Source: Zopfochytrium polystomum
Taxonomy: Eukaryota > Chytridiomycota > Chytridiomycetes > Chytridiales > Chytridiaceae
Direction of reading: 5' to 3'
Assembly (NCBI GenBank): GCA_025765615.1
Contig: JAIVFJ010000079.1
Coordinates: 62,001-126,000, forward strand
DNA length: 64,000 nt
Under the pieces are notes generated by a model, which saw only the letters and a program-made list of their open reading frames with translations, searched no databases and was not told the DNA's origin. The position numbers were made by a program, and so were the translations under genes. This document shows, one piece after another, positions 1-64,000 of this stretch. Within the stretch, counting starts at the first letter, position 1. Each line of letters begins with the position of its first letter.

Positions 1-215
1 AAGACTCCAAGAAAGTTCCAGAAAGAGCAATTAGTAATACAATGATACCAATGATACCAATGACAACAAGACAAGTCAGGAAAGCAAAGAAGGTTCCAGA
101 AGGTTCCACAAGGTTCCATGAAGGAATGTTCTAGAATGTTCCAGAAGGTTCCAGAAGGTTCCATGAAGGAATGTTCTAGAATGTTCCAGAGGTTTCCAGA
201 GGGTGATTCATAACA
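1..215 (-). repeat. Chromovirus LTR fragment cut by window edge
   Basis: This is the terminal part of the same LTR family as those at 2416-2768 and 26189-26541, in the reverse orientation. It ends at position 215 in the family terminus ATTCATAACA. It keeps the heat-shock-like GAA/TTC pentamer block (about 90-195) in the two-unit form and lacks the TATA-proximal half, which lies outside the window. Whether it is a solo LTR or the edge of an element cannot be seen from here. Confidence 0.9.
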
Positions 216-430
216 CCACCGAGTATCTGTCTCCATCAACATTTTCTTGACCATCTTTTGCACTGATCACAGGACAAGTTGACAAATGAATGCACTTAAT
301 AAGTGCTCTACTTCCAAATTCCTGAGCGTCTCCTACACTCTCCCCACTTCAAGCATTAGTTTACCATCCCAAATCTAACACTCAAGTCCTCTTTGCAGAA
401 CCATATCACAGAGTACGCTTTCAGAGAATA

Positions 431-3400
431 ATGACCAGTCAAGCAACTGCTTGGACTGTGACCTTTGTGCATGATGGCCTTGGAAGGAAGGTCCGCATTC
501 CGGCAACCACTGACTTTCGTGGGCTGCATCAGCTTGTTTCTGCCAAATTCCAGACCTCTTTTGCCAAAGAGTTGGTGTATGTGGACTCCGCCACCAACGA
601 TGAAACTGTCCTTGACGAGGATGATGATCTACCCAGTCTGCTTTCTCAGAATTTCAAGTGGAAAGTAAGAACCTTTGTGTATTGCCTGCACTTCTTTCTT
701 TGTTGCATCTTCTATTTGTTCTCACAATTGTGCAGGTGGTTGGTGCTATGAACTCCAGCCCCACTGGAACCACTTCTGCTGCTGCTGCTGTCACAACTCC
801 AGAGGTTAATCCAGAGAGCAATGTGACGAAGTAAGTGCAAATGCTCCTCCCAATTTCTCTTTCTTCACCTGACATTGATCATCCTATGAACCTTCACAGA
901 TTTGTGACCGAAGCCAGAGAAGTGTACAGCCGCCGCAAGACTGATTTGAAGACTCCAATCATTAGTCCAGATATTTCGCTTCCCATTTCCAGCTTGCCTA
1001 AATTGGAGAAATGGTTGACTCCTTTCTCTGATTTGATGGATATTGAGAGGGAGGCTCTCCTGAAGGACGTCCTTCCTGGATCAAGGCAGTGGCTGTTGAA
1101 GAAAGTTTTTCAGTTCTTGTCTCCAGATGATGCTGCAGCAGCCAACCCCAACAGGGTGATGTGGTTGAAAGGTGTTGCTGGTATTGGCAAGTCTGTAATG
1201 GCTGCCATGGTTTCCAGGGAGTTGCAAGCCCAGGGCATGCTGGGTGGCCTGTTCTTTTGCAAGCATGATGACGAGCGTCGCAGCAGTGCACGCAACCTGG
1301 TCTTGACTTTGGTGTTTGGTCTTGCAAAGTTCAGTTATCAATTTGGAGAGATCCTGCTTCAAGTCAAGCAAGACAATCCAGATATTCTGTCCAAATCTGT
1401 ATTTGAGATGATGAAAGTTTTGCTTGTTCAGCCATTGGAGAAGGTTGTTGCTGCCAGAAAGCTGGATACACTGGTGGTACTGGTTGTCGATGCCCTTGAT
1501 GAATGCAGTGTTGTTGGGAAGAGGAATGAGATTCTTTCAGTATTTCAGGAGCTGAACAGGCTGCTTCCTGGTAATGTGAAGATGCTGGTGACTGGACGAC
1601 CTGAAGTAGATATTGTGAAAGCCTTTAAGAAGATTCCATTTGAAGAGATTGAGCCAACGGCAGATGAGAACACTCAGGACCAGATTGAGTTCACAAGAGA
1701 TTTCCTCAGGTCTTCAAATGCTGAGCAACCTGTTGTTGATGAGGGGTCTGAGATTCTGGTGTCAAGGTCTGCTGGAATATTTGTCTGGCTTGTGACTGCT
1801 TGCACTTATCTGTGGAAATTAGAGACTGAAAAAGTCACTATTGAGAAAATTAAAGACCTTCCTGACGGTGACAAGATGGATGGAAGCATTGACTCAATGT
1901 ATGACAGAATATTCAATGGCATCCTCCAATTTATCAGAGGGAGTCATTTGGAAAATCTTCTTCCTGCTGTGCTGTCCACCATTGTTCTTGCCTATGAGCC
2001 TCTAACTGCTGCTGCAGTCGTATCTCTGCTGGACAAGGAGGAACCTGAAAATGTCATGACGTGCATCCGCATGCTTGATCCCATTCTTGTGCTTGATGGT
2101 TCAACCATGAAGATTAGGATTTTCCACAATTCTGTCAAGGACTACCTGACAACTCCAGAAAGATGCAAGCTGTCTGTTCAGATTGACCTCAAAAGCATCC
2201 ACTCTGAACTTGCAAGTGTGTGCATCAGTGCAATGAGCAAAAATCTGAAATTTAATATGTGTGACCTGCTATTCTCTGATTTCTACTCTGAGATCCCTGA
2301 TTTTGATGAGAGAGTGGAGAAGGGAGTCCCTGAGCCTGTCGGATATGCGGTGAAGCACTTCTGGGAGCATTGCTTTGATTCCTCAGTGGAAACTACAGGC
2401 AAGACAAATGACAAGTGTTATGAATCACCCTCTGGAAACCTCTGGAACATTCTAGAACATTCCTTCATGGAACCTTCTGGAACCTTCTGGAACCTTCTAG
2501 AACATTCCTTCATGGAACCTTGTGGAACCTTCTGGAACCTTCTTTGCTTTCCTGACTTGTCTTGTTGTCATTGGTATCATTGGTATCATTGTATTACTAA
2601 TTGCTCTTTCTGGAACTTTCTTTGAGTCTTGACAAGGAAGACTCTCAAAAGGTATAAAAGGGGGATGGGGGACCTGTCCCATCCCTCAAGTGAATTATTG
2701 TTTCCAATACAATCATCACTCCTCTCAGTTCCTTGTCTGCCTTGTCCTGTCCTGCCCTGTTCCTGACATCATAATTCACTTCACCCTCTCCCACTACTCT
2801 CTGCCATCATGTCTGACCCAAACAACACCTTCCCTGATGCAACTGCCTTCCAAGCCTTGATGGACCAATTACAAGCCCTTTCAAGACAGACACAACAACT
2901 TCAAGAACAAGTCCTTCACCAGCAGCGCCAGCTTCAACAACAACTTCACCAACAAGAACATCAAGCTCTTCCCCTGCCTCAAGCCAACCAAGCAAGGGAG
3001 CCCAAGGTTCCCAGCCCTGACAAGTTCACTGGGCTGGCCAAAGACCTTAGGAACTTCATGGCCACTGTGGAGAATGTCATCCTTCTCCAACCTTCAAGAT
3101 TTCCCAGTGAGCAAGTCAAGGTTCTTTTCACAAGCACCCTCCTGTCTGGTCAAGCTCAATCATGGTACAGATCTCTCCCAAGCACACCCACCACCCTGCA
3201 AGAGCTCTGGGAGGGGCTGGAAGCTACCTTTGGTGACCCCTACGCATCTTGGACAGCAAGATCCAAGCTCAAGCATATCAAGCAAGGAAAGCAATCTTGT
3301 GTGGCCTACACCAACCAATTCAAGCAACTAGCCAGAGACTCTGGATACAATGATGCAGCTCTGATGGAGCTGTACCATGATGGTCTCCATGAGTCTATCC

Positions 3401-6400
3401 AAGACATGCTCTCCCAGTCTCTGCACATCCCTGAGACCTTGGAAGAGTACATTCTCCTTGCCATCAAGATTGACAACAGACTCTACTCCAAGAGGCTGAA
3501 GCAAAGACAAGTAGGAACTACATCAAGACCTACCCCAGTCCCTCAAGCTCTTACAGTTCCTGAACCCATGCAAGTGGATGCAGTTGAGACACTTCCTAAG
3601 GGTCCTCTGAGCCAAGAGGAGAAAACAAGGAGGGCCCAGCAGGGACTGTGTTTCTACTGTGGCTCCAAGGAGCATGCTGTCAAGGACTGCCCAAGGAAGA
3701 AGCACCCAAACTCCCAGGTCCAGGCTCACTGAGGGGCAATTCCCTGGACCCTCCTCCAAGCTGCCCCTGTTTCATCACCACCACCAGCACCACAAACACC
3801 TCAGATTCCAAGCCCCACCAACTCACCATGGATGTCAAGATTCAACTCTCACCCAAGTCAACCATCACAACCAAGGCCCTTATCGACTCTGGATCATCCT
3901 GCAACATCATTGATGCCACCCTTGCCAAGTCTTGTGCCATTCCCACCATCAAGAAATCCACACCCCTCAAGGTTCACTTTGCCAATCATGCTCTGTTCAA
4001 GGAAATCAGCCATGAAACCAAGCTAAACCTCCACATCCAAGACTTTCCACCATCCATGGTCAACCTGGAAGTATTGGATCTTGGCTCACCCACATTCTCT
4101 GTCATCCTGGGATTACCATGGCTGCAAGCCCAGAACCCTGCCATTGATTGGGCCACTGGTCAAGTCCAACCTCCACCAATTGGAACAGTCACCCAAAACT
4201 CAAGTCAAGCCTCCAAGTCTCATGCTCTCAAGTCCCTGATTCAAGGCTCTCAGCCTAGTATCCAAGGTCAACCACAAATGACAGCTCCAGTATCAGCCTG
4301 CAGCTCACAGATCCCAGCCAAGATTCAAGTTTCACAGTTCACAGTTCATAGTCAAGATTCCAGCACAGCTCATAGAGCTCACAGTCATGGCCAAGTCTGT
4401 AGTTCACAGAACCCACAGTCAAAGATTCAAGTACCACAGTTCACAGTCCAAATTCACAATTCAAGCCCCACTGCTGATGAGCACAGAAGGACAGACCTTG
4501 CACCTGAAGGGGGAGATGGTTTCACCCCACCACCCAAGACACACCTTTCACTGCTTCCTGACAGTGTGTGGGCCCATGCTATTTCCAAGGACCCCAAGCC
4601 TCACAAGATTCAAATCAGCCAAGAAGAGGAAAAACTTGAGATACTCAAGACAAGGCATGATGCAGCAACAGCTGGACACCCAGGAGAGCACAAGACATAT
4701 AAGCTTGTTTCCAGGGACTTTTACTGGCGAGGCATGAGGAAGAACTTGCAGACCAAAAGACCAAGTCCCAAGCTGGACAACCTCAAGTTGGGACCTTTCA
4801 AGATCTTGGAGCAAATCAATCCAGTCACCTTCAAGCTGGATCTCCCTGCATCCATGAAGATCCACCCAGTTTTCCATGTCAGCCTTTTAGAGAAGTTTGT
4901 GGCCAATTCCATTCCAGGCAGAGTTGTTCCTCCTCCTCCTCCAGTTGAGGTAGAAGGTGAAGAGGAATTTGAGGTTGAACAAATCTTAGATGCCAAGTGG
5001 TTTGGAAGGACACTCAAGTTCCTTGTTAAGTGGAAGGGTTACTCAGATGCTGACAACACCTGGGAACCTGAGTCAAACCTCACTCACTGCCAAGACCTTC
5101 TGCTCAAGTTCAAGACCAGGTACCCCACCAAGTTGCAGAAGAGGCCTAAAAGGGGGAGATGATGTTATGAATCACCCTCTGGAAACCTCTGGAACATTCT
5201 AGAACATTCCTTCATGGAACCTTCTGGAACCTTCTGGAACCTTCTAGAACATTCCTTCATGGAACCTTGTGGAACCTTCTGGAACCTTCTTTGCTTTCCT
5301 GACTTGTCTTGTTGTCATTGGTATCATTGGTATCATTGTATTACTAATTGCTCTTTCTGGAACTTTCTTTGAGTCTTGACAAGGAAGACTCTCAAAAGGT
5401 ATAAAAGGGGGATGGGGGACCTGTCCCATCCCTCAAGTGAATTATTGTTTCCAATACAATCATCACTCCTCTCAGTTCCTTGTCTGCCTTGTCCTGTCCT
5501 GCCCTGTTCCTGACAACAAGGAGGAGAACTTGAAGAAAATTACAGAGGCAACCTCTCCCATACAAGGCACAAAGGCCAAAGAAATCAAGTCCATTTCCAG
5601 CTCCTTCAAGAGGAAGGACTGGGCAAAACATGAGTCCGAATTCAGTGCTGAGTTGAAGGAAGGTTCAGTCGAGGGTGCTGCGCCTGTGTCTGTGACTTCT
5701 ATCAGGAAAGTATTTCAGATTGACGAGACACTGTTGGCTGAATTAGAAGCTCTTCTTGTGCAACATGGACATCATTACCTTGAAGCATGCAGTTTGATTG
5801 ATTCACTTACTTTGGTGATTCCAGCCATGACCAAGCTCCAGAGTCTGGTCACTATTCCTGGAAAAAAACGATTGCACACCCTTATGGAAGACATGAAAAG
5901 GGTTGTGCAAAAGTTTCTCATTCCACTGAAGGCATCTGCGTTGCAAGTTTACTTCACAGCTGTACCATTCTCCCCAAGTGACTCTGAATTTTTTAAAACA
6001 TTTGTCCAGAATGTGCCTGGAAGTGTGTCATGCCCTAAAGTTGTAAAAGGGCAACCAAAATCTTGGTCTTCCTGTTTAAATATTCTGGAAGGACACTCTG
6101 GTTTTGTCGAATCTGCAGCATTCAGTCCTGATGGGCAGTTTGTTGTGTCTGGAGGTCGGGACAAGACAGTCAGGATTTGGAATGCTTCCACTGGCCAGGA
6201 GCTGCATAAGCTGGTGGGACACTCTGATTTTGTCAAATCTGCAGCCTTCAGTCCTGATGGGCAGTTTGTTGTGTCTGGAGGTCGGGACAAGACAGTCAGG
6301 ATTTGGAATGCTCACACTGGCCAGGAGCTCCGTAAGTTGGTGGGACACTCTGAAGTTGTCAAATCCGCAGCCTTCAGTCCTGATGGGCAGTTTGTTGTGT

Positions 6401-7971
6401 CTGGAAGTGAAGACAAGACAGTCAGGATTTGGAATGCTTCCACTGGCCAGGAACTGCATAAGCTGGAGGGACACTCTGAATTTGTCACATCGGCAGCATT
6501 CAGTCCCAATGGGCAGTTTATTGTGTCTGGAAGTGAAGACAAGACGGTCAGGATTTGGAATGCTTCCACTGGCCAGGAGCTCCGTAGGCTGGAGGGACAC
6601 TCTGAAATTGTCGAATCTGCAGCCTTCAGTCATGATGGGCAGTATGTTGTGTCTGCAAGCGAAGACAAGACAGCCAGGATTTGGAATGCTTCCACTGGCC
6701 AGGAGCTGCATAAGCTGGTGGTACACTCTAGGACTGTCAACTCCGCAGCATTCAGTCCTGATGGGCAGTTTGTTGTGTCTGGAAGTTCTGACAATGCAGT
6801 CAGGATTTGGAACGCTTCCTCTGGCCAGGAGCTGCATAAGCTGGTGGGACACTCTCATGTTGTCGACTCTGCAACATTCAGTCCTGATGGGCAGTTTGTT
6901 GTGTCTGGAAGCGATGACGAGACAGTCAGGATTTGGAATGCTTCCACTGGCCAGGAGCTGCATAAGCAGGAGGGACACTCTGATAAAGTCACATCTGCAG
7001 CGTTCAGTCCTGATGGGCAGTTTGTTGTGTCTGGAAGTGTTGACAAGACAGTCAGGATTTGGAATGCTTCCACTGGCCAGGAGCTGCATAAGCTGGAGGG
7101 ACACTCTGATTCTGTCAGGTCTGCAGCATTCAGTCCTGATGGACAGTTTGTTGTGTCTGGAAGCGATGACGAGACAGCCAGGATTTGGAATGCTTCCACT
7201 GGCGAGGAGCTGTGTAAGCTGGAGGGACACTTTGATGTTGTGAACTCTGCAGCATTCAATTCTGATGGCCAGTTTGTTGTGTCTGGAAGTGGAGACAGTA
7301 CAGTCAGGATTTGGAATGCTTCCACTGGCCAGGAGATGCATAAGCTGGTGGGACACTCTTCTGAAGTCTACTCTGCATCATTCAGTCCTGATGGGCAGTT
7401 TGTTGTGTCTGGAAGTTGGGACAAGACAGTCAGGATTTGGAATGCTTCCACTGGCCAGGAGCTGCATAAGCTGGTGGGACACTCTAAGTCTGTTGAATCT
7501 ACAGCCTTCAGTCCTGATGGGCAGTTTGTTGTGTCTGGAAGTGTTGACAAGACAGTCAGGATTTGGAATGCTTCCACTGGCCAGGAACTGCATAAGCTGG
7601 TGGGACACTCTGACTTTGTCAAATCCGCAGCATTCAGTCCTAATGGGCAATCTGTTGTGTCTAGAAGTCGGGACAAGACAGTCAGGATTTGGAATGCTTC
7701 AACAGGCCAGAAGTTGCATGATCTGGCGGGGTTTTCTGCATTTAGTGATGATGTCGCTGCTCCAAGCATGTCACACAATTGCAGTGCCTGGATTTGGACA
7801 GGAGAGCCGCTGCAGAGTAAATCTGTGATAAAAAATGGTGTTTGGTTCATCTTTGATGTCGCAAAAGTCTGTTTCTGGCTTCCGCCCGAGTTACGTGGCG
7901 ACTTTCAGCTCCTTTCAAGGCAAACTGCTCTCTTTCTTGGTGAAGGCTTTTGTTCTGTCATAAAAGTTTGA
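431..7971 (+). CDS. PB1-like/NACHT/WD40-repeat protein (NLR-like), exon 3 split by a retrotransposon
   Basis: This is a STAND-class NTPase of the NACHT-WD40 (NWD) type, a family known in fungi from incompatibility and innate-immunity-like loci. The exons I infer are 431-664, 736-830, 900-2415 and 5521-7971. The last two are one exon separated by a 3,100-bp element flanked by ACAAG, and the reading frame is continuous across the insertion. Without the insert the product would be about 1,431 aa. The N-terminal ~80 residues look like a PB1 fold, with a basic start and an acidic DEDDD patch. The NACHT P-loop GVAGIGKS is at 1171-1194 and the Walker B (VVDALDE) is near 1485-1505. Thirteen WD40 repeats follow at 6091-7729, then a unique ~75-residue tail. 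The start is the first ATG of the long exon-1 frame. As it stands the gene is probably knocked out, or makes a truncated NACHT protein that reads into the LTR. Confidence 0.85.
665..735 (+). other. Intron 1 of the NACHT-WD40 gene
   Basis: The 5' splice site is GTAAGA and the 3' site is TTGTGCAG. The length is 71 nt, with a T-rich tract before the acceptor. It lies between complete codons (phase 0). Exon 1 ends with a lysine codon and exon 2 opens with two valine codons. Confidence 0.8.
831..899 (+). other. Intron 2 of the NACHT-WD40 gene
   Basis: The donor is GTAAGT and the acceptor is CTTCACAG, with a length of 69 nt. It splits a lysine codon (phase 2) and joins exon 2 to the frame that carries the NACHT domain. 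Confidence 0.8.
2470..2507 (+). promoter_or_regulatory. Array of heat-shock-element pentamers in LTR U3
   Basis: Eight contiguous 5-bp modules alternate GAA and TTC in exact register, as in GAAccTTCtgGAAccTTC. GAA falls at 2470, 2480, 2490 and 2500; TTC at 2475, 2485, 2495 and 2505. A further four-module run lies at about 2445-2462 and more modules at 2515-2542. This is the consensus for HSF trimer binding, about 150-180 bp upstream of the TATA box. The same block recurs in every complete LTR of the family here and in the fragment at 1-215. Confidence 0.75.
2653..2698 (+). promoter_or_regulatory. LTR TATA box and predicted transcription start
   Basis: TATAAAA is at 2653-2659. The 11-mer AAGTGAATTAT (2688-2698) begins 35 nt after the first T, where the RNA 5' end is expected. 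This 11-mer is exactly complementary to the primer-binding site at 2771-2781. Confidence 0.65.
2769..2781 (+). promoter_or_regulatory. Predicted self-priming primer-binding site
   Basis: The first internal bases are TCATAATTCACTT. ATAATTCACTT (2771-2781) is the exact reverse complement of AAGTGAATTAT at the predicted RNA start. There is no TGG at the LTR edge as expected for a tRNA-primed site. Tf1/sushi-type chromoviruses prime with the first 11 nt of their own RNA, and this layout matches that. Confidence 0.65.
2809..3732 (+). CDS. gag: Gag of the non-autonomous chromovirus
   Basis: The protein is 307 aa. A Gln-rich N-terminus (about residues 20-55) is followed by a capsid-like region of the retrotransposon-gag type with a W-E-L-E-A-F-G-like motif. 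A C-terminal CCHC zinc knuckle, CFYCGSKEHAVKDC, lies near residues 281-294. It is intact and nearly identical to the copy at 30176-31099. It should form the particle that packages element RNA. Pol is reached by a -1 shift 21-27 nt before the stop. Confidence 0.95.
   Translation: MSDPNNTFPDATAFQALMDQLQALSRQTQQLQEQVLHQQRQLQQQLHQQEHQALPLPQANQAREPKVPSPDKFTGLAKDLRNFMATVENVILLQPSRFPSEQVKVLFTSTLLSGQAQSWYRSLPSTPTTLQELWEGLEATFGDPYASWTARSKLKHIKQGKQSCVAYTNQFKQLARDSGYNDAALMELYHDGLHESIQDMLSQSLHIPETLEEYILLAIKIDNRLYSKRLKQRQVGTTSRPTPVPQALTVPEPMQVDAVETLPKGPLSQEEKTRRAQQGLCFYCGSKEHAVKDCPRKKHPNSQVQAH
3648..5162 (+). CDS. pol: Internally deleted Pol: protease, integrase zinc domain and chromodomain only
   Basis: The frame is 504 codons long and is used from about 3711 onward after frameshifting. 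It keeps the aspartic protease (active site LIDSGSS near 3880) and the integrase N-terminal H2C2 start. It also keeps the integrase C-terminal region, which ends in a chromodomain (FLVKWKGYSDADNTWEPE). Against the full-length Pol it lacks the whole RT-RNase H (junction near 4483) and the integrase DDE core (junction in TGAGGAAG, 4735-4742). Both deletions keep the frame open. It has no catalytic polymerase or integrase, and the chromodomain tail may still be made. Confidence 0.85.
   Translation: MFLLWLQGACCQGLPKEEAPKLPGPGSLRGNSLDPPPSCPCFITTTSTTNTSDSKPHQLTMDVKIQLSPKSTITTKALIDSGSSCNIIDATLAKSCAIPTIKKSTPLKVHFANHALFKEISHETKLNLHIQDFPPSMVNLEVLDLGSPTFSVILGLPWLQAQNPAIDWATGQVQPPPIGTVTQNSSQASKSHALKSLIQGSQPSIQGQPQMTAPVSACSSQIPAKIQVSQFTVHSQDSSTAHRAHSHGQVCSSQNPQSKIQVPQFTVQIHNSSPTADEHRRTDLAPEGGDGFTPPPKTHLSLLPDSVWAHAISKDPKPHKIQISQEEEKLEILKTRHDAATAGHPGEHKTYKLVSRDFYWRGMRKNLQTKRPSPKLDNLKLGPFKILEQINPVTFKLDLPASMKIHPVFHVSLLEKFVANSIPGRVVPPPPPVEVEGEEEFEVEQILDAKWFGRTLKFLVKWKGYSDADNTWEPESNLTHCQDLLLKFKTRYPTKLQKRPKRGR
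3705..3750 (+). promoter_or_regulatory. Gag-Pol -1 ribosomal frameshift signal
   Basis: The slippery heptamer C CCA AAC (3705-3711) is in the gag register. A 5-nt spacer follows, then an 8-bp stem GGTCCAGG (3717-3724) / CCTGGACC (3743-3750) with an 18-nt loop that contains the gag TGA. Pol lies in the -1 frame, as required. Confidence 0.75.
5148..5159 (+). promoter_or_regulatory. Polypurine tract
   Basis: The sequence AAAAGGGGGAGA lies just before the 3' LTR, which starts at 5163. It is the normal plus-strand primer position. The pol stop codon sits between it and the LTR. Confidence 0.85.
5163..5515 (+). repeat. 3' LTR of the non-autonomous chromovirus
   Basis: This LTR is 353 bp, identical by eye to 2416-2768, and is followed by the target duplication ACAAG. 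Its TATA box (5400-5406) points into the remaining WD40 half of the host gene and could drive a 5'-truncated WD40 transcript. Confidence 0.95.
6091..7729 (+). repeat. Thirteen in-frame 126-bp WD40 repeats
   Basis: Each unit is 42 codons and begins GHS-x-x-V-x-S, continuing with the near-invariant AAFSPDGQFVVSGS and TVRIWNASTGQELHKL. Differences concentrate at the two or three residues after GHS, the one before SAAF, and the residue before the D of SGSxDxT. DNA identity between units is high, so the array has been homogenised or recently amplified. Such arrays form beta-propeller sensor surfaces in NWD proteins. Confidence 0.95.
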
Positions 7972-8675
7972 TCAGGAAATGGCTTTGTCGCTTCTATGTT
8001 CTCTGTCTCTGTATTTGTTGCTGTGGGCAAACTTGTTTTATCAAAAACAGTGTTTTTGAAGGAAATAAAAATGAAAGATTGCTCTGGTCAAGGACAGATT
8101 GTCCAAAATTTGCATATCAAATAGTATATAATCAGCATAATCTAATCCATCGCAGCAAAATTCGAATCCCGATTTTTTTTTTTTTTTTTTTTTTTTGCAG
8201 AAATGTAAAATTAGTATCCCACCCCAAACATTTGAGCTCGCCATGAATGTATCAGGGGTAAAGAAGAAAAAAAAAATGGGGAGTATGGTTTCAACAATCA
8301 ATCTTACCTTAGAGAGTGCTTTTTTTTTTTAAATCCTAGACATATCAATCTGGCCCTTTGGGGACGATTAGTCCGTTTGGCCCTCACATAAGGCTTGGTC
8401 TTCACACACTGGCCCAAGGGGAATGTTGTTCCAGACATATCCATCCAGGCCCACTTAGTGAAAGTGGGGCCACTATCAAGTCCACACTATCAAGTCCACT
8501 ATCAAGTCCATTAATGAGTCCATTTTGTGTCTCCTTAATTGTTTTTATTTGGCCAATTTTATTGTTTTTGTTATGATTTTCATTCACTATTGAGTCCACA
8601 CATATGGACTCAATATGGTCTCAATATTGGCTCATATGAGGCCAAGTCTAATTGTTTTTTTCGTCAATTTAACCC
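7972..8675. other. Downstream region of the NACHT-WD40 gene
   Basis: A polyadenylation-type AATAAA is at 8064-8069. A long T tract is at about 8173-8196, and shorter A and T runs lie at 8267 and 8321. Short tandem copies of ATCAAGTCCA are at about 8475-8520, followed by repeats of GGACTCAATAT-like words. I see no gene here. Confidence 0.6.
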
Positions 8676-9332
8676 AACAGGGCATGATGTGGGCTATTGG
8701 CAACAAGGGCTTCAGCTCTTGATTGGAAAATTTTACAGAAACCTGAGATCCTAAAATCTCTATAGAAATTGTAAATACAAGTGTGAGGAAATAGTGCAGT
8801 CCCAGTTAGTATAGTGGCTAGTATCACCCCCTGTCACGGGGTAGCCCCGGGTCCAATTCCCGGACTGGGAGTAGAGAGGAGAGTTTCTGTGGCAAGCACG
8901 CAACTGGATGGCTTGCAACTTTGTCCTCCTTAGTGATCCTCAGATGATTCTGAGGGGCAATTTTCAAGGGCAACCTGCTTTAGCCCAATCATCCAGTTGC
9001 TGCACAGCAGTGCTGGCACGTGTATGAGCTTGAGCCTTGGATACTCCAGGAATTCCAGGACTTGCCACTGCCAGTATTGTAAAAGAGGGAGATTAAGTCA
9101 TGCAGACATTATTCCTGCGATTCAGAACAATGGTATGGCTGAGCAAATTCCCCTGGTGTAGAAGAGGATTGTACTTCCTTTTTTGTCCTTACAAATGCTT
9201 TTCCTTTCCCTTTCTTTTCCCCAACACTGCAACCTTTTTCATCAACAATGAGAAATAGAAAAGATCTCATGGTATCAGAAACCTTGCCGCTTTGGCTGCT
9301 TCTGCATCAATGCTGTGGCAGCTCCTGCAGGC
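8676..9332 (+). repeat. Third copy of the duplicated segment, direct orientation
   Basis: This copy is collinear with 13170-13506 plus 24823-25150, and with the reverse complement of about 46050-46715. It includes the tRNA-Asp gene. It lacks the 11.3-kb insertion and so is a second witness to the empty site, reading CAGCAGTGCTGG near 9001. It is more diverged than the two arms are from each other. It ends abruptly at the LTR at 9333. Confidence 0.85.
8800..8870 (+). tRNA. tRNA-Asp (GTC)
   Basis: The gene is 71 nt without an intron. The acceptor stem TCCCAGT/ACTGGGA is fully paired and the anticodon loop CTGTCAC gives GTC. The T-loop reads TCCAATT where the other three copies in the window have TTCAATT, so this copy may be weaker. 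Confidence 0.93.
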
Positions 9333-9635
9333 TGTTATGAATCACCCTCTGGAAACCTCTGGAACCTTCTAGAACATTCCTTCATGGAACCTTGTGGAAC
9401 CTTCTGGAACCTTCTTTGCTTTCCTGACTTGTTGTCATTGGTATCATTGGTATCATTGTATTACTAATTGCTCTTTCTGGAACTTTCTTTGAGTCTTGAC
9501 AAGGAACACTCTCAAAAGGTATAAAAGGGGGATGGGGGACCTGTCCCATCCCTCAAGTGAATTATTGTTTCCAATACAATCATCACTCCTCTCAGTCCCT
9601 TGTCTGCCTTGTCCTGTCCTGCCATGTTCCTGACA
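9333..9635 (+). repeat. Chromovirus LTR without internal sequence (one-unit form)
   Basis: This is 303 bp from TGTTATGAATC to TTCCTGACA, with a single copy of the 45-bp GAA/TTC unit and a 4-bp deletion near the middle. The flanks (CAGGC and CCCAC) do not form a target duplication. The downstream DNA does not continue the duplicated segment seen at 25150, so recombination or deletion followed insertion. Confidence 0.9.
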
Positions 9636-9690
9636 CCCACATATCCACTAGACTATGGGATGAGCCTCCAGAGATGTAGAGGATCTCATA

Positions 9691-9899
9691 TCTTGCTGTC
9701 ATTGGTATCATTGGTATCATCGTATTACTAATTGCTCTTGCTGGTACTTTCTTTGAGTCTTGACAAGGAAGACTCTCAAAAGGTATAAAAGGGGAATGGG
9801 GGACCTGTCCCATCCCTCAAGTGAATTATTGTTTCCAATACAATCATCACTCCTCCCAGTTTCTTCTCTGCCTTGCCCTGTCCTGCCACGTTCCTGACA
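9691..9899 (+). repeat. 5'-truncated chromovirus LTR fragment
   Basis: This repeats the TATA-proximal half of the LTR, ending TTCCTGACA, 55 bp after the previous LTR and in the same orientation. The heat-shock block is missing. It is more diverged than the others, for example GGAATGGGGG after the TATA box. It probably marks a second, older insertion. Confidence 0.85.
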
Positions 9900-10284
9900 T
9901 TCCGCATGCAAGTTCCCTGCTTTTTAGCTATGAAACAAGCTCTGTCTGGAGGCTCTGCTCAGGTTGTTTTTTTTTTTCTTTTTTTCTCCGCACAGAAACA
10001 GTCAGGAGCAAAACAGCAATACCAATTTATTGGATCAACTTATACCCATCAAAGCGAATTGCATTTAAGCCCCTCGCATTATTTATTTGCTATGCTTTGA
10101 CAAAGCAATCACTGCCCAGTGTAGTTAGAAAAACAAGAGCAAAAAACCTGCTCAGTGTCACCTGCCTCTGTTTGGCAGCACCACCAACCAGCCTCCCCTC
10201 AACACTCCAGACTGATTGTAGGAGTCTTCAAGGCCCCAACCATCACAATTTCCACTGTGGGGAGATTGTCCACCCAAATGTTGA
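9900..10284. other. Intergenic, no gene seen
   Basis: There is a T-rich tract near 9966-9986. The open frame across this stretch has no recognisable domain and runs into the tRNA-Gln gene, so it is not treated as coding. Confidence 0.5.
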
Positions 10285-10355
10285 GGCCGCACCCGGATTC
10301 GAACCGGGGTTCCCAGAATCAAAATCTGATGTGATAACCCCTACACTATGCAGCC
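10285..10355 (-). tRNA. tRNA-Gln (TTG)
   Basis: The gene is 71 nt on the minus strand. The acceptor GGCTGCA/TGCGGCC includes one G-U pair and the anticodon stem TCAGA/TCTGG holds the loop TTTTGAT, giving TTG. The T-arm CCGGTTCGAATCCGG is canonical, and no intron is present. Confidence 0.93.
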
Positions 10356-10949
10356 GTGTCCTGGGCAGCAAACCGTAAGGACCATGTTTGTGGACAAAAC
10401 TTCGCATCAGATCCTCTTTCCAAAAAAAAAAAAAAAAAAGGAAAAGAAGAAAGCTTCCTTTTCTTCTTCATTTTGTTTCCTTCCAACATGCCCTTATGTT
10501 ATTAGCACACAGAGCTGAGTTCTGTTTGTTGCTGCCTGTTGTCTGCCATCACCTCGCTCCCCAGGCCTCGCGCTGTATGGAGCGTCTAGCAGGCCACAAA
10601 CCTCAGTGGTTTGGAAATGGCAGACCAGACAGTGTTTAAACCTTCCACAACTTGAGGAGGGCAACCTACAGTGCCATTGTGCCAGTCTGTGCCACTGTTT
10701 TCCAAACAAGATAACAAAACCCTTTGGGAAAGTTGCATTTTGAGGTCAAAGGATTGAATCAAATTGAAATCTAGGAAATGCAGTCTTAAGGATCAGAATG
10801 AGTCCTTATCCTTTCCAAGACGAGTTTTATGGAATGCAGGATATCTGGCAGTGGACAAGTCATGACAATCCATTGTGCATGATTTCCATGGAGTGTGACA
10901 TGAGTATGACAAAAACGTAATTATTCAGATCTGGATTGGCATATATGTG
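10356..10949. other. Intergenic, no gene seen
   Basis: An A17-type tract lies at about 10422-10439. The remaining sequence shows no conserved domain, repeat of the families described here, or RNA gene that I can recognise. Confidence 0.5.
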
Positions 10950-11020
10950 GACTCCTTAGCTCAACGGTAGAGCATTCGACTCCAGATCGAAAGGTTGCGT
11001 GTTCAAATCACGTAGGGGTC
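10950..11020 (+). tRNA. tRNA-Trp (CCA)
   Basis: The gene is 71 nt. The acceptor is GACTCCT/AGGGGTC, the anticodon stem TTCGA/TCGAA and the loop CTCCAGA, giving CCA. The T-arm GTGTTCAAATCAC pairs. There is no intron. Confidence 0.93.
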
Positions 11021-11967
11021 ATTTAAAGACCTACACAGTCCATATGTTTATTATTGACAGTGTTTGAGTTACTCAGTTCCAGCTCCCTTTCTGCCGCTGG
11101 TGCAGGCAATGTCTGGAGCCCAAAGCATGGATTCAACTTGGTTTTGTGTGACAATTGAGAAAGATTTCCCCAACTGCAACAATGAGCCCTTCAGCCCCAG
11201 GGAGAGTAAGGCTGTCGTCTGCTTATCTCTATTGGGTTTTTTTTTTCCTTTTTTTATTTTATTTTATTATTTTCACTAACTCCACCAAAAAAATTTGTAA
11301 AATCCTGCCAAAGTTGGTATAAAATACGCATTGGAGAACTCCATATTGTGTCCAAAATCCAAAGAAATTTGATTGAGAAAGTATCAGGAAAAGGCAAAGT
11401 ATCCTAATTATCTGCTTGTTGTTGGATATTTCAGATGATCTTGAATATTTCTTGAGTTTTCCATAAAAACCATAAAATTTGTTGGGTTTTTACTGTAGAC
11501 ACACAATGTGGTATTTCAGTGCCCATTTTATGCCAACTTTGGCCAGATTTTACGATTTTTTGGCAGAGTTAGTACTGCAAAGAAACCAATTTATCTGAGA
11601 TAAGCAGACTGCAGCCTTTACAGGAGAGTGGAGACTTAGTTTGGGTGAGGCTGCCCTCTCTATTGGCACTGAGTCTTTTGGGCAACAGTTTGCAATCCTC
11701 TCATCAAATTTTGTCACAGTTGGATGCAGAATGTGAAGGTAGGAAACTGGATCAATAAACTAGCAGTCTTTTGACTTCTAGTACCACTGACCAGCGCCAG
11801 TTATGTTTCCAACAGGAAACTGGCCTCAGCTACTTGAAGGAGACCAAAAAGTGGGAAACAATTGCAACTTAGAACACTGCCAAGCCCCAGTAGTTGTAAG
11901 AGTATTTGAGCTGTGGCCCATGGTGAAGCCTTTCTCCTGGGCAATGAAGGTTCAACCACAGACAAGC
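11021..11967. other. Intergenic, no gene seen
   Basis: This is mostly AT-rich non-coding sequence with a T/A-rich stretch at 11237-11275. No open frame over about 70 codons has recognisable content. It ends where similarity to the inverted right arm begins at 11968. Confidence 0.5.
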
Positions 11968-12104
11968 ATGGGGACTGCTTGCTGATGCAAAAGAAGAGAT
12001 TATCAGCAGTTGGCACCACCACGCAAATTGCGTCACACGTGGAGCACATGTCAGTTGCAGGAGCTTGGAATGAACAAACGAGCATTCAGTGTGAGTATAG
12101 TGCA

Positions 12105-12196
12105 TCCGACCACCCAGGTTCGAACTGGGGACCTCATGATGGCACCAGGCAGAAACCATTACAGTCATGCGCTCTTCCAACTGAGCTATGGTCGGA
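12105..12196 (-). tRNA. tRNA-Tyr (GTA) with short intron, left-arm copy
   Basis: The gene is 92 nt on the minus strand. The acceptor is TCCGACC/GGTCGGA and the anticodon stem CATGA/TCATG. The loop CTGTAA is interrupted after position 37 by about 18 nt and gives GTA. tRNA-Tyr carries an intron in most eukaryotes. The mirror copy is at 47686-47777. Confidence 0.93.
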
Positions 12197-13295
12197 GCTT
12201 GCAGATGGGCTGCAAACTGCTCCTCCGACTTGCGAGGTTATTGCACAAGTACCAGTGACAATACTCAGTGTCTGAAGGCAGTCCAAGATAAGGTAAGGGG
12301 GAGGGCATGGGCCGTAGCAATTGGCTGTGCAGCTGGATATACGTCGAATGCCAAGAATGGTCATGCAGTTGACAACAAAGGTGTGTAGTTTAAGGCTTGG
12401 GGGCTCAGTTAGGTTAGGTCAAAAGAGTCCATTTCCTGATATAATCCTGAAAAAAAAATCCAATTCAGAGGAACCAGTGGAGTGATAACATCACGGAATT
12501 GATTCAACGTTGCTAAGGGTGTCCATGCTGACAACCATCAGTAGTCAGTAGGTGCTACGGAGATTGCGCTTTTGCAATGCTATGTTGACCCTTATCCAAC
12601 CAATGCATTTGTGTCTTACGTTCTTACGTAGCAGGGACACTATCTGCTTGAGTGGAGGAGGTGGAAAACTGTTTTCGCTGGGTTTCTGCTCCACTATACT
12701 TGGAGTCTTTGTCAACAGTGCAAGCCAGTGTATCACAATAACTGACAGCCACAATAGGTTCAGCTCTGTCTTGTGCCTCTTGCTGCTAACCAGTCTGTTC
12801 TGCCTAATATGAAAAGGCCAGCCCAAAGGTGTTCTTGGTTGTGGCTGTGTGGGTGTTGGCAACACAAAACAAATTTCAGCAAACTGCACAATGGTTTTCC
12901 ATGATAGATACCTTGTTTCTGCTTTTTGCAGAATCAACCCTAAAGGTCAACAGAGCTGATAAGCATGGTGTGTGCAGGGATATCAGTATCCTAAACTGAT
13001 CATGAGACAAACACTGGATTCTTATTGTACCACACATCTGTCACACCCATGTGATGGGTGCCATAGCGCCACTGGAGCATTACAGATATCCTTTGTTTGG
13101 ATTTTTGGTTCCAGCACCTTGAAAGGGACCTCAGATGATAAGTGGAGCCAGCCAATCAAGAAGTAATTTCCAACAGGGCATGAAGTGGGCTATTGGCAAC
13201 AAGGGCTTCAGCTGTTGGTTGGAAAATTTTACAGAAACCTGAGATCCTAAAATCTCTATAGAAATTGTAAATACAAGTGTGAGCGAATAGTGCAG

Positions 13296-13366
13296 TCCCA
13301 GTTAGTATAGTGGCTAGTATCACCCCCTGTCACGGGGTAGACCCGGGTTCAATTCCCGGACTGGGA
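13296..13366 (+). tRNA. tRNA-Asp (GTC), left-arm copy
   Basis: The gene is 71 nt with a fully paired acceptor TCCCAGT/ACTGGGA, anticodon loop CTGTCAC and a standard GTTCAAT T-loop. It is equivalent to the inverted copy at 46516-46586. It lies 140 nt upstream of the 11.3-kb LTR element. Confidence 0.95.
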
Positions 13367-14868
13367 GTTGAGTTGAGAGTTTCTGTGGCAAGCACGCAAC
13401 TGGATGGCTTGCAACTTTGTCCTCCTAAATGATCCTCAGATGATGCTGAGGGGAAATTTTCAAGGGCAACCTGCTTTAGCCCAATCATCCAGTTGCTGTA
13501 CAGCGGTGTCGGCGGAACGGTCCGCCATGGGTCGGGTCGATGCAGTGTTGGTCGATTCTGCAGCCGACGAATTAGAGGATTTCTTTCAGACTTATTAATT
13601 TGAGGTCGCTATTTGATTGTGTGGGCCAGATTAAGTCGAGGATTTTTGTCGATTTTTTCTCAGCTTGCCAGGGCACTCGGTTACATTTGGTCATATTTTG
13701 GAGACTCTACGGTTTTTCCCCAACTTTTCCAGACAGTTCAAGGCCATCTTTATTAATTGCGGAAACATCACTACTTTGACGAGTATGTCAGTTTTCGACC
13801 TATTCTCTTGATTTTTGGTACACACACTCTTTATATCTACTCGAGAAACGCCTGTGAGTTTCGCAGCTGTGGCTATCTCCTACCAATCTCGGCGAATTTT
13901 CAAAGTTTCCTATCTCTCCAAAGGGCTGGGTCACGTGACCTACAAAGGAGTCGTATGGTTCAGGCTTTCATCGTAGGCTGCTCATATTTGGTGCACTCAA
14001 TATCAGCCACTACTCGAGTTTGCACTCCAATTTTGGTGTGGTTTCGTTGATTTTTCATGGACTTAGATCAGCACACTTGCAGCAGCGACGAAAATTCGGG
14101 GGATTCGTTTTTCGGGGTGCCCTTTTGAGGGTCGGTCCTTCTTATCATCATCCACCTGCATACAAGATTTCAGCTGGCTAGCTCTGCGCGTTCAGGTGTG
14201 ACGAGGTCGTGAACGGGGGCCAAAATCGACGTTTTTGGGGCCACACTCGACACCTTCCAATTAGTGGCGATTTTTCCCCACTTTGTGTGCCAGTCCCTGA
14301 CTGAATTCTGAACGGATTTGCTTGATTTTTGGCTCGTTGGAAAGGTCTATCAATCTTCTACCTCCTCTCAAAGTTTCAGGGTGGGGGCATTTGTTTTCGT
14401 AGAGTTATTGGCTGCGCAATCCTTTCTCACTTTTCTAATTATTTGTGCTTTTCTTTTTGTCCTTTCCAATTTTCTGGTGTCTCTCTTCTCTTTTTTTTTC
14501 TGTTTTTGAAATGTCTCTCCCATCCCTTTTGGTTGGTGTCTTTCTCATACCCCCTTCAAAGCCTTTTCCAGTTCGTGTTTTCGTGTTTTTCTAATTGTTT
14601 TAAATTTTCTTTTCCCATACCCTGCCAAACCACACCCCTCCACCAATTTTGGTCCTAAAATTCTGCAAAAATACCCATTCAACTTCCCCTCTTCTCCTCC
14701 TTGCTCCTGCTGTCATTTTACGTGTTTTATTACCTTTTTCCAAAAACCTGTCAAAGTTTTCTCTCTCTGTCTCCTCCCTATCTGTGCCAAAATACCCTCT
14801 CTTTCAAGTTCTTTCATACTCTCTTCTTCCTCTCTCCCTATTCTCAGAACGATTTGGTCTGGGAATAG

Positions 14869-14972
14869 GTGAGTCTTGCTGTTTCAGTGATGATCTTGGC
14901 TTCAACTCCTTCTACTTTGTTAGTTTCTCACCTTTACACCCCCCCCTTCTTCACTTCCACTTGGGCACATAG
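14869..14972 (+). other. Putative leader intron inside the LTR
   Basis: The donor is GGGAATAG|GTGAGT, followed by 104 nt with a strong pyrimidine tract. The acceptor is GGGCACATAG, followed by GTACTGTG. At 15071-15093 the same upstream 23 nt are joined directly to GTACTGTG, exactly as splicing would produce. The equivalent region in the 3' LTR is at about 24209-24312. Confidence 0.6.
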
Positions 14973-15217
14973 GTACTGTGCTGTCAGTTTGCCGTGTTCC
15001 CCGCGTGTTGAAGGTCTCCTTACACGTGCCAAAGGTGGAAGGACTTTTTCTTTGAGGTTTTAACTAATTGAGAACGATTTGGTCTGGGAATAGGTACTGT
15101 GCTGTCAGTTTGCCGTGTTCCCCGCGTGTTGAAGGTCTCCTTACACGTGCCAAAGGTACTGTGCTGTCAGTTTGCCGTGTTCCCCGCGTGTTGAAGGTCT
15201 CCTTACACGTGCCAAAG
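14973..15217 (+). repeat. Three copies of a 62-bp leader unit
   Basis: The unit GTACTGTGCTGTCAG...CACGTGCCAAAG occurs at about 14973-15034, 15094-15155 and 15156-15217. Copies 1 and 2 are separated by the 23-nt leader segment repeated at 15071. A further partial TCTGGGAATAG follows copy 3. The 3' LTR has the same structure from about 24313. Confidence 0.85.
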
Positions 15218-15536
15218 TCTGGGAATAGTCTTCCTTCTTCGGTTTTAGTTGCCGCTCTTAAGCGTCAGCGCCATCGATCTCTGCTCTCTCACCGCTCAAG
15301 ACCTTGTGTTTCTCCCTCTGGTCTGTGCGTATCCCTGGGGCTTAACACACCCGAAGACGCACACCAAGTCCATTACGTCTGCCGATTTCATCGAACCCCC
15401 ACCTCTGTCTGTGAGCGGAGGACAACCTTGCGAAGCCTGCTGTACGCGTGCCCAACCGCTGAGGCAGGGCGTTCAACTCACAGTGGCGCTACCGTTGGTC
15501 TTTCGGCGGACACATACACTAAGGCCCTAATTATCC

Positions 15537-18500
15537 ATGCACCGATCAGTCACCACCTCCATTGAGGAGAGGCCGGAGCCTTTTACTGGGTCGAACCTCA
15601 CAGAGTGGCTCGAAGATGCAGAACGATACCTCAACCTTCAAGGCATAACTTCATCAACTGAGCGTGGACGGGTCATTCTCGGCCTGTTCAACCGGACTGT
15701 CTTCCGGCAGTGGCGCGAGCACTGGGACCAACGTCGTTTCATCCCACCACCTCCACCACTGGCTCCTGTCATTCCAGCCGCTCCAACAGACGCTGAATAC
15801 CAGGCACTTCTGACAAATAGAGACAATGCTCTTGCGGACCTGGGGCGCGCAAGGACGGCAGGCACCGACCCTTCGGCTCCTCTTGACACGTACTTGGAGA
15901 CAGTGCGACTGGTCTTGGAAGCGGAAAATCAACGTGCAGCGGCTGACTTAGCTAGGGCTGCACGACCCACTCCTGCTGGGCCTCCAGCTGAGCGAGACGT
16001 TACAGAGGAGGAGGTTGTTCTCTTCATGCGAATCACCTACACTCTTCGTGACACAGTTGTCAACAACGAAGACCTTCGGCTTTACGGCGAACGAGTTCGG
16101 GTGGAAGGGTACCCAGATGGAAGCATGGAGTCGTACCTCAGCGAGTTTGACACCCTTCTGCGGCGAATCCCACCCACATCTCGGGCGCTTGAGAACAAAA
16201 TCATTGAGTATTTCCTTGGCGGTCTTCAGGATGATCACCTGGAGACAGTCCACAAGGCTTTTTGGGACAGCCGCAACAAGCAATTGGTTCATGACTACCT
16301 TGGCATGCGGCAGTTCATTCTTGACCTTGAGCGTCGCGTGCAGAGCAAGGCGGTCATTAAGAGCAACATGAGGGTTCCTGGGGCATCCTTATCGTCCACA
16401 GTAGTCAGCAAGCTCAGGACGCTGGCTACAACTCCGACGACAGCGATTCCTCCTGAGGAGAGGGCCATTGCGGTGCCTAGCGGCTTCAAGGGGAAAGGCC
16501 TAATGGCTCCAGCTACCCCTCAGGTCTTGACGCCAGCTGTGCCAAAGGCACCAGTCTCTGACAACGACGTGGACCGTCTTACAGAGGAGTTCAAGAAGAT
16601 GACACTCTTCCTGAAGAAGTCAGACGCCCTGAAGCCTTCAGACTTCAATGGAAGTGCCATGGCGATTAAGGCTTACATTGATATTTTTGGCGACGTCAAT
16701 AACGTGGCGGAGAAACGACCCTCGGTGCGTTTTGGCGGTGGTGGTAGCGAGTCCCGCTCCCCCTCAAAGGAGCGACCTGCATCCAAGTGTCATTGGTGCG
16801 GTGCTACCAATGATGATGGCGGCCACAACCACATTCGCTCCTGCCAGGTCTTGAAGGACGACATTGCCGGCGGGGTAGACGTAATGATTTCTACTGATGA
16901 GAATGATCGACCCTTCCTCTCAACCAAAGCTGGGAAGCGACTTTACCTGCCGTCCGGCGGAGGAAAGACCTTGCAGCAGGTGGTGAAGGAGTCGATGTTG
17001 AAAGGAGCTTCAGCAAACGCCATTGTTCTTGAACTTGCGTCCAGCAGCAGCGACAACTCGAGCCTATTGACAGCTGCGGAGACAGAGCGCTGGGAGCAGA
17101 TGGTGTTTGACCCATCAGTCAAAGATGGTCGGTTTCGGCATGTGTCAATCTACGGCCGGGAGAAGGACTTGGATGTCGTTCTTGCCGAGTTTTTTCAGGA
17201 CAAGCCACCAATCTCGGCTGCTCGCATGGTGGAGTCGGCTGGAGTCTTGCGGCCGGTGTACGGGATGATGCCTGTCCCCTTCATTGCAGTGGTGGAGGCT
17301 GCTGTTCTTGCAGAGAAGCGTGGACGCGATGACGATGGCATGGAGGATCGCGAGAAGAGGCGACAGCGTCGAGAGGAGGTTCGTGAGGCTGCTCAACCCA
17401 CAACTCGCTCTCGTGCTGCCCCTCCATCTGTGACGACCCCGGCGGCTCCATCAGCCCCGACTCCAGCTACTCCACCCACTCCAGCAAAAGTTTCGTTTCC
17501 TGCTGCTCCACTGCCGGTGGCAGGTCCATCAGGTGACAAGGGGAAGGCTCCTGCAGTCCCCCCTTCGGTTCAGAAGCCATCTCCTGGGCGTGATCCTCGA
17601 CCTTCAGAGCCAGGGAAGTATGATGACGCAGCTGAGGTGAAGCGTCCAAAGTACAAGTACGAGCGCGCCGGCCCTTTAGTGAACGTTGACGGCCCACAGA
17701 TGGTGCATGACGTCTTGGCAAAGGCGGAAGTGCGAATGTCAGCCCTCGAATTTCTTCAGCTTTCCTCAGTTGCTCAGAGCACCTTGGTGGACTGGATGAA
17801 GACAAAGAGGAAGCCAGTCGACGCTGCAGATCCCATGGTCATGGGCGCTGAAGCAGGTTCAGAGGAAGAGGAAGAGGGGAGCGGCCCAGAGGTTGCGGTC
17901 AATGTCTTCTCTCTCCTAGAAAATCATCAGTTCTTCGAAGATTTGCCAAAGAATTATCAGAAAGTCGTGGCTCAGCACACAGCAGAACTTCCTCCATTTC
18001 TGAGGGAGGTTGATCTGTCAGCAGCAGTGCAACGTGCGGCTGATCGCCAAGCAAATGTCAACATGCTTGCACATCCATCTCAGGCTGAGACATTTGCAGA
18101 TCGGGGATCGAGTCGACGTGTCTTCTCAGTTGGTAGGAACTTCAACAGCAGCACGCGCAACGATCTAAATGGATATCTTAGCGATCGATATCGTCAGTCA
18201 GATGCGTACCAGACCTTCCCCCTTCTATATGCCAACAACATCACAGTTGGCGACTTCATGGTCAGGCGGGGGTTGATTGATACGGGGGCCGAACTGAATG
18301 TCATGAGCTTCAGACTTGCGAGTGCGTTGATTCAATCTGGGATGGCAATCTCTCAGGACACCCGCTTGATCATGAACGGCGCTGCAGGGGGAAAGACAGC
18401 CTTGTTTGGGTGCATACCGGACGTACCAGTGTCTAAGGGTGGTCTTACCTTCAAGCAGTTCTTCTGGGTTGTTCCAAATGGCGTGAAGTCTCAGGAGATT

Positions 18501-18731
18501 CTCTTGGGTGGGCCGTTCAATGCAGCGTCGGCATCGAAGATCGATTATGACCGCAGTGGCGATGTATGGGTGACCTGGTCGGATGAGGAGGGTCACTCTG
18601 CGAAGTTCTTGGCGCTTCAGTTTGAGAACAACATCAGGGCAAAGCGGCGGCTGCGTCCTAACATCATGGATGACGAGGGGGATAATCAGGAGCCAGAAAC
18701 CCAGAGTCAGGATTTTCAGCGCGGGCACTAG
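15537..18731 (+). CDS. ORF1: Gag with zinc-knuckle-like motif and C-terminal aspartic protease
   Basis: The protein is 1,064 aa. It has a retrotransposon-gag-like N-terminal half and a C-x2-C...H...C cluster (CHWCGA...HNHIRSC, about residues 418-436). A Pro/Ala- and charge-rich linker spans about 600-730. A retropepsin-like domain has active site LIDTGAELN near residue 912. The start is the first ATG after the LTR, 55 nt downstream. The stop is TAG at 18729-18731, inside the predicted frameshift stem. The product would supply particle structure and polyprotein cleavage. This Gag is much longer than that of the chromovirus in the same window. Confidence 0.88.
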   Translation: MHRSVTTSIEERPEPFTGSNLTEWLEDAERYLNLQGITSSTERGRVILGLFNRTVFRQWREHWDQRRFIPPPPPLAPVIPAAPTDAEYQALLTNRDNALADLGRARTAGTDPSAPLDTYLETVRLVLEAENQRAAADLARAARPTPAGPPAERDVTEEEVVLFMRITYTLRDTVVNNEDLRLYGERVRVEGYPDGSMESYLSEFDTLLRRIPPTSRALENKIIEYFLGGLQDDHLETVHKAFWDSRNKQLVHDYLGMRQFILDLERRVQSKAVIKSNMRVPGASLSSTVVSKLRTLATTPTTAIPPEERAIAVPSGFKGKGLMAPATPQVLTPAVPKAPVSDNDVDRLTEEFKKMTLFLKKSDALKPSDFNGSAMAIKAYIDIFGDVNNVAEKRPSVRFGGGGSESRSPSKERPASKCHWCGATNDDGGHNHIRSCQVLKDDIAGGVDVMISTDENDRPFLSTKAGKRLYLPSGGGKTLQQVVKESMLKGASANAIVLELASSSSDNSSLLTAAETERWEQMVFDPSVKDGRFRHVSIYGREKDLDVVLAEFFQDKPPISAARMVESAGVLRPVYGMMPVPFIAVVEAAVLAEKRGRDDDGMEDREKRRQRREEVREAAQPTTRSRAAPPSVTTPAAPSAPTPATPPTPAKVSFPAAPLPVAGPSGDKGKAPAVPPSVQKPSPGRDPRPSEPGKYDDAAEVKRPKYKYERAGPLVNVDGPQMVHDVLAKAEVRMSALEFLQLSSVAQSTLVDWMKTKRKPVDAADPMVMGAEAGSEEEEEGSGPEVAVNVFSLLENHQFFEDLPKNYQKVVAQHTAELPPFLREVDLSAAVQRAADRQANVNMLAHPSQAETFADRGSSRRVFSVGRNFNSSTRNDLNGYLSDRYRQSDAYQTFPLLYANNITVGDFMVRRGLIDTGAELNVMSFRLASALIQSGMAISQDTRLIMNGAAGGKTALFGCIPDVPVSKGGLTFKQFFWVVPNGVKSQEILLGGPFNAASASKIDYDRSGDVWVTWSDEEGHSAKFLALQFENNIRAKRRLRPNIMDDEGDNQEPETQSQDFQRGH

Positions 18732-21700
18732 AGGCTGCGAGCTCTAGCGCCCTACCTGAAAAACTCGCACCTGATCCACCCCATCTCACTTTTCTCAACA
18801 TCTTCACGTGGAATGTGAACTCTTGGAGGAACGCAGCACCAAAGTTGGACAATCAGCAGAAGGCGGTTCTCTTGCACCAGGACGTCATTTTCCTGCAGGA
18901 GACTCGCTTTGGTGATGCCTCTTTTTCTGACGTTCTGGATTTCAACACTTCTACTTTTGAAGTCTTCGTCTCCGACTTTCCCCTTGAAGTAGGCTCAGTG
19001 AAAGGAAAGGGCACTAGCGGTGTCGCTACTCTTGTGAGAAAGCGCTTGCCTTGGCTTTTGCCAGAAGTGCACCGCGAAATCCCTGGCCTTTCCCTTGCTG
19101 CTTCAGAGGGTCGGTATTTGGAGCTTCGGTACGGCACCTTGGTCCTCGTCAACGTGTACTTCCCAGCAGCCAGTCGGGGGCGTGATGACAGGATTGCTTA
19201 TAAGGAGGACGTGCAGCGTAGAGTCTACCTTCATCTTTCAGACCTACAGCAGCGAGGTTTTCAGATAATTTTGGGAGCAGACACCAACGTGGCGCAGGAG
19301 CTCATTGACATCAACCCCAAAGTCATTAGCAAGATTACTTCAGGCTTTCGTGACGAGGAGCGAACCTGGATGCGGGCAATGACAGCCATCCTTGTGGATG
19401 CATTCCGCCACGTTCACCCTCACAAACCTCTCTTCAGCACTTGGTACTACCAGGACCGGCGTCTGAACCTTGGGATGCGGTACGACTACATCCTGCTTTC
19501 AAAGTCAATTCGAGTCCCTTCGGCGTTCCACCACATGAGCTGGCGGTGCTCTGATCACGTACCAGTCGCTTGCACAGTTGCACTTGACCTTCGGCTTGTG
19601 GGGGGCTTGACTGGGGAAGCTCAACTTGCTGTTTCTTCTCTTGCTTTTGACGTCATGACGAAGTCTAAGACGGTGGCGGAAAAGGTTCGGCCTGTCGCCA
19701 CGCAGCAGCCTCGGTATGATGGTTATGATACAAAGCGCATTGAGGTGGCCCTCTCTCAGCCTCTTCAGCCAGCAGATCAAGTGGAGATCTCAGATGAGCT
19801 GTTTGGGGAGATGTTTGCATCGAGCATGGAGCACAAAGGATACTTGCGGGCAGCGGAGTACGCCTACCTTCAGATGCGCCTTCGGTACTACAGGAAGGCT
19901 TTTTCAGTCCACCTTCGCGAGATGGGTCGCTTGAGGTCGGATCTCTTTCCTCCAGTTAACATCTGGACAATACCTCACGAGCCCTGGAACACGAAGGATC
20001 GCCACCAACCACCTCTTCTTTTGGAAATTTTCACAAGGAAGATCACAGAAAGGATGGGGTACGGCATGTATGAGCATTGCGACGGTCCTTACTCCTCTCC
20101 TTGGATGTTGGTCCCAAAGAAGCCGACGATTGTCAGATTGTCAGACGGATCGACAAAGGAGGAGCAGGATGTGCGGTTTATCCAGGATCTGCAGCCATTG
20201 AACAGGGTGGCAATCCGCGAGGCGGGGTCGCCGCCCAAGATCGACGAGATCTCACTTGAGGCGGCAGGACACGTCATCTACTCTCGTATTGACAGCATGT
20301 CATTTTTTGATCAAATCACAGTCAACCCCGAGCACCGGAAGATGACAGCAGTTCGAACTCCAGTTGGGCAGATCAGCACGGTTGGCCTTCCTCAGGGATT
20401 CACCAACTCCCCAGCTCATGCCCAGAAAGTCTCCAACATTGTCTTTTTCAGGTCTGGTCAGGCAAGGCCTTTTGTTGATGATGTGGTCGTCTTCAGTGGG
20501 TCGAAGGATGATCTGGTGGAGTCAGATGTTCCTGGCGTCCGACGATTTGTTGTGCTCCACGCAGACATTCTTGAGGAGCTTTTGACTAGGGCGGTCAACT
20601 CTGGGCTCACTCTTCACCTGGGGAAGGGGAAGACTGAGATTGCGGTCCCTTCGACTGTCGGCGTTGGCGTTAAGTTCTCCATCGAAGGCCGACACATCGA
20701 CCCCAAGAAGTTGAAGGGGGCGCTACGCTTCTTGCCTCCCACCAGCGTGAAAGAGGTTCGGCAGTTTCTTGGACTTGTTCAGCAGTTTAGGGTCTGGATT
20801 GAGTTCTTCTCGATCATCTGCGAGCCTTTCATCAGACTCTTGCGGAAGAATCAGCCTTGGGAGTGGGGTCAGCCACAGGGGGAGGCGTTCCAGCAGCTTA
20901 AGGAGCTTCTCTCTTCATCGCCGGCGCTCCGCAGCCCTGACTACACGGACTTGGAGAATCGACCCTTCATCCTCACCTGCGACGCAGGGCCTCTTGGCGA
21001 AGGGGCTTGCCTGGCGCAGGAGGATACAGAGGGGAGGCGGTACGCAGTTGGATACTTCTCTGGACTTTGGAAGGAGGGGGAGCTGCGATACTCGCAGATT
21101 AAGAAGGAGCTGTGTGCACTCTTTCGGAATTTGAGGCGGATTTACTACTTGGTGGCTGGGGCGCCACGTATCATTGTGGAGTTGGATGCATCAGCCATCA
21201 GGGGTATGTTGAACAATCCACGTCTTTCTGACGCCACCATGCTTCGGTGGATTGCCTACATTTACACTTTTCCCGTCGAGCTTCGGACGATTCGGGGGAG
21301 GAACAACAGCGTCGCTGATGCCCTCTCTCGTCTACCACAGGAGGAGGTGGAGGGGGATCCAACTCTGGAGGCGGAGGAGGCAGCGGAGAAGGCGTTTGGG
21401 TCATTGTGGGCGCTGCAGCTCGACAGTCTAGAGGACGACCCCTACCTTATGGAGATTGCGCGCTACTTGGATTCTTTGGAACTTCCTCCCAACCTCTGTT
21501 TATCGAGAAGACGAGGTTTTCTTCGTGACGTGCAGAAGTATTTCCTTCTTGACAGTGTCCTCTTTCGGCGGCAGCCTGACGGGCAGCAACCTCTTCGCGT
21601 TCTGGGCCGGATTTCGGATCAGCGTAGGGCTATTGCAGAGTGCCATCAGGGTGTTGGAGGCGGTCACTTTTCGTTTGAGGGGACATATGCAAAGGTGCAC

Positions 21701-22393
21701 AGCAGATTTTTCTGGCGATCGCACATGGTCAGCGATGTGCGGTCATTTGTTGAGACGTGTGAGGACTGTCAGCGTCAGTCGAAGCGGACGGTGTACGAGC
21801 CAGTTGTGCCAATCATGCCACCAGCGACAGCGGCGATGGTATGGTATGGCGATTTGGTGCACATGGATCGCGCATCAGATGGGCGGCGATACATCTGGCA
21901 TCTCACTTGTGCTTTGACTGGTTGGCCTGAGGCATGCGCATTCAGAACAAAGTCGCTTGGGCCAATGTTGAAGTGGACCATTGAGAGCGTTTTTCACCGC
22001 TTCAGCTATCCAGTCAGCATCACTGTCGATGGAGGAGAGTGGTCAAAGACGGAAGTGGATGAGACTGCAAAGCGGTACGGTATTCATCTTGACACAACAA
22101 CAGTGTCTAACCAGAGGGCAAACGGTGTTGTCGAGCGTTCACACCCCATCTTGGTCAACGCCATCAAGAAGCTGACGAGGGCAGACAAGTCCAAGTGGCC
22201 CCGCTACCTTTCCCTTGGTCTCTTCGCTCAGCGGGGTGACAACAACGAAGCGTGGTTACTCGCCATTCTACTTGATGTATGGGCAGGATCCTCTTTTTCC
22301 CTTGGACTTCATGTTGGAGTCTTTCTCAGTCATCAACTGGCGGACGAAAATGTCAAGGGAGGATCTCCTTGCGGCTCGCATTCGCCAGCTTGA
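18686..22393 (+). CDS. ORF2: APE/EEP endonuclease, reverse transcriptase, RNase H and integrase
   Basis: The frame is entered by -1 frameshift near 18716. An EEP fold follows at about 18790-19590. It shows TWNVNSW (the Asn of the WN motif), FLQET (metal-binding Glu), GADTNV (Asp and Asn of the catalytic core) and SDHVPV (Asp-His), so all signature residues of an APE-like nuclease are present. Then come a Ty3-type RT (RFIQDLQPLN, GFTNSPA, FVDD near 20470), RNase H (LTCDAG, VADALSR), an integrase H2C2 finger and a DDE core (GDLVHMD, VDGGEW, VVERSH). The frame runs out at 22393 because of a one-base change near 22233-22236. The integrase tail continues in ORF 22215-22937. Confidence 0.85.
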   Translation, partial: SGARNPESGFSARALEAASSSALPEKLAPDPPHLTFLNIFTWNVNSWRNAAPKLDNQQKAVLLHQDVIFLQETRFGDASFSDVLDFNTSTFEVFVSDFPLEVGSVKGKGTSGVATLVRKRLPWLLPEVHREIPGLSLAASEGRYLELRYGTLVLVNVYFPAASRGRDDRIAYKEDVQRRVYLHLSDLQQRGFQIILGADTNVAQELIDINPKVISKITSGFRDEERTWMRAMTAILVDAFRHVHPHKPLFSTWYYQDRRLNLGMRYDYILLSKSIRVPSAFHHMSWRCSDHVPVACTVALDLRLVGGLTGEAQLAVSSLAFDVMTKSKTVAEKVRPVATQQPRYDGYDTKRIEVALSQPLQPADQVEISDELFGEMFASSMEHKGYLRAAEYAYLQMRLRYYRKAFSVHLREMGRLRSDLFPPVNIWTIPHEPWNTKDRHQPPLLLEIFTRKITERMGYGMYEHCDGPYSSPWMLVPKKPTIVRLSDGSTKEEQDVRFIQDLQPLNRVAIREAGSPPKIDEISLEAAGHVIYSRIDSMSFFDQITVNPEHRKMTAVRTPVGQISTVGLPQGFTNSPAHAQKVSNIVFFRSGQARPFVDDVVVFSGSKDDLVESDVPGVRRFVVLHADILEELLTRAVNSGLTLHLGKGKTEIAVPSTVGVGVKFSIEGRHIDPKKLKGALRFLPPTSVKEVRQFLGLVQQFRVWIEFFSIICEPFIRLLRKNQPWEWGQPQGEAFQQLKELLSSSPALRSPDYTDLENRPFILTCDAGPLGEGACLAQEDTEGRRYAVGYFSGLWKEGELRYSQIKKELCALFRNLRRIYYLVAGAPRIIVELDASAIRGMLNNPRLSDATMLRWIAYIYTFPVELRTIRGRNNSVADALSRLPQEEVEGDPTLEAEEAAEKAFGSLWALQLDSLEDDPYLMEIARYLDSLELPPNLCLSRRRGFLRDVQKYFLLDSVLFRRQPDGQQPLRVLGRISDQRRAIAECHQGVGGGHFSFEGTYAKVHSRFFWRSHMVSDVRSFVETCEDCQRQSKRTVYEPVVPIMPPATAAMVWYGDLVHMDRASDGRRYIWHLTCALTGWPEACAFRTKSLGPMLKWTIESVFHRFSYPVSITVDGGEWSKTEVDETAKRYGIHLDTTTVSNQRANGVVERSHPILVNAIKKLTRADKSKWPRYLSLGLFAQRGDNNEAWLLAILLDVWAGSSFSLGLHVGVFLSHQLADENVKGGSPCGSHSPA
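18710..18752 (+). promoter_or_regulatory. ORF1-ORF2 -1 ribosomal frameshift signal
   Basis: The heptamer G GAT TTT (18710-18716) is in the ORF1 register and is of the GGAUUUU type used by dianthoviruses. A 6-nt spacer follows, then a stem of GGGC-A-CTAGAG (18723-18733) with CTCTAG-C-GCCC (18742-18752). That is ten pairs, one A/C mismatch and an 8-nt loop. ORF2 is open in the -1 frame from 18686. Confidence 0.7.
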
Positions 22394-22937
22394 ACGTAGG
22401 GCTGAGGACATCCAGCGAGCCCGAACAACGCTCTCTCGAGTGCGTACAGAGGCAGCTGAGCGGCAGAATGCAAGGCATCAGCATCAGATGCGGTCTACCC
22501 CTCTTCAGCCTGGAGACTTAGTGCTAATGTGGGACTCAACCTTGGACAACCAGTGGGGTCGGAAGTTAGACGATCGCTGGATGGGTCCCTTCATTGTTGT
22601 GGAGAGTCGGAGCGGCGGGACTTACCTTTTGCGTGAGCTTGATGGAACTCCGCTTATGCGACCAATTGCAGGGCATCGTTTGAAGGTTTTCAAGGTTCGT
22701 GATGACCCTGCCGGCCTCTTCTTCGACAACACGCCTATCGACCCTGTGGAAGCGGACGAGGACTCAGACTCCGAGCTTGGAATCGTCGACCTCGCCCTCG
22801 CCTTTCGCCAAGGGACGGCGAGTGCCTGCAGGCGCCTTTTGGGACTGTCGGCGGAACGGTCCGCCATGGGTCGGGTCGATGCAGTGTTGGTCGATTCTGC
22901 AGCCGACGAATTAGAGGATTTCTTTCAGACTTATTAA
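22215..22937 (+). CDS. Integrase C-terminal continuation, shifted frame, ending inside the 3' LTR
   Basis: This 240-codon frame continues the integrase without a gap (GYSPFYLMYGQDPLFP, then the LQPGDLVLMWD-type C-terminal domain). The frame switch falls at a run of four G (22233-22236), and one G fewer would restore the frame. It could be a real frameshift mutation or a base-calling error. The last ~30 codons lie inside the 3' LTR, so they also occur in the 5' LTR at about 13507-13598. Confidence 0.8.
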   Translation: MVSSLSGVTTTKRGYSPFYLMYGQDPLFPLDFMLESFSVINWRTKMSREDLLAARIRQLERRAEDIQRARTTLSRVRTEAAERQNARHQHQMRSTPLQPGDLVLMWDSTLDNQWGRKLDDRWMGPFIVVESRSGGTYLLRELDGTPLMRPIAGHRLKVFKVRDDPAGLFFDNTPIDPVEADEDSDSELGIVDLALAFRQGTASACRRLLGLSAERSAMGRVDAVLVDSAADELEDFFQTY

Positions 22938-24822
22938 TTTGAGGTCGCTATTTGATTGTGTGGGCCAGATTAAGTCGAGGATTTTTGTCGATTTTTTCTC
23001 AGCTTGCCAGGGCACTCGGTTACATTTGGTCATATTTTGGAGACTCTACGGTTTTTCCCCAACTTTTCCAGACAGTTCAAGGCCATCTTTATTAATTGCG
23101 GAAACATCACTACTTTGACGAGTATGTCAGTTTTCGACCTATTCTCTTGATTTTTGGTACACACACTCTTTATATCTACTCGAGAAACGCCTGTGAGTTT
23201 CGCAGCTGTGGCTATCTCCTACCAATCTCGGCGAATTTTCAAAGTTTCCTATCTCTCCAAAGGGCTGGGTCACGTGACCTACAAAGGAGTCGTATGGTTC
23301 AGGCTTTCATCGTAGGCTGCTCATATTTGGTGCACTCAATATCAGCCACTACTCGAGTTTGCACTCCAATTTTGGTGTGGTTTCGTTGATTTTTCATGGA
23401 CTTAGATCAGCACACTTGCAGCAGCGACGAAAATTCGGGGGATTCGTTTTTCGGGGTGCCCTTTTGAGGGTCGGTCCTTCTTATCATCATCCACCTGCAT
23501 ACAAGATTTCAGCTGGCTAGCTCTGCGCGTTCAGGTGTGACGAGGTCGTGAACGGGGGCCAAAATCGACGTTTTTGGGGCCACACTCGACACCTTCCAAT
23601 TAGTGGCGATTTTTCCCCACTTTGTGTGCCAGTCCCTGACTGAATTCTGAACGGATTTGCTTGATTTTTGGCTCGTTGGAAAGGTCTATCAATCTTCTAC
23701 CTCCTCTCAAAGTTTCAGGGTGGGGGCATTTGTTTTCGTAGAGTTATTGGCTGCGCAATCCTTTCTCACTTTTCTAATTATTTGTGCTTTTCTTTTTGTC
23801 CTTTCCAATTTTCTGGTGTCTCTCTTCTCTTTTTTTTTCTGTTTTTGAAATGTCTCTCCCATCCCTTTTTGGTTGGTGTCTTTCTCATACCCCCTTCAAA
23901 GCCTTTTCCAGTTCGTGTTTTCGTGTTTTTCTAATTGTTTTAAATTTTCTTTTCCCATACCCTGCCAAACCACACCCCTCCACCAATTTTGGTCCTAAAA
24001 TTCTGCAAAAATACCCATTCAACTTCCCCTCTTCTCCTCCTTGCTCCTGCTGTCATTTTACGTGTTTTATTACCTTTTTCCAAAAACCTGTCAAAGTTTT
24101 CTCTCTCTGTCTCCTCCCTATCTGTGCCAAAATACCCTCTCTTTCAAGTTCTTTCATACTCTCTTCTTCCTCTCTCCCTATTCTCAGAACGATTTGGTCT
24201 GGGAATAGGTGAGTCTTGCTGTTTCAGTGATGATCTTGGCTTCAACTCCTTCTACTTTGTTAGTTTCTCACCTTTACACCCCCCCCTTCTTCACTTCCAC
24301 TTGGGCACATAGGTACTGTGCTGTCAGTTTGCCGTGTTCCCCGCGTGTTGAAGGTCTCCTTACACGTGCCAAAGGTGGAAGGACTTTTTCTTTGAGGTTT
24401 TAACTAATTGAGAACGATTTGGTCTGGGAATAGGTACTGTGCTGTCAGTTTGCCGTGTTCCCCGCGTGTTGAAGGTCTCCTTACACGTGCCAAAGGTACT
24501 GTGCTGTCAGTTTGCCGTGTTCCCCGCGTGTTGAAGGTCTCCTTACACGTGCCAAAGTCTGGGAATAGTCTTCCTTCTTCGGTTTTAGTTGCCGCTCTTA
24601 AGCGTCAGCGCCATCGATCTCTGCTCTCTCACCGCTCAAGACCTTGTGTTTCTCCCTCTGGTCTGTGCGTATCCCTGGGGCTTAACACACCCGAAGACGC
24701 ACACCAAGTCCATTACGTCTGCCGATTTCATCGAACCCCCACCTCTGTCTGTGAGCGGAGGACAACCTTGCGAAGCCTGCTGTACGCGTGCCCAACCGCT
24801 GAGGCAGGGCGTTCAACTCACA
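22846..24822 (+). repeat. 3' LTR of the endonuclease-bearing element
   Basis: This is 1,977 bp, matching 13507-15482 with one additional T near 23873. No clear polypurine tract precedes it: the last bases are CGCCTTTTGGGAC, which is coding for the integrase tail. It is followed by GCGGTGCTGG of the interrupted left arm. Confidence 0.93.
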
Positions 24823-25600
24823 GCGGTGCTGGCACATGTACGAGCTTGAGCCTTGGATACTCCAGGAACTCCAGGACTTGCCACTGCCAGTATTGTAAAA
24901 GAGGGAGATTAAGTTATGCAGGCACGATTCCTGCGATTCAGAACAATGGTATGGCTGAGCAAATTCCCCTGCTGTAGAAGAGGATTACACTTCCTTTTTT
25001 GTACTTACAAATGCTTTTCCTTTCCGTTTATTTTCCCCAACACTGCGGCCTTTTTCATCACCAATGAGAAATAGAAAAGATCTCATGGTATCAGAAACCT
25101 TGCCGCTTTGGCTGCTTCTGCATCAACACTGTGGCAGCTCCTGCAGGCCAGTCTGCCAGTTGCCTGCTGAGCCAATCTCTCACAGTTTCTCAACTGCCAC
25201 ATTGTTGTTCTGTAGCCAACACACAGCCACACTTTGCCCAGGCACCCACACCTTTGGGGAGGAGAGGCTGCTGTGAAACATGAGTGAATTGGGGTTCCCA
25301 GTGCACAGTACGCACCAGCCATAAAAAACGAATGGAGTGGGGTCACTGATTCTCTTTTCCCTTGACCCTTCCTTCAGAGACCCAACAAATATAGCACAGC
25401 AGCAGTGGCACCACACTGCACCAAACACCAGGGAGGACAAGGGAGTCACGTGTTGGACTTCTTTGGTGATTGGTCCTTTTCTTGCTTTTGATGGAAACGT
25501 GAGAGGAGTGGAGAAACAAAAAAACCAAGAAAAGTTTGCAAGGACATGTCCAATGTAATTCACAGTTTACAGATACCGCAGGAGCTTGCAGCACCACCTT

Positions 25601-25670
25601 GCAACAGCCGGGAATCGGACCCGGGTCTACCGCGTGGCAGGCGATAATTCTACCACTGAACCACTGTTGC
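25601..25670 (-). tRNA. tRNA-Gly (GCC), left-arm copy
   Basis: The gene is 70 nt with acceptor GCAACAG/CTGTTGC, anticodon loop CTGCCAC and T-arm CCGGGTCCGATTCCCGG. The mirror copy is at 45532-45601, and the two look identical across the gene. Confidence 0.93.
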
Positions 25671-26090
25671 GCTGGATGTGTTGATGTCGTTTCACATTGA
25701 TCAGTAAATCTACTTATAGGTACTGGAGAAAAAGTTTCTTTGCAGTGTTGCTAGAAGAACACCAGGGTCCCAGAATGAGCCCTCATTCCATGGCCCCACC
25801 AGTGTCCTTTGCTTACAAGAAATTTGATTGGTGTGTGTATCAGTTGCAGCACTTGCGCAACACATCTCTGCAAGATGGCTGCAGCCAATCATGCATCAAA
25901 CTCTACCAGCCACAAGAATATTTAAAAGCAGCTTGACTGAAGGAATAAGCAAACAACACAGGTGCGTAAACAAAGGCAAACTATGTGATCAGACACAACA
26001 ATCACTGTAAGCACAGTAACACCAACCTCATGAAGATCTTCAAAATCCAATTGTGAGCACAATCAGTAAAAGCAGCTTTGACTAGCCATT

Positions 26091-26172
26091 GCGCTGACCG
26101 GGAATTGAAACCGGGGCTGATGCTATCTCCCAAGGGTGGAAGGCGTCTATTTTACCACTAAACTACCAGCGC
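26091..26172 (-). tRNA. tRNA-Gly (TCC) with short intron, left-arm copy
   Basis: The gene is 82 nt with acceptor GCGCTGG/TCAGCGC. Loop CTTCCA is followed by about 12 extra nt, read as an intron. The anticodon stem GACGC/GCATC has one C-A mismatch. This copy has CCGGT where the right-arm copy has CCGGG in the T stem, which breaks one pair and suggests decay. It ends 11 nt before the chromovirus target duplication (16 nt before the LTR). Confidence 0.75.
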
Positions 26173-26188
26173 CCTTTTATGTTACTTG

Positions 26189-26541
26189 TGTCAGGAACAG
26201 GGCAGGACAGGACAAGGCAGACAAGGAACTGAGAGGAGTGATGATTGTATTGGAAACAATAATTCACTTGAGGGATGGGACAGGTCCCCCATCCCCCTTT
26301 TATACCTTTTGAGAGTGTTCCTTGTCAAGACTCCAAGAAAGTTCCAGAAAGAGCAATTAGTAATACAATGATACCAATGATACCAATGACAACAAGACAA
26401 GTCAGGAAAGCAAAGAAGGTTCCAGAAGGTTCCACAAGGTTCCATGAAGGAATGTTCTAGAAGGTTCCAGAAGGTTCCAGAAGGTTCCATGAAGGAATGT
26501 TCTAGAAGGTTCCAGAGGTTTCCAGAGGGTGATTCATAACA
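26189..26541 (-). repeat. 3' LTR of the chromovirus (two-unit form)
   Basis: This is 353 bp and contains two 45-bp heat-shock-like units, while the 5' LTR of the same element has one. The polypurine tract AAAAGGGGGAGATGA (minus strand) adjoins it at 26542-26556. Confidence 0.95.
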
Positions 26542-27480
26542 TCATCTCCCCCTTTTAGGCCTCTTCTGCAACTTGGTGGGGTACCTGGTCTTGAACTCGA
26601 GCAGAAGGTCTTGGCAGTGAGTGAGGTTTGACTCAGGCTCCCAGGTGTTGTCAGCATCTGAGTAACCTTTCCACTTAACAAGGAACTTGAGTGTTCTTCC
26701 AAACCACTTGGCATCCAAGATTTGTTCAACCTCAAATTCCTCTTCACCTTCTACCTCAACTGGAGGAGGAGGAGGAACAACTCTGCCTGGAATGGAATTG
26801 GCCACAAACTTCTCTAAAAGGCTGACATGGAAAACTGGGTGGATCTTCATGGATGCAGGGAGATCCAGCTTGAAGGTGACTGGATTGATTTGCTCCAAGA
26901 TCTTGAAAGGACCCAACTTGAGGTTGTCTAGCTTGGGACTTGGTCTTTTGGTCTGCAAGTTCTTCCTCAGAAGCCAAACTTGCTGACCCACAGCAAAGTC
27001 ATGGTCCATTCTGTGAGTGTTCGCAAATCTTGAGGCATCTTCTTGGGCTTGCTTCAGAGTGGAGTCCAGGAAGGAGTTGATGATCTTGAGTTTATGTAAG
27101 TGTGAAGCCGCAGCAGGAGCTTGGACATTGGATAGGGTCTCTTGTCCCAGAAGATCTCCTCTTGGATTGAAGCCATAGGTTGCAAAGAAAGGAGATAGCT
27201 GGGTGCTTGAGTGGAGAGAATTGTTGAGAGCAAATTCTGCCAGTGGAAGGAGGGTGGGCCAATCATCCTGTTGATAGCTGACATAGCACCTCAAATACTG
27301 CTCCAGAGTCTGGTTTGTTCTTTCTGTTTGTCCATCAGTCTGAGGGTGATAAGCAGTTGACAGTTGAGACTTGATTCCAAGGGCTGCTGTGAGTGCTTTC
27401 CAAAATTGGGATCTGAACTGTGGTCCTCTGTCACTGACGATTGACTGAGGCAGCCCATGGAGCCTGAATATGTGCTGCAA
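26542..27480 (-). CDS. pol: Pol C-terminal part: integrase core and chromodomain
   Basis: This 312-codon frame continues the integrase after the frameshift. It has the second catalytic Asp (SDRGPQF) and the Glu (DGQTERTNQ), then a long C-terminal domain ending in a chromodomain (FLVKWKGYSDADNTWEPE). Chromodomains of chromoviruses bind histone marks and steer integration. It is separated from the first part by the loss of one base. The deleted element at 2416-5515 retains the chromodomain. Confidence 0.9.
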   Translation of the reverse strand: MQHIFRLHGLPQSIVSDRGPQFRSQFWKALTAALGIKSQLSTAYHPQTDGQTERTNQTLEQYLRCYVSYQQDDWPTLLPLAEFALNNSLHSSTQLSPFFATYGFNPRGDLLGQETLSNVQAPAAASHLHKLKIINSFLDSTLKQAQEDASRFANTHRMDHDFAVGQQVWLLRKNLQTKRPSPKLDNLKLGPFKILEQINPVTFKLDLPASMKIHPVFHVSLLEKFVANSIPGRVVPPPPPVEVEGEEEFEVEQILDAKWFGRTLKFLVKWKGYSDADNTWEPESNLTHCQDLLLEFKTRYPTKLQKRPKRGR

Positions 27481-27506
27481 AAACAGGTCTGCTGTTCCTT
27501 GTGCAT

Positions 27507-30260
27507 CTATATTCTCAGTGCAGGGATGAAATGGGCCAACTTTGTCCTTCTGCAGATGACAACAAGGATAGAGTCAAATCCATGGGATGGGGGCAGTTTC
27601 ACAATGAAGTCCATGGATATTGATGACCAAGGGCTGATGGCAATTGGGAGGGGCTCCAGAAGTCCATAGGGCTTGTGTCTGCTGGATTTGTTTCTTTGAC
27701 AGGTTTCACAGCTGCTGACATAGTTCTTGATGTACTTCCTCATGCCTGGCCAGTAGAAGTCTCTGGAAACAAGCTCATATGTCTTGTGCTCTCCTGGGTG
27801 TCCAGCTGTTGCTGCATCATGCCTTGTCTTGAGTATCTCAAGTTTTTCCTCTTCTTGGCTGATTTGAATCTTGTGAGGCTTGGGGTCCTTGGAAATAGCA
27901 TGGGCCCACACACTGTCAGGAAGCAATGAAAGGTGTGTCTTGGATGGTGGGGTGAAACCATCTCCCCCTTCAGGTGCAAGGTCTGTTCTTCTTGACAGGG
28001 CATCAGCCACAGTGTTAAGGTGGCCAGGAGAATAGCACAGCTTAAAGTCATACTCAGAGAGCAGTTCAGCCCACCTGGCATGCCTCTGCTTGAGCAACCT
28101 CCTTGCCCTGAAGAAGGTGAGGTTCTTGTGATCAGAATAGACAGAGATGCCTTTAGAACCAGCCAAGTAGTGTCTCCAGAATTTGAATGCTTCCACAATT
28201 GCAAGCAACTCCTTGTCATGGACTGTGTAGTTACACTCAGCACTGTTCAGCTTCCTGGAGTAATATGCCACTGGATGCAGAGGAGCAGAGGGGTCCTGAG
28301 AGCTTGGCTGGGACAGAACAGCGCCAAGGGCATAGTCTGAGGCATCAGTTTCCAAGGTGAAGGGAAGCAAGGGATCCACATGCTTAAGGAGTGGTGCACT
28401 TGTGGTTGCTGTCTTAAGAGCTAGCCAGGCTTGCTCTGCTGCTGGGGTCCATTCAAACTTGGTGGTCTTCTTGGTGAGATCAGTGAGAGGCTTGGCTATG
28501 GCAGAATAGTTGGCAATGAAGGTTCTGTAGAAGTTGCAAAACCCAAGGAAGCTTTGAACATCCTTGATGGAATTTGGAGCCTTCCATTCAAGAATAGTTT
28601 GGATCTTGTCTGGTGCCATGGAGATCCCTTTGTCAGACACAATGAACCCCAAAAACTCAATGGAGGTCTTGTGGAATTCACACTTCTCCAGCTTTGCATA
28701 GAGGTGATGCTGTCTGAGTCTCTCCAAGACAGTCTTGACATGTCCCATATGGCTTGCAGTGTCAGATGAAAATACCAGGATATCATCCAGGTAGACAATG
28801 ACAAAAAGGTCCAGAATATCCCTGAAGATGTCATTCATCATGCCTTGGAAAATAGCTGGAGCATTGGTAAGTCCAAAGGGCATAACCAAGTACTCAAAGT
28901 GACCGTATTTGCATCTGAAGGCAGTCTTCCATTGATCCTGGGGCTTAATTCTGACCAAATTGTAGGCACCTCTGAGGTCAATCTTGGAAAATATCCTTGC
29001 ATGGCTCAGTTTGTCCAGTAATTCAGAGATGAGAGGCAGTGGATAGCGGTTCTTGACTGTCATCTCATTGAGATCTCTGTAGTCCACACAGGGTCTCAGT
29101 CCCCCATCCTTCTTCTTGACAAAAAAGATGGGAGCTCCAGCTGGTGACTTGGAAGGTTGGATGAATCCCTTGTTCAGCATTTCTTCAATGTATTCTTGGA
29201 GGGCCTTGGCTTCTGGTGGAGAGAGGTGGTACAGTGGCTTGAAAGGTGGGCTGCAAGTTTCATCCTTGAGTGGGATTTCACAGTCATAAGGCCTCTGAGC
29301 TGGTAGCAGGTCTGCCTTGGTCTTGGAAAACACATCAGCATAAGGGAGATATTCTTTTGGTAGCTTGGATGCCAGCAAAAGGTCTGATGGGTCCAGGTTG
29401 TCGTGCTCCTCAGCAGTGGGGCTTGAATTCTTGACTGGGAACTGTGATTCTTGAATCTTTGACTGAGAGTTCTGTTCTTGGCAAAGACTGTGAGCTGTGG
29501 AACTTGAATCTTGAATGTGGACTGTGAACTGTGGTACTTGAATCTTTGACTGTGGGTTCTGTGAACAAGAGTCATGGCCATGACTGTGAGCTCTATGAGC
29601 TCTACTTGAATCTTGACTGTGAACTGTGAACTGTGGAACTTGAGTCTTGGCTGGCTGTGAATCTTGAATCAAGGGCTTGAGAGCATGAGACTTGGGGGCT
29701 TGACTTGAGTTTTGGGTGACTGTTCCGATTGGTGGAGGTTGGACTTGACCAGTGACCCAATCAATGGCAGGGTTCTGGGCTTGCAGCCATGGTAATCCCA
29801 GGATGACAGAGAATGTGGGTGAGCCAAGGTCCAATACTTCCAGATTGACCATGGATGGTGGAAAGTCTTGGATGTGGAGGTTTAGCTTGGTTTCATGGCT
29901 GATTTCCTTGAACAGAGCATGATTGGCAAAGTGGACCTTGAGGGGTGTGGATTTCTTGATCGTAGGAATGGCACAAGACTTGGCAAGGGTGGCATCAATG
30001 ATGTTGCAGGATGATCCAGAGTCTATAAGGGCCTTGGTTGTGATGGTTGACTTGGGTGAGAGTTGAATCTTGACATCCATGGTGAGTTGGTGGGGCTTGG
30101 AATCTGAGGTGTTTGTGGTGCTGGTGGTGGTGATGAAACAGGGGCAGCTTGGAGGAGGGTCCAGGGAATTGCCCCTCAGTGAGCCTGGACCTGGGAGTTT
30201 GGGTGCTTCTTCCTTGGGCAGTCCTTGACAGCATGCTCCTTGGAGCCACAGTAAAAACAC
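27507..30260 (-). CDS. pol: Pol N-terminal part: protease, RT, RNase H and start of integrase
   Basis: This is a 917-codon frame, entered by -1 frameshift from gag at 30197-30203. Domains in order are the aspartic protease (LIDSGSS), RT (KIDLRGAYN, FGLTNAPAIFQ, YLDDILVFS), RNase H (LETDASDYALG, VADALSR), integrase H2C2 finger (GHPGEH...CETCQRNK) and the first core Asp (SSISMDFIV). It ends prematurely at 27507 after ALRI, from a one-base deletion. Compared with the deleted relative, the missing base also accounts for the integrase deletion there being 773 rather than 774 nt. Confidence 0.93.
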   Translation of the reverse strand: MFLLWLQGACCQGLPKEEAPKLPGPGSLRGNSLDPPPSCPCFITTTSTTNTSDSKPHQLTMDVKIQLSPKSTITTKALIDSGSSCNIIDATLAKSCAIPTIKKSTPLKVHFANHALFKEISHETKLNLHIQDFPPSMVNLEVLDLGSPTFSVILGLPWLQAQNPAIDWVTGQVQPPPIGTVTQNSSQAPKSHALKPLIQDSQPAKTQVPQFTVHSQDSSRAHRAHSHGHDSCSQNPQSKIQVPQFTVHIQDSSSTAHSLCQEQNSQSKIQESQFPVKNSSPTAEEHDNLDPSDLLLASKLPKEYLPYADVFSKTKADLLPAQRPYDCEIPLKDETCSPPFKPLYHLSPPEAKALQEYIEEMLNKGFIQPSKSPAGAPIFFVKKKDGGLRPCVDYRDLNEMTVKNRYPLPLISELLDKLSHARIFSKIDLRGAYNLVRIKPQDQWKTAFRCKYGHFEYLVMPFGLTNAPAIFQGMMNDIFRDILDLFVIVYLDDILVFSSDTASHMGHVKTVLERLRQHHLYAKLEKCEFHKTSIEFLGFIVSDKGISMAPDKIQTILEWKAPNSIKDVQSFLGFCNFYRTFIANYSAIAKPLTDLTKKTTKFEWTPAAEQAWLALKTATTSAPLLKHVDPLLPFTLETDASDYALGAVLSQPSSQDPSAPLHPVAYYSRKLNSAECNYTVHDKELLAIVEAFKFWRHYLAGSKGISVYSDHKNLTFFRARRLLKQRHARWAELLSEYDFKLCYSPGHLNTVADALSRRTDLAPEGGDGFTPPSKTHLSLLPDSVWAHAISKDPKPHKIQISQEEEKLEILKTRHDAATAGHPGEHKTYELVSRDFYWPGMRKYIKNYVSSCETCQRNKSSRHKPYGLLEPLPIAISPWSSISMDFIVKLPPSHGFDSILVVICRRTKLAHFIPALRI

Positions 30261-31099
30261 AGTCCCTGCTGGGCCCTCCTTGTTTTCTCCTCTTGGCTCA
30301 GAGGACCCTTAGGAAGTGTCTCAACTGCATCCACTTGCATGGGTTCAGGAACTGTAAGAGCTTGAGGGACTGGGGTAGGTCTTGATGTAGTTCCTACTTG
30401 TCTTTGCTTCAGCCTCTTGGAGTAGAGTCTGTTGTCAATCTTGATGGCAAGGAGAATGTACTCTTCCAAGGTCTCAGGGATGTGCAGAGACTGGGAGAGC
30501 ATGTCTTGGATAGACTCATGGAGACCATCATGGTACAGCTCCATCAGAGCTGCATCATTGTATCCAGAGTCTCTGGCTAGTTGCTTGAATTGGTTGGTGT
30601 AGGCCACACAAGATTGCTTTCCTTGCTTGATATGCTTGAGCTTGGATCTTGCTGTCCAAGATGCGTAGGGGTCACCAAAGGTAGCTTCCAGCCCCTCCCA
30701 GAGCTCTTGCAGGGTGGTGGGTGTGCTTGGGAGAGATCTGTACCATGATTGAGCTTGACCAGACAGGAGGGTGCTTGTGAAAAGAACCTTGACTTGCTCA
30801 CTGGGAAATCTTGAAGGTTGGAGAAGGATGACATTCTCCACAGTGGCCATGAAGTTCCTAAGGTCTTTGGCCAGCCCAGTGAACTTGTCAGGGCTGGGAA
30901 CCTTGGGCTCTCTTGCTTGGTTGGCTTGAGGCAGGGGAAGAGCTTGATGTTCTTGTTGGTGAAGTTGTTGTTGAAGCTGGTGCTGCTGGTGAAGGACTTG
31001 TTCTTGAAGTTGGTGTGTCTGTCTTGAAAGGGCTTGTAATTGGTCCATCAAGGCTTGGAAGGCAGTTGCATCAGGGAAGGTGTTGTTTGGGTCAGACAT
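30176..31099 (-). CDS. gag: Gag of the chromovirus
   Basis: The protein is 307 aa and nearly identical to the product of 2809-3732. It has a Gln/His-rich N-terminus, a capsid-like middle and a CCHC knuckle CFYCGSKEHAVKDC. The frameshift heptamer CCCAAAC lies at 30197-30203 on the minus strand, 21 nt upstream of the stop codon, with the same downstream hairpin as in the other copy. Confidence 0.95.
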   Translation of the reverse strand: MSDPNNTFPDATAFQALMDQLQALSRQTHQLQEQVLHQQHQLQQQLHQQEHQALPLPQANQAREPKVPSPDKFTGLAKDLRNFMATVENVILLQPSRFPSEQVKVLFTSTLLSGQAQSWYRSLPSTPTTLQELWEGLEATFGDPYASWTARSKLKHIKQGKQSCVAYTNQFKQLARDSGYNDAALMELYHDGLHESIQDMLSQSLHIPETLEEYILLAIKIDNRLYSKRLKQRQVGTTSRPTPVPQALTVPEPMQVDAVETLPKGPLSQEEKTRRAQQGLCFYCGSKEHAVKDCPRKKHPNSQVQAH

Positions 31100-31126
31100 G
31101 ATGGCAGAGAGTAGTGGGAGAGGGTG

Positions 31127-31220
31127 AAGTGAATTATGATGTCAGGAACAGGGCAGGACAGGACAAGGCAGACAAGGAACTGAGAGGAGTGATGATTGTA
31201 TTGGAAACAATAATTCACTT
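31127..31220 (-). promoter_or_regulatory. Self-priming pair: primer-binding site and RNA start
   Basis: On the minus strand the LTR contains AAGTGAATTAT (31210-31220) and the first internal bases contain its exact complement ATAATTCACTT (31127-31137). The TATA box lies at 31249-31255. The arrangement is the same as in the element at 2416. Confidence 0.65.
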
Positions 31221-31447
31221 GAGGGATGGGACAGGTCCCCCATCCCCCTTTTATACCTTTTGAGAGTGTTCCTTGTCAAGACTCCAAGAAAGTTCCAGAA
31301 AGAGCAATTAGTAATACAATGATACCAATGATACCAATGACAACAAGACAAGTCAGGAAAGCAAAGAAGGTTCCAGAAGGTTCCACAAGGTTCCATGAAG
31401 GAATGTTCTAGAAGGTTCCAGAGGTTTCCAGAGGGTGATTCATAACA
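31140..31447 (-). repeat. 5' LTR of the chromovirus (one-unit form)
   Basis: This LTR is 308 bp. It is 45 bp shorter than its partner because it has a single GAA/TTC unit. Because both LTRs are copied from one template, this length difference arose after insertion or through template slippage. Confidence 0.95.
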
Positions 31448-31452
31448 ACTTG

Positions 31453-31981
31453 GGATTGTTGTTGCAGTACACATCCTGTTGCCAACCAACGCCAAGCATC
31501 ACGTTCCTTCCAATGTTTGCCACCATTGGCAGCACTTTAGCCAGCCATCTGACCCATAGTTAGGAGCTCAAAAGCGCTTGTTCATACAGGTTTGACAAAT
31601 GGCCAATGCCACCAGTGCCAAAGTCATGCAAACAACAAACTGGAATCAACAGAAGGTCCTTGGAGGCAGAATGAGGAGCTCTACTGAGGATGGAGGTGGA
31701 GCAGCTCAGGTTCCAAAATCAATACAATTTCGCTATTTGTGACAAAAAGGGCCTTAACGGTATTGAGTTGTGTAGTAGCTCAGTGGTGATGGCACAGCCG
31801 AATCTGTGCACTGACCCAGAGCCCAGCAGAGGAGCGGCAGTGTGAGCACCTCCCCTGTGCCCCCCAGGAGAACAATCTTCCTGCCATATGTCTGTACAGA
31901 ATTGCCATTTCTCCTTTAAAGGAGAAAGTGCTCCAACCAGCCAGTGGAAGGGAATGGGGTGCTCTGGGTGAGAGTCGAACT
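31453..31981 (+). repeat. Inverted duplication, left arm, part 3
   Basis: This pairs as reverse complement with 44472 to about 45010. It differs by a 14-bp-class indel near 31866 / 44590. Similarity stops at 31981, inside a tRNA-Met gene that is complete in the right arm. Confidence 0.9.
31961..31981 (-). pseudogene. tRNA-Met 3' remnant at the duplication breakpoint
   Basis: Only the last 21 nt of the tRNA-Met gene of the right arm (T loop, T stem and acceptor strand) are present. The sequence then changes to unrelated DNA. It is non-functional and marks the inner junction of the inverted duplication. Confidence 0.85.
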
Positions 31982-32539
31982 TGTACACCTACCAATGCAG
32001 TAGACAAATATTAAAAGAGCTTTGACAAAACGTGCTAACAACTTAATAAACCAAAGTTTTTGGGCTAGAGCTGTAATATCAACACTCCACAATATCTTTC
32101 CAAAAATTGCCCTAACTCAATAGCCTTAATGCTGGAGAAACAATCAGTCAAACAGCTTGTGCATATAAAACTATTTTTGTAAGGGCTTGGGGCTGCCATC
32201 CAAGAAGAACACCAGAATGGTGGAAAAAAAGGAAAAGAAAAAATTTGTTTGTGCTGGAAAGGAAAAAAAAAGAAAATTACGGTAGCGCCCAAAACAACTT
32301 TACAGATACAGATGACAGCCATTGTTGGTGGTGATGCTCAGTTTGGTGATGCAACAGGAAATTTTGCAAAACCTCTCTGACGGCCAGCAATATTTAAAAA
32401 TAAAAAATAAAAGGCCTTGCCTGTGTGGTGTGTGCTTCCACTATATGGAGCAGGCAGAAGGTCATCAATGTGTACCTGTGGAAAGCATAGCCTCTGTTTG
32501 TTCTGGAGACAGGTCTTTGCAGTAGTTACCACCCCAACC

Positions 32540-32591
32540 CGATTAAGGCTCTGGTCTCTCCGGAGGCTTGGGTTCGAATCCCACTCTGCTC
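32540..32591 (+). pseudogene. tRNA-Leu fragment
   Basis: The stretch keeps the end of the D arm (GATTAAGGC), a variable-arm-like TCTCCGGAGG, the T-arm GGGTTCGAATCCC and the acceptor strand TCTGCTC. The acceptor strand is the same as in tRNA-Leu(CAG) at 34539. The 5' acceptor and anticodon loop are missing. Confidence 0.65.
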
Positions 32592-32979
32592 AATCCTCCC
32601 GTTATCTCAGACATCCTCTGTTGTAGTTTAACCTAACCGCTGCAGCAGAGGTGGCTTAACCGTAACAGAACTGTCACTGCAAACTAAGAAGTTTAAATGG
32701 TCAACCAAGCAGGATCAACCCTCTCTCCTTGTGTTTACTGCACAAAGGACTCAACCATACAGATCCCCCTTCACAGAATGAGCATTTTCAAAACTGTATC
32801 CTGACCACATTCCAACCGCACACCGGTTGACAGAGTTTTCCTTATCTAGCATGTACGAAATTACTAATTAAGGGAAAAAGGCAAATTGGTGAAGCCAACC
32901 TCTGACTTTTTTCCTTCTGCCTGATAAAGGCAGCGAGCTCTTCTGCCTGATAAAGGCAGCGAGCTTGTATCAGGCAGAG
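32592..32979. other. Intergenic with a short direct repeat
   Basis: TTCTGCCTGATAAAGGCAGC occurs twice in tandem at about 32916-32960, each copy able to fold on itself. No gene is seen. Confidence 0.5.
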
Positions 32980-33074
32980 GCTCTGTTAACTCAGTTGGTT
33001 AGAGTGTAGTGCTAATAAGCCCTCTTGTGGGCTTGAGGGACGCTAAAGTCACAGGTTCGATCCCTGTACAGAGC
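32980..33074 (+). tRNA. tRNA-Ile (AAT) with intron
   Basis: The gene is 95 nt with acceptor GCTCTGT/ACAGAGC and anticodon stem TAGTG/CGCTA. Loop CTAATA is followed by about 22 intron nt after position 37. The T-arm ACAGGTTCGATCCCTGT is intact. Confidence 0.9.
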
Positions 33075-33620
33075 ACTCTGAGGAACGCATGGATGTGCGT
33101 GGGGTGTGACTCTTCTTACAGTTTGCATTTTAAGCTAGCTCAATTCCTCAGATCAAAGTGACAGTGACATTCTGACTTCTACTACAAGTTTCGTTCTGGT
33201 CTGAATGTGAGCCTGCCTTCAAGGACGATCAGTTTGTCTGTCTTTCCACATTAGCAAAAGTCCTGAGACCCAGTACAGGTGCAGTCATGCCCTAAGCACC
33301 AGAACAAAGGCTTGATTTGGCACATTTATTAGCTTTGACCATGTAACTGTGTTGGAATAAGCTCAGACAAATGCACTCCACAAGTCCCCTGTAACAACTT
33401 CCCTGAAACCACCATCCCACTCACTTGAGTGAAGACAAGCAAGCGTGAAGGAAGAACCATCCAGTGGCAAGGTAATAACTGTGGCTTGCTGCTCTGCGCT
33501 TTGTTCCATTGCAGTAATCTTGCAGCAGACGCACTCTTCTTATTAACTGGGTGAAATAGGCTCCTCCTTGGCCTGACTGGGTTCCTCCCCTTTCCTCCTG
33601 CACCTCAACAAGAAGCAACG
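33075..33620. other. Intergenic, no gene seen
   Basis: No open frame with recognisable content, tRNA or LTR sequence was found between the tRNA-Ile and tRNA-Pro genes. Confidence 0.5.
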
Positions 33621-33691
33621 GGGCTTGCTGGGGATTGAACCCAGGACCTCCTCCACCCGAAGGAGGAATCATACCACTAGACCACAAACCC
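33621..33691 (-). tRNA. tRNA-Pro (CGG)
   Basis: The gene is 71 nt with acceptor GGGTTTG/CAAGCCC, anticodon stem CCTCC/GGAGG with loop TTCGGGT, and T-arm CTGGGTTCAATCCCCAG. Its 5' half is duplicated in the adjoining tandem repeat. Confidence 0.9.
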
Positions 33692-33895
33692 ACTCATGAT
33701 CTTTGTTGGAATATGCACCAAACACGTCATAATCAATAAGAAAGAAGAAGAAAATTTGTCTTTGATTCCATCTGTCTCCTCTGGAATCATACCACTGGAC
33801 CACAAACCCAAGCATAGTCCCTGTTGGAATATGCCCCTGCATACATGATAATCGATAAAAATTTGCCTTTGATTCCATCCGTCTCCTCTGTCACC
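33663..33895 (+). repeat. Diverged tandem repeat with half tRNA-Pro and copia-LTR-like start
   Basis: There are two units of about 115-120 bp. Each holds the 5' half of the tRNA-Pro gene (minus strand), then TGTTGGAATATGC, an AT-rich stretch and TTTGATTCCAT...TCTCCTCT. In unit 2 the 19 bases TGTTGGAATATGCCCCTGC equal the first 19 bases of the copia LTR at 54521. Confidence 0.8.
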
Positions 33896-33930
33896 ATCGC
33901 CACCCCCCACTGTCACAGACACACACTCCA

Positions 33931-33953
33931 CCCCCCCCCCCCCCCCCCCCCCC
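33931..33953. repeat. C23 homopolymer
   Basis: This is an uninterrupted run of 23 C. Runs like this are prone to length error in sequencing. Confidence 0.97.
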
Positions 33954-34538
33954 TCGCTAGTCACAATTATCAATGATTTATATAGTTGTGCATTACATTT
34001 TCAATGTCCTTCACAGATTTGCCTGAGGTGCACCAACTTCCACCAGACTGTAACACATAATCTCTGGATTAACTACACACAGAACAACAACACCAATCAG
34101 CTGAGAGCATTTTGCATTTTTTCATTATTAGAGAGAAATGACATGAACTTGAAATGAACTTGATCTCAACTTGAACAAAACCTGAATTTGGACTTTGCCC
34201 TCAGAGATTGGCAACAGGGGATTAAATTTGCGGCAAGCCCCCATCAACGCAAAGGAAAAAGCAAAAAAAAAAAAAAAAAATCCTTTTCAATTTGACACAA
34301 AGTATCTTTCAAATTGATCAAAAGTCCAGTTCAATGTTGTCGGGGCAGTTTGCTGTCATACATCTGCTTTGCTTGTCTATGAGTGTCCAACATCATTGGA
34401 TTTTGTCCTTTGTATGTATGTACCGTTGTCACCCCTCTGCTGCACAGTACTGTTGCTAAGAGTCAGGATCTGCAACCTGAAACCTGCAACTGACAGACAC
34501 TCTTCAGCTCAGAGGAGTCAGAGCTGTGACAATGTGGT
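33954..34538. other. Intergenic, no gene seen
   Basis: This is AT-rich sequence with an A18-type tract near 34263. No RNA gene or coding frame was recognised. Confidence 0.5.
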
Positions 34539-34619
34539 GAGCAGAGTGGGATTCGAACCCACGCCCCTCTCGAGACTACGACCTGAACGTAGCGCCTTGG
34601 ACTGCTCGGCCATCTGCCC
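34539..34619 (-). tRNA. tRNA-Leu (CAG)
   Basis: The gene is 81 nt, class II, with acceptor GGGCAGA/TCTGCTC, anticodon stem CTACG/CGTAG and loop TTCAGGT, giving CAG. It has a long variable arm (TCTCGAGAGGGGC region) and T-arm GTGGGTTCGAATCCCAC. Confidence 0.93.
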
Positions 34620-35122
34620 TATTTCAAGCTAATAGTCTTGCAGTGCCAGAATCCATCCCATCGCAAACAACACACCTTTTGCCAGCGTAGAGTAAGAGCT
34701 GAAGAACCTAAACTATGACTGACACCTTGTGTGAGATACTCAAGAATCTCATACTGAGATGCAGGAGAAGCGAATGGGCTTGGGAAGTTGGGGGGGTTGC
34801 CTTAGCAGGAAAAAAGATTTGATGGGCAAACGAGAAAATCCAAATTTGCTTGATTTTGATGTCCTGCACTGTATCTGCTGCTGCTGTTATGGTGTGCAAG
34901 TGCGGTTTTGTTTGTGTGTTATTTTGGTGTGGCTGCAGCCAAGTGGCCCTTGTCACTCCTTTTTGAAATTCTTAGCAGTTTTCTTGGATGTGCATCTTCC
35001 AGTCAGGGAGACTGTTTGGAAGACAGGCTTTGTGAGCGCATCGCCCAACAGCTCTTCTTGTCAGATTGGTCAGCCAGAGTGGCAGTGACACCAATAACTC
35101 CAATGCATTCCAACAAGCCTGT

Positions 35123-35193
35123 GGAGGCACAGGGGATCGAACCCTGGGCATCTCGCATGCGAAGCGAGCTATCTACCACTGATATATACCCCC
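35123..35193 (-). tRNA. tRNA-Ala (CGC)
   Basis: The gene is 71 nt with acceptor GGGGGTA/TGCCTCC (wobble pairs included), anticodon stem CTCGC/GCGAG and loop TTCGCAT. The D stem is TATC/GATA instead of the usual GCTC/GAGC. The change keeps pairing but alters the promoter A box, so transcription may be weak. Confidence 0.85.
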
Positions 35194-35304
35194 AGTAGCG
35201 GTCCAGGGATCCCCTGGTAGTAACAACAAAAACTTGCTGTGAAGCCTGTGACATTCCATCTAGTCTCACTTGGCAGGAGCTGGGTGTGTCTTATTTGTAA
35301 CCAT

Positions 35305-35418
35305 TGTAAACAGTCTACTCTGAGTGAGTGAGTGGAACGAGTGAATGAAGTGGAGATGTGTGTTTGTGGGTGGGTCCTTCTCCCCAACTTGGAGAGAAAG
35401 AGAAAAAACTCTGTTATG
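35305..35418 (+). repeat. Nested inverted repeat, left copy
   Basis: This stretch is similar in reverse complement to 41976-42086 (CATAACAGAG...AGACTGTTTACA), with a few indels. Both copies lie in the spacer between the large inverted arms. Confidence 0.8.
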
Positions 35419-35506
35419 AATTATTGATACATAATGATGATATACACGCTGTAATAGTTGCTAGGCAAGCGTGACTGGCACAGGGTAAAAACCTCTCCTA
35501 TATTAT

Positions 35507-35720
35507 CTGCTTGAGCAGAGGAGGAGGAAAACTGTTGACACTGGGTTTCAGTTCCACTTAATACTCGGAGTATTGGTCATCAGCGCAAGCCAGCGCCCCG
35601 GTCTGCATTGGTGGTGGCTCGCTCTCCCATGGGCATCGTGAGAACAATAACTGACAGTCACAACAGGTTCGGGTCCGTCTTGTGCCTCTTGCTGCTAACC
35701 AACCAGTTCTGCCTAACAAC
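35507..35720 (+). repeat. Diverged dispersed copy of an arm segment
   Basis: This is similar to 12643-12812 (and reverse 47057-47228): CTGCTTGAG, GGAAAACTGTT, CTGGGTTTC, AATAACTGACAG and CTTGTGCCTCTTGCTGCTAACCA occur in the same order. This copy has about 50 extra bases in the middle. It is non-coding. Confidence 0.75.
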
Positions 35721-35995
35721 CATTACGCAGATAAAGAGGCTGAGTGCCAGAACTGCACCTCTGGGCAAAATGGGGGGCAGGGGGAGAGGGGAAGATGAGA
35801 AATGCCTTGAAAATGTTCTGCACACAAATTGCTATGGAAAACTGCCTTTTCAACGAAAGTGCAAGGAGTGTGGCTGACGCACAGTTTCAAACTTCATACA
35901 GAATTGCTGGGCAAATTTCCTGGAACAGGCACAGCAGGACACAGTTTCCATAAGAAGTCAGTTTGTGCTGAGGAATTTGCATGCTGTCTTCCACA

Positions 35996-35998
<3 letters not shown>

Positions 35999-36058
<60 letters not shown>
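35999..36058. repeat. (AC)30 microsatellite
   Basis: This is sixty bases of uninterrupted AC dinucleotides. Confidence 0.97.
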
Positions 36059-36060
<2 letters not shown>

Positions 36061-36320
36061 GCAAGAGCCTCCAAATGTTGCACAGGCGAGGAATCACAAG
36101 TGGCGAGGAATCACAAGTGGCAGGACAACAAAGTTTTAGTCAGGTGGAAAAACCCCCTCAACAGCTAGGAATTGTCATGTAAAAAGACTGCACATGAAAA
36201 GTCAAACGACCCAAGAAGTGGGTTTCAACATGCCTTAAAGTGGACCATTGGTATCAGTATCTTCAACTGTTAGGAACTCTAGAGACCTGATGGCAAGTAT
36301 TTGTGCCCACAAAGCAGCAT

Positions 36321-36391
36321 TCCCAGTTAGTATAGTGGCTAGTATCACCCCCTGTCACGGGGTAGACCCGGGTTCAATTCCCGGACTGGGA
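36321..36391 (+). tRNA. tRNA-Asp (GTC)
   Basis: This 71-nt gene is the same as the copy at 13296-13366, but its flanks are unrelated to the duplicated segment. It is therefore an independent gene copy. Confidence 0.95.
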
Positions 36392-36668
36392 GGAGCATCA
36401 CTTACAAAGTGGGTTTTTTTGACAGCAGTCAGTCCAATGAGTTGCCCAGATTCTCATCTGGTGGGGAAGGTGCCAAGCGCAACCACCTCCAGATGCAGTG
36501 GGGGTGAGTTCAGCCTTAAGCACCGTGCTGGAACAGTAGGTGCATGAGCTTCAAACATGTTACACAACGTGCCAGTGCTGGAACAGGAAGATTGCGTAGG
36601 CAGGGTCTATTAAAAGCTGCCAAACAACCACAAAGCACAAGCAGGCACAAATTGAAGAGGTTGGTGCT

Positions 36669-36980
36669 TGTCAGGAACATGGCAGGACAGGACAAGGCAG
36701 ACAAGGAACTGAGAGGAGTGATGATTGTATTGGAAACAATAATTCACTTGAGGGATGGGACAGGTCCCCCCATCCCCCTTTTATACCTTTTGAGAGTCTT
36801 CCTTGTCAAGACTCAAAGAAAGTTCCAGAAAGAGCAATTAGTAATACAATGATACCAATGATACCAATGACAACAACAAGACAAGTCAGGAAAGCAAAGA
36901 AGGTTCCAGAAGGTTCCACAAGGTTCCATGAAGGAATGTTCTAGAAGGTTCCAGAGGTTTCCAGAGGGTGATTCATAACA
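36669..36980 (-). repeat. Solo chromovirus LTR
   Basis: The LTR is 312 bp with intact TGTCAGG...CATAACA ends and the target duplication GTGCT on both sides (36664-36668 and 36981-36985). It is the one-unit form. It arose by LTR-LTR recombination after a full insertion. Confidence 0.95.
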
Positions 36981-38111
36981 GTGCTGAGCATACTCCCCTT
37001 CCCTATTAGAGGACGGTACGCCCTTTCTTGTCGAACACCATAGCCTTTTTTGCCTCCTTTCTGTTTTTCAAACAATTGTTTTCTTTTATCAAAACAAAAA
37101 TTAGAAAAAGGCAAATCTCGTGCTGCGAAAGGGGCCTAACCCTAGCGCCACAAAGACGGCTTTTTTGACATGATCAAAAACATCCAATCAACCTTTCGCT
37201 GCTGGCACTACCCTCCCAATGAACAGCTCTTCTTGCGCTAGCACCTGATCAACACTGCTGGAGTTGGAGATTGTGATCACAATGTCAGTGAGGATGCCTG
37301 GGCTGTCGACTTCCAGGCTTCTAACGATCAGTTTGAGATTTTCTCCTCCTTTTGCAACTTTAGACAGCACAAATCACCCAAGTTGATTATACAGGGTCGC
37401 AGTCTGAGTGGCACTTGGCTTTATCGCCCTCCCCCACTGACACCCACAAAAGTGCCCACCAATGGCTGTATGGGATTGGAACTTTTGAAGGGACGGGCAA
37501 ACTTTCTGCTTGCCCTTGAGCACCTCAGAGTATGTGCATCCATCCCATCCCCAACGAATTTCAACAAATACTGCCACTAATCTCACCATTGCAACTTTCC
37601 CAACACTTACTGTCGTTGTTGCAGCTGTGATCAAGTTGGGCCTTGGAGGTTAATGTTTTGTTTCTGCATTTCCACTTTTTTTTTTATTTGCTTATTTTTT
37701 TAAATTTTTTTGGATTGGATCAAAGTTTGAATTTTCATCCAGCTGGTGGCAGGCGCCACTTCCCACATCAAAACCTCTGCCCTAAACAGCCTGAGCCTTC
37801 AATGCCAACATACTTGGCTTCACTGAAACAGCTTGTCCATAAGCCATTCATCTCACCTCATGCTGGCAGCCCAGCCCACACCAAAGAAGAGCATCTCTGT
37901 CACTGATGACTGGGACCTAATTGAGAAGATGAAGGTGGTTGAGGTTGATTGCTGGCCGTGGCATGGCACATTGGGGGTGGCCTGCCTCTACTGGCAGTCA
38001 CCAATTCCTCAAGGCTCTGCTAGCTTCCCTTGATCCCATCAAAACCTGCGCTTGGTAACAAACTTGTGTTTCCACCACAACAAGTCTGCAGCAAACTACC
38101 GCACAAAGCTG
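36981..38111. other. Intergenic with a dispersed repeat
   Basis: No convincing gene is seen. The stretch 37929-38045 recurs in diverged form at 38473-38575 (words CTCTACTGGCA, CAAGGCTCTG, GATCCCATCAAAAC), on the far side of the truncated retrotransposon. Confidence 0.5.
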
Positions 38112-38472
38112 CTGGAACTTTCTTTGGGTCTTGACAAGGAAGACTCTCAAAAGGTATAAAAGGGGGATGGGGGACCTGTCCCATCCCTCAAGTGAATTAT
38201 TGTTTCCAATACAATCATCACTCCTCTCAGTTCCTTGTCTGCCTTGTCCTGTCCTGCCATGTTCCTGACATCATAATTCACTTCACCCTCTCCTACTACT
38301 CTCTGCCATCATGTCTGACCCAAACAACGCCTTCCCTGATGCAACTGCCTTCCAAGCCTTGATGGACCAATTGCAAGCCCTTTCAAGACAGACACACCAA
38401 CTTCAAGAACAAGTCCTTCACCAGCAGCACCAGCTTCAACAACAACTTCACCAACAAGAACATCAAGCTCTT
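38112..38472 (+). mobile_element. Chromovirus fragment: partial LTR, primer site and gag start
   Basis: The LTR is truncated at its 5' side (38112-38270, TATA box kept). The self-priming site TCATAATTCACTT is at 38271-38283 and the gag ATG at 38311. The first ~54 gag codons run to 38472, where similarity ends. It is non-functional. Confidence 0.9.
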
Positions 38473-38609
38473 AAGATCAAGGTGGTTGGGCCTGATGGGT
38501 GGCCTGGCTCTACTGGCAAGCACCTATTCCCCAAGGCTCTGTGAGCTACCCATGATCCCATCAAAACATGTGAACACTGAAAAACCTGTGCCGCCACAAG
38601 TAGCTGATT

Positions 38610-38680
38610 GCAACATGGTGGAATCGAACCGCTGTTTCCTCAGCCACAACGAGGCGTTCTAGCCACAATACAAATGCAGC
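38610..38680 (-). tRNA. tRNA-His (GTG), probably decayed
   Basis: The anticodon arm CCTCG-TTGTGGC-TGAGG is typical of tRNA-His. The acceptor GCTGCAT/ATGTTGC has a T-T mismatch and the T stem does not pair well, so the gene may be a pseudogene. Confidence 0.55.
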
Positions 38681-38926
38681 ATTGGGATCCTGTGTCTGGT
38701 AATTTGTCAAAGAAGAAAAAGCATATGTCTGCTGATCTGACAGAAGCAAAGCATGGCATTTGTGACCCAATTATCAAAAGGTTGTCATGCATTGAGTAAT
38801 TGGTGTCTGTCTTTCTGGAAGAGAGACTTGTTCACACTGCCTGGCCCTGGCCCACAGCAACTGATCAGCAACCACTTTTTCAAAGCTGCTTCTATTTTGA
38901 TAGCCAGCAGAACAATCGAATGGAGG

Positions 38927-39019
38927 GCCTTCTTAGCTCAGTTGGCAGAGCGTATCCCTCGTAGGAGGCTACCATGCCCCTGCAAGGATAAGGTCGTCGG
39001 TCCGATTCCGGCAGAAGGC
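38927..39019 (+). tRNA. tRNA-Thr (CGT) with intron
   Basis: The gene is 93 nt with acceptor GCCTTCT/AGAAGGC and anticodon stem TATCC/GGATA. Loop CTCGTA is followed by about 21 intron nt. The T-arm GTCGGTCCGATTCCGGC pairs. Confidence 0.9.
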
Positions 39020-39662
39020 ACAGACACACTTTGTGGAGTTTTGGTTTTTTCATTTGATGACAGTCGCAGAGCACATCGTGCCAAGCCAAACAGAACCAGA
39101 AGCAGCAACTCTACCATTGCTGCTCTCACATGATGCAACCAGTACCTCGACCTTTGTGAGCCAGGCCACCCCCCACAAGCGCGCCTGTGGCCGCTGCAAG
39201 GCTTGGCACAACACAGGAAGCATAGCTTTACCTGCAAGTCTTTGGACATCCCTCAAAGCGCTGGAACATGTCGCCAGGGCGGCGGTTTTGGCGCGGAAGC
39301 GAAAACCGCTGACCTGTGGTGGTGGAAGATGGCAAGCACCACGAGGATGAGATGGACTTGATGCAGCTGGTTGAGGTCCCATACAGATAGACTTGAGAGA
39401 CTGTTGCGTTCTTAGAATCAAGGTGGTCGGTGGGGTGGCACTGGCCAGTTGCTGTTGGTACCAGTGCAAGCTGGCCTTGATGACAAACACAGCCAACACT
39501 GTGCACAGATAGCGAAACAAATCAGCAGCACCTTTGCATAGCGTGATGCAGGAGGTTGTCAAAAAAGGAAGGTGTGGCAATGCAGGTGGGCCAGAGAAAG
39601 AAATGGGTGGCGCAGCCACACCAACAAAGATTGCAACTATTTTGACCATCTGCGATCGCATA
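39020..39662. other. Intergenic upstream of the F-box/WD40 pseudogene
   Basis: Open frames on both strands here show no domain. A short word near 39415 (ATCAAGGTGGTCGG) resembles the dispersed repeat at 38475. Confidence 0.45.
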
Positions 39663-40871
39663 ATGATCTCCGACCCTGATCGTCCGCCACTTCGTGCCAA
39701 TCAGTCCCACCTGTTCACTCCGCAACAGTCAGAAGCACGCCCACTTCTCCTCGACAACATTCTCGAAGAGGTTCTGCGCCGTGTACTCACATTCGTGGCA
39801 TCTGACGTCAAGTCCCTAGCCAGGCTCTGCTGCACATCAAGGCGCTGGTTGCTCCTAGCTGCCGACGACATGATCTGGCATGCAATGTTCCTCGCCTGCT
39901 GGGCCGCTCCTGTGTCGCTTGCAGAGGCGCCAAACATCCCTGACCGCAGAGATTGACATCAGCAGTGGCCGCAGTGTTTTGGCTGCAGATGTCCTGTGGA
40001 AAACGCTTTTTCGTGACTGCACTGCCCTCGCTAGGCTACTGGACGGACGGGAAGGCAGACTCAAGTTGGGCAACTCGCGCCGCATTTGTGGAATCTGCAT
40101 TGACGCATACTCCATTGTGACTGCAGCAAATGACGGCATCCAAATATGGGATTGCGCAACTCGAAACTACGTGTGGACCCTCGACGCTTCTGAGAGCGGA
40201 GCTTCCAGTGTTGCCTGACACAGAGGCACAATTGTGGGCAGCACTCGTGACAGCGAGGTTAAAGTGTGGAACACGATGACTGACAAGCTTGAGGACACTC
40301 TCTGGGGGCTCAGTGATTATGTTGATTTTGTTCACAGAAACTATGATCGCATTATTGGTTCAACCAATGACTGTGTCAACGTGTGGTGCTGCTTATCACG
40401 ACCCATTCTCAAAACTATTACAAAACACATATACAGCAGTGTCTCATCGCTGTCCCCATTTCTGATGACACAGTCAATGTGCTCTGCCTGACTTCAGGTG
40501 AAATTGTTCATTCCCAGCAATTTGACAGCCAAATCCGGAGAATTCAGCTCCAAAAATTGATCTTGGCTGTGGGATGTGTGTATGGGGTTGAGGCTTGGAA
40601 CATTCAAACTGGCAAGCGCTTGTTTGGCGAAGTTTGCCCCTGCCAGTTGGTCAACCTCAGCCTTCACAGTGGCAACTTGCTGGTTAAAAGCAAAATTGGA
40701 CGCACTCTGAGCATTGTGATTTGCGACCTGTCCAACGGCAGAAAAATATTGCAAACTCTCCACCCATCACAACCAACTGTTGATTTCTTTGCAGGGCTGA
40801 TTTTGCACGCATCAGGGGTTATGGTTGGCGATGCAGTTAAGTGCCAATCTCTTCCCACTTGCAAATTATAA
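39663..40871 (+). pseudogene. F-box/WD40-type protein, broken
   Basis: An N-terminal F-box-like segment (LLDNILEEVLRRVLTF...LARLCCTSRRW) spans about 39745-39850. WD40-like pieces follow, with IQIWDCAT near 40139, VKVWNTMT near 40262 and VEAWNIQTG near 40587. The coding sense passes through three frames. It shifts near 39930, meets an in-frame TGA at 40215-40217, and shifts again near 40425. F-box/WD40 proteins are substrate receptors of SCF ubiquitin ligases. Introns could explain one shift but not the stop codon, so a decayed gene is more likely. Confidence 0.65.
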
Positions 40872-41314
40872 TTATCTGTCCTTTCCTTGCACTGTTCATA
40901 GAACAGCAAGTGATCCTTCTGCCCATGAGTTCATGGAGTTGAAGAAATATTCTTGCCTTTTCAGAGCAAGTGAGGGTGTGTCAATTGCAATCCAGCATAC
41001 TTTTTCTTGGTGAAGGATTCGTGAAGGGTTCACTTTTTTAAATACATTGTCTGATTTGGCTACCAAACTTCGAGATTCAGCAGTTTTTCGTCAAAATACA
41101 TCAAATCAAATAGGAATAAGACAAATCTACTAATTATGATCAAATCAAATCGAATTCAGATGGTTCTATGAGGAACCACATCTGTCTGCACAGGTCCAGT
41201 GTTTGCGTGGTGAGCAGAGCGTATGTCCATCACTTCCTGCAAGTCCTGGAATCCCAAGTGAAGCAGTGAGCACGCTGCGGAGGGCGAGATTCAATTGCTA
41301 GTCCCTCAGCAACA
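40872..41314. other. Intergenic, no gene seen
   Basis: This is AT-rich sequence after the pseudogene, with no recognised coding frame or repeat. Confidence 0.5.
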
Positions 41315-41418
41315 GCCCGGTTAGCTCAGTTTGGTAGAGCGTGAGACTTTTATCTTTGAGGCAATTCAGCCAAGGAAAACGTTATCTTAAGGTCGTGGGT
41401 TCGACCCCCACATCGGGC
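41315..41418 (+). tRNA. tRNA-Lys (TTT) with intron
   Basis: The gene is 104 nt with acceptor GCCCGGT/ATCGGGC and anticodon stem TGAGA/TCTTA. Loop CTTTTA is followed by about 31 intron nt. The T-arm GTGGGTTCGACCCCCAC is canonical. Confidence 0.9.
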
Positions 41419-41758
41419 GTGGTTGGCCCTATTTCTGGCTTGGTGACAGTTTTCTCTTTCATCCTCAATGTGAGGATCGAAGGGCCTAAAAAAGGAAGAT
41501 ATATGCGAGAGGACATTACCTAGTGCAACAGCAATTCCATGTTGATTTGGTGCTGCTCTATGGGGAAAACCTTGCCACAGGATGAATTCAAAATGTCCAA
41601 AAATTAGTGGAAAGAAAAAGACAAGCCCAGGAACAACTGCCACTTAGCTGCTGGCTTTGGGAAAGCAGACACCCTTTGACCAACGGTGACAAGATTCCAC
41701 ACCCATTGAACAAGAGATTTAAACATCTGCCTTTGTAGTCTGGACCACTGCAGAAATC

Positions 41759-41829
41759 TCCCAGGCGGGGAATCGAACCCCGATCGCCACCGTGAGAGGG
41801 TGGAATCTTAACCATTAGACGACCTAGGA
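41759..41829 (-). tRNA. tRNA-Glu (CTC)
   Basis: The gene is 71 nt with acceptor TCCTAGG/CCTGGGA, anticodon stem CCACC/GGTGG with loop CTCTCAC, and T-arm CGGGGTTCGATTCCCCG. There is no intron. Confidence 0.93.
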
Positions 41830-41975
41830 TCTATGCAAAGCTCTTTCGTTTTAATCTTTGACCCTCCAAAATGACAAACGCCCTGACTTTTTGATGATGT
41901 GGGTGTGGCAGGAATGTGTGGCAGAAAAAAGAGGTTACTAGTTTTTCTCTTTCTCTCCAAGTTGGGGAGATTATC

Positions 41976-42086
41976 CATAACAGAGTTTTCTCTTTTCTCT
42001 CCAAGTTGGGGAGAAGGACTACCAACAAGCACACATCTCCACTTCATTCACTCCTTCCACTTGCCACTCAGAGTAGACTGTTTACA
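41976..42086 (-). repeat. Nested inverted repeat, right copy
   Basis: This is the reverse-complement partner of 35305-35418. An extra partial direct copy of TCTCTCCAAGTTGGGGAGA precedes it at about 41951-41970. Confidence 0.8.
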
Positions 42087-42341
42087 CATGTGATAAAGCC
42101 TGTTGGTCAAGTCAAGTGGATGTGGCTGTGGGCAGTTGGGTGTGGTGCATTCTCAATTGCTTGTGTTTCCATGCACAAGTTCCCAGCTGGTGGCCTTCCA
42201 ATCCCTTCATGGTCTGCTCACTTCTCTCTTTCCCCCCCTTGTCACTGGCAACAACAACTAGTGAGCGCAGCAGTCTATCAAGATTCTCCACCTGAGTGGC
42301 TTCACACCATCCAAGTCCACAGGGTGGAATTAGAGGCACTG

Positions 42342-42412
42342 GGGGCTTCCGGGACTTGAACCCGGGACCTCCTCCACCCTAAGAAGGAATCATACCCCTA
42401 GACCAAAGCCCC
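42342..42412 (-). tRNA. tRNA-Pro (AGG)
   Basis: The gene is 71 nt with acceptor GGGGCTT/AAGCCCC, anticodon stem CCTTC/GGAGG with loop TTAGGGT, and T-arm CCGGGTTCAAGTCCCGG. Confidence 0.93.
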
Positions 42413-42546
42413 ATGCTTTTTTCAGAAGTGCCTCGACCTCTCCGCTGCAACCTAGAAACTGGGTACTTGACCGTCAATTGAGGCTGACACCATACCCACA
42501 GGCCATGAAAAGTCTCACAATCTGCCCATTGCAGACAGAGTGACAC

Positions 42547-42618
42547 GAGCGTGCCAGGGGTCAAACCTGGAATCTCTTGATTTGTAGTCAAGCGCGGTAA
42601 CCATTTTGCCACACACCC
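42547..42618 (-). tRNA. tRNA-like gene, Arg-type body with ACA anticodon
   Basis: The gene is 72 nt with acceptor GGGTGTG/CACGCTC, anticodon stem CTTGA/TCAAG and loop CTACAAA, and T stem CCAGG/CCTGG. The body resembles tRNA-Arg(ACG), but the anticodon reads ACA. The T loop has TTTGA instead of TTCGA. Both changes are CG-to-CA/TG transitions, so decay of an Arg gene is likely, although all stems are intact. Confidence 0.7.
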
Positions 42619-43155
42619 ACATTAGCGCCTTTGGCTTGTATGCTTCCATCGCTATCTTAGGACTTCCAAACGCATGACTCTTTAAGTCAAATCAACCTCT
42701 CAGCGCTAAAATGCAATCCCAGTTACCCCAATCCCATTCCCAAGATCTTCTGCAGTATGAAATACAGAGCCCCTGCTGCATCAGGTCCAGAGAAGCATAA
42801 TCCAAGATCCTGATCAAAGGGGAATATCTGTATCCTCTTTAAAACACAGGCACATACAGATGAGGCAGATATGAGCTTGTTTTTTTTTTTTTGCTCAGAT
42901 ATGGGTGGATTCCCAGGCAAAATGGATATCCGGTACGTATGTTTTATTTCTGCACGTGTGGCATACAAGCTAACTTTGGCCAGGCCTCCCACATCTGCAA
43001 GGGCAGCTGCATTCTGGTGCTTTGGGGCTAACTGCACCCAACTAGCTGCATCCAAAAAGAGCAGATCTAACCTGCCACCCACACAACTTTATGCGCAACT
43101 AAGGCAATAACTGCAACAGAGGAGCCGAGCAAGCTGGTTATGCAACACTCTGTCC
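42619..43155. other. Intergenic, no gene seen
   Basis: A T13-type tract lies near 42879. No coding or RNA gene was recognised. Confidence 0.5.
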
Positions 43156-43236
43156 GACAACGGCAGGACTCGAACCTGCGCACGGAAACCGTAACAGATT
43201 TCTAGTCTGTCGCCTTAACCGCTCGGCCACGTTGTC
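43156..43236 (-). tRNA. tRNA-Ser (AGA)
   Basis: The gene is 81 nt, class II, with acceptor GACAACG/CGTTGTC, anticodon stem ACAGA/TCTGT and loop CTAGAAA, giving AGA. It has a variable arm and T-arm GCAGGTTCGAGTCCTGC. Confidence 0.93.
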
Positions 43237-44177
43237 TGTGCCTCCTGTCCAATAGGTCACTTTCAATTGGTACCTACCAGTCCCACTTGCAGGCAGCTCC
43301 AAACCTGGGATGTGCAGCAGCAGCCTGATATTGCACTGATCCACAGACAACTTCAGTCCCGTGGCTTTGGCTTGCCAATGGCCCAACACAAAATTTAAAT
43401 CATCCAAAAAGGTGATTCTCCTGGTTTGTTTTCATGAAAAGAAATGGTGCCAAGTTGGAAAGCACCAGCTTGCCTAAGTGTGCTTGTGCTTTTTGTCAGT
43501 TTGGGAATTTTTAAGTGGCAGAGGAGAAAGGGGTGTCCAAAAATTTGAGCTCATAGAGAGCGTCCCTGTCAGCTCAAGGAGGATTTCTGTTGCTGCATCA
43601 CTGCTGCTTTGCCATTGCAGTTGCCACAACACCATTGCATCCTGCTTGATTGCCGCCACACACAGTGCTGCTTCCTCACGCCCAGCTGTCAAGCCCCACA
43701 CTTTGTCTTGACCTGTTCTCCAGAGGGATTGTCCTGGAGCGCCACGCTCCATGGTCTGCCAGGAGAAGAAGGAGATTCTCACACCTATGCCAGAGAGTGC
43801 ATGCAACAGGTCCAGATGAGACTGATTCAGAGGTGGCTTTACATTTCCTGCTTCTAAAGCAGGCACCTGAGTAAGGATCCATGGGGCGTGCCTGGTGAAA
43901 TACTGCAGAGGTGGGTTGATTGTGGGATGGACAGGGTCTGAAATTTGCACCAACAATCACTTTTCCTGTTTGTTCATTCACGTCAACTGGCTTGCGTGAT
44001 GGAGTACTCAATTTCTAACAAAATCAGATCCTAGGAAAAAAGCACAGAAACAATTTGAAGTGACTTAGCAGAAAAAAAGCAGCCAGTGGCAGTCAAGTGA
44101 AAGCCAAGCCAGTTCAGGACTGGAGTCTGAGCCTGGAAGTGGAAGCTCTGTCCAGCAAGTGAAGTCCAACTGATGGC
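43237..44177. other. Intergenic, no gene seen
   Basis: Several overlapping frames on both strands are open for 70-160 codons, but none shows a domain or biased composition. I read this as non-coding. Confidence 0.5.
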
Positions 44178-44248
44178 TCCCAGACGGGGAATCGAACCCC
44201 GATCGCCGCCGTGAAAGGGCGGAATCTTGACCGTTAGACGATCTGGGA
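44178..44248 (-). tRNA. tRNA-Glu (TTC)
   Basis: The gene is 71 nt with acceptor TCCCAGA/TCTGGGA, anticodon stem CCGCC/GGCGG with loop CTTTCAC, and T-arm CGGGGTTCGATTCCCCG. Confidence 0.93.
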
Positions 44249-44379
44249 ATAGCAAAAGCTAACAAAACTTGCATGGTGATTGCGTGGCATGAGGAGAATC
44301 CTCCAGCCATGTTCCACTAAAACAAGGGAGAAAATGGCAGGCACACAACAACACATGAAGTGCACCCACTTGTTTGATG

Positions 44380-44492
44380 GCTCTGGTGGCTTAGTTGGTT
44401 AAAGCGTCGGTCTCATACATGACACACCTGGTTGCACAGGTGCTCCTCCACTCAGTCATCCGAAGGTCGTGAGTTCGACTCTCACCCAGAGC
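44380..44492 (+). tRNA. Elongator tRNA-Met (CAT) with 40-nt intron
   Basis: The gene is 113 nt with acceptor GCTCTGG/CCAGAGC, anticodon stem TCGGT/TCCGA and loop CTCATA, interrupted after position 37. The T-arm GTGAGTTCGACTCTCAC pairs. The inner breakpoint of the inverted duplication (44472) lies in this gene. The other arm has only its last 21 nt. Confidence 0.9.
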
Positions 44493-45029
44493 ACCCCATT
44501 CCCTTCCACTGGCTGGTTGGAGCACTTTCTCCTTCAAAGGAGAAATGGCAATTCTGTACAGACATATGGCGGGAAGATTGTTCTCCTGGTGAGGCACACT
44601 GGGGGGCACAGGGGAGGTGCTCACACTGCCGCTCCTCTGCTGGGCTCTGGGTCAGCGCACAGATTCAGCTGTGCCATCACCACTGAGCTACTACACAACT
44701 CAATACCGTTAAGGCCCTTTTTGTCACAAATAGCGAAATTGTATTGATTTTGGAACCTGAGCTGCTCCACCTCCATCCTCAGTAGAGCTCCTCATTCTGC
44801 CTCCAAGGACCTTCTGTTGATTCCAGTTTGTTGTTTGCATGACTTTGGCACTGGTGGCATTGGCCATTTGTCAAACCTGTATGAACAAGCGCTTTTGAGC
44901 TCCTAACTATGGGTCAGATGGCTGGCTAAAGTGCTGCCAATGGTGGCAAACATTGGAAGGAACGTGATGCTTGGCGTTGGTTGGCAACAGGATGTGTAGT
45001 GCAACAACAATCCCAAGTAACATAAAAGG

Positions 45030-45111
45030 GCGCTGGTAGTTTAGTGGTAAAATAGACGCCTTCCACCCTTGGGAGATAGCATCAGCCCCGGGTTCAATTC
45101 CCGGTCAGCGC
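45030..45111 (+). tRNA. tRNA-Gly (TCC) with short intron, right-arm copy
   Basis: This is the same gene as 26091-26172, but with a perfect T stem (CCGGGTTCAATTCCCGG). Loop CTTCCA is followed by about 12 nt, then GCATC. One C-A mismatch in the anticodon stem is shared with the other arm and so is ancestral. Confidence 0.8.
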
Positions 45112-45531
45112 AATGGCTAGTCAAAGCTGCTTTTACTGATTGCGCTCACAATTGGATTTTGAAGATCTTCATGAGGTTGGTGTTACTGTGCTTACAGTGA
45201 TTGTTGTGTCTGATCACATAGTTTGCCTTTGTTTACACACCTGTGTTGTTTGCTTATTCCTTCAGTCAAGCTGCTTTTAAATATTCTTGTGGCTGGTAGA
45301 GTTTGATGCATGATTGGCTGCAGCCATCTTGCAGAGATGTGTTGCGCAAGTGCTGCAACTGATACACACACCAATCAAATTTCTTGTAAGCAAAGGACAC
45401 TGGTGGGGCCATGGAATGAGGGCTCATTCTGGGACCCTGGTGTTCTTCTAGCAACACTGCAAAGAAACTTTTTCTCCAGTACCTATAAGTAGATTTACTG
45501 ATGAATGTGAAACGACATCAACACATCCAGC

Positions 45532-45601
45532 GCAACAGTGGTTCAGTGGTAGAATTATCGCCTGCCACGCGGTAGACCCGGGTCCGATTCCCGGCTGTTG
45601 C
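45532..45601 (+). tRNA. tRNA-Gly (GCC), right-arm copy
   Basis: The gene is 70 nt with the same stems and anticodon loop CTGCCAC as 25601-25670. Confidence 0.93.
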
Positions 45602-46515
45602 AAGGTGGTGCTGCAAGCTCCTGTGGTATCTGTAAACTGTGAATTACATTGGACATGTCCTTGCAAACTTTTCTTGGTTTTTTTGTTTCTCCACTCCTCT
45701 CACGTTTCCATCAAAAGCAAGAAAAGGACCAATCACCAAAGAAGTCCAACACGTGACTCCCTTGTCCTCCCTGGTGTTTGGTGCAGTGTGGTGCCACTGC
45801 TGCTGTGCTATATTTGTTGGGTCTCTGAAGGAAGGGTCAAGGGAAAAGAGAATCAGTGACCCCACTCCATTCGTTTTTTATGGCTGGTGCGTACTGTGCA
45901 CTGGGAACCCCAATTCACTCATGTTTCACAGCAGCCTCTCCTCCCCAAAGGTGTGGGTGCCTGGGCAAAGTGTGGCTGTGTGTTGGCTACAGAACAACAA
46001 TGTGGCAGTTGAGAAACTGTGAGAGATTGGCTCAGCAGGCAACTGGCAGACTGGCCTGCAGGAGCTGCCACAGTGTTGATGCAGAAGCAGCCAAAGCGGC
46101 AAGGTTTCTGATACCATGAGATCTTTTCTATTTCTCATTGGTGATGAAAAAGGCTGCAGTGTTGGGGAAAATAAACGGAAAGGAAAAGCATTTGTAAGTA
46201 CAAAAAAGGAAGTGTAATCCTCTTCTACAGCAGGGGAATTTGCTCAGCCATACCATTGTTCTGAATCGCAGGAATCGTGCCTGCATAACTTAATCTCCCT
46301 CTTTTACAATACTGGCAGTGGCAAGTCCTGGAGTTCCTGGAGTATCCAAGGCTCAAGCTCGTACACGTGCCAGCACCGCTGTACAGCAACTGGATGATTG
46401 GGCTAAAGCAGGCTGCCCTTGAAAATTTCCCCTCAGCATCATCTGAGGATCATTTAGGAGGACAAAGTTGCAAGCCATCCAGTTGCGTGCTTGCCACAGA
46501 AACTCTCAACTCTAC

Positions 46516-46586
46516 TCCCAGTCCGGGAATTGAACCCGGGTCTACCCCGTGACAGGGGGTGATACTAGCCACTATACTAACTGGGA
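46516..46586 (-). tRNA. tRNA-Asp (GTC), right-arm copy
   Basis: The gene is 71 nt, the mirror of 13296-13366, with acceptor TCCCAGT/ACTGGGA and anticodon GTC. Confidence 0.95.
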
Positions 46587-47685
46587 CTGCACTATTCGCT
46601 CACACTTGTATTTACAATTTCTATAGAGATTTTAGGATCTCAGGTTTCTGTAAAATTTTCCAACCAACAGCTGAAGCCCTTGTTGCCAATAGCCCACTTC
46701 ATGCCCTGTTGGAAATTACTTCTTGATTGGCTGGCTCCACTTATCATCTGAGGTCCCTTTCAAGGTGCTGGAACCAAAAATCCAAACAAAGGATATCTGT
46801 AATGCTCCAGTGGCGCTATGGCACCCATCACATGGGTGTGACAGATATGTGGTACAATAAGAATCCAGTGTTTGTCTCATGATCAGTTTAGGATACTGAT
46901 ATCCCTGCACACACCATGCTTATCAGCTCTGTTGACCTTTAGGGTTGATTCTGCAAAAAGCAGAAACAAGGTATCTATCATGGAAAACCATTGTGCAGTT
47001 TGCTGAAATTTGTTTTGTGTTGCCAACACCCACACAGCCACAACCAAGAACACCTTTGGGCTGGCCTTTTCATATTAGGCAGAACTGACTGGTTAGCAGC
47101 AAGAGGCACAAGACAGAGCTGAACCTATTGTGGCTGTCAGTTATTGTGATACACTGGCTTGCACTGTTGACAAAGACTCCAAGTATAGTGGAGCAGAAAC
47201 CCAGCGAAAACAGTTTTCCACCTCCTCCACTCAAGCAGATAGTGTCCCTGCTACGTAAGAACGTAAGACACAAATGCATTGGTTGGATAAGGGTCAACAT
47301 AGCATTGCAAAAGCGCAATCTCCGTAGCACCTACTGACTACTGATGGTTGTCAGCATGGACACCCTTAGCAACGTTGAATCAATTCCGTGATGTTATCAC
47401 TCCACTGGTTCCTCTGAATTGGATTTTTTTTTCAGGATTATATCAGGAAATGGACTCTTTTGACCTAACCTAACTGAGCCCCCAAGCCTTAAACTACACA
47501 CCTTTGTTGTCAACTGCATGACCATTCTTGGCATTCGACGTATATCCAGCTGCACAGCCAATTGCTACAGCCCATGCCCTCCCCCTTACCTTATCTTGGA
47601 CTGCCTTCAGACACTGAGTATTGTCACTGGTACTTGTGCAATAACCTCGCAAGTCGGAGGAGCAGTTTGCAGCCCATCTGCAAGC

Positions 47686-47777
47686 TCCGACCATAGCTCA
47701 GTTGGAAGAGCGCATGACTGTAATGGTTTCTGCCTGGTGCCATCATGAGGTCCCCAGTTCGAACCTGGGTGGTCGGA
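47686..47777 (+). tRNA. tRNA-Tyr (GTA) with short intron, right-arm copy
   Basis: The gene is 92 nt, the mirror of 12105-12196. Stems and intron are conserved between the two copies. Confidence 0.93.
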
Positions 47778-48154
47778 TGCACTATACTCACACTGAATGC
47801 TCGTTTGTTCATTCCAAGCTCCTGCAACTGACATGTGCTCCACGTGTGACGCAATTTGCGTGGTGGTGCCAACTGCTGATAATCTCTTCTTTTGCATCAG
47901 CAAGCAGTCCCCATTTCCCTTCTCCCCTCTGCGCTGGCAGGTCATCAAACCCCTGGAAGCTTCAGAGGAGCAACTCGACAATTACACTTCAGCTGTCTCA
48001 GTTGAGCTTGCCCCCCTCTCAGCAGCCCTTGCAGCCTTGGACAGCATTCTTCTCCCCCTCCGAGCTTGAGTTCCTCCATTCTCCATCCCTACCCTTTCAA
48101 TACCCCTCCCCAGAACGTGCATCACTCCTCATCAGCCACCTTGACACACTCTAA

Positions 48155-50152
48155 ACATCATTTCACGAGTTACTGCTTCGGCTTGGCAAAAAGTTCCTTC
48201 CTCACAAGGGAACCTCCTCAGTAGCCCCAAAGATAGATTGCCGTGCCAAACCATTCCTTGTTGCACGTTGGAAAGTAGAGAAACTGTGGGCACTTGCCAA
48301 AGACCCTGCGCATGATCTGGCTAACATCTTCCCTTCCATTCCTTTGACTCCATCTGAGTGGGGCGCAGATCAGTCTTACTCCTTCTTGTCCCACATCCAC
48401 TCTCAGTACAAAGCCCGCTTCTTGGACACAACTGACTATCGTGATGTTTTACTCCCCGCCCTCAACCGCCATCGCCAGGCCATCTACCGTGCCCAACGCC
48501 AGGCAGCAGAAAAGCACAAAATGGAGGACATTGCCACAGCTCTCACACATAGACACGACCTTTTCTCTTCTGGCAAGATAAAGACTGTCCTCAACAACAT
48601 CCTCAACCGCACGCGCAGCAACTCTAGCATTGACCACATTCGCTATACTACTGCCGAAGGTCCCTCAATCACCCACGATCCTGACCTTGTCCCTGGTATC
48701 TGCCAACAACAGGTCGAACACTGGTTTCGCCCTCGTACCCTCACTCCCTTCCCACCATCCTCTCCATTTCACTCTGAGATGCAACCCCGTCCCCACATCC
48801 CCCCAGATCTTTTCTCCAAGGTTATGCTGCCCCCTTCTGCCAACAACGTCAAAAACACTCTCACATCTCTTGCCTCAAACAAAGCCCCTGGCCCCTCCCA
48901 AATCTCCAGAGAGCTTCTCCTCGCAGCTGGTCCTGATGCTCTTGCATTCTTCTCCTCCCTCATCATTTGCTCTTTTCTCTTCCTTGACATCCCCGACTCT
49001 TGGGCATCTTCCTCCATCTTCCCCATACCCAAGAAAGCTGCGTGGGGTGGTGACATCACTAACCTCCGTCCAATCAGCCTCTGCGAACTTGCTGCCAAAG
49101 TTGTTCAATCCATCCGTCTTTCTCGTATCTCTTCCATCCTCTCTTCTCACAATGTACTCCTTGGTCGCAACTTCTCTGCCCTACCTGGCTCTTCTCCTGA
49201 CCCGCCTCTCCACCTTGTATGCTACGCCCTTGACCTTGCCCATTCCACTAAACAGCCCTTATACCTTCTCCTCAACAACATTAAGAAAGCTTTTGACAGC
49301 GCCCCTGTTGCTGGCCTCATTGCCTCCTGGGAACGTATTCACCTCCCCTCTTCTTATGTTCACATGCGTGTCAATTCCCAACATCGTTTTTGTTCCTCTG
49401 TCATCACAGCTTTTGGCCCATCCCCTTCCTTCCCCATTGGCACTATGATTCAGCAAGGCTCCCTTGAGGGACCCCTTGATTGGCGTATCTTTTGGGACCC
49501 TGTTCTTTGCGTTCTTGATTGCTGTACCACCGGTTTCATTTTCTCAGTTCCCACCCCTCGTAACTTCCCTGTCCAATTCTTCAACCCCCCACCCCCTGTC
49601 TCTGTTACTGGCTTTGCCCTTGTCGACGACACCAACACCCTCTCCAGCACCCTGGAGGATCTGCAGCTTCAGGCCGACCTCCTCTTTGAGTACCAGTCAC
49701 ATAACGACATCGAGTCTAACACCAAGAAAATCTTCATCTCTGCCGTCAACACCCTGCGATCAGCACCTACCACCATCAACTGGGGCACCACAGTCCTTCC
49801 CATCCACCCGCCAAACACCACCTTTCGACACCTAGGCAACTACTTCACAGCAGACGGTATGAGCTCAGCAGCACAGCAGCAAATCCTTTCCACCACCACC
49901 AATTTCCTCGACACTATCAAACACAAAAAGATGGGTGACAAAATTGCTTCTTACCTCATCCGTAACGTTCTCCTCCCACGTGTCCGCTTTCTGTGGAAAA
50001 CTGCCATTCTCCCCCGTACTTTCCTCAACAACCTCACCACACTCTGTCGCAAAACCTTCAAACGCCTGGTTGGCTACTGCACCTCTTTTCCCAATGCCCT
50101 CCTCCATCACCCCATGACCCATAACTTCCCTGACTTTTACAATGAATTCTGA
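48155..50152 (+). CDS. LINE reverse transcriptase
   Basis: The open frame has RT blocks in order: NKAPGPSQIS near 48880, LRPISLCELAAKV near 49070, IKKAFDSAP near 49285 (first catalytic Asp), IQQGSLEGP near 49450, and FALVDDTNTL near 49615 (catalytic DD). The order and spacing are those of non-LTR retrotransposon RTs with RNase H, of the I/Tad kind. No ATG-based start fits, because the frame continues upstream into truncated or shifted sequence. It ends at a TGA (50150-50152) that overlaps the start of the next frame. Confidence 0.85.
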   Translation, partial: TSFHELLLRLGKKFLPHKGTSSVAPKIDCRAKPFLVARWKVEKLWALAKDPAHDLANIFPSIPLTPSEWGADQSYSFLSHIHSQYKARFLDTTDYRDVLLPALNRHRQAIYRAQRQAAEKHKMEDIATALTHRHDLFSSGKIKTVLNNILNRTRSNSSIDHIRYTTAEGPSITHDPDLVPGICQQQVEHWFRPRTLTPFPPSSPFHSEMQPRPHIPPDLFSKVMLPPSANNVKNTLTSLASNKAPGPSQISRELLLAAGPDALAFFSSLIICSFLFLDIPDSWASSSIFPIPKKAAWGGDITNLRPISLCELAAKVVQSIRLSRISSILSSHNVLLGRNFSALPGSSPDPPLHLVCYALDLAHSTKQPLYLLLNNIKKAFDSAPVAGLIASWERIHLPSSYVHMRVNSQHRFCSSVITAFGPSPSFPIGTMIQQGSLEGPLDWRIFWDPVLCVLDCCTTGFIFSVPTPRNFPVQFFNPPPPVSVTGFALVDDTNTLSSTLEDLQLQADLLFEYQSHNDIESNTKKIFISAVNTLRSAPTTINWGTTVLPIHPPNTTFRHLGNYFTADGMSSAAQQQILSTTTNFLDTIKHKKMGDKIASYLIRNVLLPRVRFLWKTAILPRTFLNNLTTLCRKTFKRLVGYCTSFPNALLHHPMTHNFPDFYNEF

Positions 50153-52769
50153 CATGATTGTTGACCTCAACTCTCGCTTGAACTCCCCCTCTCTCATTGG
50201 CCACATAAGCTGTATCATGATGCACCGCCTCCAACTTGACCTGGCCTCTGGAGCTCCAGTTTTCTCACATCCCTTACCCTTGTCCCAGCCAAAAAAACAC
50301 TTCACCAAGTCTCTCATTCCCCTCCTTTTTAACCAACAAACATCCTTCCAATACTCTGGTCCACCCCTATTTTCTGTTCATGCTCACTCCATCAACTCAT
50401 TAGTTCCTTGGCATATTTTTCTCAAAGTGCTTCCCACTCTCCGTTCACACTCAGTCTTCTTTTTTGAACAACTTTTTGACCTCCACCTCACCAGTCCTGC
50501 TTACAAAGACAGCTCTCTCCCTGACAAACTCTGTGAAGTGTACCACATCATTAAGACCTTTATTTTTGCTGCTCCCACCTTTGGCTCTCCAGTCTTTTAC
50601 CACAGCCCTCCTGATGGTCCTCTTTACAATCCCTTTTACCCATCTTCTTTGGATCCCCTTCAACATCCCCCCCTTGCTTGTGGCAGTTTTTTCCGTCTGA
50701 TGACCCCACCACAAGTGGAATTCTTCCGCATTGTTAACTGGACTCACACACTCCCGAACCCCCAACTCCTTTCTCATCACTACTCCAGGCTCCCTGAACG
50801 CCTTCACCCTTCCTACCACAATTTCCACTTGGTCCAATGCCTTGGCTGCCCCATTGGCTCCCCCCCATTCTCTTACCCCTGCAGCAAGCACATCTCTCCC
50901 TACAATCCAACTTCCCTTGCACACTCCACCTACACAGTCCCCATCAGCAGCCGCACAACTGCTACTGCAACTCGACCCTCCCAGCCCATCTTCTTTGTTA
51001 ACTCACCTTCCCCCACCACCGTTTTCACACCCACACCTTTCCCACTCCTCACCTCCCGCCACTCCACTTTCAATCCAGCTCCCTTCACAAATACCTGCTT
51101 TCAACCAATGGACATGCCCCTTCTCCCTGCTGACCTTGCTCATACCCACCCATCCTTGACCTTTGACACCGATGGCTCCCTTCGTGAGGAGGGATTCATG
51201 GCTGGCTCTGTTGTTTGCCTTGAGCTTAACTTTGAATTTTCTTTTGCCCTCCCTCCACTCTCTGCCTCTTCCACAACTGCTGAAATTGCTGCTCTCCTTG
51301 CTGCCCTCACCATCACTGCAAAGCTTTCCCTGCCCCTCACTTTTCGACTTGACAATCTTGGAGTGGTTCACACCTTTGAGAAACTCTTTCCCTCAAACTC
51401 CTTTAGTCCCCATCCACACAGCGAGCTCAACACACCTCCTCTCTCTGATTCCCTCCACCGTCTTTTGCACACCACTTCCCACCCCACCCTTTGGGCATGT
51501 GTTGCAGCCACCCTACAGTCTTGGATTGGCCCCCCTCCACAAGTTTCCTGGGTTTGTGGACACAACAGCGACGCTGGCAACGAACGAGCAGACAAGCTGG
51601 CATCATCTGTACCCTTGACTTCCGACCCAACTTTGTTACCAATCCTCTCACAACAGATCCTCCCAGCCACTGCCTTCATCTCAAATACCCCCATCTTGGG
51701 CCAACTTCGACAACAACTGCAACTCCTCACAGGTCTCTCTCACCATTTTGCACTTCTGAACACCTCAGCCTTTGCCCACATCACCCACAACCCTGACCTA
51801 GTTCATTGGGAAGCCACATTTCTTGTTCTCCACTCTGGAATTAAACCCTCTTCCCTCTTTGGCACCCTCCCTGGCTCTGCTCGTCGCAAGTATCGACTTC
51901 AAATCCTCAGCAACACTTTGCCTACTCAAAAAGTTCTACACCAACGACACCCTCAAGTCTACCCTGATGGGCTCTGCCGTCGATGCCACCACGCTCTGGA
52001 AACCACAGAGCATGTCTGGCAATGCCCTGCAGCTGCCGACGCCATTGCCATCATTCGCAACACCTTTGCTGAAACTCTTTCCTCCTCTGTTCCTCCTGCA
52101 CCTCATGGCCACTCTCCTCCTCAAGCCCATCCCATTTACTGGCTCTCCTGCCCTGAATTTCTTTTTGATGATCAATCTTGTATCAATTTTTCCTCCCTCC
52201 TTCGTGGCTTCATCCCTCAATCCTTTTATGACACCTTATTCTCACATGATAACCCTGCTGCCTCTGTCCTTAAAACCCTTGTCACCGCTTTCCATCAGCT
52301 CCTTCTTGACGCCCATCGACTTATTTGGATCCCCCGTTGTGACGACACTATCTCTTGGGAGAAGTCAAAGTCCATCAAGCCCTCCGACAAGCGCTCCAAG
52401 CCCCGCAGATCCCCTCCACCAAATTCCCAGGCCTCTCACCCTCGTTCCACGGCCTCTCACCCACTGTCTTCTCCAAACATCAACTCTTCCCTCCCTCCCA
52501 CTCCATCATCCCACAGAACTCGTATCAGCTCTTCACAACCCTCTCAACCTCGCTGCACCACGTGTAGTCGCCGGCACTCCACTGACACTTGCCCAGGCAC
52601 CTGGCTTTTGCGCACCAAGGCTTCTTCCAGATGGATTGACCACTACCTCGGCCGCATAAAACTTGTTGCAGGCATTATCTGGCTTCACCACACAATACAA
52701 CTCCCCTCACGCCAACAAGCAAGAGCCACTTGTCACCCATCTCCTGCTGAGCCCCCTGACGTTCACTGA
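50142..52769 (+). CDS. LINE C-terminal part: RNase H and CCHC zinc motif
   Basis: The frame of 875 codons overlaps the RT stop by 11 nt. RNase H motifs are DTDGS near 51165, an E in TTAEIAAL, a D in RLDNLG and GHNSDAGNERAD near 51555. A C-x2-C-x7-H-x4-C motif (CRRCHHALETTEHVWQC) lies near 51975-52025, typical of LINE C-termini. A Ser/Pro-rich tail follows. The split from RT may be a frameshift mutation or a programmed stop-start arrangement. The latter is less likely, given other damage in this copy. Confidence 0.8.
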   Translation: MNSDMIVDLNSRLNSPSLIGHISCIMMHRLQLDLASGAPVFSHPLPLSQPKKHFTKSLIPLLFNQQTSFQYSGPPLFSVHAHSINSLVPWHIFLKVLPTLRSHSVFFFEQLFDLHLTSPAYKDSSLPDKLCEVYHIIKTFIFAAPTFGSPVFYHSPPDGPLYNPFYPSSLDPLQHPPLACGSFFRLMTPPQVEFFRIVNWTHTLPNPQLLSHHYSRLPERLHPSYHNFHLVQCLGCPIGSPPFSYPCSKHISPYNPTSLAHSTYTVPISSRTTATATRPSQPIFFVNSPSPTTVFTPTPFPLLTSRHSTFNPAPFTNTCFQPMDMPLLPADLAHTHPSLTFDTDGSLREEGFMAGSVVCLELNFEFSFALPPLSASSTTAEIAALLAALTITAKLSLPLTFRLDNLGVVHTFEKLFPSNSFSPHPHSELNTPPLSDSLHRLLHTTSHPTLWACVAATLQSWIGPPPQVSWVCGHNSDAGNERADKLASSVPLTSDPTLLPILSQQILPATAFISNTPILGQLRQQLQLLTGLSHHFALLNTSAFAHITHNPDLVHWEATFLVLHSGIKPSSLFGTLPGSARRKYRLQILSNTLPTQKVLHQRHPQVYPDGLCRRCHHALETTEHVWQCPAAADAIAIIRNTFAETLSSSVPPAPHGHSPPQAHPIYWLSCPEFLFDDQSCINFSSLLRGFIPQSFYDTLFSHDNPAASVLKTLVTAFHQLLLDAHRLIWIPRCDDTISWEKSKSIKPSDKRSKPRRSPPPNSQASHPRSTASHPLSSPNINSSLPPTPSSHRTRISSSQPSQPRCTTCSRRHSTDTCPGTWLLRTKASSRWIDHYLGRIKLVAGIIWLHHTIQLPSRQQARATCHPSPAEPPDVH

Positions 52770-53104
52770 GCCACTGTTGCCCTTCTCAATCTTGACATGG
52801 GCTGTTGCCTAATCTGACTTATCCCAACCCTCCGATCTTTCACAGATGCTCCCCTCTCTTACACTGACATCCTTCAGACTCACTTCTCTATTTTCTTGAT
52901 TCTGTGTTTTCCCCTTCTCCTTTGATCATTGTGGCTTTATGTGCGGTGGAGATGCCTGACGACCCTGTAAGTCCGTAGCGCATGGGGTGGGTTTGCTGAG
53001 GTGATACCTGGACGTAGTCCATTACGGTTCACCGTTGATGGCTCTTTCTCTTCCCGCCAGCCCCTCTGGGGCTGGAACAATAAAAAAAAAAAAAAAAAAA
53101 AAAA

Positions 53105-54338
53105 GTACGTCAACGACCTTCCACTCTTTGGCCACACCGCTGCCATCAAGGAGGCTGTTGCGGACCTCAAGACGGAGTTCAAGCTTCGAGAGCTGGGAAA
53201 GCTCAGCTACATTCTCTCAATGGAAGTCATTCGTGGTTCAAACTTCTTCACAATTCTCCATCAGACTAACTTCCTCCGGAACTTCCTCTCGTGCTTTGAG
53301 GCTAAGCACGGACCTGTAACGCTTCGCAACGCACCACTCAAGGTAACAGCCAAGCTCACCCCTCGCGACTGGCACTCCACCGACCCAAGTGAGGAGAGCG
53401 TCGACAGCACTGAGTACCTCCATGTGATTGGCAGCCTCAACTACTCTGCAACGTCAACAAGACCAGACCTGGCACTCAGTGTCAGCTTGCTTGGTTCCTT
53501 TGCTCAAGACCCGTGCATCCAGCACTGGCACGAGCTACTCGACGTTGTGGGGTATGTCAAGGCCACCTCCACAGTTGGACTTCGCTACAGCTCAGACAGG
53601 AACAACCAAGTTGTTGGCTATGCTGATGCATCATACAACTCCCGCCACGACTCTCGCTCACAGATAGCATACCTGGTGCTATTAGCAGGGGGAGCCATAG
53701 CATGGAAATCAACAAGATCAGCAACTGTCCCAACCTCATCCACAGCAGCAGAGTACATTGCACTCAGTGAGCTTGGTCGGGAACTTGAGGCCATCAACAA
53801 CCTCCACCTATCAATCCAGCATCCCCTCAAGCTACCAATCATTGCCTACAAGGACAACACACCATCAATCCACATGACAGTTAACGACCTTCACACCGAT
53901 CGCTCCAAGCACATCCGCCTTCGGTACCACCACATTCAGTCACTTGTTGAGGAGGGACTTAGGCAAGTTGAGTATGTCTACTCGATGGACCAGCTTGCAG
54001 ACCTCCTCACCAAGCCACATGGACGTGACATGGTCTATGAGGGCCAGACTCTACTTGTTCTGGTTGACTCAACTGAGAAACCAAGACGATACATGCAACA
54101 TCACAAGAAAATCCTAGAGACAAGATCAAAACGACGTGAGGAACATATGCGACAAAAGAGTATCAAGAAGAAGGAATGGAAGAACTTGGACCATGCTGTG
54201 GCGTGGAAGGCGCAGCTGGCGCGCCAAGGGAAATTCAGCAGGTTAGGCCCAACAGGGAGGGGGAGGGCACTGGACAAACTTTTCTTTACCTTTTGCCTTA
54301 TTCGGCTCTTCATGAATTTTCTATTCCTACCCTTCTGA
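53105..54338 (+). CDS. Copia Pol C-terminal part: RT end and RNase H
   Basis: The sequence opens at YVNDL, where functional copia RTs have YVDD, so the catalytic Asp is replaced. RNase H follows with VGYADASYNS, WKSTRSATVPTSSTAAEYIAL, YKDNTPSI and RSKHIRLRYHHI. A basic C-terminal extension runs to TGA at 54336-54338. The poly(A) of the LINE reads through as lysines into this frame, but no fusion protein is implied. It is a remnant. Confidence 0.88.
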
Positions 54339-54520
54339 AGTTCACTCCTCAGCAGTATTTTCCCAGATATTTTCACTTCCTTTCCCTGCCACAGTTTTCC
54401 CAGATCGGCCAATTGATTTGGGTTTTTCATCCGAGCAGGGGCTTCAAGCACTCTTCCCCAGTTTCTTACCTCTGGAGGGTTTTGTTTGAAGTCTAGGAAG
54501 GGCGCGTGTGCAAGGGGGAG

Positions 54521-54843
54521 TGTTGGAATATGCCCCTGCGTGAAAAGAAGAAAAAAAAAAGGAGAAGTTGATCACAGACTTGACTTGTCACGCCCTCCTG
54601 CTTCCGCAACCCTCTTGTTCGCCTTCCACCACCACCCTCGACTGCCAGATTTCAACAGATAATTCCTTTTCCAAAATTTTCTTATGGCTTCGAAATGACT
54701 ATTTGTTCCCATTTGTATGATTTTTTTCCCATTCTTTTTTTCATATGTAAATCATCACATTCATCTCTTATACTTGTATAAATATTTGTAGTCTTCACTA
54801 TTTCATCCCATATAAAATCTCCTCTATCGTCTACTTTCCAACA
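54521..54843 (+). repeat. 3' LTR of the copia element
   Basis: The LTR is bounded by the inverted ends TGTTGGAA...TTCCAACA. It has a TATA-like TATAAAA near 54811. AT-rich viral-type sequence starts directly after it. Confidence 0.88.
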
Positions 54844-55042
54844 ATTTTTATCGAAATAGTACCACTTGTCCGAACGAATATAATTGCTTTTTACAAATTT
54901 TTAACAAGATATGCAGTTTCATACTCTGTCAAATAACCATTTTCAATTGTTTCTCTTAATTCTGGATCAATTGTTTTTAATCCTGTTTTAAGTCGTTCTG
55001 GATAATAGTTTTTACTTCATCAGTGAAATTCTGATATTTTAT

Positions 55043-55170
55043 TTCTCTATATTCCATTCCCTCTTTTTCACAGGAAGTGTCATGACATTTTCTTCTCAAG
55101 TGTGACTTTGTTAACGTAAAGAACTGATGTTGACTGTTGTGATCATATGTTTTGATATTCCTTTATTTCA
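55043..55170 (-). repeat. Displaced copy of the primase zinc-region segment
   Basis: About 125 bp here match 56885-57010 with a few differences. The segment encodes part of the HLRRKCHDTSC-type zinc region on the minus strand. The copy lies just downstream of the helicase end, so it is a duplicated piece rather than part of the gene. Confidence 0.8.
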
Positions 55171-57721
55171 TTAATTGTAATCAAAGCATCTATTATATGC
55201 ATCACAACATCCTACTTTGTGTGCATTAAGACAACTTTTACATAAATGTCGTTTTACAAAGGTGAACCTACTATCGACTTGAGACATTGCTCCTTTGAAT
55301 GTAGGACTAGGAACTTTTCTGGTTAATATTTCATAATGCTCTTTTATCTCTTTCAACTTTATTACATTTTCTTCCTTGAATTCTAGGTTTTTCTCAATCC
55401 ACCTAAACTCTGGGTTTCTGCTTTGTTGTAATTCTCTTTGTGTTTCCAAGAAATATGCAGGCATAACTTTCCACAAATCTTTTGTTATATTGACTTTTTC
55501 CAAATATTTATTATAACATACAATACTTTTGAACATTATATTTGGTAATTCAGTGTTTTTAATTTGTTCTATATAGGTGTCATCACGATTTGGAATGATA
55601 TTCTCATATTTTGCCACCACAACTCTTCTACTAATTTGTCCCATATCTGCATAGTTTATTGTAAAGTTACTTGCAAAAAAAATTGGTGGCTTCCAATCAA
55701 ACTTGACTGGCTTTCCATGTTTTACTGCGCATGTCATAGTTCCGTTTGACACCATGGTTTGGAAAGATTGTTGGTGCAATATTGTATGTATTTCTTTTGC
55801 TAGATCATCACTTACTACTAGATCGCAATCCTTGAATTCACTTAAGCCAAATTTTGCTCTCAAATGAGCTGTTAATTGACCCAACATTGTCAAAAAATGA
55901 TTTCATAATAATATTAGCAAACTTTTGCCAGTTCCAGCTTCTCCAAGCAAGTATAACATTACTTGCCAATTATCTCTTATACCAAACATTCTTCCCATCA
56001 TTTCATATATAAATTCTACAACTTCTTCCTCCTCAAACTGATTTTCTAACACTTTGTCCAATGAAGGTGTTTCCATTGATGATGTAAAATTTTGATCATA
56101 ATATTTTCTCACAGTTTTTCCTTTCAAGTACTGTTCACATATTTCATCTTCATCACATTCTTCTGATACTTCTACAAAAGTGCATGTGGTTGTATTAAAA
56201 ATTCCATTTCTGAATCCATACCATTCATTTGATTTCTCGAAAAATGGAAAACATGGGTCATTTATTTTGGTCATATAAGTGTGAAGTTTTGGTAAATGAA
56301 CTGAACCGTCTATAAACATTTTTTTCCCATACAACGCCTCATTTATAAATTCATATGGATTATCAAGGTAAGGTACATATGCATAACTTCTCTGTCGTCT
56401 ATAAACAGCCCCTGTATATTTATCTCTTTTAAACTTATTTTCATTTGCACATTTTCTTAATTGACCCAGGATTATCTTGTATGGATCTTTCTCTTCTTTC
56501 ACATTCATAAGATTCAAAGCTGTAATGAGATTTTCTGCATCGTTTTGTCTCATTTTTACTGTTCCATCCCCTTTGCTGCACTCTTTTACACATGTACCAT
56601 TTTCTAAGATTTTATGCAGCTGTGACTAGTTTCATAGTGATCAATATCAGGCCTTATTATGCATTGTGATCCCATAGTAGTAAGTGTGTGTGTTGTTATT
56701 CCATCCTCTTCAACTTCACTTAATTTCCATTGGTCTTTTTGATTTCTTTGGAGAATTGTATTTATACTTCGTAATTCCTTGTTTGTTAGTTTTGTGAACT
56801 TTTCTGTACTTATCTCTGAAATTTTTTACCTAGTCGATTATCGACCAATTTTTTAACACTTGATGAAAAATCTTCAAATTTTATTTCTCTATATTCCATT
56901 CCCTTTTTTTCACAGGAAGTGTCATGACATTTTCTTCTCAAGTGTGACTTTGTTAATGCGAAGAACTGATGTTGACTGCTTTGATCATATGGTTTTGATA
57001 TTCCTTTATTTAATTTATTGTAATAAAAGCATCTCTTGATTTTTGTTGGAATAACAATAATATTCTTGTTTTCATCCAAAAACATTTTTTTCGATGTCAT
57101 CTTCAGCTAAATCAAACTTTTCTCCAAGCAGATCTTTAATGTGATTTTCTTCTTCACTTGCCAAGTATATTCTATTACCATCATTTACAAGTGTTCCAGC
57201 CTCAGAAATAGTATCTGATTCTCTTTTGCTTACTTTGTCTGCATTCCATATTTCCTTTAATTTACTAAGTTCAGTGTCAGTCGCAGCTCTAATTTCTTTG
57301 TCCACATATACATCATAACCTTGTCCTTCAAAAATTATTTGAGTTTCACCTTTTATATCAATGTGAAGTGAATCGTTATCTTTTGATTTAGGAAACCATT
57401 CGTCATACTTGAAATAAATGTGATAGCCACCACTTATTGTTTTGGTGACAAGTGTATTTATTTCTTCTATTTTACCAAGATGTTCTTCAAACCATATTTT
57501 TGCACTGAACTCTTCATCTTTATTGTCAAGGTCAACCACAACTATATAATTCCACAAAAAATACCAAAATTTTTATGAATTTTTTTATTAAAATATTTTG
57601 CATGTCTATTTTTCTTTAATTCTGGTATATCATAGTCTTTCTTACCATCTTTTACTGTGATTTCAGTCAAGCCAAACTTTTCCATGCTTTCAAATTGCTT
57701 GTAAACTGTTTTATATACCAT
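55171..57721 (-). pseudogene. Primase-SF3 helicase (D5-like) gene, fragmented
   Basis: The pieces, in gene order on the minus strand, begin with an N-terminus from 57721. A frame from 57557 to 57072 has primase motifs VVVDLDNKD (metal-binding D-x-D) and SGGYHIYFK. A frame from 57100 to 56810 has a Cys/His segment (HLRRKCHDTSC). A frame from 56553 to 55903 holds the D5-N-like region and ends in the Walker A LGEAGTGKSLL. A frame from 55893 to 55171 has Walker B/C-type SF3 motifs (VVSDDL, PPIFFASNF, ISRRVVV). Such proteins prime and unwind viral DNA. Frame changes lie near 57560, 57085 and 55898, with an uncertain gap at 56553-56810. It is not expressible as one protein, but sequence conservation implies fairly recent decay. 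Confidence 0.75.
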
Positions 57722-57811
57722 TGTCGTTTATAATAGTATATAAAATATATTTTCATTTTTTAAAGCGCGTTTTTTATTTAAAACATTTTCTTCTGTTTTT
57801 ATTGTTGTAAT
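57722..57811. promoter_or_regulatory. AT-rich divergent intergenic region
   Basis: These 90 nt lie between the minus-strand primase gene start and a plus-strand frame. They contain TATATAAAATATA-like words that could serve both directions. A role as a bidirectional promoter is inferred from position only. Confidence 0.35.
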
Positions 57812-58066
57812 ATGTCGCAGTTTCCCTTACAAGATCAAGTAAAAAATCTCTCAAAAACAGACTTTATACGCCTTTATCTTGCTGTAAATGACGAGTTCAA
57901 CAAACTAAAATCAGATAATCCTAAAACAGTCAAACATCTGTTTTATAATATTCGCAATCCAGAAAAGGCTCGTCAATATTCTATCAATGACCATAGAAGA
58001 AAAAATCAGTCACATCAACAACAATATCCTGATCAACAACTACCACAACTTCTCGACTGTATTTAA
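57812..58066 (+). CDS. Small hypothetical protein in the viral relic
   Basis: The protein is 84 aa, Gln/Asn/Lys-rich, with a helix-prone N-terminal half (DFIRLYLAVNDEFNKL) and a Gln-rich end. I recognise no family. It is divergent from the primase gene. The final ~45 nt (ATCAACAACTACCACA...TCTCGACTGT) recur at about 58150-58185, outside the frame. Confidence 0.4.
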   Translation: MSQFPLQDQVKNLSKTDFIRLYLAVNDEFNKLKSDNPKTVKHLFYNIRNPEKARQYSINDHRRKNQSHQQQYPDQQLPQLLDCI

Positions 58067-58368
58067 AGCATTAAATTTTTATACACCTTCCTAATTGTTT
58101 ATAAAATCATGTGCTTTTTCAACCATAAATGTACATGAGATTTTCCTCATCAACAACTACCACATCTTCTCGACTGTGTTTAACAGTTTTTATTCTTAGA
58201 TACCATTATGGTCGTAATTGTTTATAGAATTCTCATATATATTTCCTACCATAAATATCGGTAAGAACTTTAACTAACATAATCAATCACATTTCGTCGT
58301 TTGACTTGCAATCCATTGTACATTTTGTTCTGCACACACTTACAATCCGCACTCCACACTCACCCAAC

Positions 58369-59160
58369 TTAAACACGAGGCCTATTAAATGGAGCTTCTC
58401 GTTTGACTGCTTCAGGCTCTTTAACATTCTTATGATAGTATTGAATCATAATTTTCATTAAAGCTTTTATATAGTAATCTGAATCTGAGTCTAGTTCAGA
58501 ATTATTTGTGTGTATAGCTTTTGCACGTCGATAAAAGTATAATTCTGGTAAAGTGTCACATAACACAAACACTTTTGAATGCACTTTAATAGTTACATCA
58601 CCTTTACGTGGAAGAGTTAAAGGAATACTTTTATCACAGTTCAAATATCTCTGAATAGTACCACTATGATATGGAGACATTGTCATGTACGCAAATTTCT
58701 TTTTTTTGAGATAAACAAATGATCGTTAGGACGAGGGTAGTTTCTATCAGCTTTTATGATTTCATCACCTAGTAATTCATATGAACTGAATTCAAATGCT
58801 TTTATCATTAGATCTACAAGTTTCTTACCACCAGGTCCACTCACATAAACAATACTTTGACCAGCGTGGTAGAGAGCATGACTCATAGATTTCAAGTATT
58901 CACGAATGTTTCTGTCAGGAACAATTTCCTTTAAAAATTTTTCAAATCTAGTTGTATTAATATTTTCATCATAGTCGTAACTTAATCTTTTTGAACAATA
59001 ATCATCTTTACTGAAAGGTTTGAAACATTTTTCTTCAAGATGATATGTTCCATTTTTAAAAGGAATGAACTCACCATTTGAATCCAATCGTTCTTCAAAG
59101 TCCTCCTTGAACCATGCTATCTGTGCATTCCTATTATCTCTTTCACAAGAGGTTTTAGTT
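58369..59160 (-). pseudogene. Second SF3 helicase relic with degenerate Walker A
   Basis: The frame 59087-58683 has a D5-N-like region (IPFKNGTYHL, EFLK-type segment IREYLKSMSHALYHAG). It continues to VYVSGPGGKKLVD, where a working P-loop would have GxxGxGKS/T. The frame 58686-58369 continues with KVFVLCDTLPEL and YRRAKAI, matching the sensor and arginine region of SF3 helicases. The two frames are offset near 58685. It is different in sequence from the helicase at 55171-56553, so it comes from another gene or another virus. Confidence 0.6.
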
Positions 59161-59708
59161 CATTTAATCTGTCATTTATTTTTTTAACTATTTCAGGACG
59201 ATCATTGTATTTGTCCTTTAAATGAAGATAAACAGTTGGAAATATATTATTTAAGAAGTGTGTCACTTTAATTTATTGACATCTTTTTTCCACAGACCAT
59301 CTGAATCATCATAGTAATACCATTGATGTGTATATGATGTCCTTTTTTTGGTCGATGTCTATACAAATTTTCCTTTGAAACATTTGTGCATGTCGTAGTA
59401 ACTATCGATGTTGTTTAATAAAACTTCTTCACTTATGTCTTCCATTGTTTTTCTTCCCCCACATACACAAAGAACGACTTGTCACGCTCGTTATACGCTT
59501 ATCTAGAGGTCACGTGACAGTCATTTTTTCAGATCGGCATTACAATAAATTCACGTAAGAACAACATTCTTAAGAATCCTTCGATGAAAAATATTTTTCA
59601 CAAGAATACAAAATTTCTTCAAAAGTTCTCGAAAAATGATCTTTACCGTTTTCCTAAATATAGAAACTTTTTAGCTAGCGCTATGTCGATGTTGTGCCAT
59701 TAAGAAAA

Positions 59709-59819
59709 TAATGAATATGCCCGGCGCTGTGTTAAACGATATCGAAATGAATTTTCTGCTCGTTACCCTCGGCGGATTGCTTGTTATGTCGCTCGCGCTC
59801 GGCAAAAAAAAAAGACCGT
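59709..59819 (+). CDS. Tiny membrane protein frame, possibly frameshifted into a coiled coil
   Basis: The frame is 36 codons, with a hydrophobic segment FLLVTLGGLLVMSLAL followed by KKKRP and stop. The stop comes right after a run of ten A. In the neighbouring frame a Gln/Glu/Lys-rich helical sequence (DHQQELTLVKKHQQELVKN) follows. A slip in the A run would join the two. It could be a remnant of a viral membrane-anchored protein, but no homologue is known to me. Confidence 0.35.
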
Positions 59820-60250
59820 GATCATCAGCAAGAACTCACGCTCGTCAAAAAACATCAACAAGAACTCGTCAAAAACATCAACAAGAACTCGACAAAAAAG
59901 ACTGTGTAATCGAGGAAAAAGACCGTGTAATCAAAGAAAAAACCAAGGATATTGTGACTTTACAATTTCAAAAGTATGTTTCTTGTTCGATGGAAGCACG
60001 TCTACTAAGATCATTATTTTAGAACAAAGTCTCCAACTGATCTGCGTCTTGAAGATGGACCTCTGTTACAGATTTAAGATCATCTCGTCTGAATCAATAA
60101 AATGCTGTTTTTCTGCATGATTTTAAGTATTAAATAAACAAATCGCAGTTATAGTTTAATATTTCATTTTGGTAGAATTTTGATGCGATTTTGCACTAAC
60201 GCATCTCTGAAATTTATAATTCGTTCTTTCGGATCGCATTACAATAAATT

Positions 60251-61416
60251 CATTTCACACACGAAGGCTGCGTATATTCTTCTCCACCACTTCTTCTGGC
60301 CCATTTCCGACATACACCTACTAACATTCTCAATAGCTTTTGTCGTTTGACTTTCCTTCTTATTGAACATCTCGTTTCACGCACAATATACCGATTTCCC
60401 GTTCCCTGTTGTAGTCGAGAGTGAAATTGATCGAGGCGTTCAGAAAGGATGACTTGTCAAACAAAATTTCAAAGAAAAACAGAAGAAAATATTGAATGAA
60501 CGAAGAGCGACGCGGTCCGGATCTCTTCAAGCGATACCCTCTCCTACCCGCTCTTACGTCCAAGCAGATCTCTCAATCGATCGCTTAGAATCGCTTAGAT
60601 CTTTCCAAAACAAATCCCTGTGACGATTTCCTTCTCCCTCATCTCTTTGTTCGTTAGATCTCTCGATTATCCCAAACCTAAACGCAGTGGTAGAATCCTC
60701 AACCTCTCTCGCTCTCTCTCTCGATCTCCCCTCGATCTCCCTCTCGTATAGCAGATCAATCCTTCCAAACACTCTCTTACATCACTTTGGCGGTGGATCT
60801 CTCAATCGATCTTTCCAAACAAGTCCCTGTGACCATTTCCTCTCGATCGCTCTCTAAATCTCTCGATTATTCCAACTGAAACACAGTGTTATAATCGCAA
60901 TCCTCAATCTCTCTCAATCTCTCCCCATCTCTCACACATCGACACGCTTCGTATTGATGGTGGGAGGATGATCGATCGTTTGAACAGATCAATAAATTGG
61001 ATTAGAATAAGCCGGAAAGAACGACTTATCAAGGTTGTTGTGAAAGGATGCCTTGTCAAGCTCGTTCTGAAAGGACGACTTGTCAAGCTCAAGCTCGATC
61101 TGAAACAAAACAGACAGCAACGTACTTCACTGCGCGTGTGTCTCATTATATGGTTGGTTGAGTGTCTCGTTATATTATGGTACCAAGTGTGTTGATTGAT
61201 CCTGTGTCTGATTGTTTGATCCCATTGTGGCTGGTTCTTTGTCTCAATTAAACAAACCAGCTTTCCCTGTCCCTACTCCTTTCAACAGCTTCAGCAAATG
61301 GAGACAAATTTTTCTTCTCTGTCCCTACCCCTTTCAACAGCCATTTCTCCCCTTCCAACAGAGAGCAAGTCGAGAGTAACTTTTCTTTTCATTTTTTTAT
61401 ATTCTTTTATCGAAAA
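60251..61416. other. CT-rich low-complexity intergenic region
   Basis: TCGATCTCTC-type words are repeated many times at about 60560-60960, with longer imperfect duplications (GATCTCTCAATCGATC at 60570 and 60797). Tandem copies of AAAGGACGACTTGTCAAGCTC-like sequence are at about 61015-61100. No gene is seen. Confidence 0.6.
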
Positions 61417-61426
61417 TATATATAAA
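61417..61426 (+). promoter_or_regulatory. TATA box of the downstream gene
   Basis: TATATATAAA lies about 70 nt upstream of the ATG at 61495. The intervening leader is CT-rich. Confidence 0.6.
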
Positions 61427-61494
61427 CCCCTCGCACTTCCGCTCTGGTCTCGCTCTATCTCGCTCTCTTCCTCCCTGAAACCATCCCCTGGCCC

Positions 61495-63288
61495 ATGAAC
61501 ACCTTGCGCGCACTCCTCCTCGGTCTGCTGGCGTCTGTCATAGCCAGCTTCCCCATTCGAGTCGAAGCTGCCCCAAACCCTTTCGTGTTACTGTACACCA
61601 TGGCCACCGAAGAAATTAGAAACTTGCCTTCAGCTGGCCACGGCATGAACAACGATCACAACCTTGAGGTGCGTTTAACAACTACTTCATCTTCCGCGCC
61701 ATTCCCTTGTGTTGTTTCGTGCCCACCTCTGCGGAACAATTCTTCTAACTGCCCACCATCTTTTGCAGCTAAATGAGCTCGTCAATCACTTTTTCCTTCC
61801 GCTCGTCAAGGACTGTTCGATCGTTGAAGTCCAGACTATCATGAACCACTTCAATTCCAATTCCGGTGGGCGTACACCCTACATAAAGAAAATTGTGGCG
61901 ATAATCAATCACCGCGGCGACAACTCATTTGTAATCACTGCGGCTGCCAACCAACTGAAGAAAAAGCTGGTTATGGGCAATGCCCTTGACAAGGACGACC
62001 CGGGGCTTGATGATCTCGCTATAGTTTGGAACACGATCAGACGTCATCGTGTAACTACTTTGGGGAAATTGAAAACGGTTTTGGACGCTTCACTTGCTGG
62101 ATTTAACGTTAAGTGTATAAAAAGTATGTTCCTGCGTGCCATTGATGCAGTTTCACACACTGACGCTCTTTTTTCTTCCGTCGCAAAGCTAAGCTTGTGA
62201 AGAAGTTCGAAGACTCTGTAAATGCAGTGACTGACAAAATTGACGGATGGGTGGCATACCCGAGAACGAAGGTAAGGCAGTCTTTCGGGATTCATGATGA
62301 TAATAAAAACATTGCAAACTTTCCAGCCCAAACCATATGCTACGTACAAGAACGTCGAAAAGGCCTTGAACGCCTATAAGGCAAAAATTGACAACGCCTT
62401 GATGGGTGCCGAGGACGTCGTCTGCACAAAAAATCGAGAGTGCGCAACGTTCTTGGTGAATAGCCTGAGTGCGGCAGATTTCCCTGGGGGTTTCAGCAAG
62501 GATGACATGGAATCTCTGAAGGCCTATGTGACAGCTCTCCCTGAAGCGGACCAGGAAGTCGCCAAACAGATTCTCGATCAGGTAACGCTCGCTGATCCCA
62601 CCCCGATAAATCCTGGTCCCTTCTTCCAATTCGGTTTACGATCTTTTCCCGAAGTACGTTTCCTGAATTTTAGTCTTAATTTGTCCATAATCCTTTGTTA
62701 ACACTCAACCTTTTCAGCTCGTTCGTGCTAAAAGAGCTGCTGATGTGAAAAGAGCTGCCGGTGGTTCCGGTTCTGCTAAGTCTTCGTTCCGAAGCGGAAG
62801 TCAAGTCCAAGGATTCCGTGGAAGCTCCAAACCAAGCGGATCAAGTGGAACAGTAGGCAGCAAAGGCATTGACTCTAAAAAGCTTTTCGAACAAACGAAA
62901 GCACACCAAGGTCAGTCCCTGATTTTCTTGACTTTCGGATATTAAATATTCTGTACACCTTGCAGACAGAATTCTCAAAATATTAGTTGAGAAGCATCCA
63001 AAGAAAGCAGCAACACTTCGCAAGCTGGCAAACGAAGCATTAACGTCCTGGAAGCAAAACTGGAATACCTTTGTCGCACGCTTGAATAATCTACGTCGAA
63101 GCAAACCCAAGGCATCTGTTTCGACGAAGACGAACGCTCCAGTCAAACGAGTAAAGGCTGCTCCCAACGCCAAGGCGAAAGCAGCGCCTCCAAGACGAAA
63201 GACAAGAATGACCGCTAAGCCTGCTGTAAAGACTGGAAAAGTTGGTACGAGTACGACCGCAAAGACTACGAAGGCTCGATCAAAGTAA
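61495..63288 (+). CDS. Six-exon gene: signal-peptide-like N-terminus and histone-H1-like lysine-rich tail
   Basis: The exons I infer are 61495-61668, 61769-62123, 62189-62271, 62327-62653, 62718-62910 and 62966-63288. All introns are GT-AG and the total is 484 codons. Exon 4 may instead stop at 62581 (donor GTAACG), giving 460. The first ~28 residues (MNTLRALLLGLLASVIASF... VEA) look like a signal peptide. An alternative start at the ATG near 61600 would remove it. The middle is mixed helical. Exon 5 is Gly/Ser-rich, and the last ~60 residues are Lys/Ala/Pro/Thr-rich like linker-histone tails. I do not recognise the family. Phases fit at every junction, which supports the gene model. Confidence 0.75.
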
Positions 63289-63365
63289 AAAGAACAGTAT
63301 TGTCAGCAGTAATGGGAAGTCATGAAGGGGTTGTGAAAAAGAAAAGAAAATTCATCGTGCCTGAC

Positions 63366-64000
63366 ATGTCAACTCAATCGTCGATGACCCCCCGACTGTT
63401 TTGCCTTGCCGACGACGTGCTGATTGCAGTCTGCCGGTTCCTGACGCTTTCCGATCTCGTAAGCCTGTCTCACTGCTGCACCCTTGCCCGATCGGTTGTT
63501 GGTGGCCACGTCGTCCCTGCATTGCTGCTTCGCCCACTTCTCCACATAGCCAAAGCTTCAGCCACAGAAGCCAGCCGCCACCACTGGGACGATCGATCAG
63601 CTGAGCCTGGTCCTTTCTCATTTTCTGCGCTGGTTGCAATCCGATGCTGCATTGATTTGCGCTGCACGTTCGATATACGGGACTTGGACATCGATGATGC
63701 TGTAACAGTCATAAAGTCTATCCCTGTCCTATTTCCAATCGAATGTCTCTTGAGCGAGTTCGATGAACTGGGGGAACCACTTCTTGACCATCTTGTCACA
63801 GATGCTGTGAATGCATACTGTGGGGATGGAACCGTGAAGCCGGGATTTTCTATTGCACTGGTACCTTTTGACATTCGATTTGCATTCTGGAAAGACTTGA
63901 TGGAGACACCGAAGACCCGTTATGATATGTACTTGCTCACCCGCAGTTTTGACCCGGTTCAGGCTGAAGCTGCTTTTAACTACTTGGAATCTCGTATTCG
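63366..64000 (+). CDS. F-box-like protein, 3' end outside the window
   Basis: The frame is open from ATG 63366 to the window edge, giving 211 codons with no stop. The N-terminus (CLADDVLIAVCRFLTLSDLVSLSHCC) has the spacing of an F-box, which would bind Skp1 in an SCF ubiquitin ligase. The rest up to the edge shows alternating hydrophobic and charged segments without a repeat I can name. It starts 77 nt after the stop of the upstream gene, in the same direction. Other frames on both strands here are shadows. Confidence 0.7.
   Translation, partial: MSTQSSMTPRLFCLADDVLIAVCRFLTLSDLVSLSHCCTLARSVVGGHVVPALLLRPLLHIAKASATEASRHHWDDRSAEPGPFSFSALVAIRCCIDLRCTFDIRDLDIDDAVTVIKSIPVLFPIECLLSEFDELGEPLLDHLVTDAVNAYCGDGTVKPGFSIALVPFDIRFAFWKDLMETPKTRYDMYLLTRSFDPVQAEAAFNYLESRI

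What the first reader, a model, noticed from the sequence alone, without database searches (positions are those of the whole stretch)
18790..19590. APE-type endonuclease domain inside an LTR retrotransposon
The ORF2 product starts with an exonuclease/endonuclease/phosphatase fold that keeps the WN (TWNVNSW), LQET, GADTN and SDH motifs. It continues into Ty3-like RT, RNase H and a DDE integrase, between two ~1.98-kb LTRs. APE-like nucleases are the hallmark of LINEs, which use target-primed reverse transcription, while LTR elements rely on integrase. An element with both could nick targets or chromatin, process cDNA ends, or have a second integration route. I know of no described LTR lineage with this layout. 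The LTRs differ by about one base and the nuclease motifs are intact, so the domain was probably under selection until recently.
Basis: partly seen in the sequence, partly recalled or inferred. Interest (0 to 1): 0.92.

Follow-up and report, generated by a model that had tools for sequence, protein, structure and literature searches.

The report
LTR retrotransposon with a repair nuclease
A retrovirus-like jumping gene in a eukaryotic (probably amoeba) genome carries, inside its replication polyprotein, an intact nuclease of the DNA-repair type (ExoIII/APE1) that looks kept by selection; I found no description of retrovirus-like elements that carry one as a standard part.

Summary
The second ORF of a young LTR retrotransposon (13507-24822; LTRs differing by one 1-base indel; 4-bp target duplication; 11-nt primer site matching tRNA-Asn) starts with a genuine EEP nuclease (PF03372, E=1.9e-12; catalytic residues intact), followed by RT, RNase H and a D,D35E integrase. 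It is no one-off: the genome holds two siblings and at least 20 loci of other families with the nuclease BETWEEN RNase H and integrase; two metagenome proteins share the window's order, a third has EEP-PR-RT-RH-IN. The nuclease is under purifying selection (dN/dS 0.04-0.19), like RT.

The LINE-style reading is not supported. By sequence and fold the domain is of the ExoIII/APE1 type; no LINE endonuclease matches by sequence, although a LINE of the same genome, as control, finds LINE-1 EN. Five insertions whose ends were found (of six sought) have LTR ends and 4-bp duplications, as integrase leaves. Best reading: an accessory Pol enzyme working on the cDNA (3'-end cleaning or lesion repair), placed like lentiviral dUTPase. 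Activity is unproven; the tryptophan of the abasic-site pocket is missing in 26 of 26. I found no such described lineage, only a remark that Exo_endo_phos is sporadic in Kuafuorterviruses.

The parts
13503..13506 (.). Target-site duplication GCGG, 5' side
   Evidence: empty paralogous site
13507..15482 (+). 5' LTR, 1976 bp, TGT...ACA ends
15484..15494 (+). Primer binding site TGGCGCTACCG, complementary over 11 nt to the 3' end (with CCA) of tRNA-Asn(GTT)
   Evidence: the anticodon was read by eye from the matched sequence
15537..18731 (+). ORF1, 1064 aa: Gag-like, aspartic protease at its C-terminal part (aa 911-994, LIDTGAELNVMS)
   Evidence: PF13650 E=1.9e-4, below its cut-off; no profile matched the Gag part
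18686..22393 (+). ORF2 (Pol) open frame, 1235 aa, overlapping ORF1 by 46 nt in -1
18806..19558 (+). EEP nuclease domain, ExoIII/APE1 type; catalytic residues N27 E56 Y142 D183 N185 D251 D274 H275 (aa counted from 18734)
20252..20635 (+). Reverse transcriptase (PF00078; FVDD)
20864..21265 (+). RNase H (PF17919, PF17917)
21620..21784 (+). Integrase zinc-binding domain (PF17921)
21851..22135 (+). Integrase catalytic triad D1040, D1099, E1134 (D,D35E)
22215..22937 (+). Integrase C-terminal part in another frame in this copy (frame broken)
   Evidence: siblings open over 1416 aa
22846..24822 (+). 3' LTR, 1977 bp
24823..24826 (.). Target-site duplication GCGG, 3' side
45014..47914 (-). Paralogous copy of the flanking segment without the element (empty site near 46374-46382)

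Best explanation
This is a Ty3-like LTR retrotransposon whose Pol polyprotein has taken in a nuclease of the cellular ExoIII/APE1 type as an extra accessory enzyme. Shown: the domain, its intact active site, its occurrence in several young families in different positions of Pol, purifying selection, and integrase-type insertions. Inferred: the nuclease is made as part of Gag-Pol by frameshifting, is freed by the element's protease inside the particle, and works on the cDNA, cleaning 3' ends (removing blocked or extra 3' nucleotides or primer remains before integrase acts) or cutting at damaged or uracil-derived sites, much as dUTPase protects the cDNA of some retroviruses. Integration itself is done by the D,D35E integrase.
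Confidence: 0.5

Rival explanations
1. The nuclease gives a second, LINE-like integration route: it nicks the target and the 3'-OH primes or joins the cDNA.
For: The domain is an endonuclease fold in one chain with RT, as in APE-class LINEs.
Against: Five insertions whose ends were found have LTR ends and 4-bp TSDs; intact integrase triad; the domain is unlike LINE EN by sequence (control 56).
Confidence: 0.08
2. The nuclease degrades RNA or removes the tRNA and PPT primers during reverse transcription, helping RNase H (ExoIII is known, from recall, to have an RNase H activity).
For: In the commonest layout it directly follows RNase H.
Against: The RNase H of the element matches its profiles well, and in the window lineage the nuclease is far from RNase H, at the start of ORF2.
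Confidence: 0.2
3. The nuclease fold has become a DNA- or chromatin-binding targeting module and its chemistry does not matter.
For: The window copy lies 139 bp behind a tRNA-Asp gene; the three window-family TSDs are all NCGN.
Against: The recalled catalytic residues are invariant in 25 of 25; the two siblings have no tRNA gene in the flanks held, about 1.3 and 0.9 kb.
Confidence: 0.1
4. A one-off fusion or assembly artefact.
For: Only three copies of the window family itself.
Against: At least 20 further loci with RNase H-EEP-integrase order, metagenome proteins P0001 and P0002 with EEP-RT-RNase H-H2C2 in one chain, purifying selection.
Confidence: 0.01

Closest known systems
Ty3/gypsy LTR retrotransposons (Metaviridae), e.g. 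the EEP-free element in this window at 26542-30260 (-)
   Same: LTRs, tRNA primer site, Gag, PR, RT-RNase H-integrase order, D,D35E, 4-bp TSD (family traits recalled)
   Different: No nuclease in the EEP-free family of this genome: 0 of 72 RT loci within 3 kb of an EEP match
ExoIII/APE1 AP endonucleases (ExoA 5cfe, Mm3148 5j8n, human APE1)
   Same: Fold, catalytic residues, best sequence matches
   Different: Embedded in Pol; tryptophan of the abasic pocket replaced by L, M, F or V
Kuafuorterviruses (PMC11673190, abstract start and passages seen)
   Same: LTR elements in which an Exo_endo_phos domain was noted
   Different: Said to be sporadic and perhaps host-derived; animals; RT motif IADD/VADD/LADD, here FVDD (window) and YLDD (C104)
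dUTPase of non-primate lentiviruses (PMC4261571, passages seen)
   Same: Extra enzyme thought to protect cDNA, lying in Pol between RNase H and integrase
   Different: A nucleotide hydrolase, not a nuclease
Rotifer LTR elements with DEDDy exonuclease or GDSL ORF3 (PMC5408684, passages) and orchid Gypsy elements with AlkB-like 2-ODD domain (PMC9289625, passages)
   Same: LTR retrotransposons that captured an enzyme, two of them acting on nucleic acid
   Different: Other enzymes; additional ORFs, not a domain inside Pol
APE-class LINEs
   Same: EEP fold and RT in one protein
   Different: LINE endonuclease is another branch; no LTRs or integrase; target-primed insertion (recalled)

Membership tests
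Ty3/gypsy LTR retrotransposon | Near-identical LTRs with TG...CA ends and short fixed TSD | tested here: met
Ty3/gypsy LTR retrotransposon | Primer binding site complementary to a tRNA 3' end | tested here: met
   11 nt to tRNA-Asn(GTT)
Ty3/gypsy LTR retrotransposon | PR, then RT-RNase H-integrase order with D,D35E | tested here: met
   PR match weak (1.9e-4, under cut-off), rve profile not matched
Ty3/gypsy LTR retrotransposon | RT branches inside Ty3/gypsy | tested here: inconclusive
   Tree of 50 Ty3-like rows without Copia or Bel rows
ExoIII/APE1 AP endonuclease | EEP fold and catalytic N, E, Y, D/N, D, D/H set | tested here: met
ExoIII/APE1 AP endonuclease | Hydrophobic abasic-site pocket with conserved Trp (GWR) | tested here: not met
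   0 of 26 LTR EEPs, 11 of 11 and 80 of 80 cellular ones
ExoIII/APE1 AP endonuclease | Cleavage at abasic sites | not testable with these tools
   needs purified protein
APE-class LINE | Endonuclease closest to LINE EN | tested here: not met
   No LINE EN among 56 PDB sequence matches to E=10, whereas own-genome LINE L047 hits LINE-1 EN first at 2.9e-8
APE-class LINE | No LTRs and no integrase, target-primed insertion with variable TSD and 5' truncation | tested here: not met
Kuafuorterviridae | RT catalytic motif IADD, VADD or LADD | tested here: not met
   FVDD; definition from PMC11673190 passage

The most novel reading that the evidence does not exclude
These elements encode their own DNA-repair step: an ExoIII-type nuclease, taken in once before groups A and B split and then moved within Pol, that cuts damaged or uracil-containing cDNA or unblocks cDNA 3' ends inside the particle. 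It would be a repair counterpart of retroviral dUTPase, with a specificity changed from abasic sites.
Probability: 0.3. Interest if true: 0.85.

Novelty: new variant of a known kind. Interest (0 to 1): 0.72.

Why it matters
LTR retroelements are thought to need only PR, RT, RNase H and integrase as enzymes. A nuclease of the DNA-repair type, kept under selection in several lineages and able to change its place in Pol, says that some step of their life cycle gains from it. That makes an open question testable: whether cDNA damage or cDNA-end quality limits retrotransposition. It also shows that 'EEP plus RT' in automatic annotation does not imply a LINE.

Tried and rejected
LINE origin of the domain: rejected by PDB sequence matches with a LINE of the same genome as positive control; a second LINE type, L046, matched no EEP structure at all, so that control is uninformative. 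In VIA-align's 50 rows no LINE endonuclease is listed, which is no proof of absence. tRNA targeting: the window copy lies 139 bp from a tRNA gene, but the siblings C55 and C143 show none in the flanks held. Fungal host: my first guess, dropped because actin matched 4efh best (616.7 bits, next 612.6; that 4efh is Acanthamoeba is recalled) and a cofilin matched 'Actophorin' best; the host is probably an amoebozoan, but no rRNA was obtained (searches failed). Related elements in viral contigs: two scans, none. Protein searches seeded with the C104 and C24 types: 0 of 11 and 0 of 26 hits carry PF03372. First GTDB scan with the LTR EEP alignment: no relative confirmed. LTRs of the C24 copy: not found in the 15 kb held. 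EEP-free relatives: in group A 4 of 10 RT loci had no EEP match within 3 kb; C88 ends soon after RNase H, where EEP would begin, and C27 is degraded; C96 and C110 were not opened. In group B 5 of 34 had none; one, C145, was opened: an EEP remnant beside the RT, and integrase on the opposite strand; C111, C229, C22 and C272 were not opened. On checking, I lowered the count of RNase H-EEP-integrase loci from 21 to 20: in L003 the upstream match is short and runs into the EEP.

Full report
WHAT IS THERE. The window holds an LTR retrotransposon at 13507-24822. Its LTRs (13507-15482, 22846-24822) differ by one 1-base indel, begin TGT and end ACA, and are flanked by GCGG on both sides. A paralogous segment in the same window, on the other strand (45014-47914), is 99.5-99.7% identical to the two flanks and lacks the element. 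One base behind the 5' LTR lies TGGCGCTACCG, complementary over 11 nt to the 3' end of a tRNA-Asn(GTT) found twice in the genome (the pattern search had 5 hits, 2 of them this tRNA, and its reversed control patterns had 7 and 8, so only the tRNA-shaped matches count). ORF1 (15537-18731) is taken as Gag by its place, with a weak aspartic-protease match. ORF2 is open from 18686, in the -1 frame and overlapping ORF1 by 46 nt, with no ATG before the nuclease, so translation as a Gag-Pol fusion is likely but not shown; no slippery heptamer in the right frame was seen, and a hairpin follows (z -2.3).

NOT A ONE-OFF. PF03372 matches 132 places in the 80-Mb genome (150 of 183 candidates were scored). 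Of the best 30, opened as loci, 27 have RT, RNase H or integrase of Ty3 type beside the EEP: 3 are the window element and its two siblings (EEP first), 20 show RNase H-EEP-integrase, L003 shows a short upstream match and integrase, and L021, L028 and L030 show one side only. L022, L023 and L029 show no such neighbours; L022 is a cellular-looking gene (EEP with a 2'-5' RNA ligase domain and a weak poly(A)-polymerase match). Of the other 102, six regions were opened: L045-L047 are LINEs by EEP and RT without integrase, L049 and L050 look like LINEs by eye, L048 looks like a cellular APE1 gene. The remaining 96 were not classified. Pfam confirms RT-RNase H-EEP-H2C2-rve in single frames for C40 and C251, RT-RNase H-EEP-H2C2 with a weak rve in C104, and RNase H-EEP-H2C2 in C24, where rve and a chromodomain follow. 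C104 has 284-bp LTRs, 100% identical, TSD ACAC; C40 has 908-bp LTRs, 100% identical, TSD CGGT. For the siblings C55 and C143 only the outer LTR ends were fetched; TSDs ACGG and ACGT. For a sixth copy, C24, no LTR was found in the 15 kb held. In the protein database 3 of 13 hits of the first search carry PF03372: P0001 and P0002 (38% identity over 72 and 70%) have the window's order EEP-RT-RNase H-H2C2 in one chain, and P0007 has EEP-PR-RT-RNase H-integrase. Searches seeded with C104 and C24 gave no further EEP carriers (0 of 11, 0 of 26).

EVOLUTION. EEP tree (25 rows; two divergent LINE rows were left out): group A (window, C104, C20, P0001, P0002) 100/99, group B 93/93, both together one side of a branch with 86/72; P0007 falls outside on a long branch. 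RT-RNase H tree (50 of 59 rows, nine dropped by a length filter): A 100/100, B 100/100, not joined, but one clade is not rejected (AU p 0.353). Within A both trees give ((C104,C20),(window,(P0001,P0002))), although the nuclease is internal in the first pair and N-terminal in the other three: it changed place during common descent. Near relatives keep it: 29 of 34 RT loci of group B (64% identity or more) have an EEP match within 3 kb, 6 of 10 of group A (38% or more), and 0 of 72 of the EEP-free Ty3 family (RT lists, which scored 99 of 508 and 106 of 629 candidates). Of the nine misses three were opened and were deleted, rearranged or degraded; six were not opened. dN/dS of EEP over ten pairs: 0.09 (C251-C136; RT/RNase H 0.08, integrase 0.10), 0.05 (C251-C461), 0.04 (C251-C117; 19 synonymous and 3 other changes; RT/RNase H 0.17, integrase 0.39), 0.19 (C136-C42; 7 and 4), 0.06 with saturated dS (C104-C20); two pairs had no computable dS (C24-C40, C251-C54), and three were too alike to judge (C136-C136, C40-C61, C8-C24: 1 and 0, 0 and 1, 4 and 0 changes). 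Some outer segments carry frame shifts and their values are meaningless.

HOW IT WORKS. Shown: structure, selection and integrase-type insertion. Inferred: an accessory enzyme freed from Pol that acts on cDNA. The place between RNase H and integrase is that of lentiviral dUTPase (PMC4261571, passages); a changeable place fits a protease-released enzyme better than a part of the integrase complex. Relatives of known structure include a 3' phosphatase (NExo 6fk4) and a DNA uridine endonuclease (Mth212 3w2x), as their PDB titles say, so a specificity other than abasic sites, as the lost Trp suggests, has precedent. A LINE-like second integration route finds no support.

LITERATURE. Ten searches of the open PMC library, nine on this question and one on dUTPase (92). 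Beyond the listings I saw passages only of PMC3248453, PMC5408684, PMC11673190, PMC5890265, PMC9289625, PMC4261571, PMC10799480 and PMC8556966. The nearest statement is that Exo_endo_phos is 'only present sporadically' in Kuafuorterviruses. Most subscription papers, bioRxiv, Repbase and GyDB were not searched.

HOST. Not named. Actin and a cofilin match structures of amoebozoan proteins best (organisms recalled), so an amoebozoan is likely, not proven.

Noticed in passing
window 55171-59159 (-): AT-rich island (about 30% GC) with broken frames, one matching D5_N (PF08706 E=9.1e-13) and one weakly DUF5906: a D5-like primase-helicase, perhaps giant-virus- or plasmid-derived DNA in the host chromosome.
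   Followed up: partly
window 8800-47778: 22 tRNA-like genes by ARAGORN and 22 matches by Rfam (largely the same places), of many kinds, spaced along 39 kb, interleaved with retroelements and an inverted duplication (11968-13508 with 24820-26188 against 45014-47914).
   Followed up: no
window 26542-30260 (-): Ordinary Ty3 element with a chromodomain (RT, RNase H, H2C2, chromo) without EEP.
   Followed up: partly
window 6085-7730: Tandem array with a period of about 126 bp, copies about 87% alike.
   Followed up: no
window 48155-52769 (+): LINE-like RT and RNase H frames that resemble L047 by eye, followed by a Copia-like fragment at 52971-54338.
   Followed up: no
L022 1354-3183 (-) and 213-1415 (-): Cellular-looking gene with an EEP domain, a 2'-5' RNA ligase domain and, in the next frame, a weak poly(A)-polymerase match: an RNA-processing fusion.
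   Followed up: partly
L045, L046 (contigs C44, C253, C515, C190): EEP matches of one LINE type lie several to a contig, suggesting local or target-specific accumulation.
   Followed up: no
window family insertions: All three target duplications are NCGN (GCGG, ACGG, ACGT); too few to call a preference.
   Followed up: no
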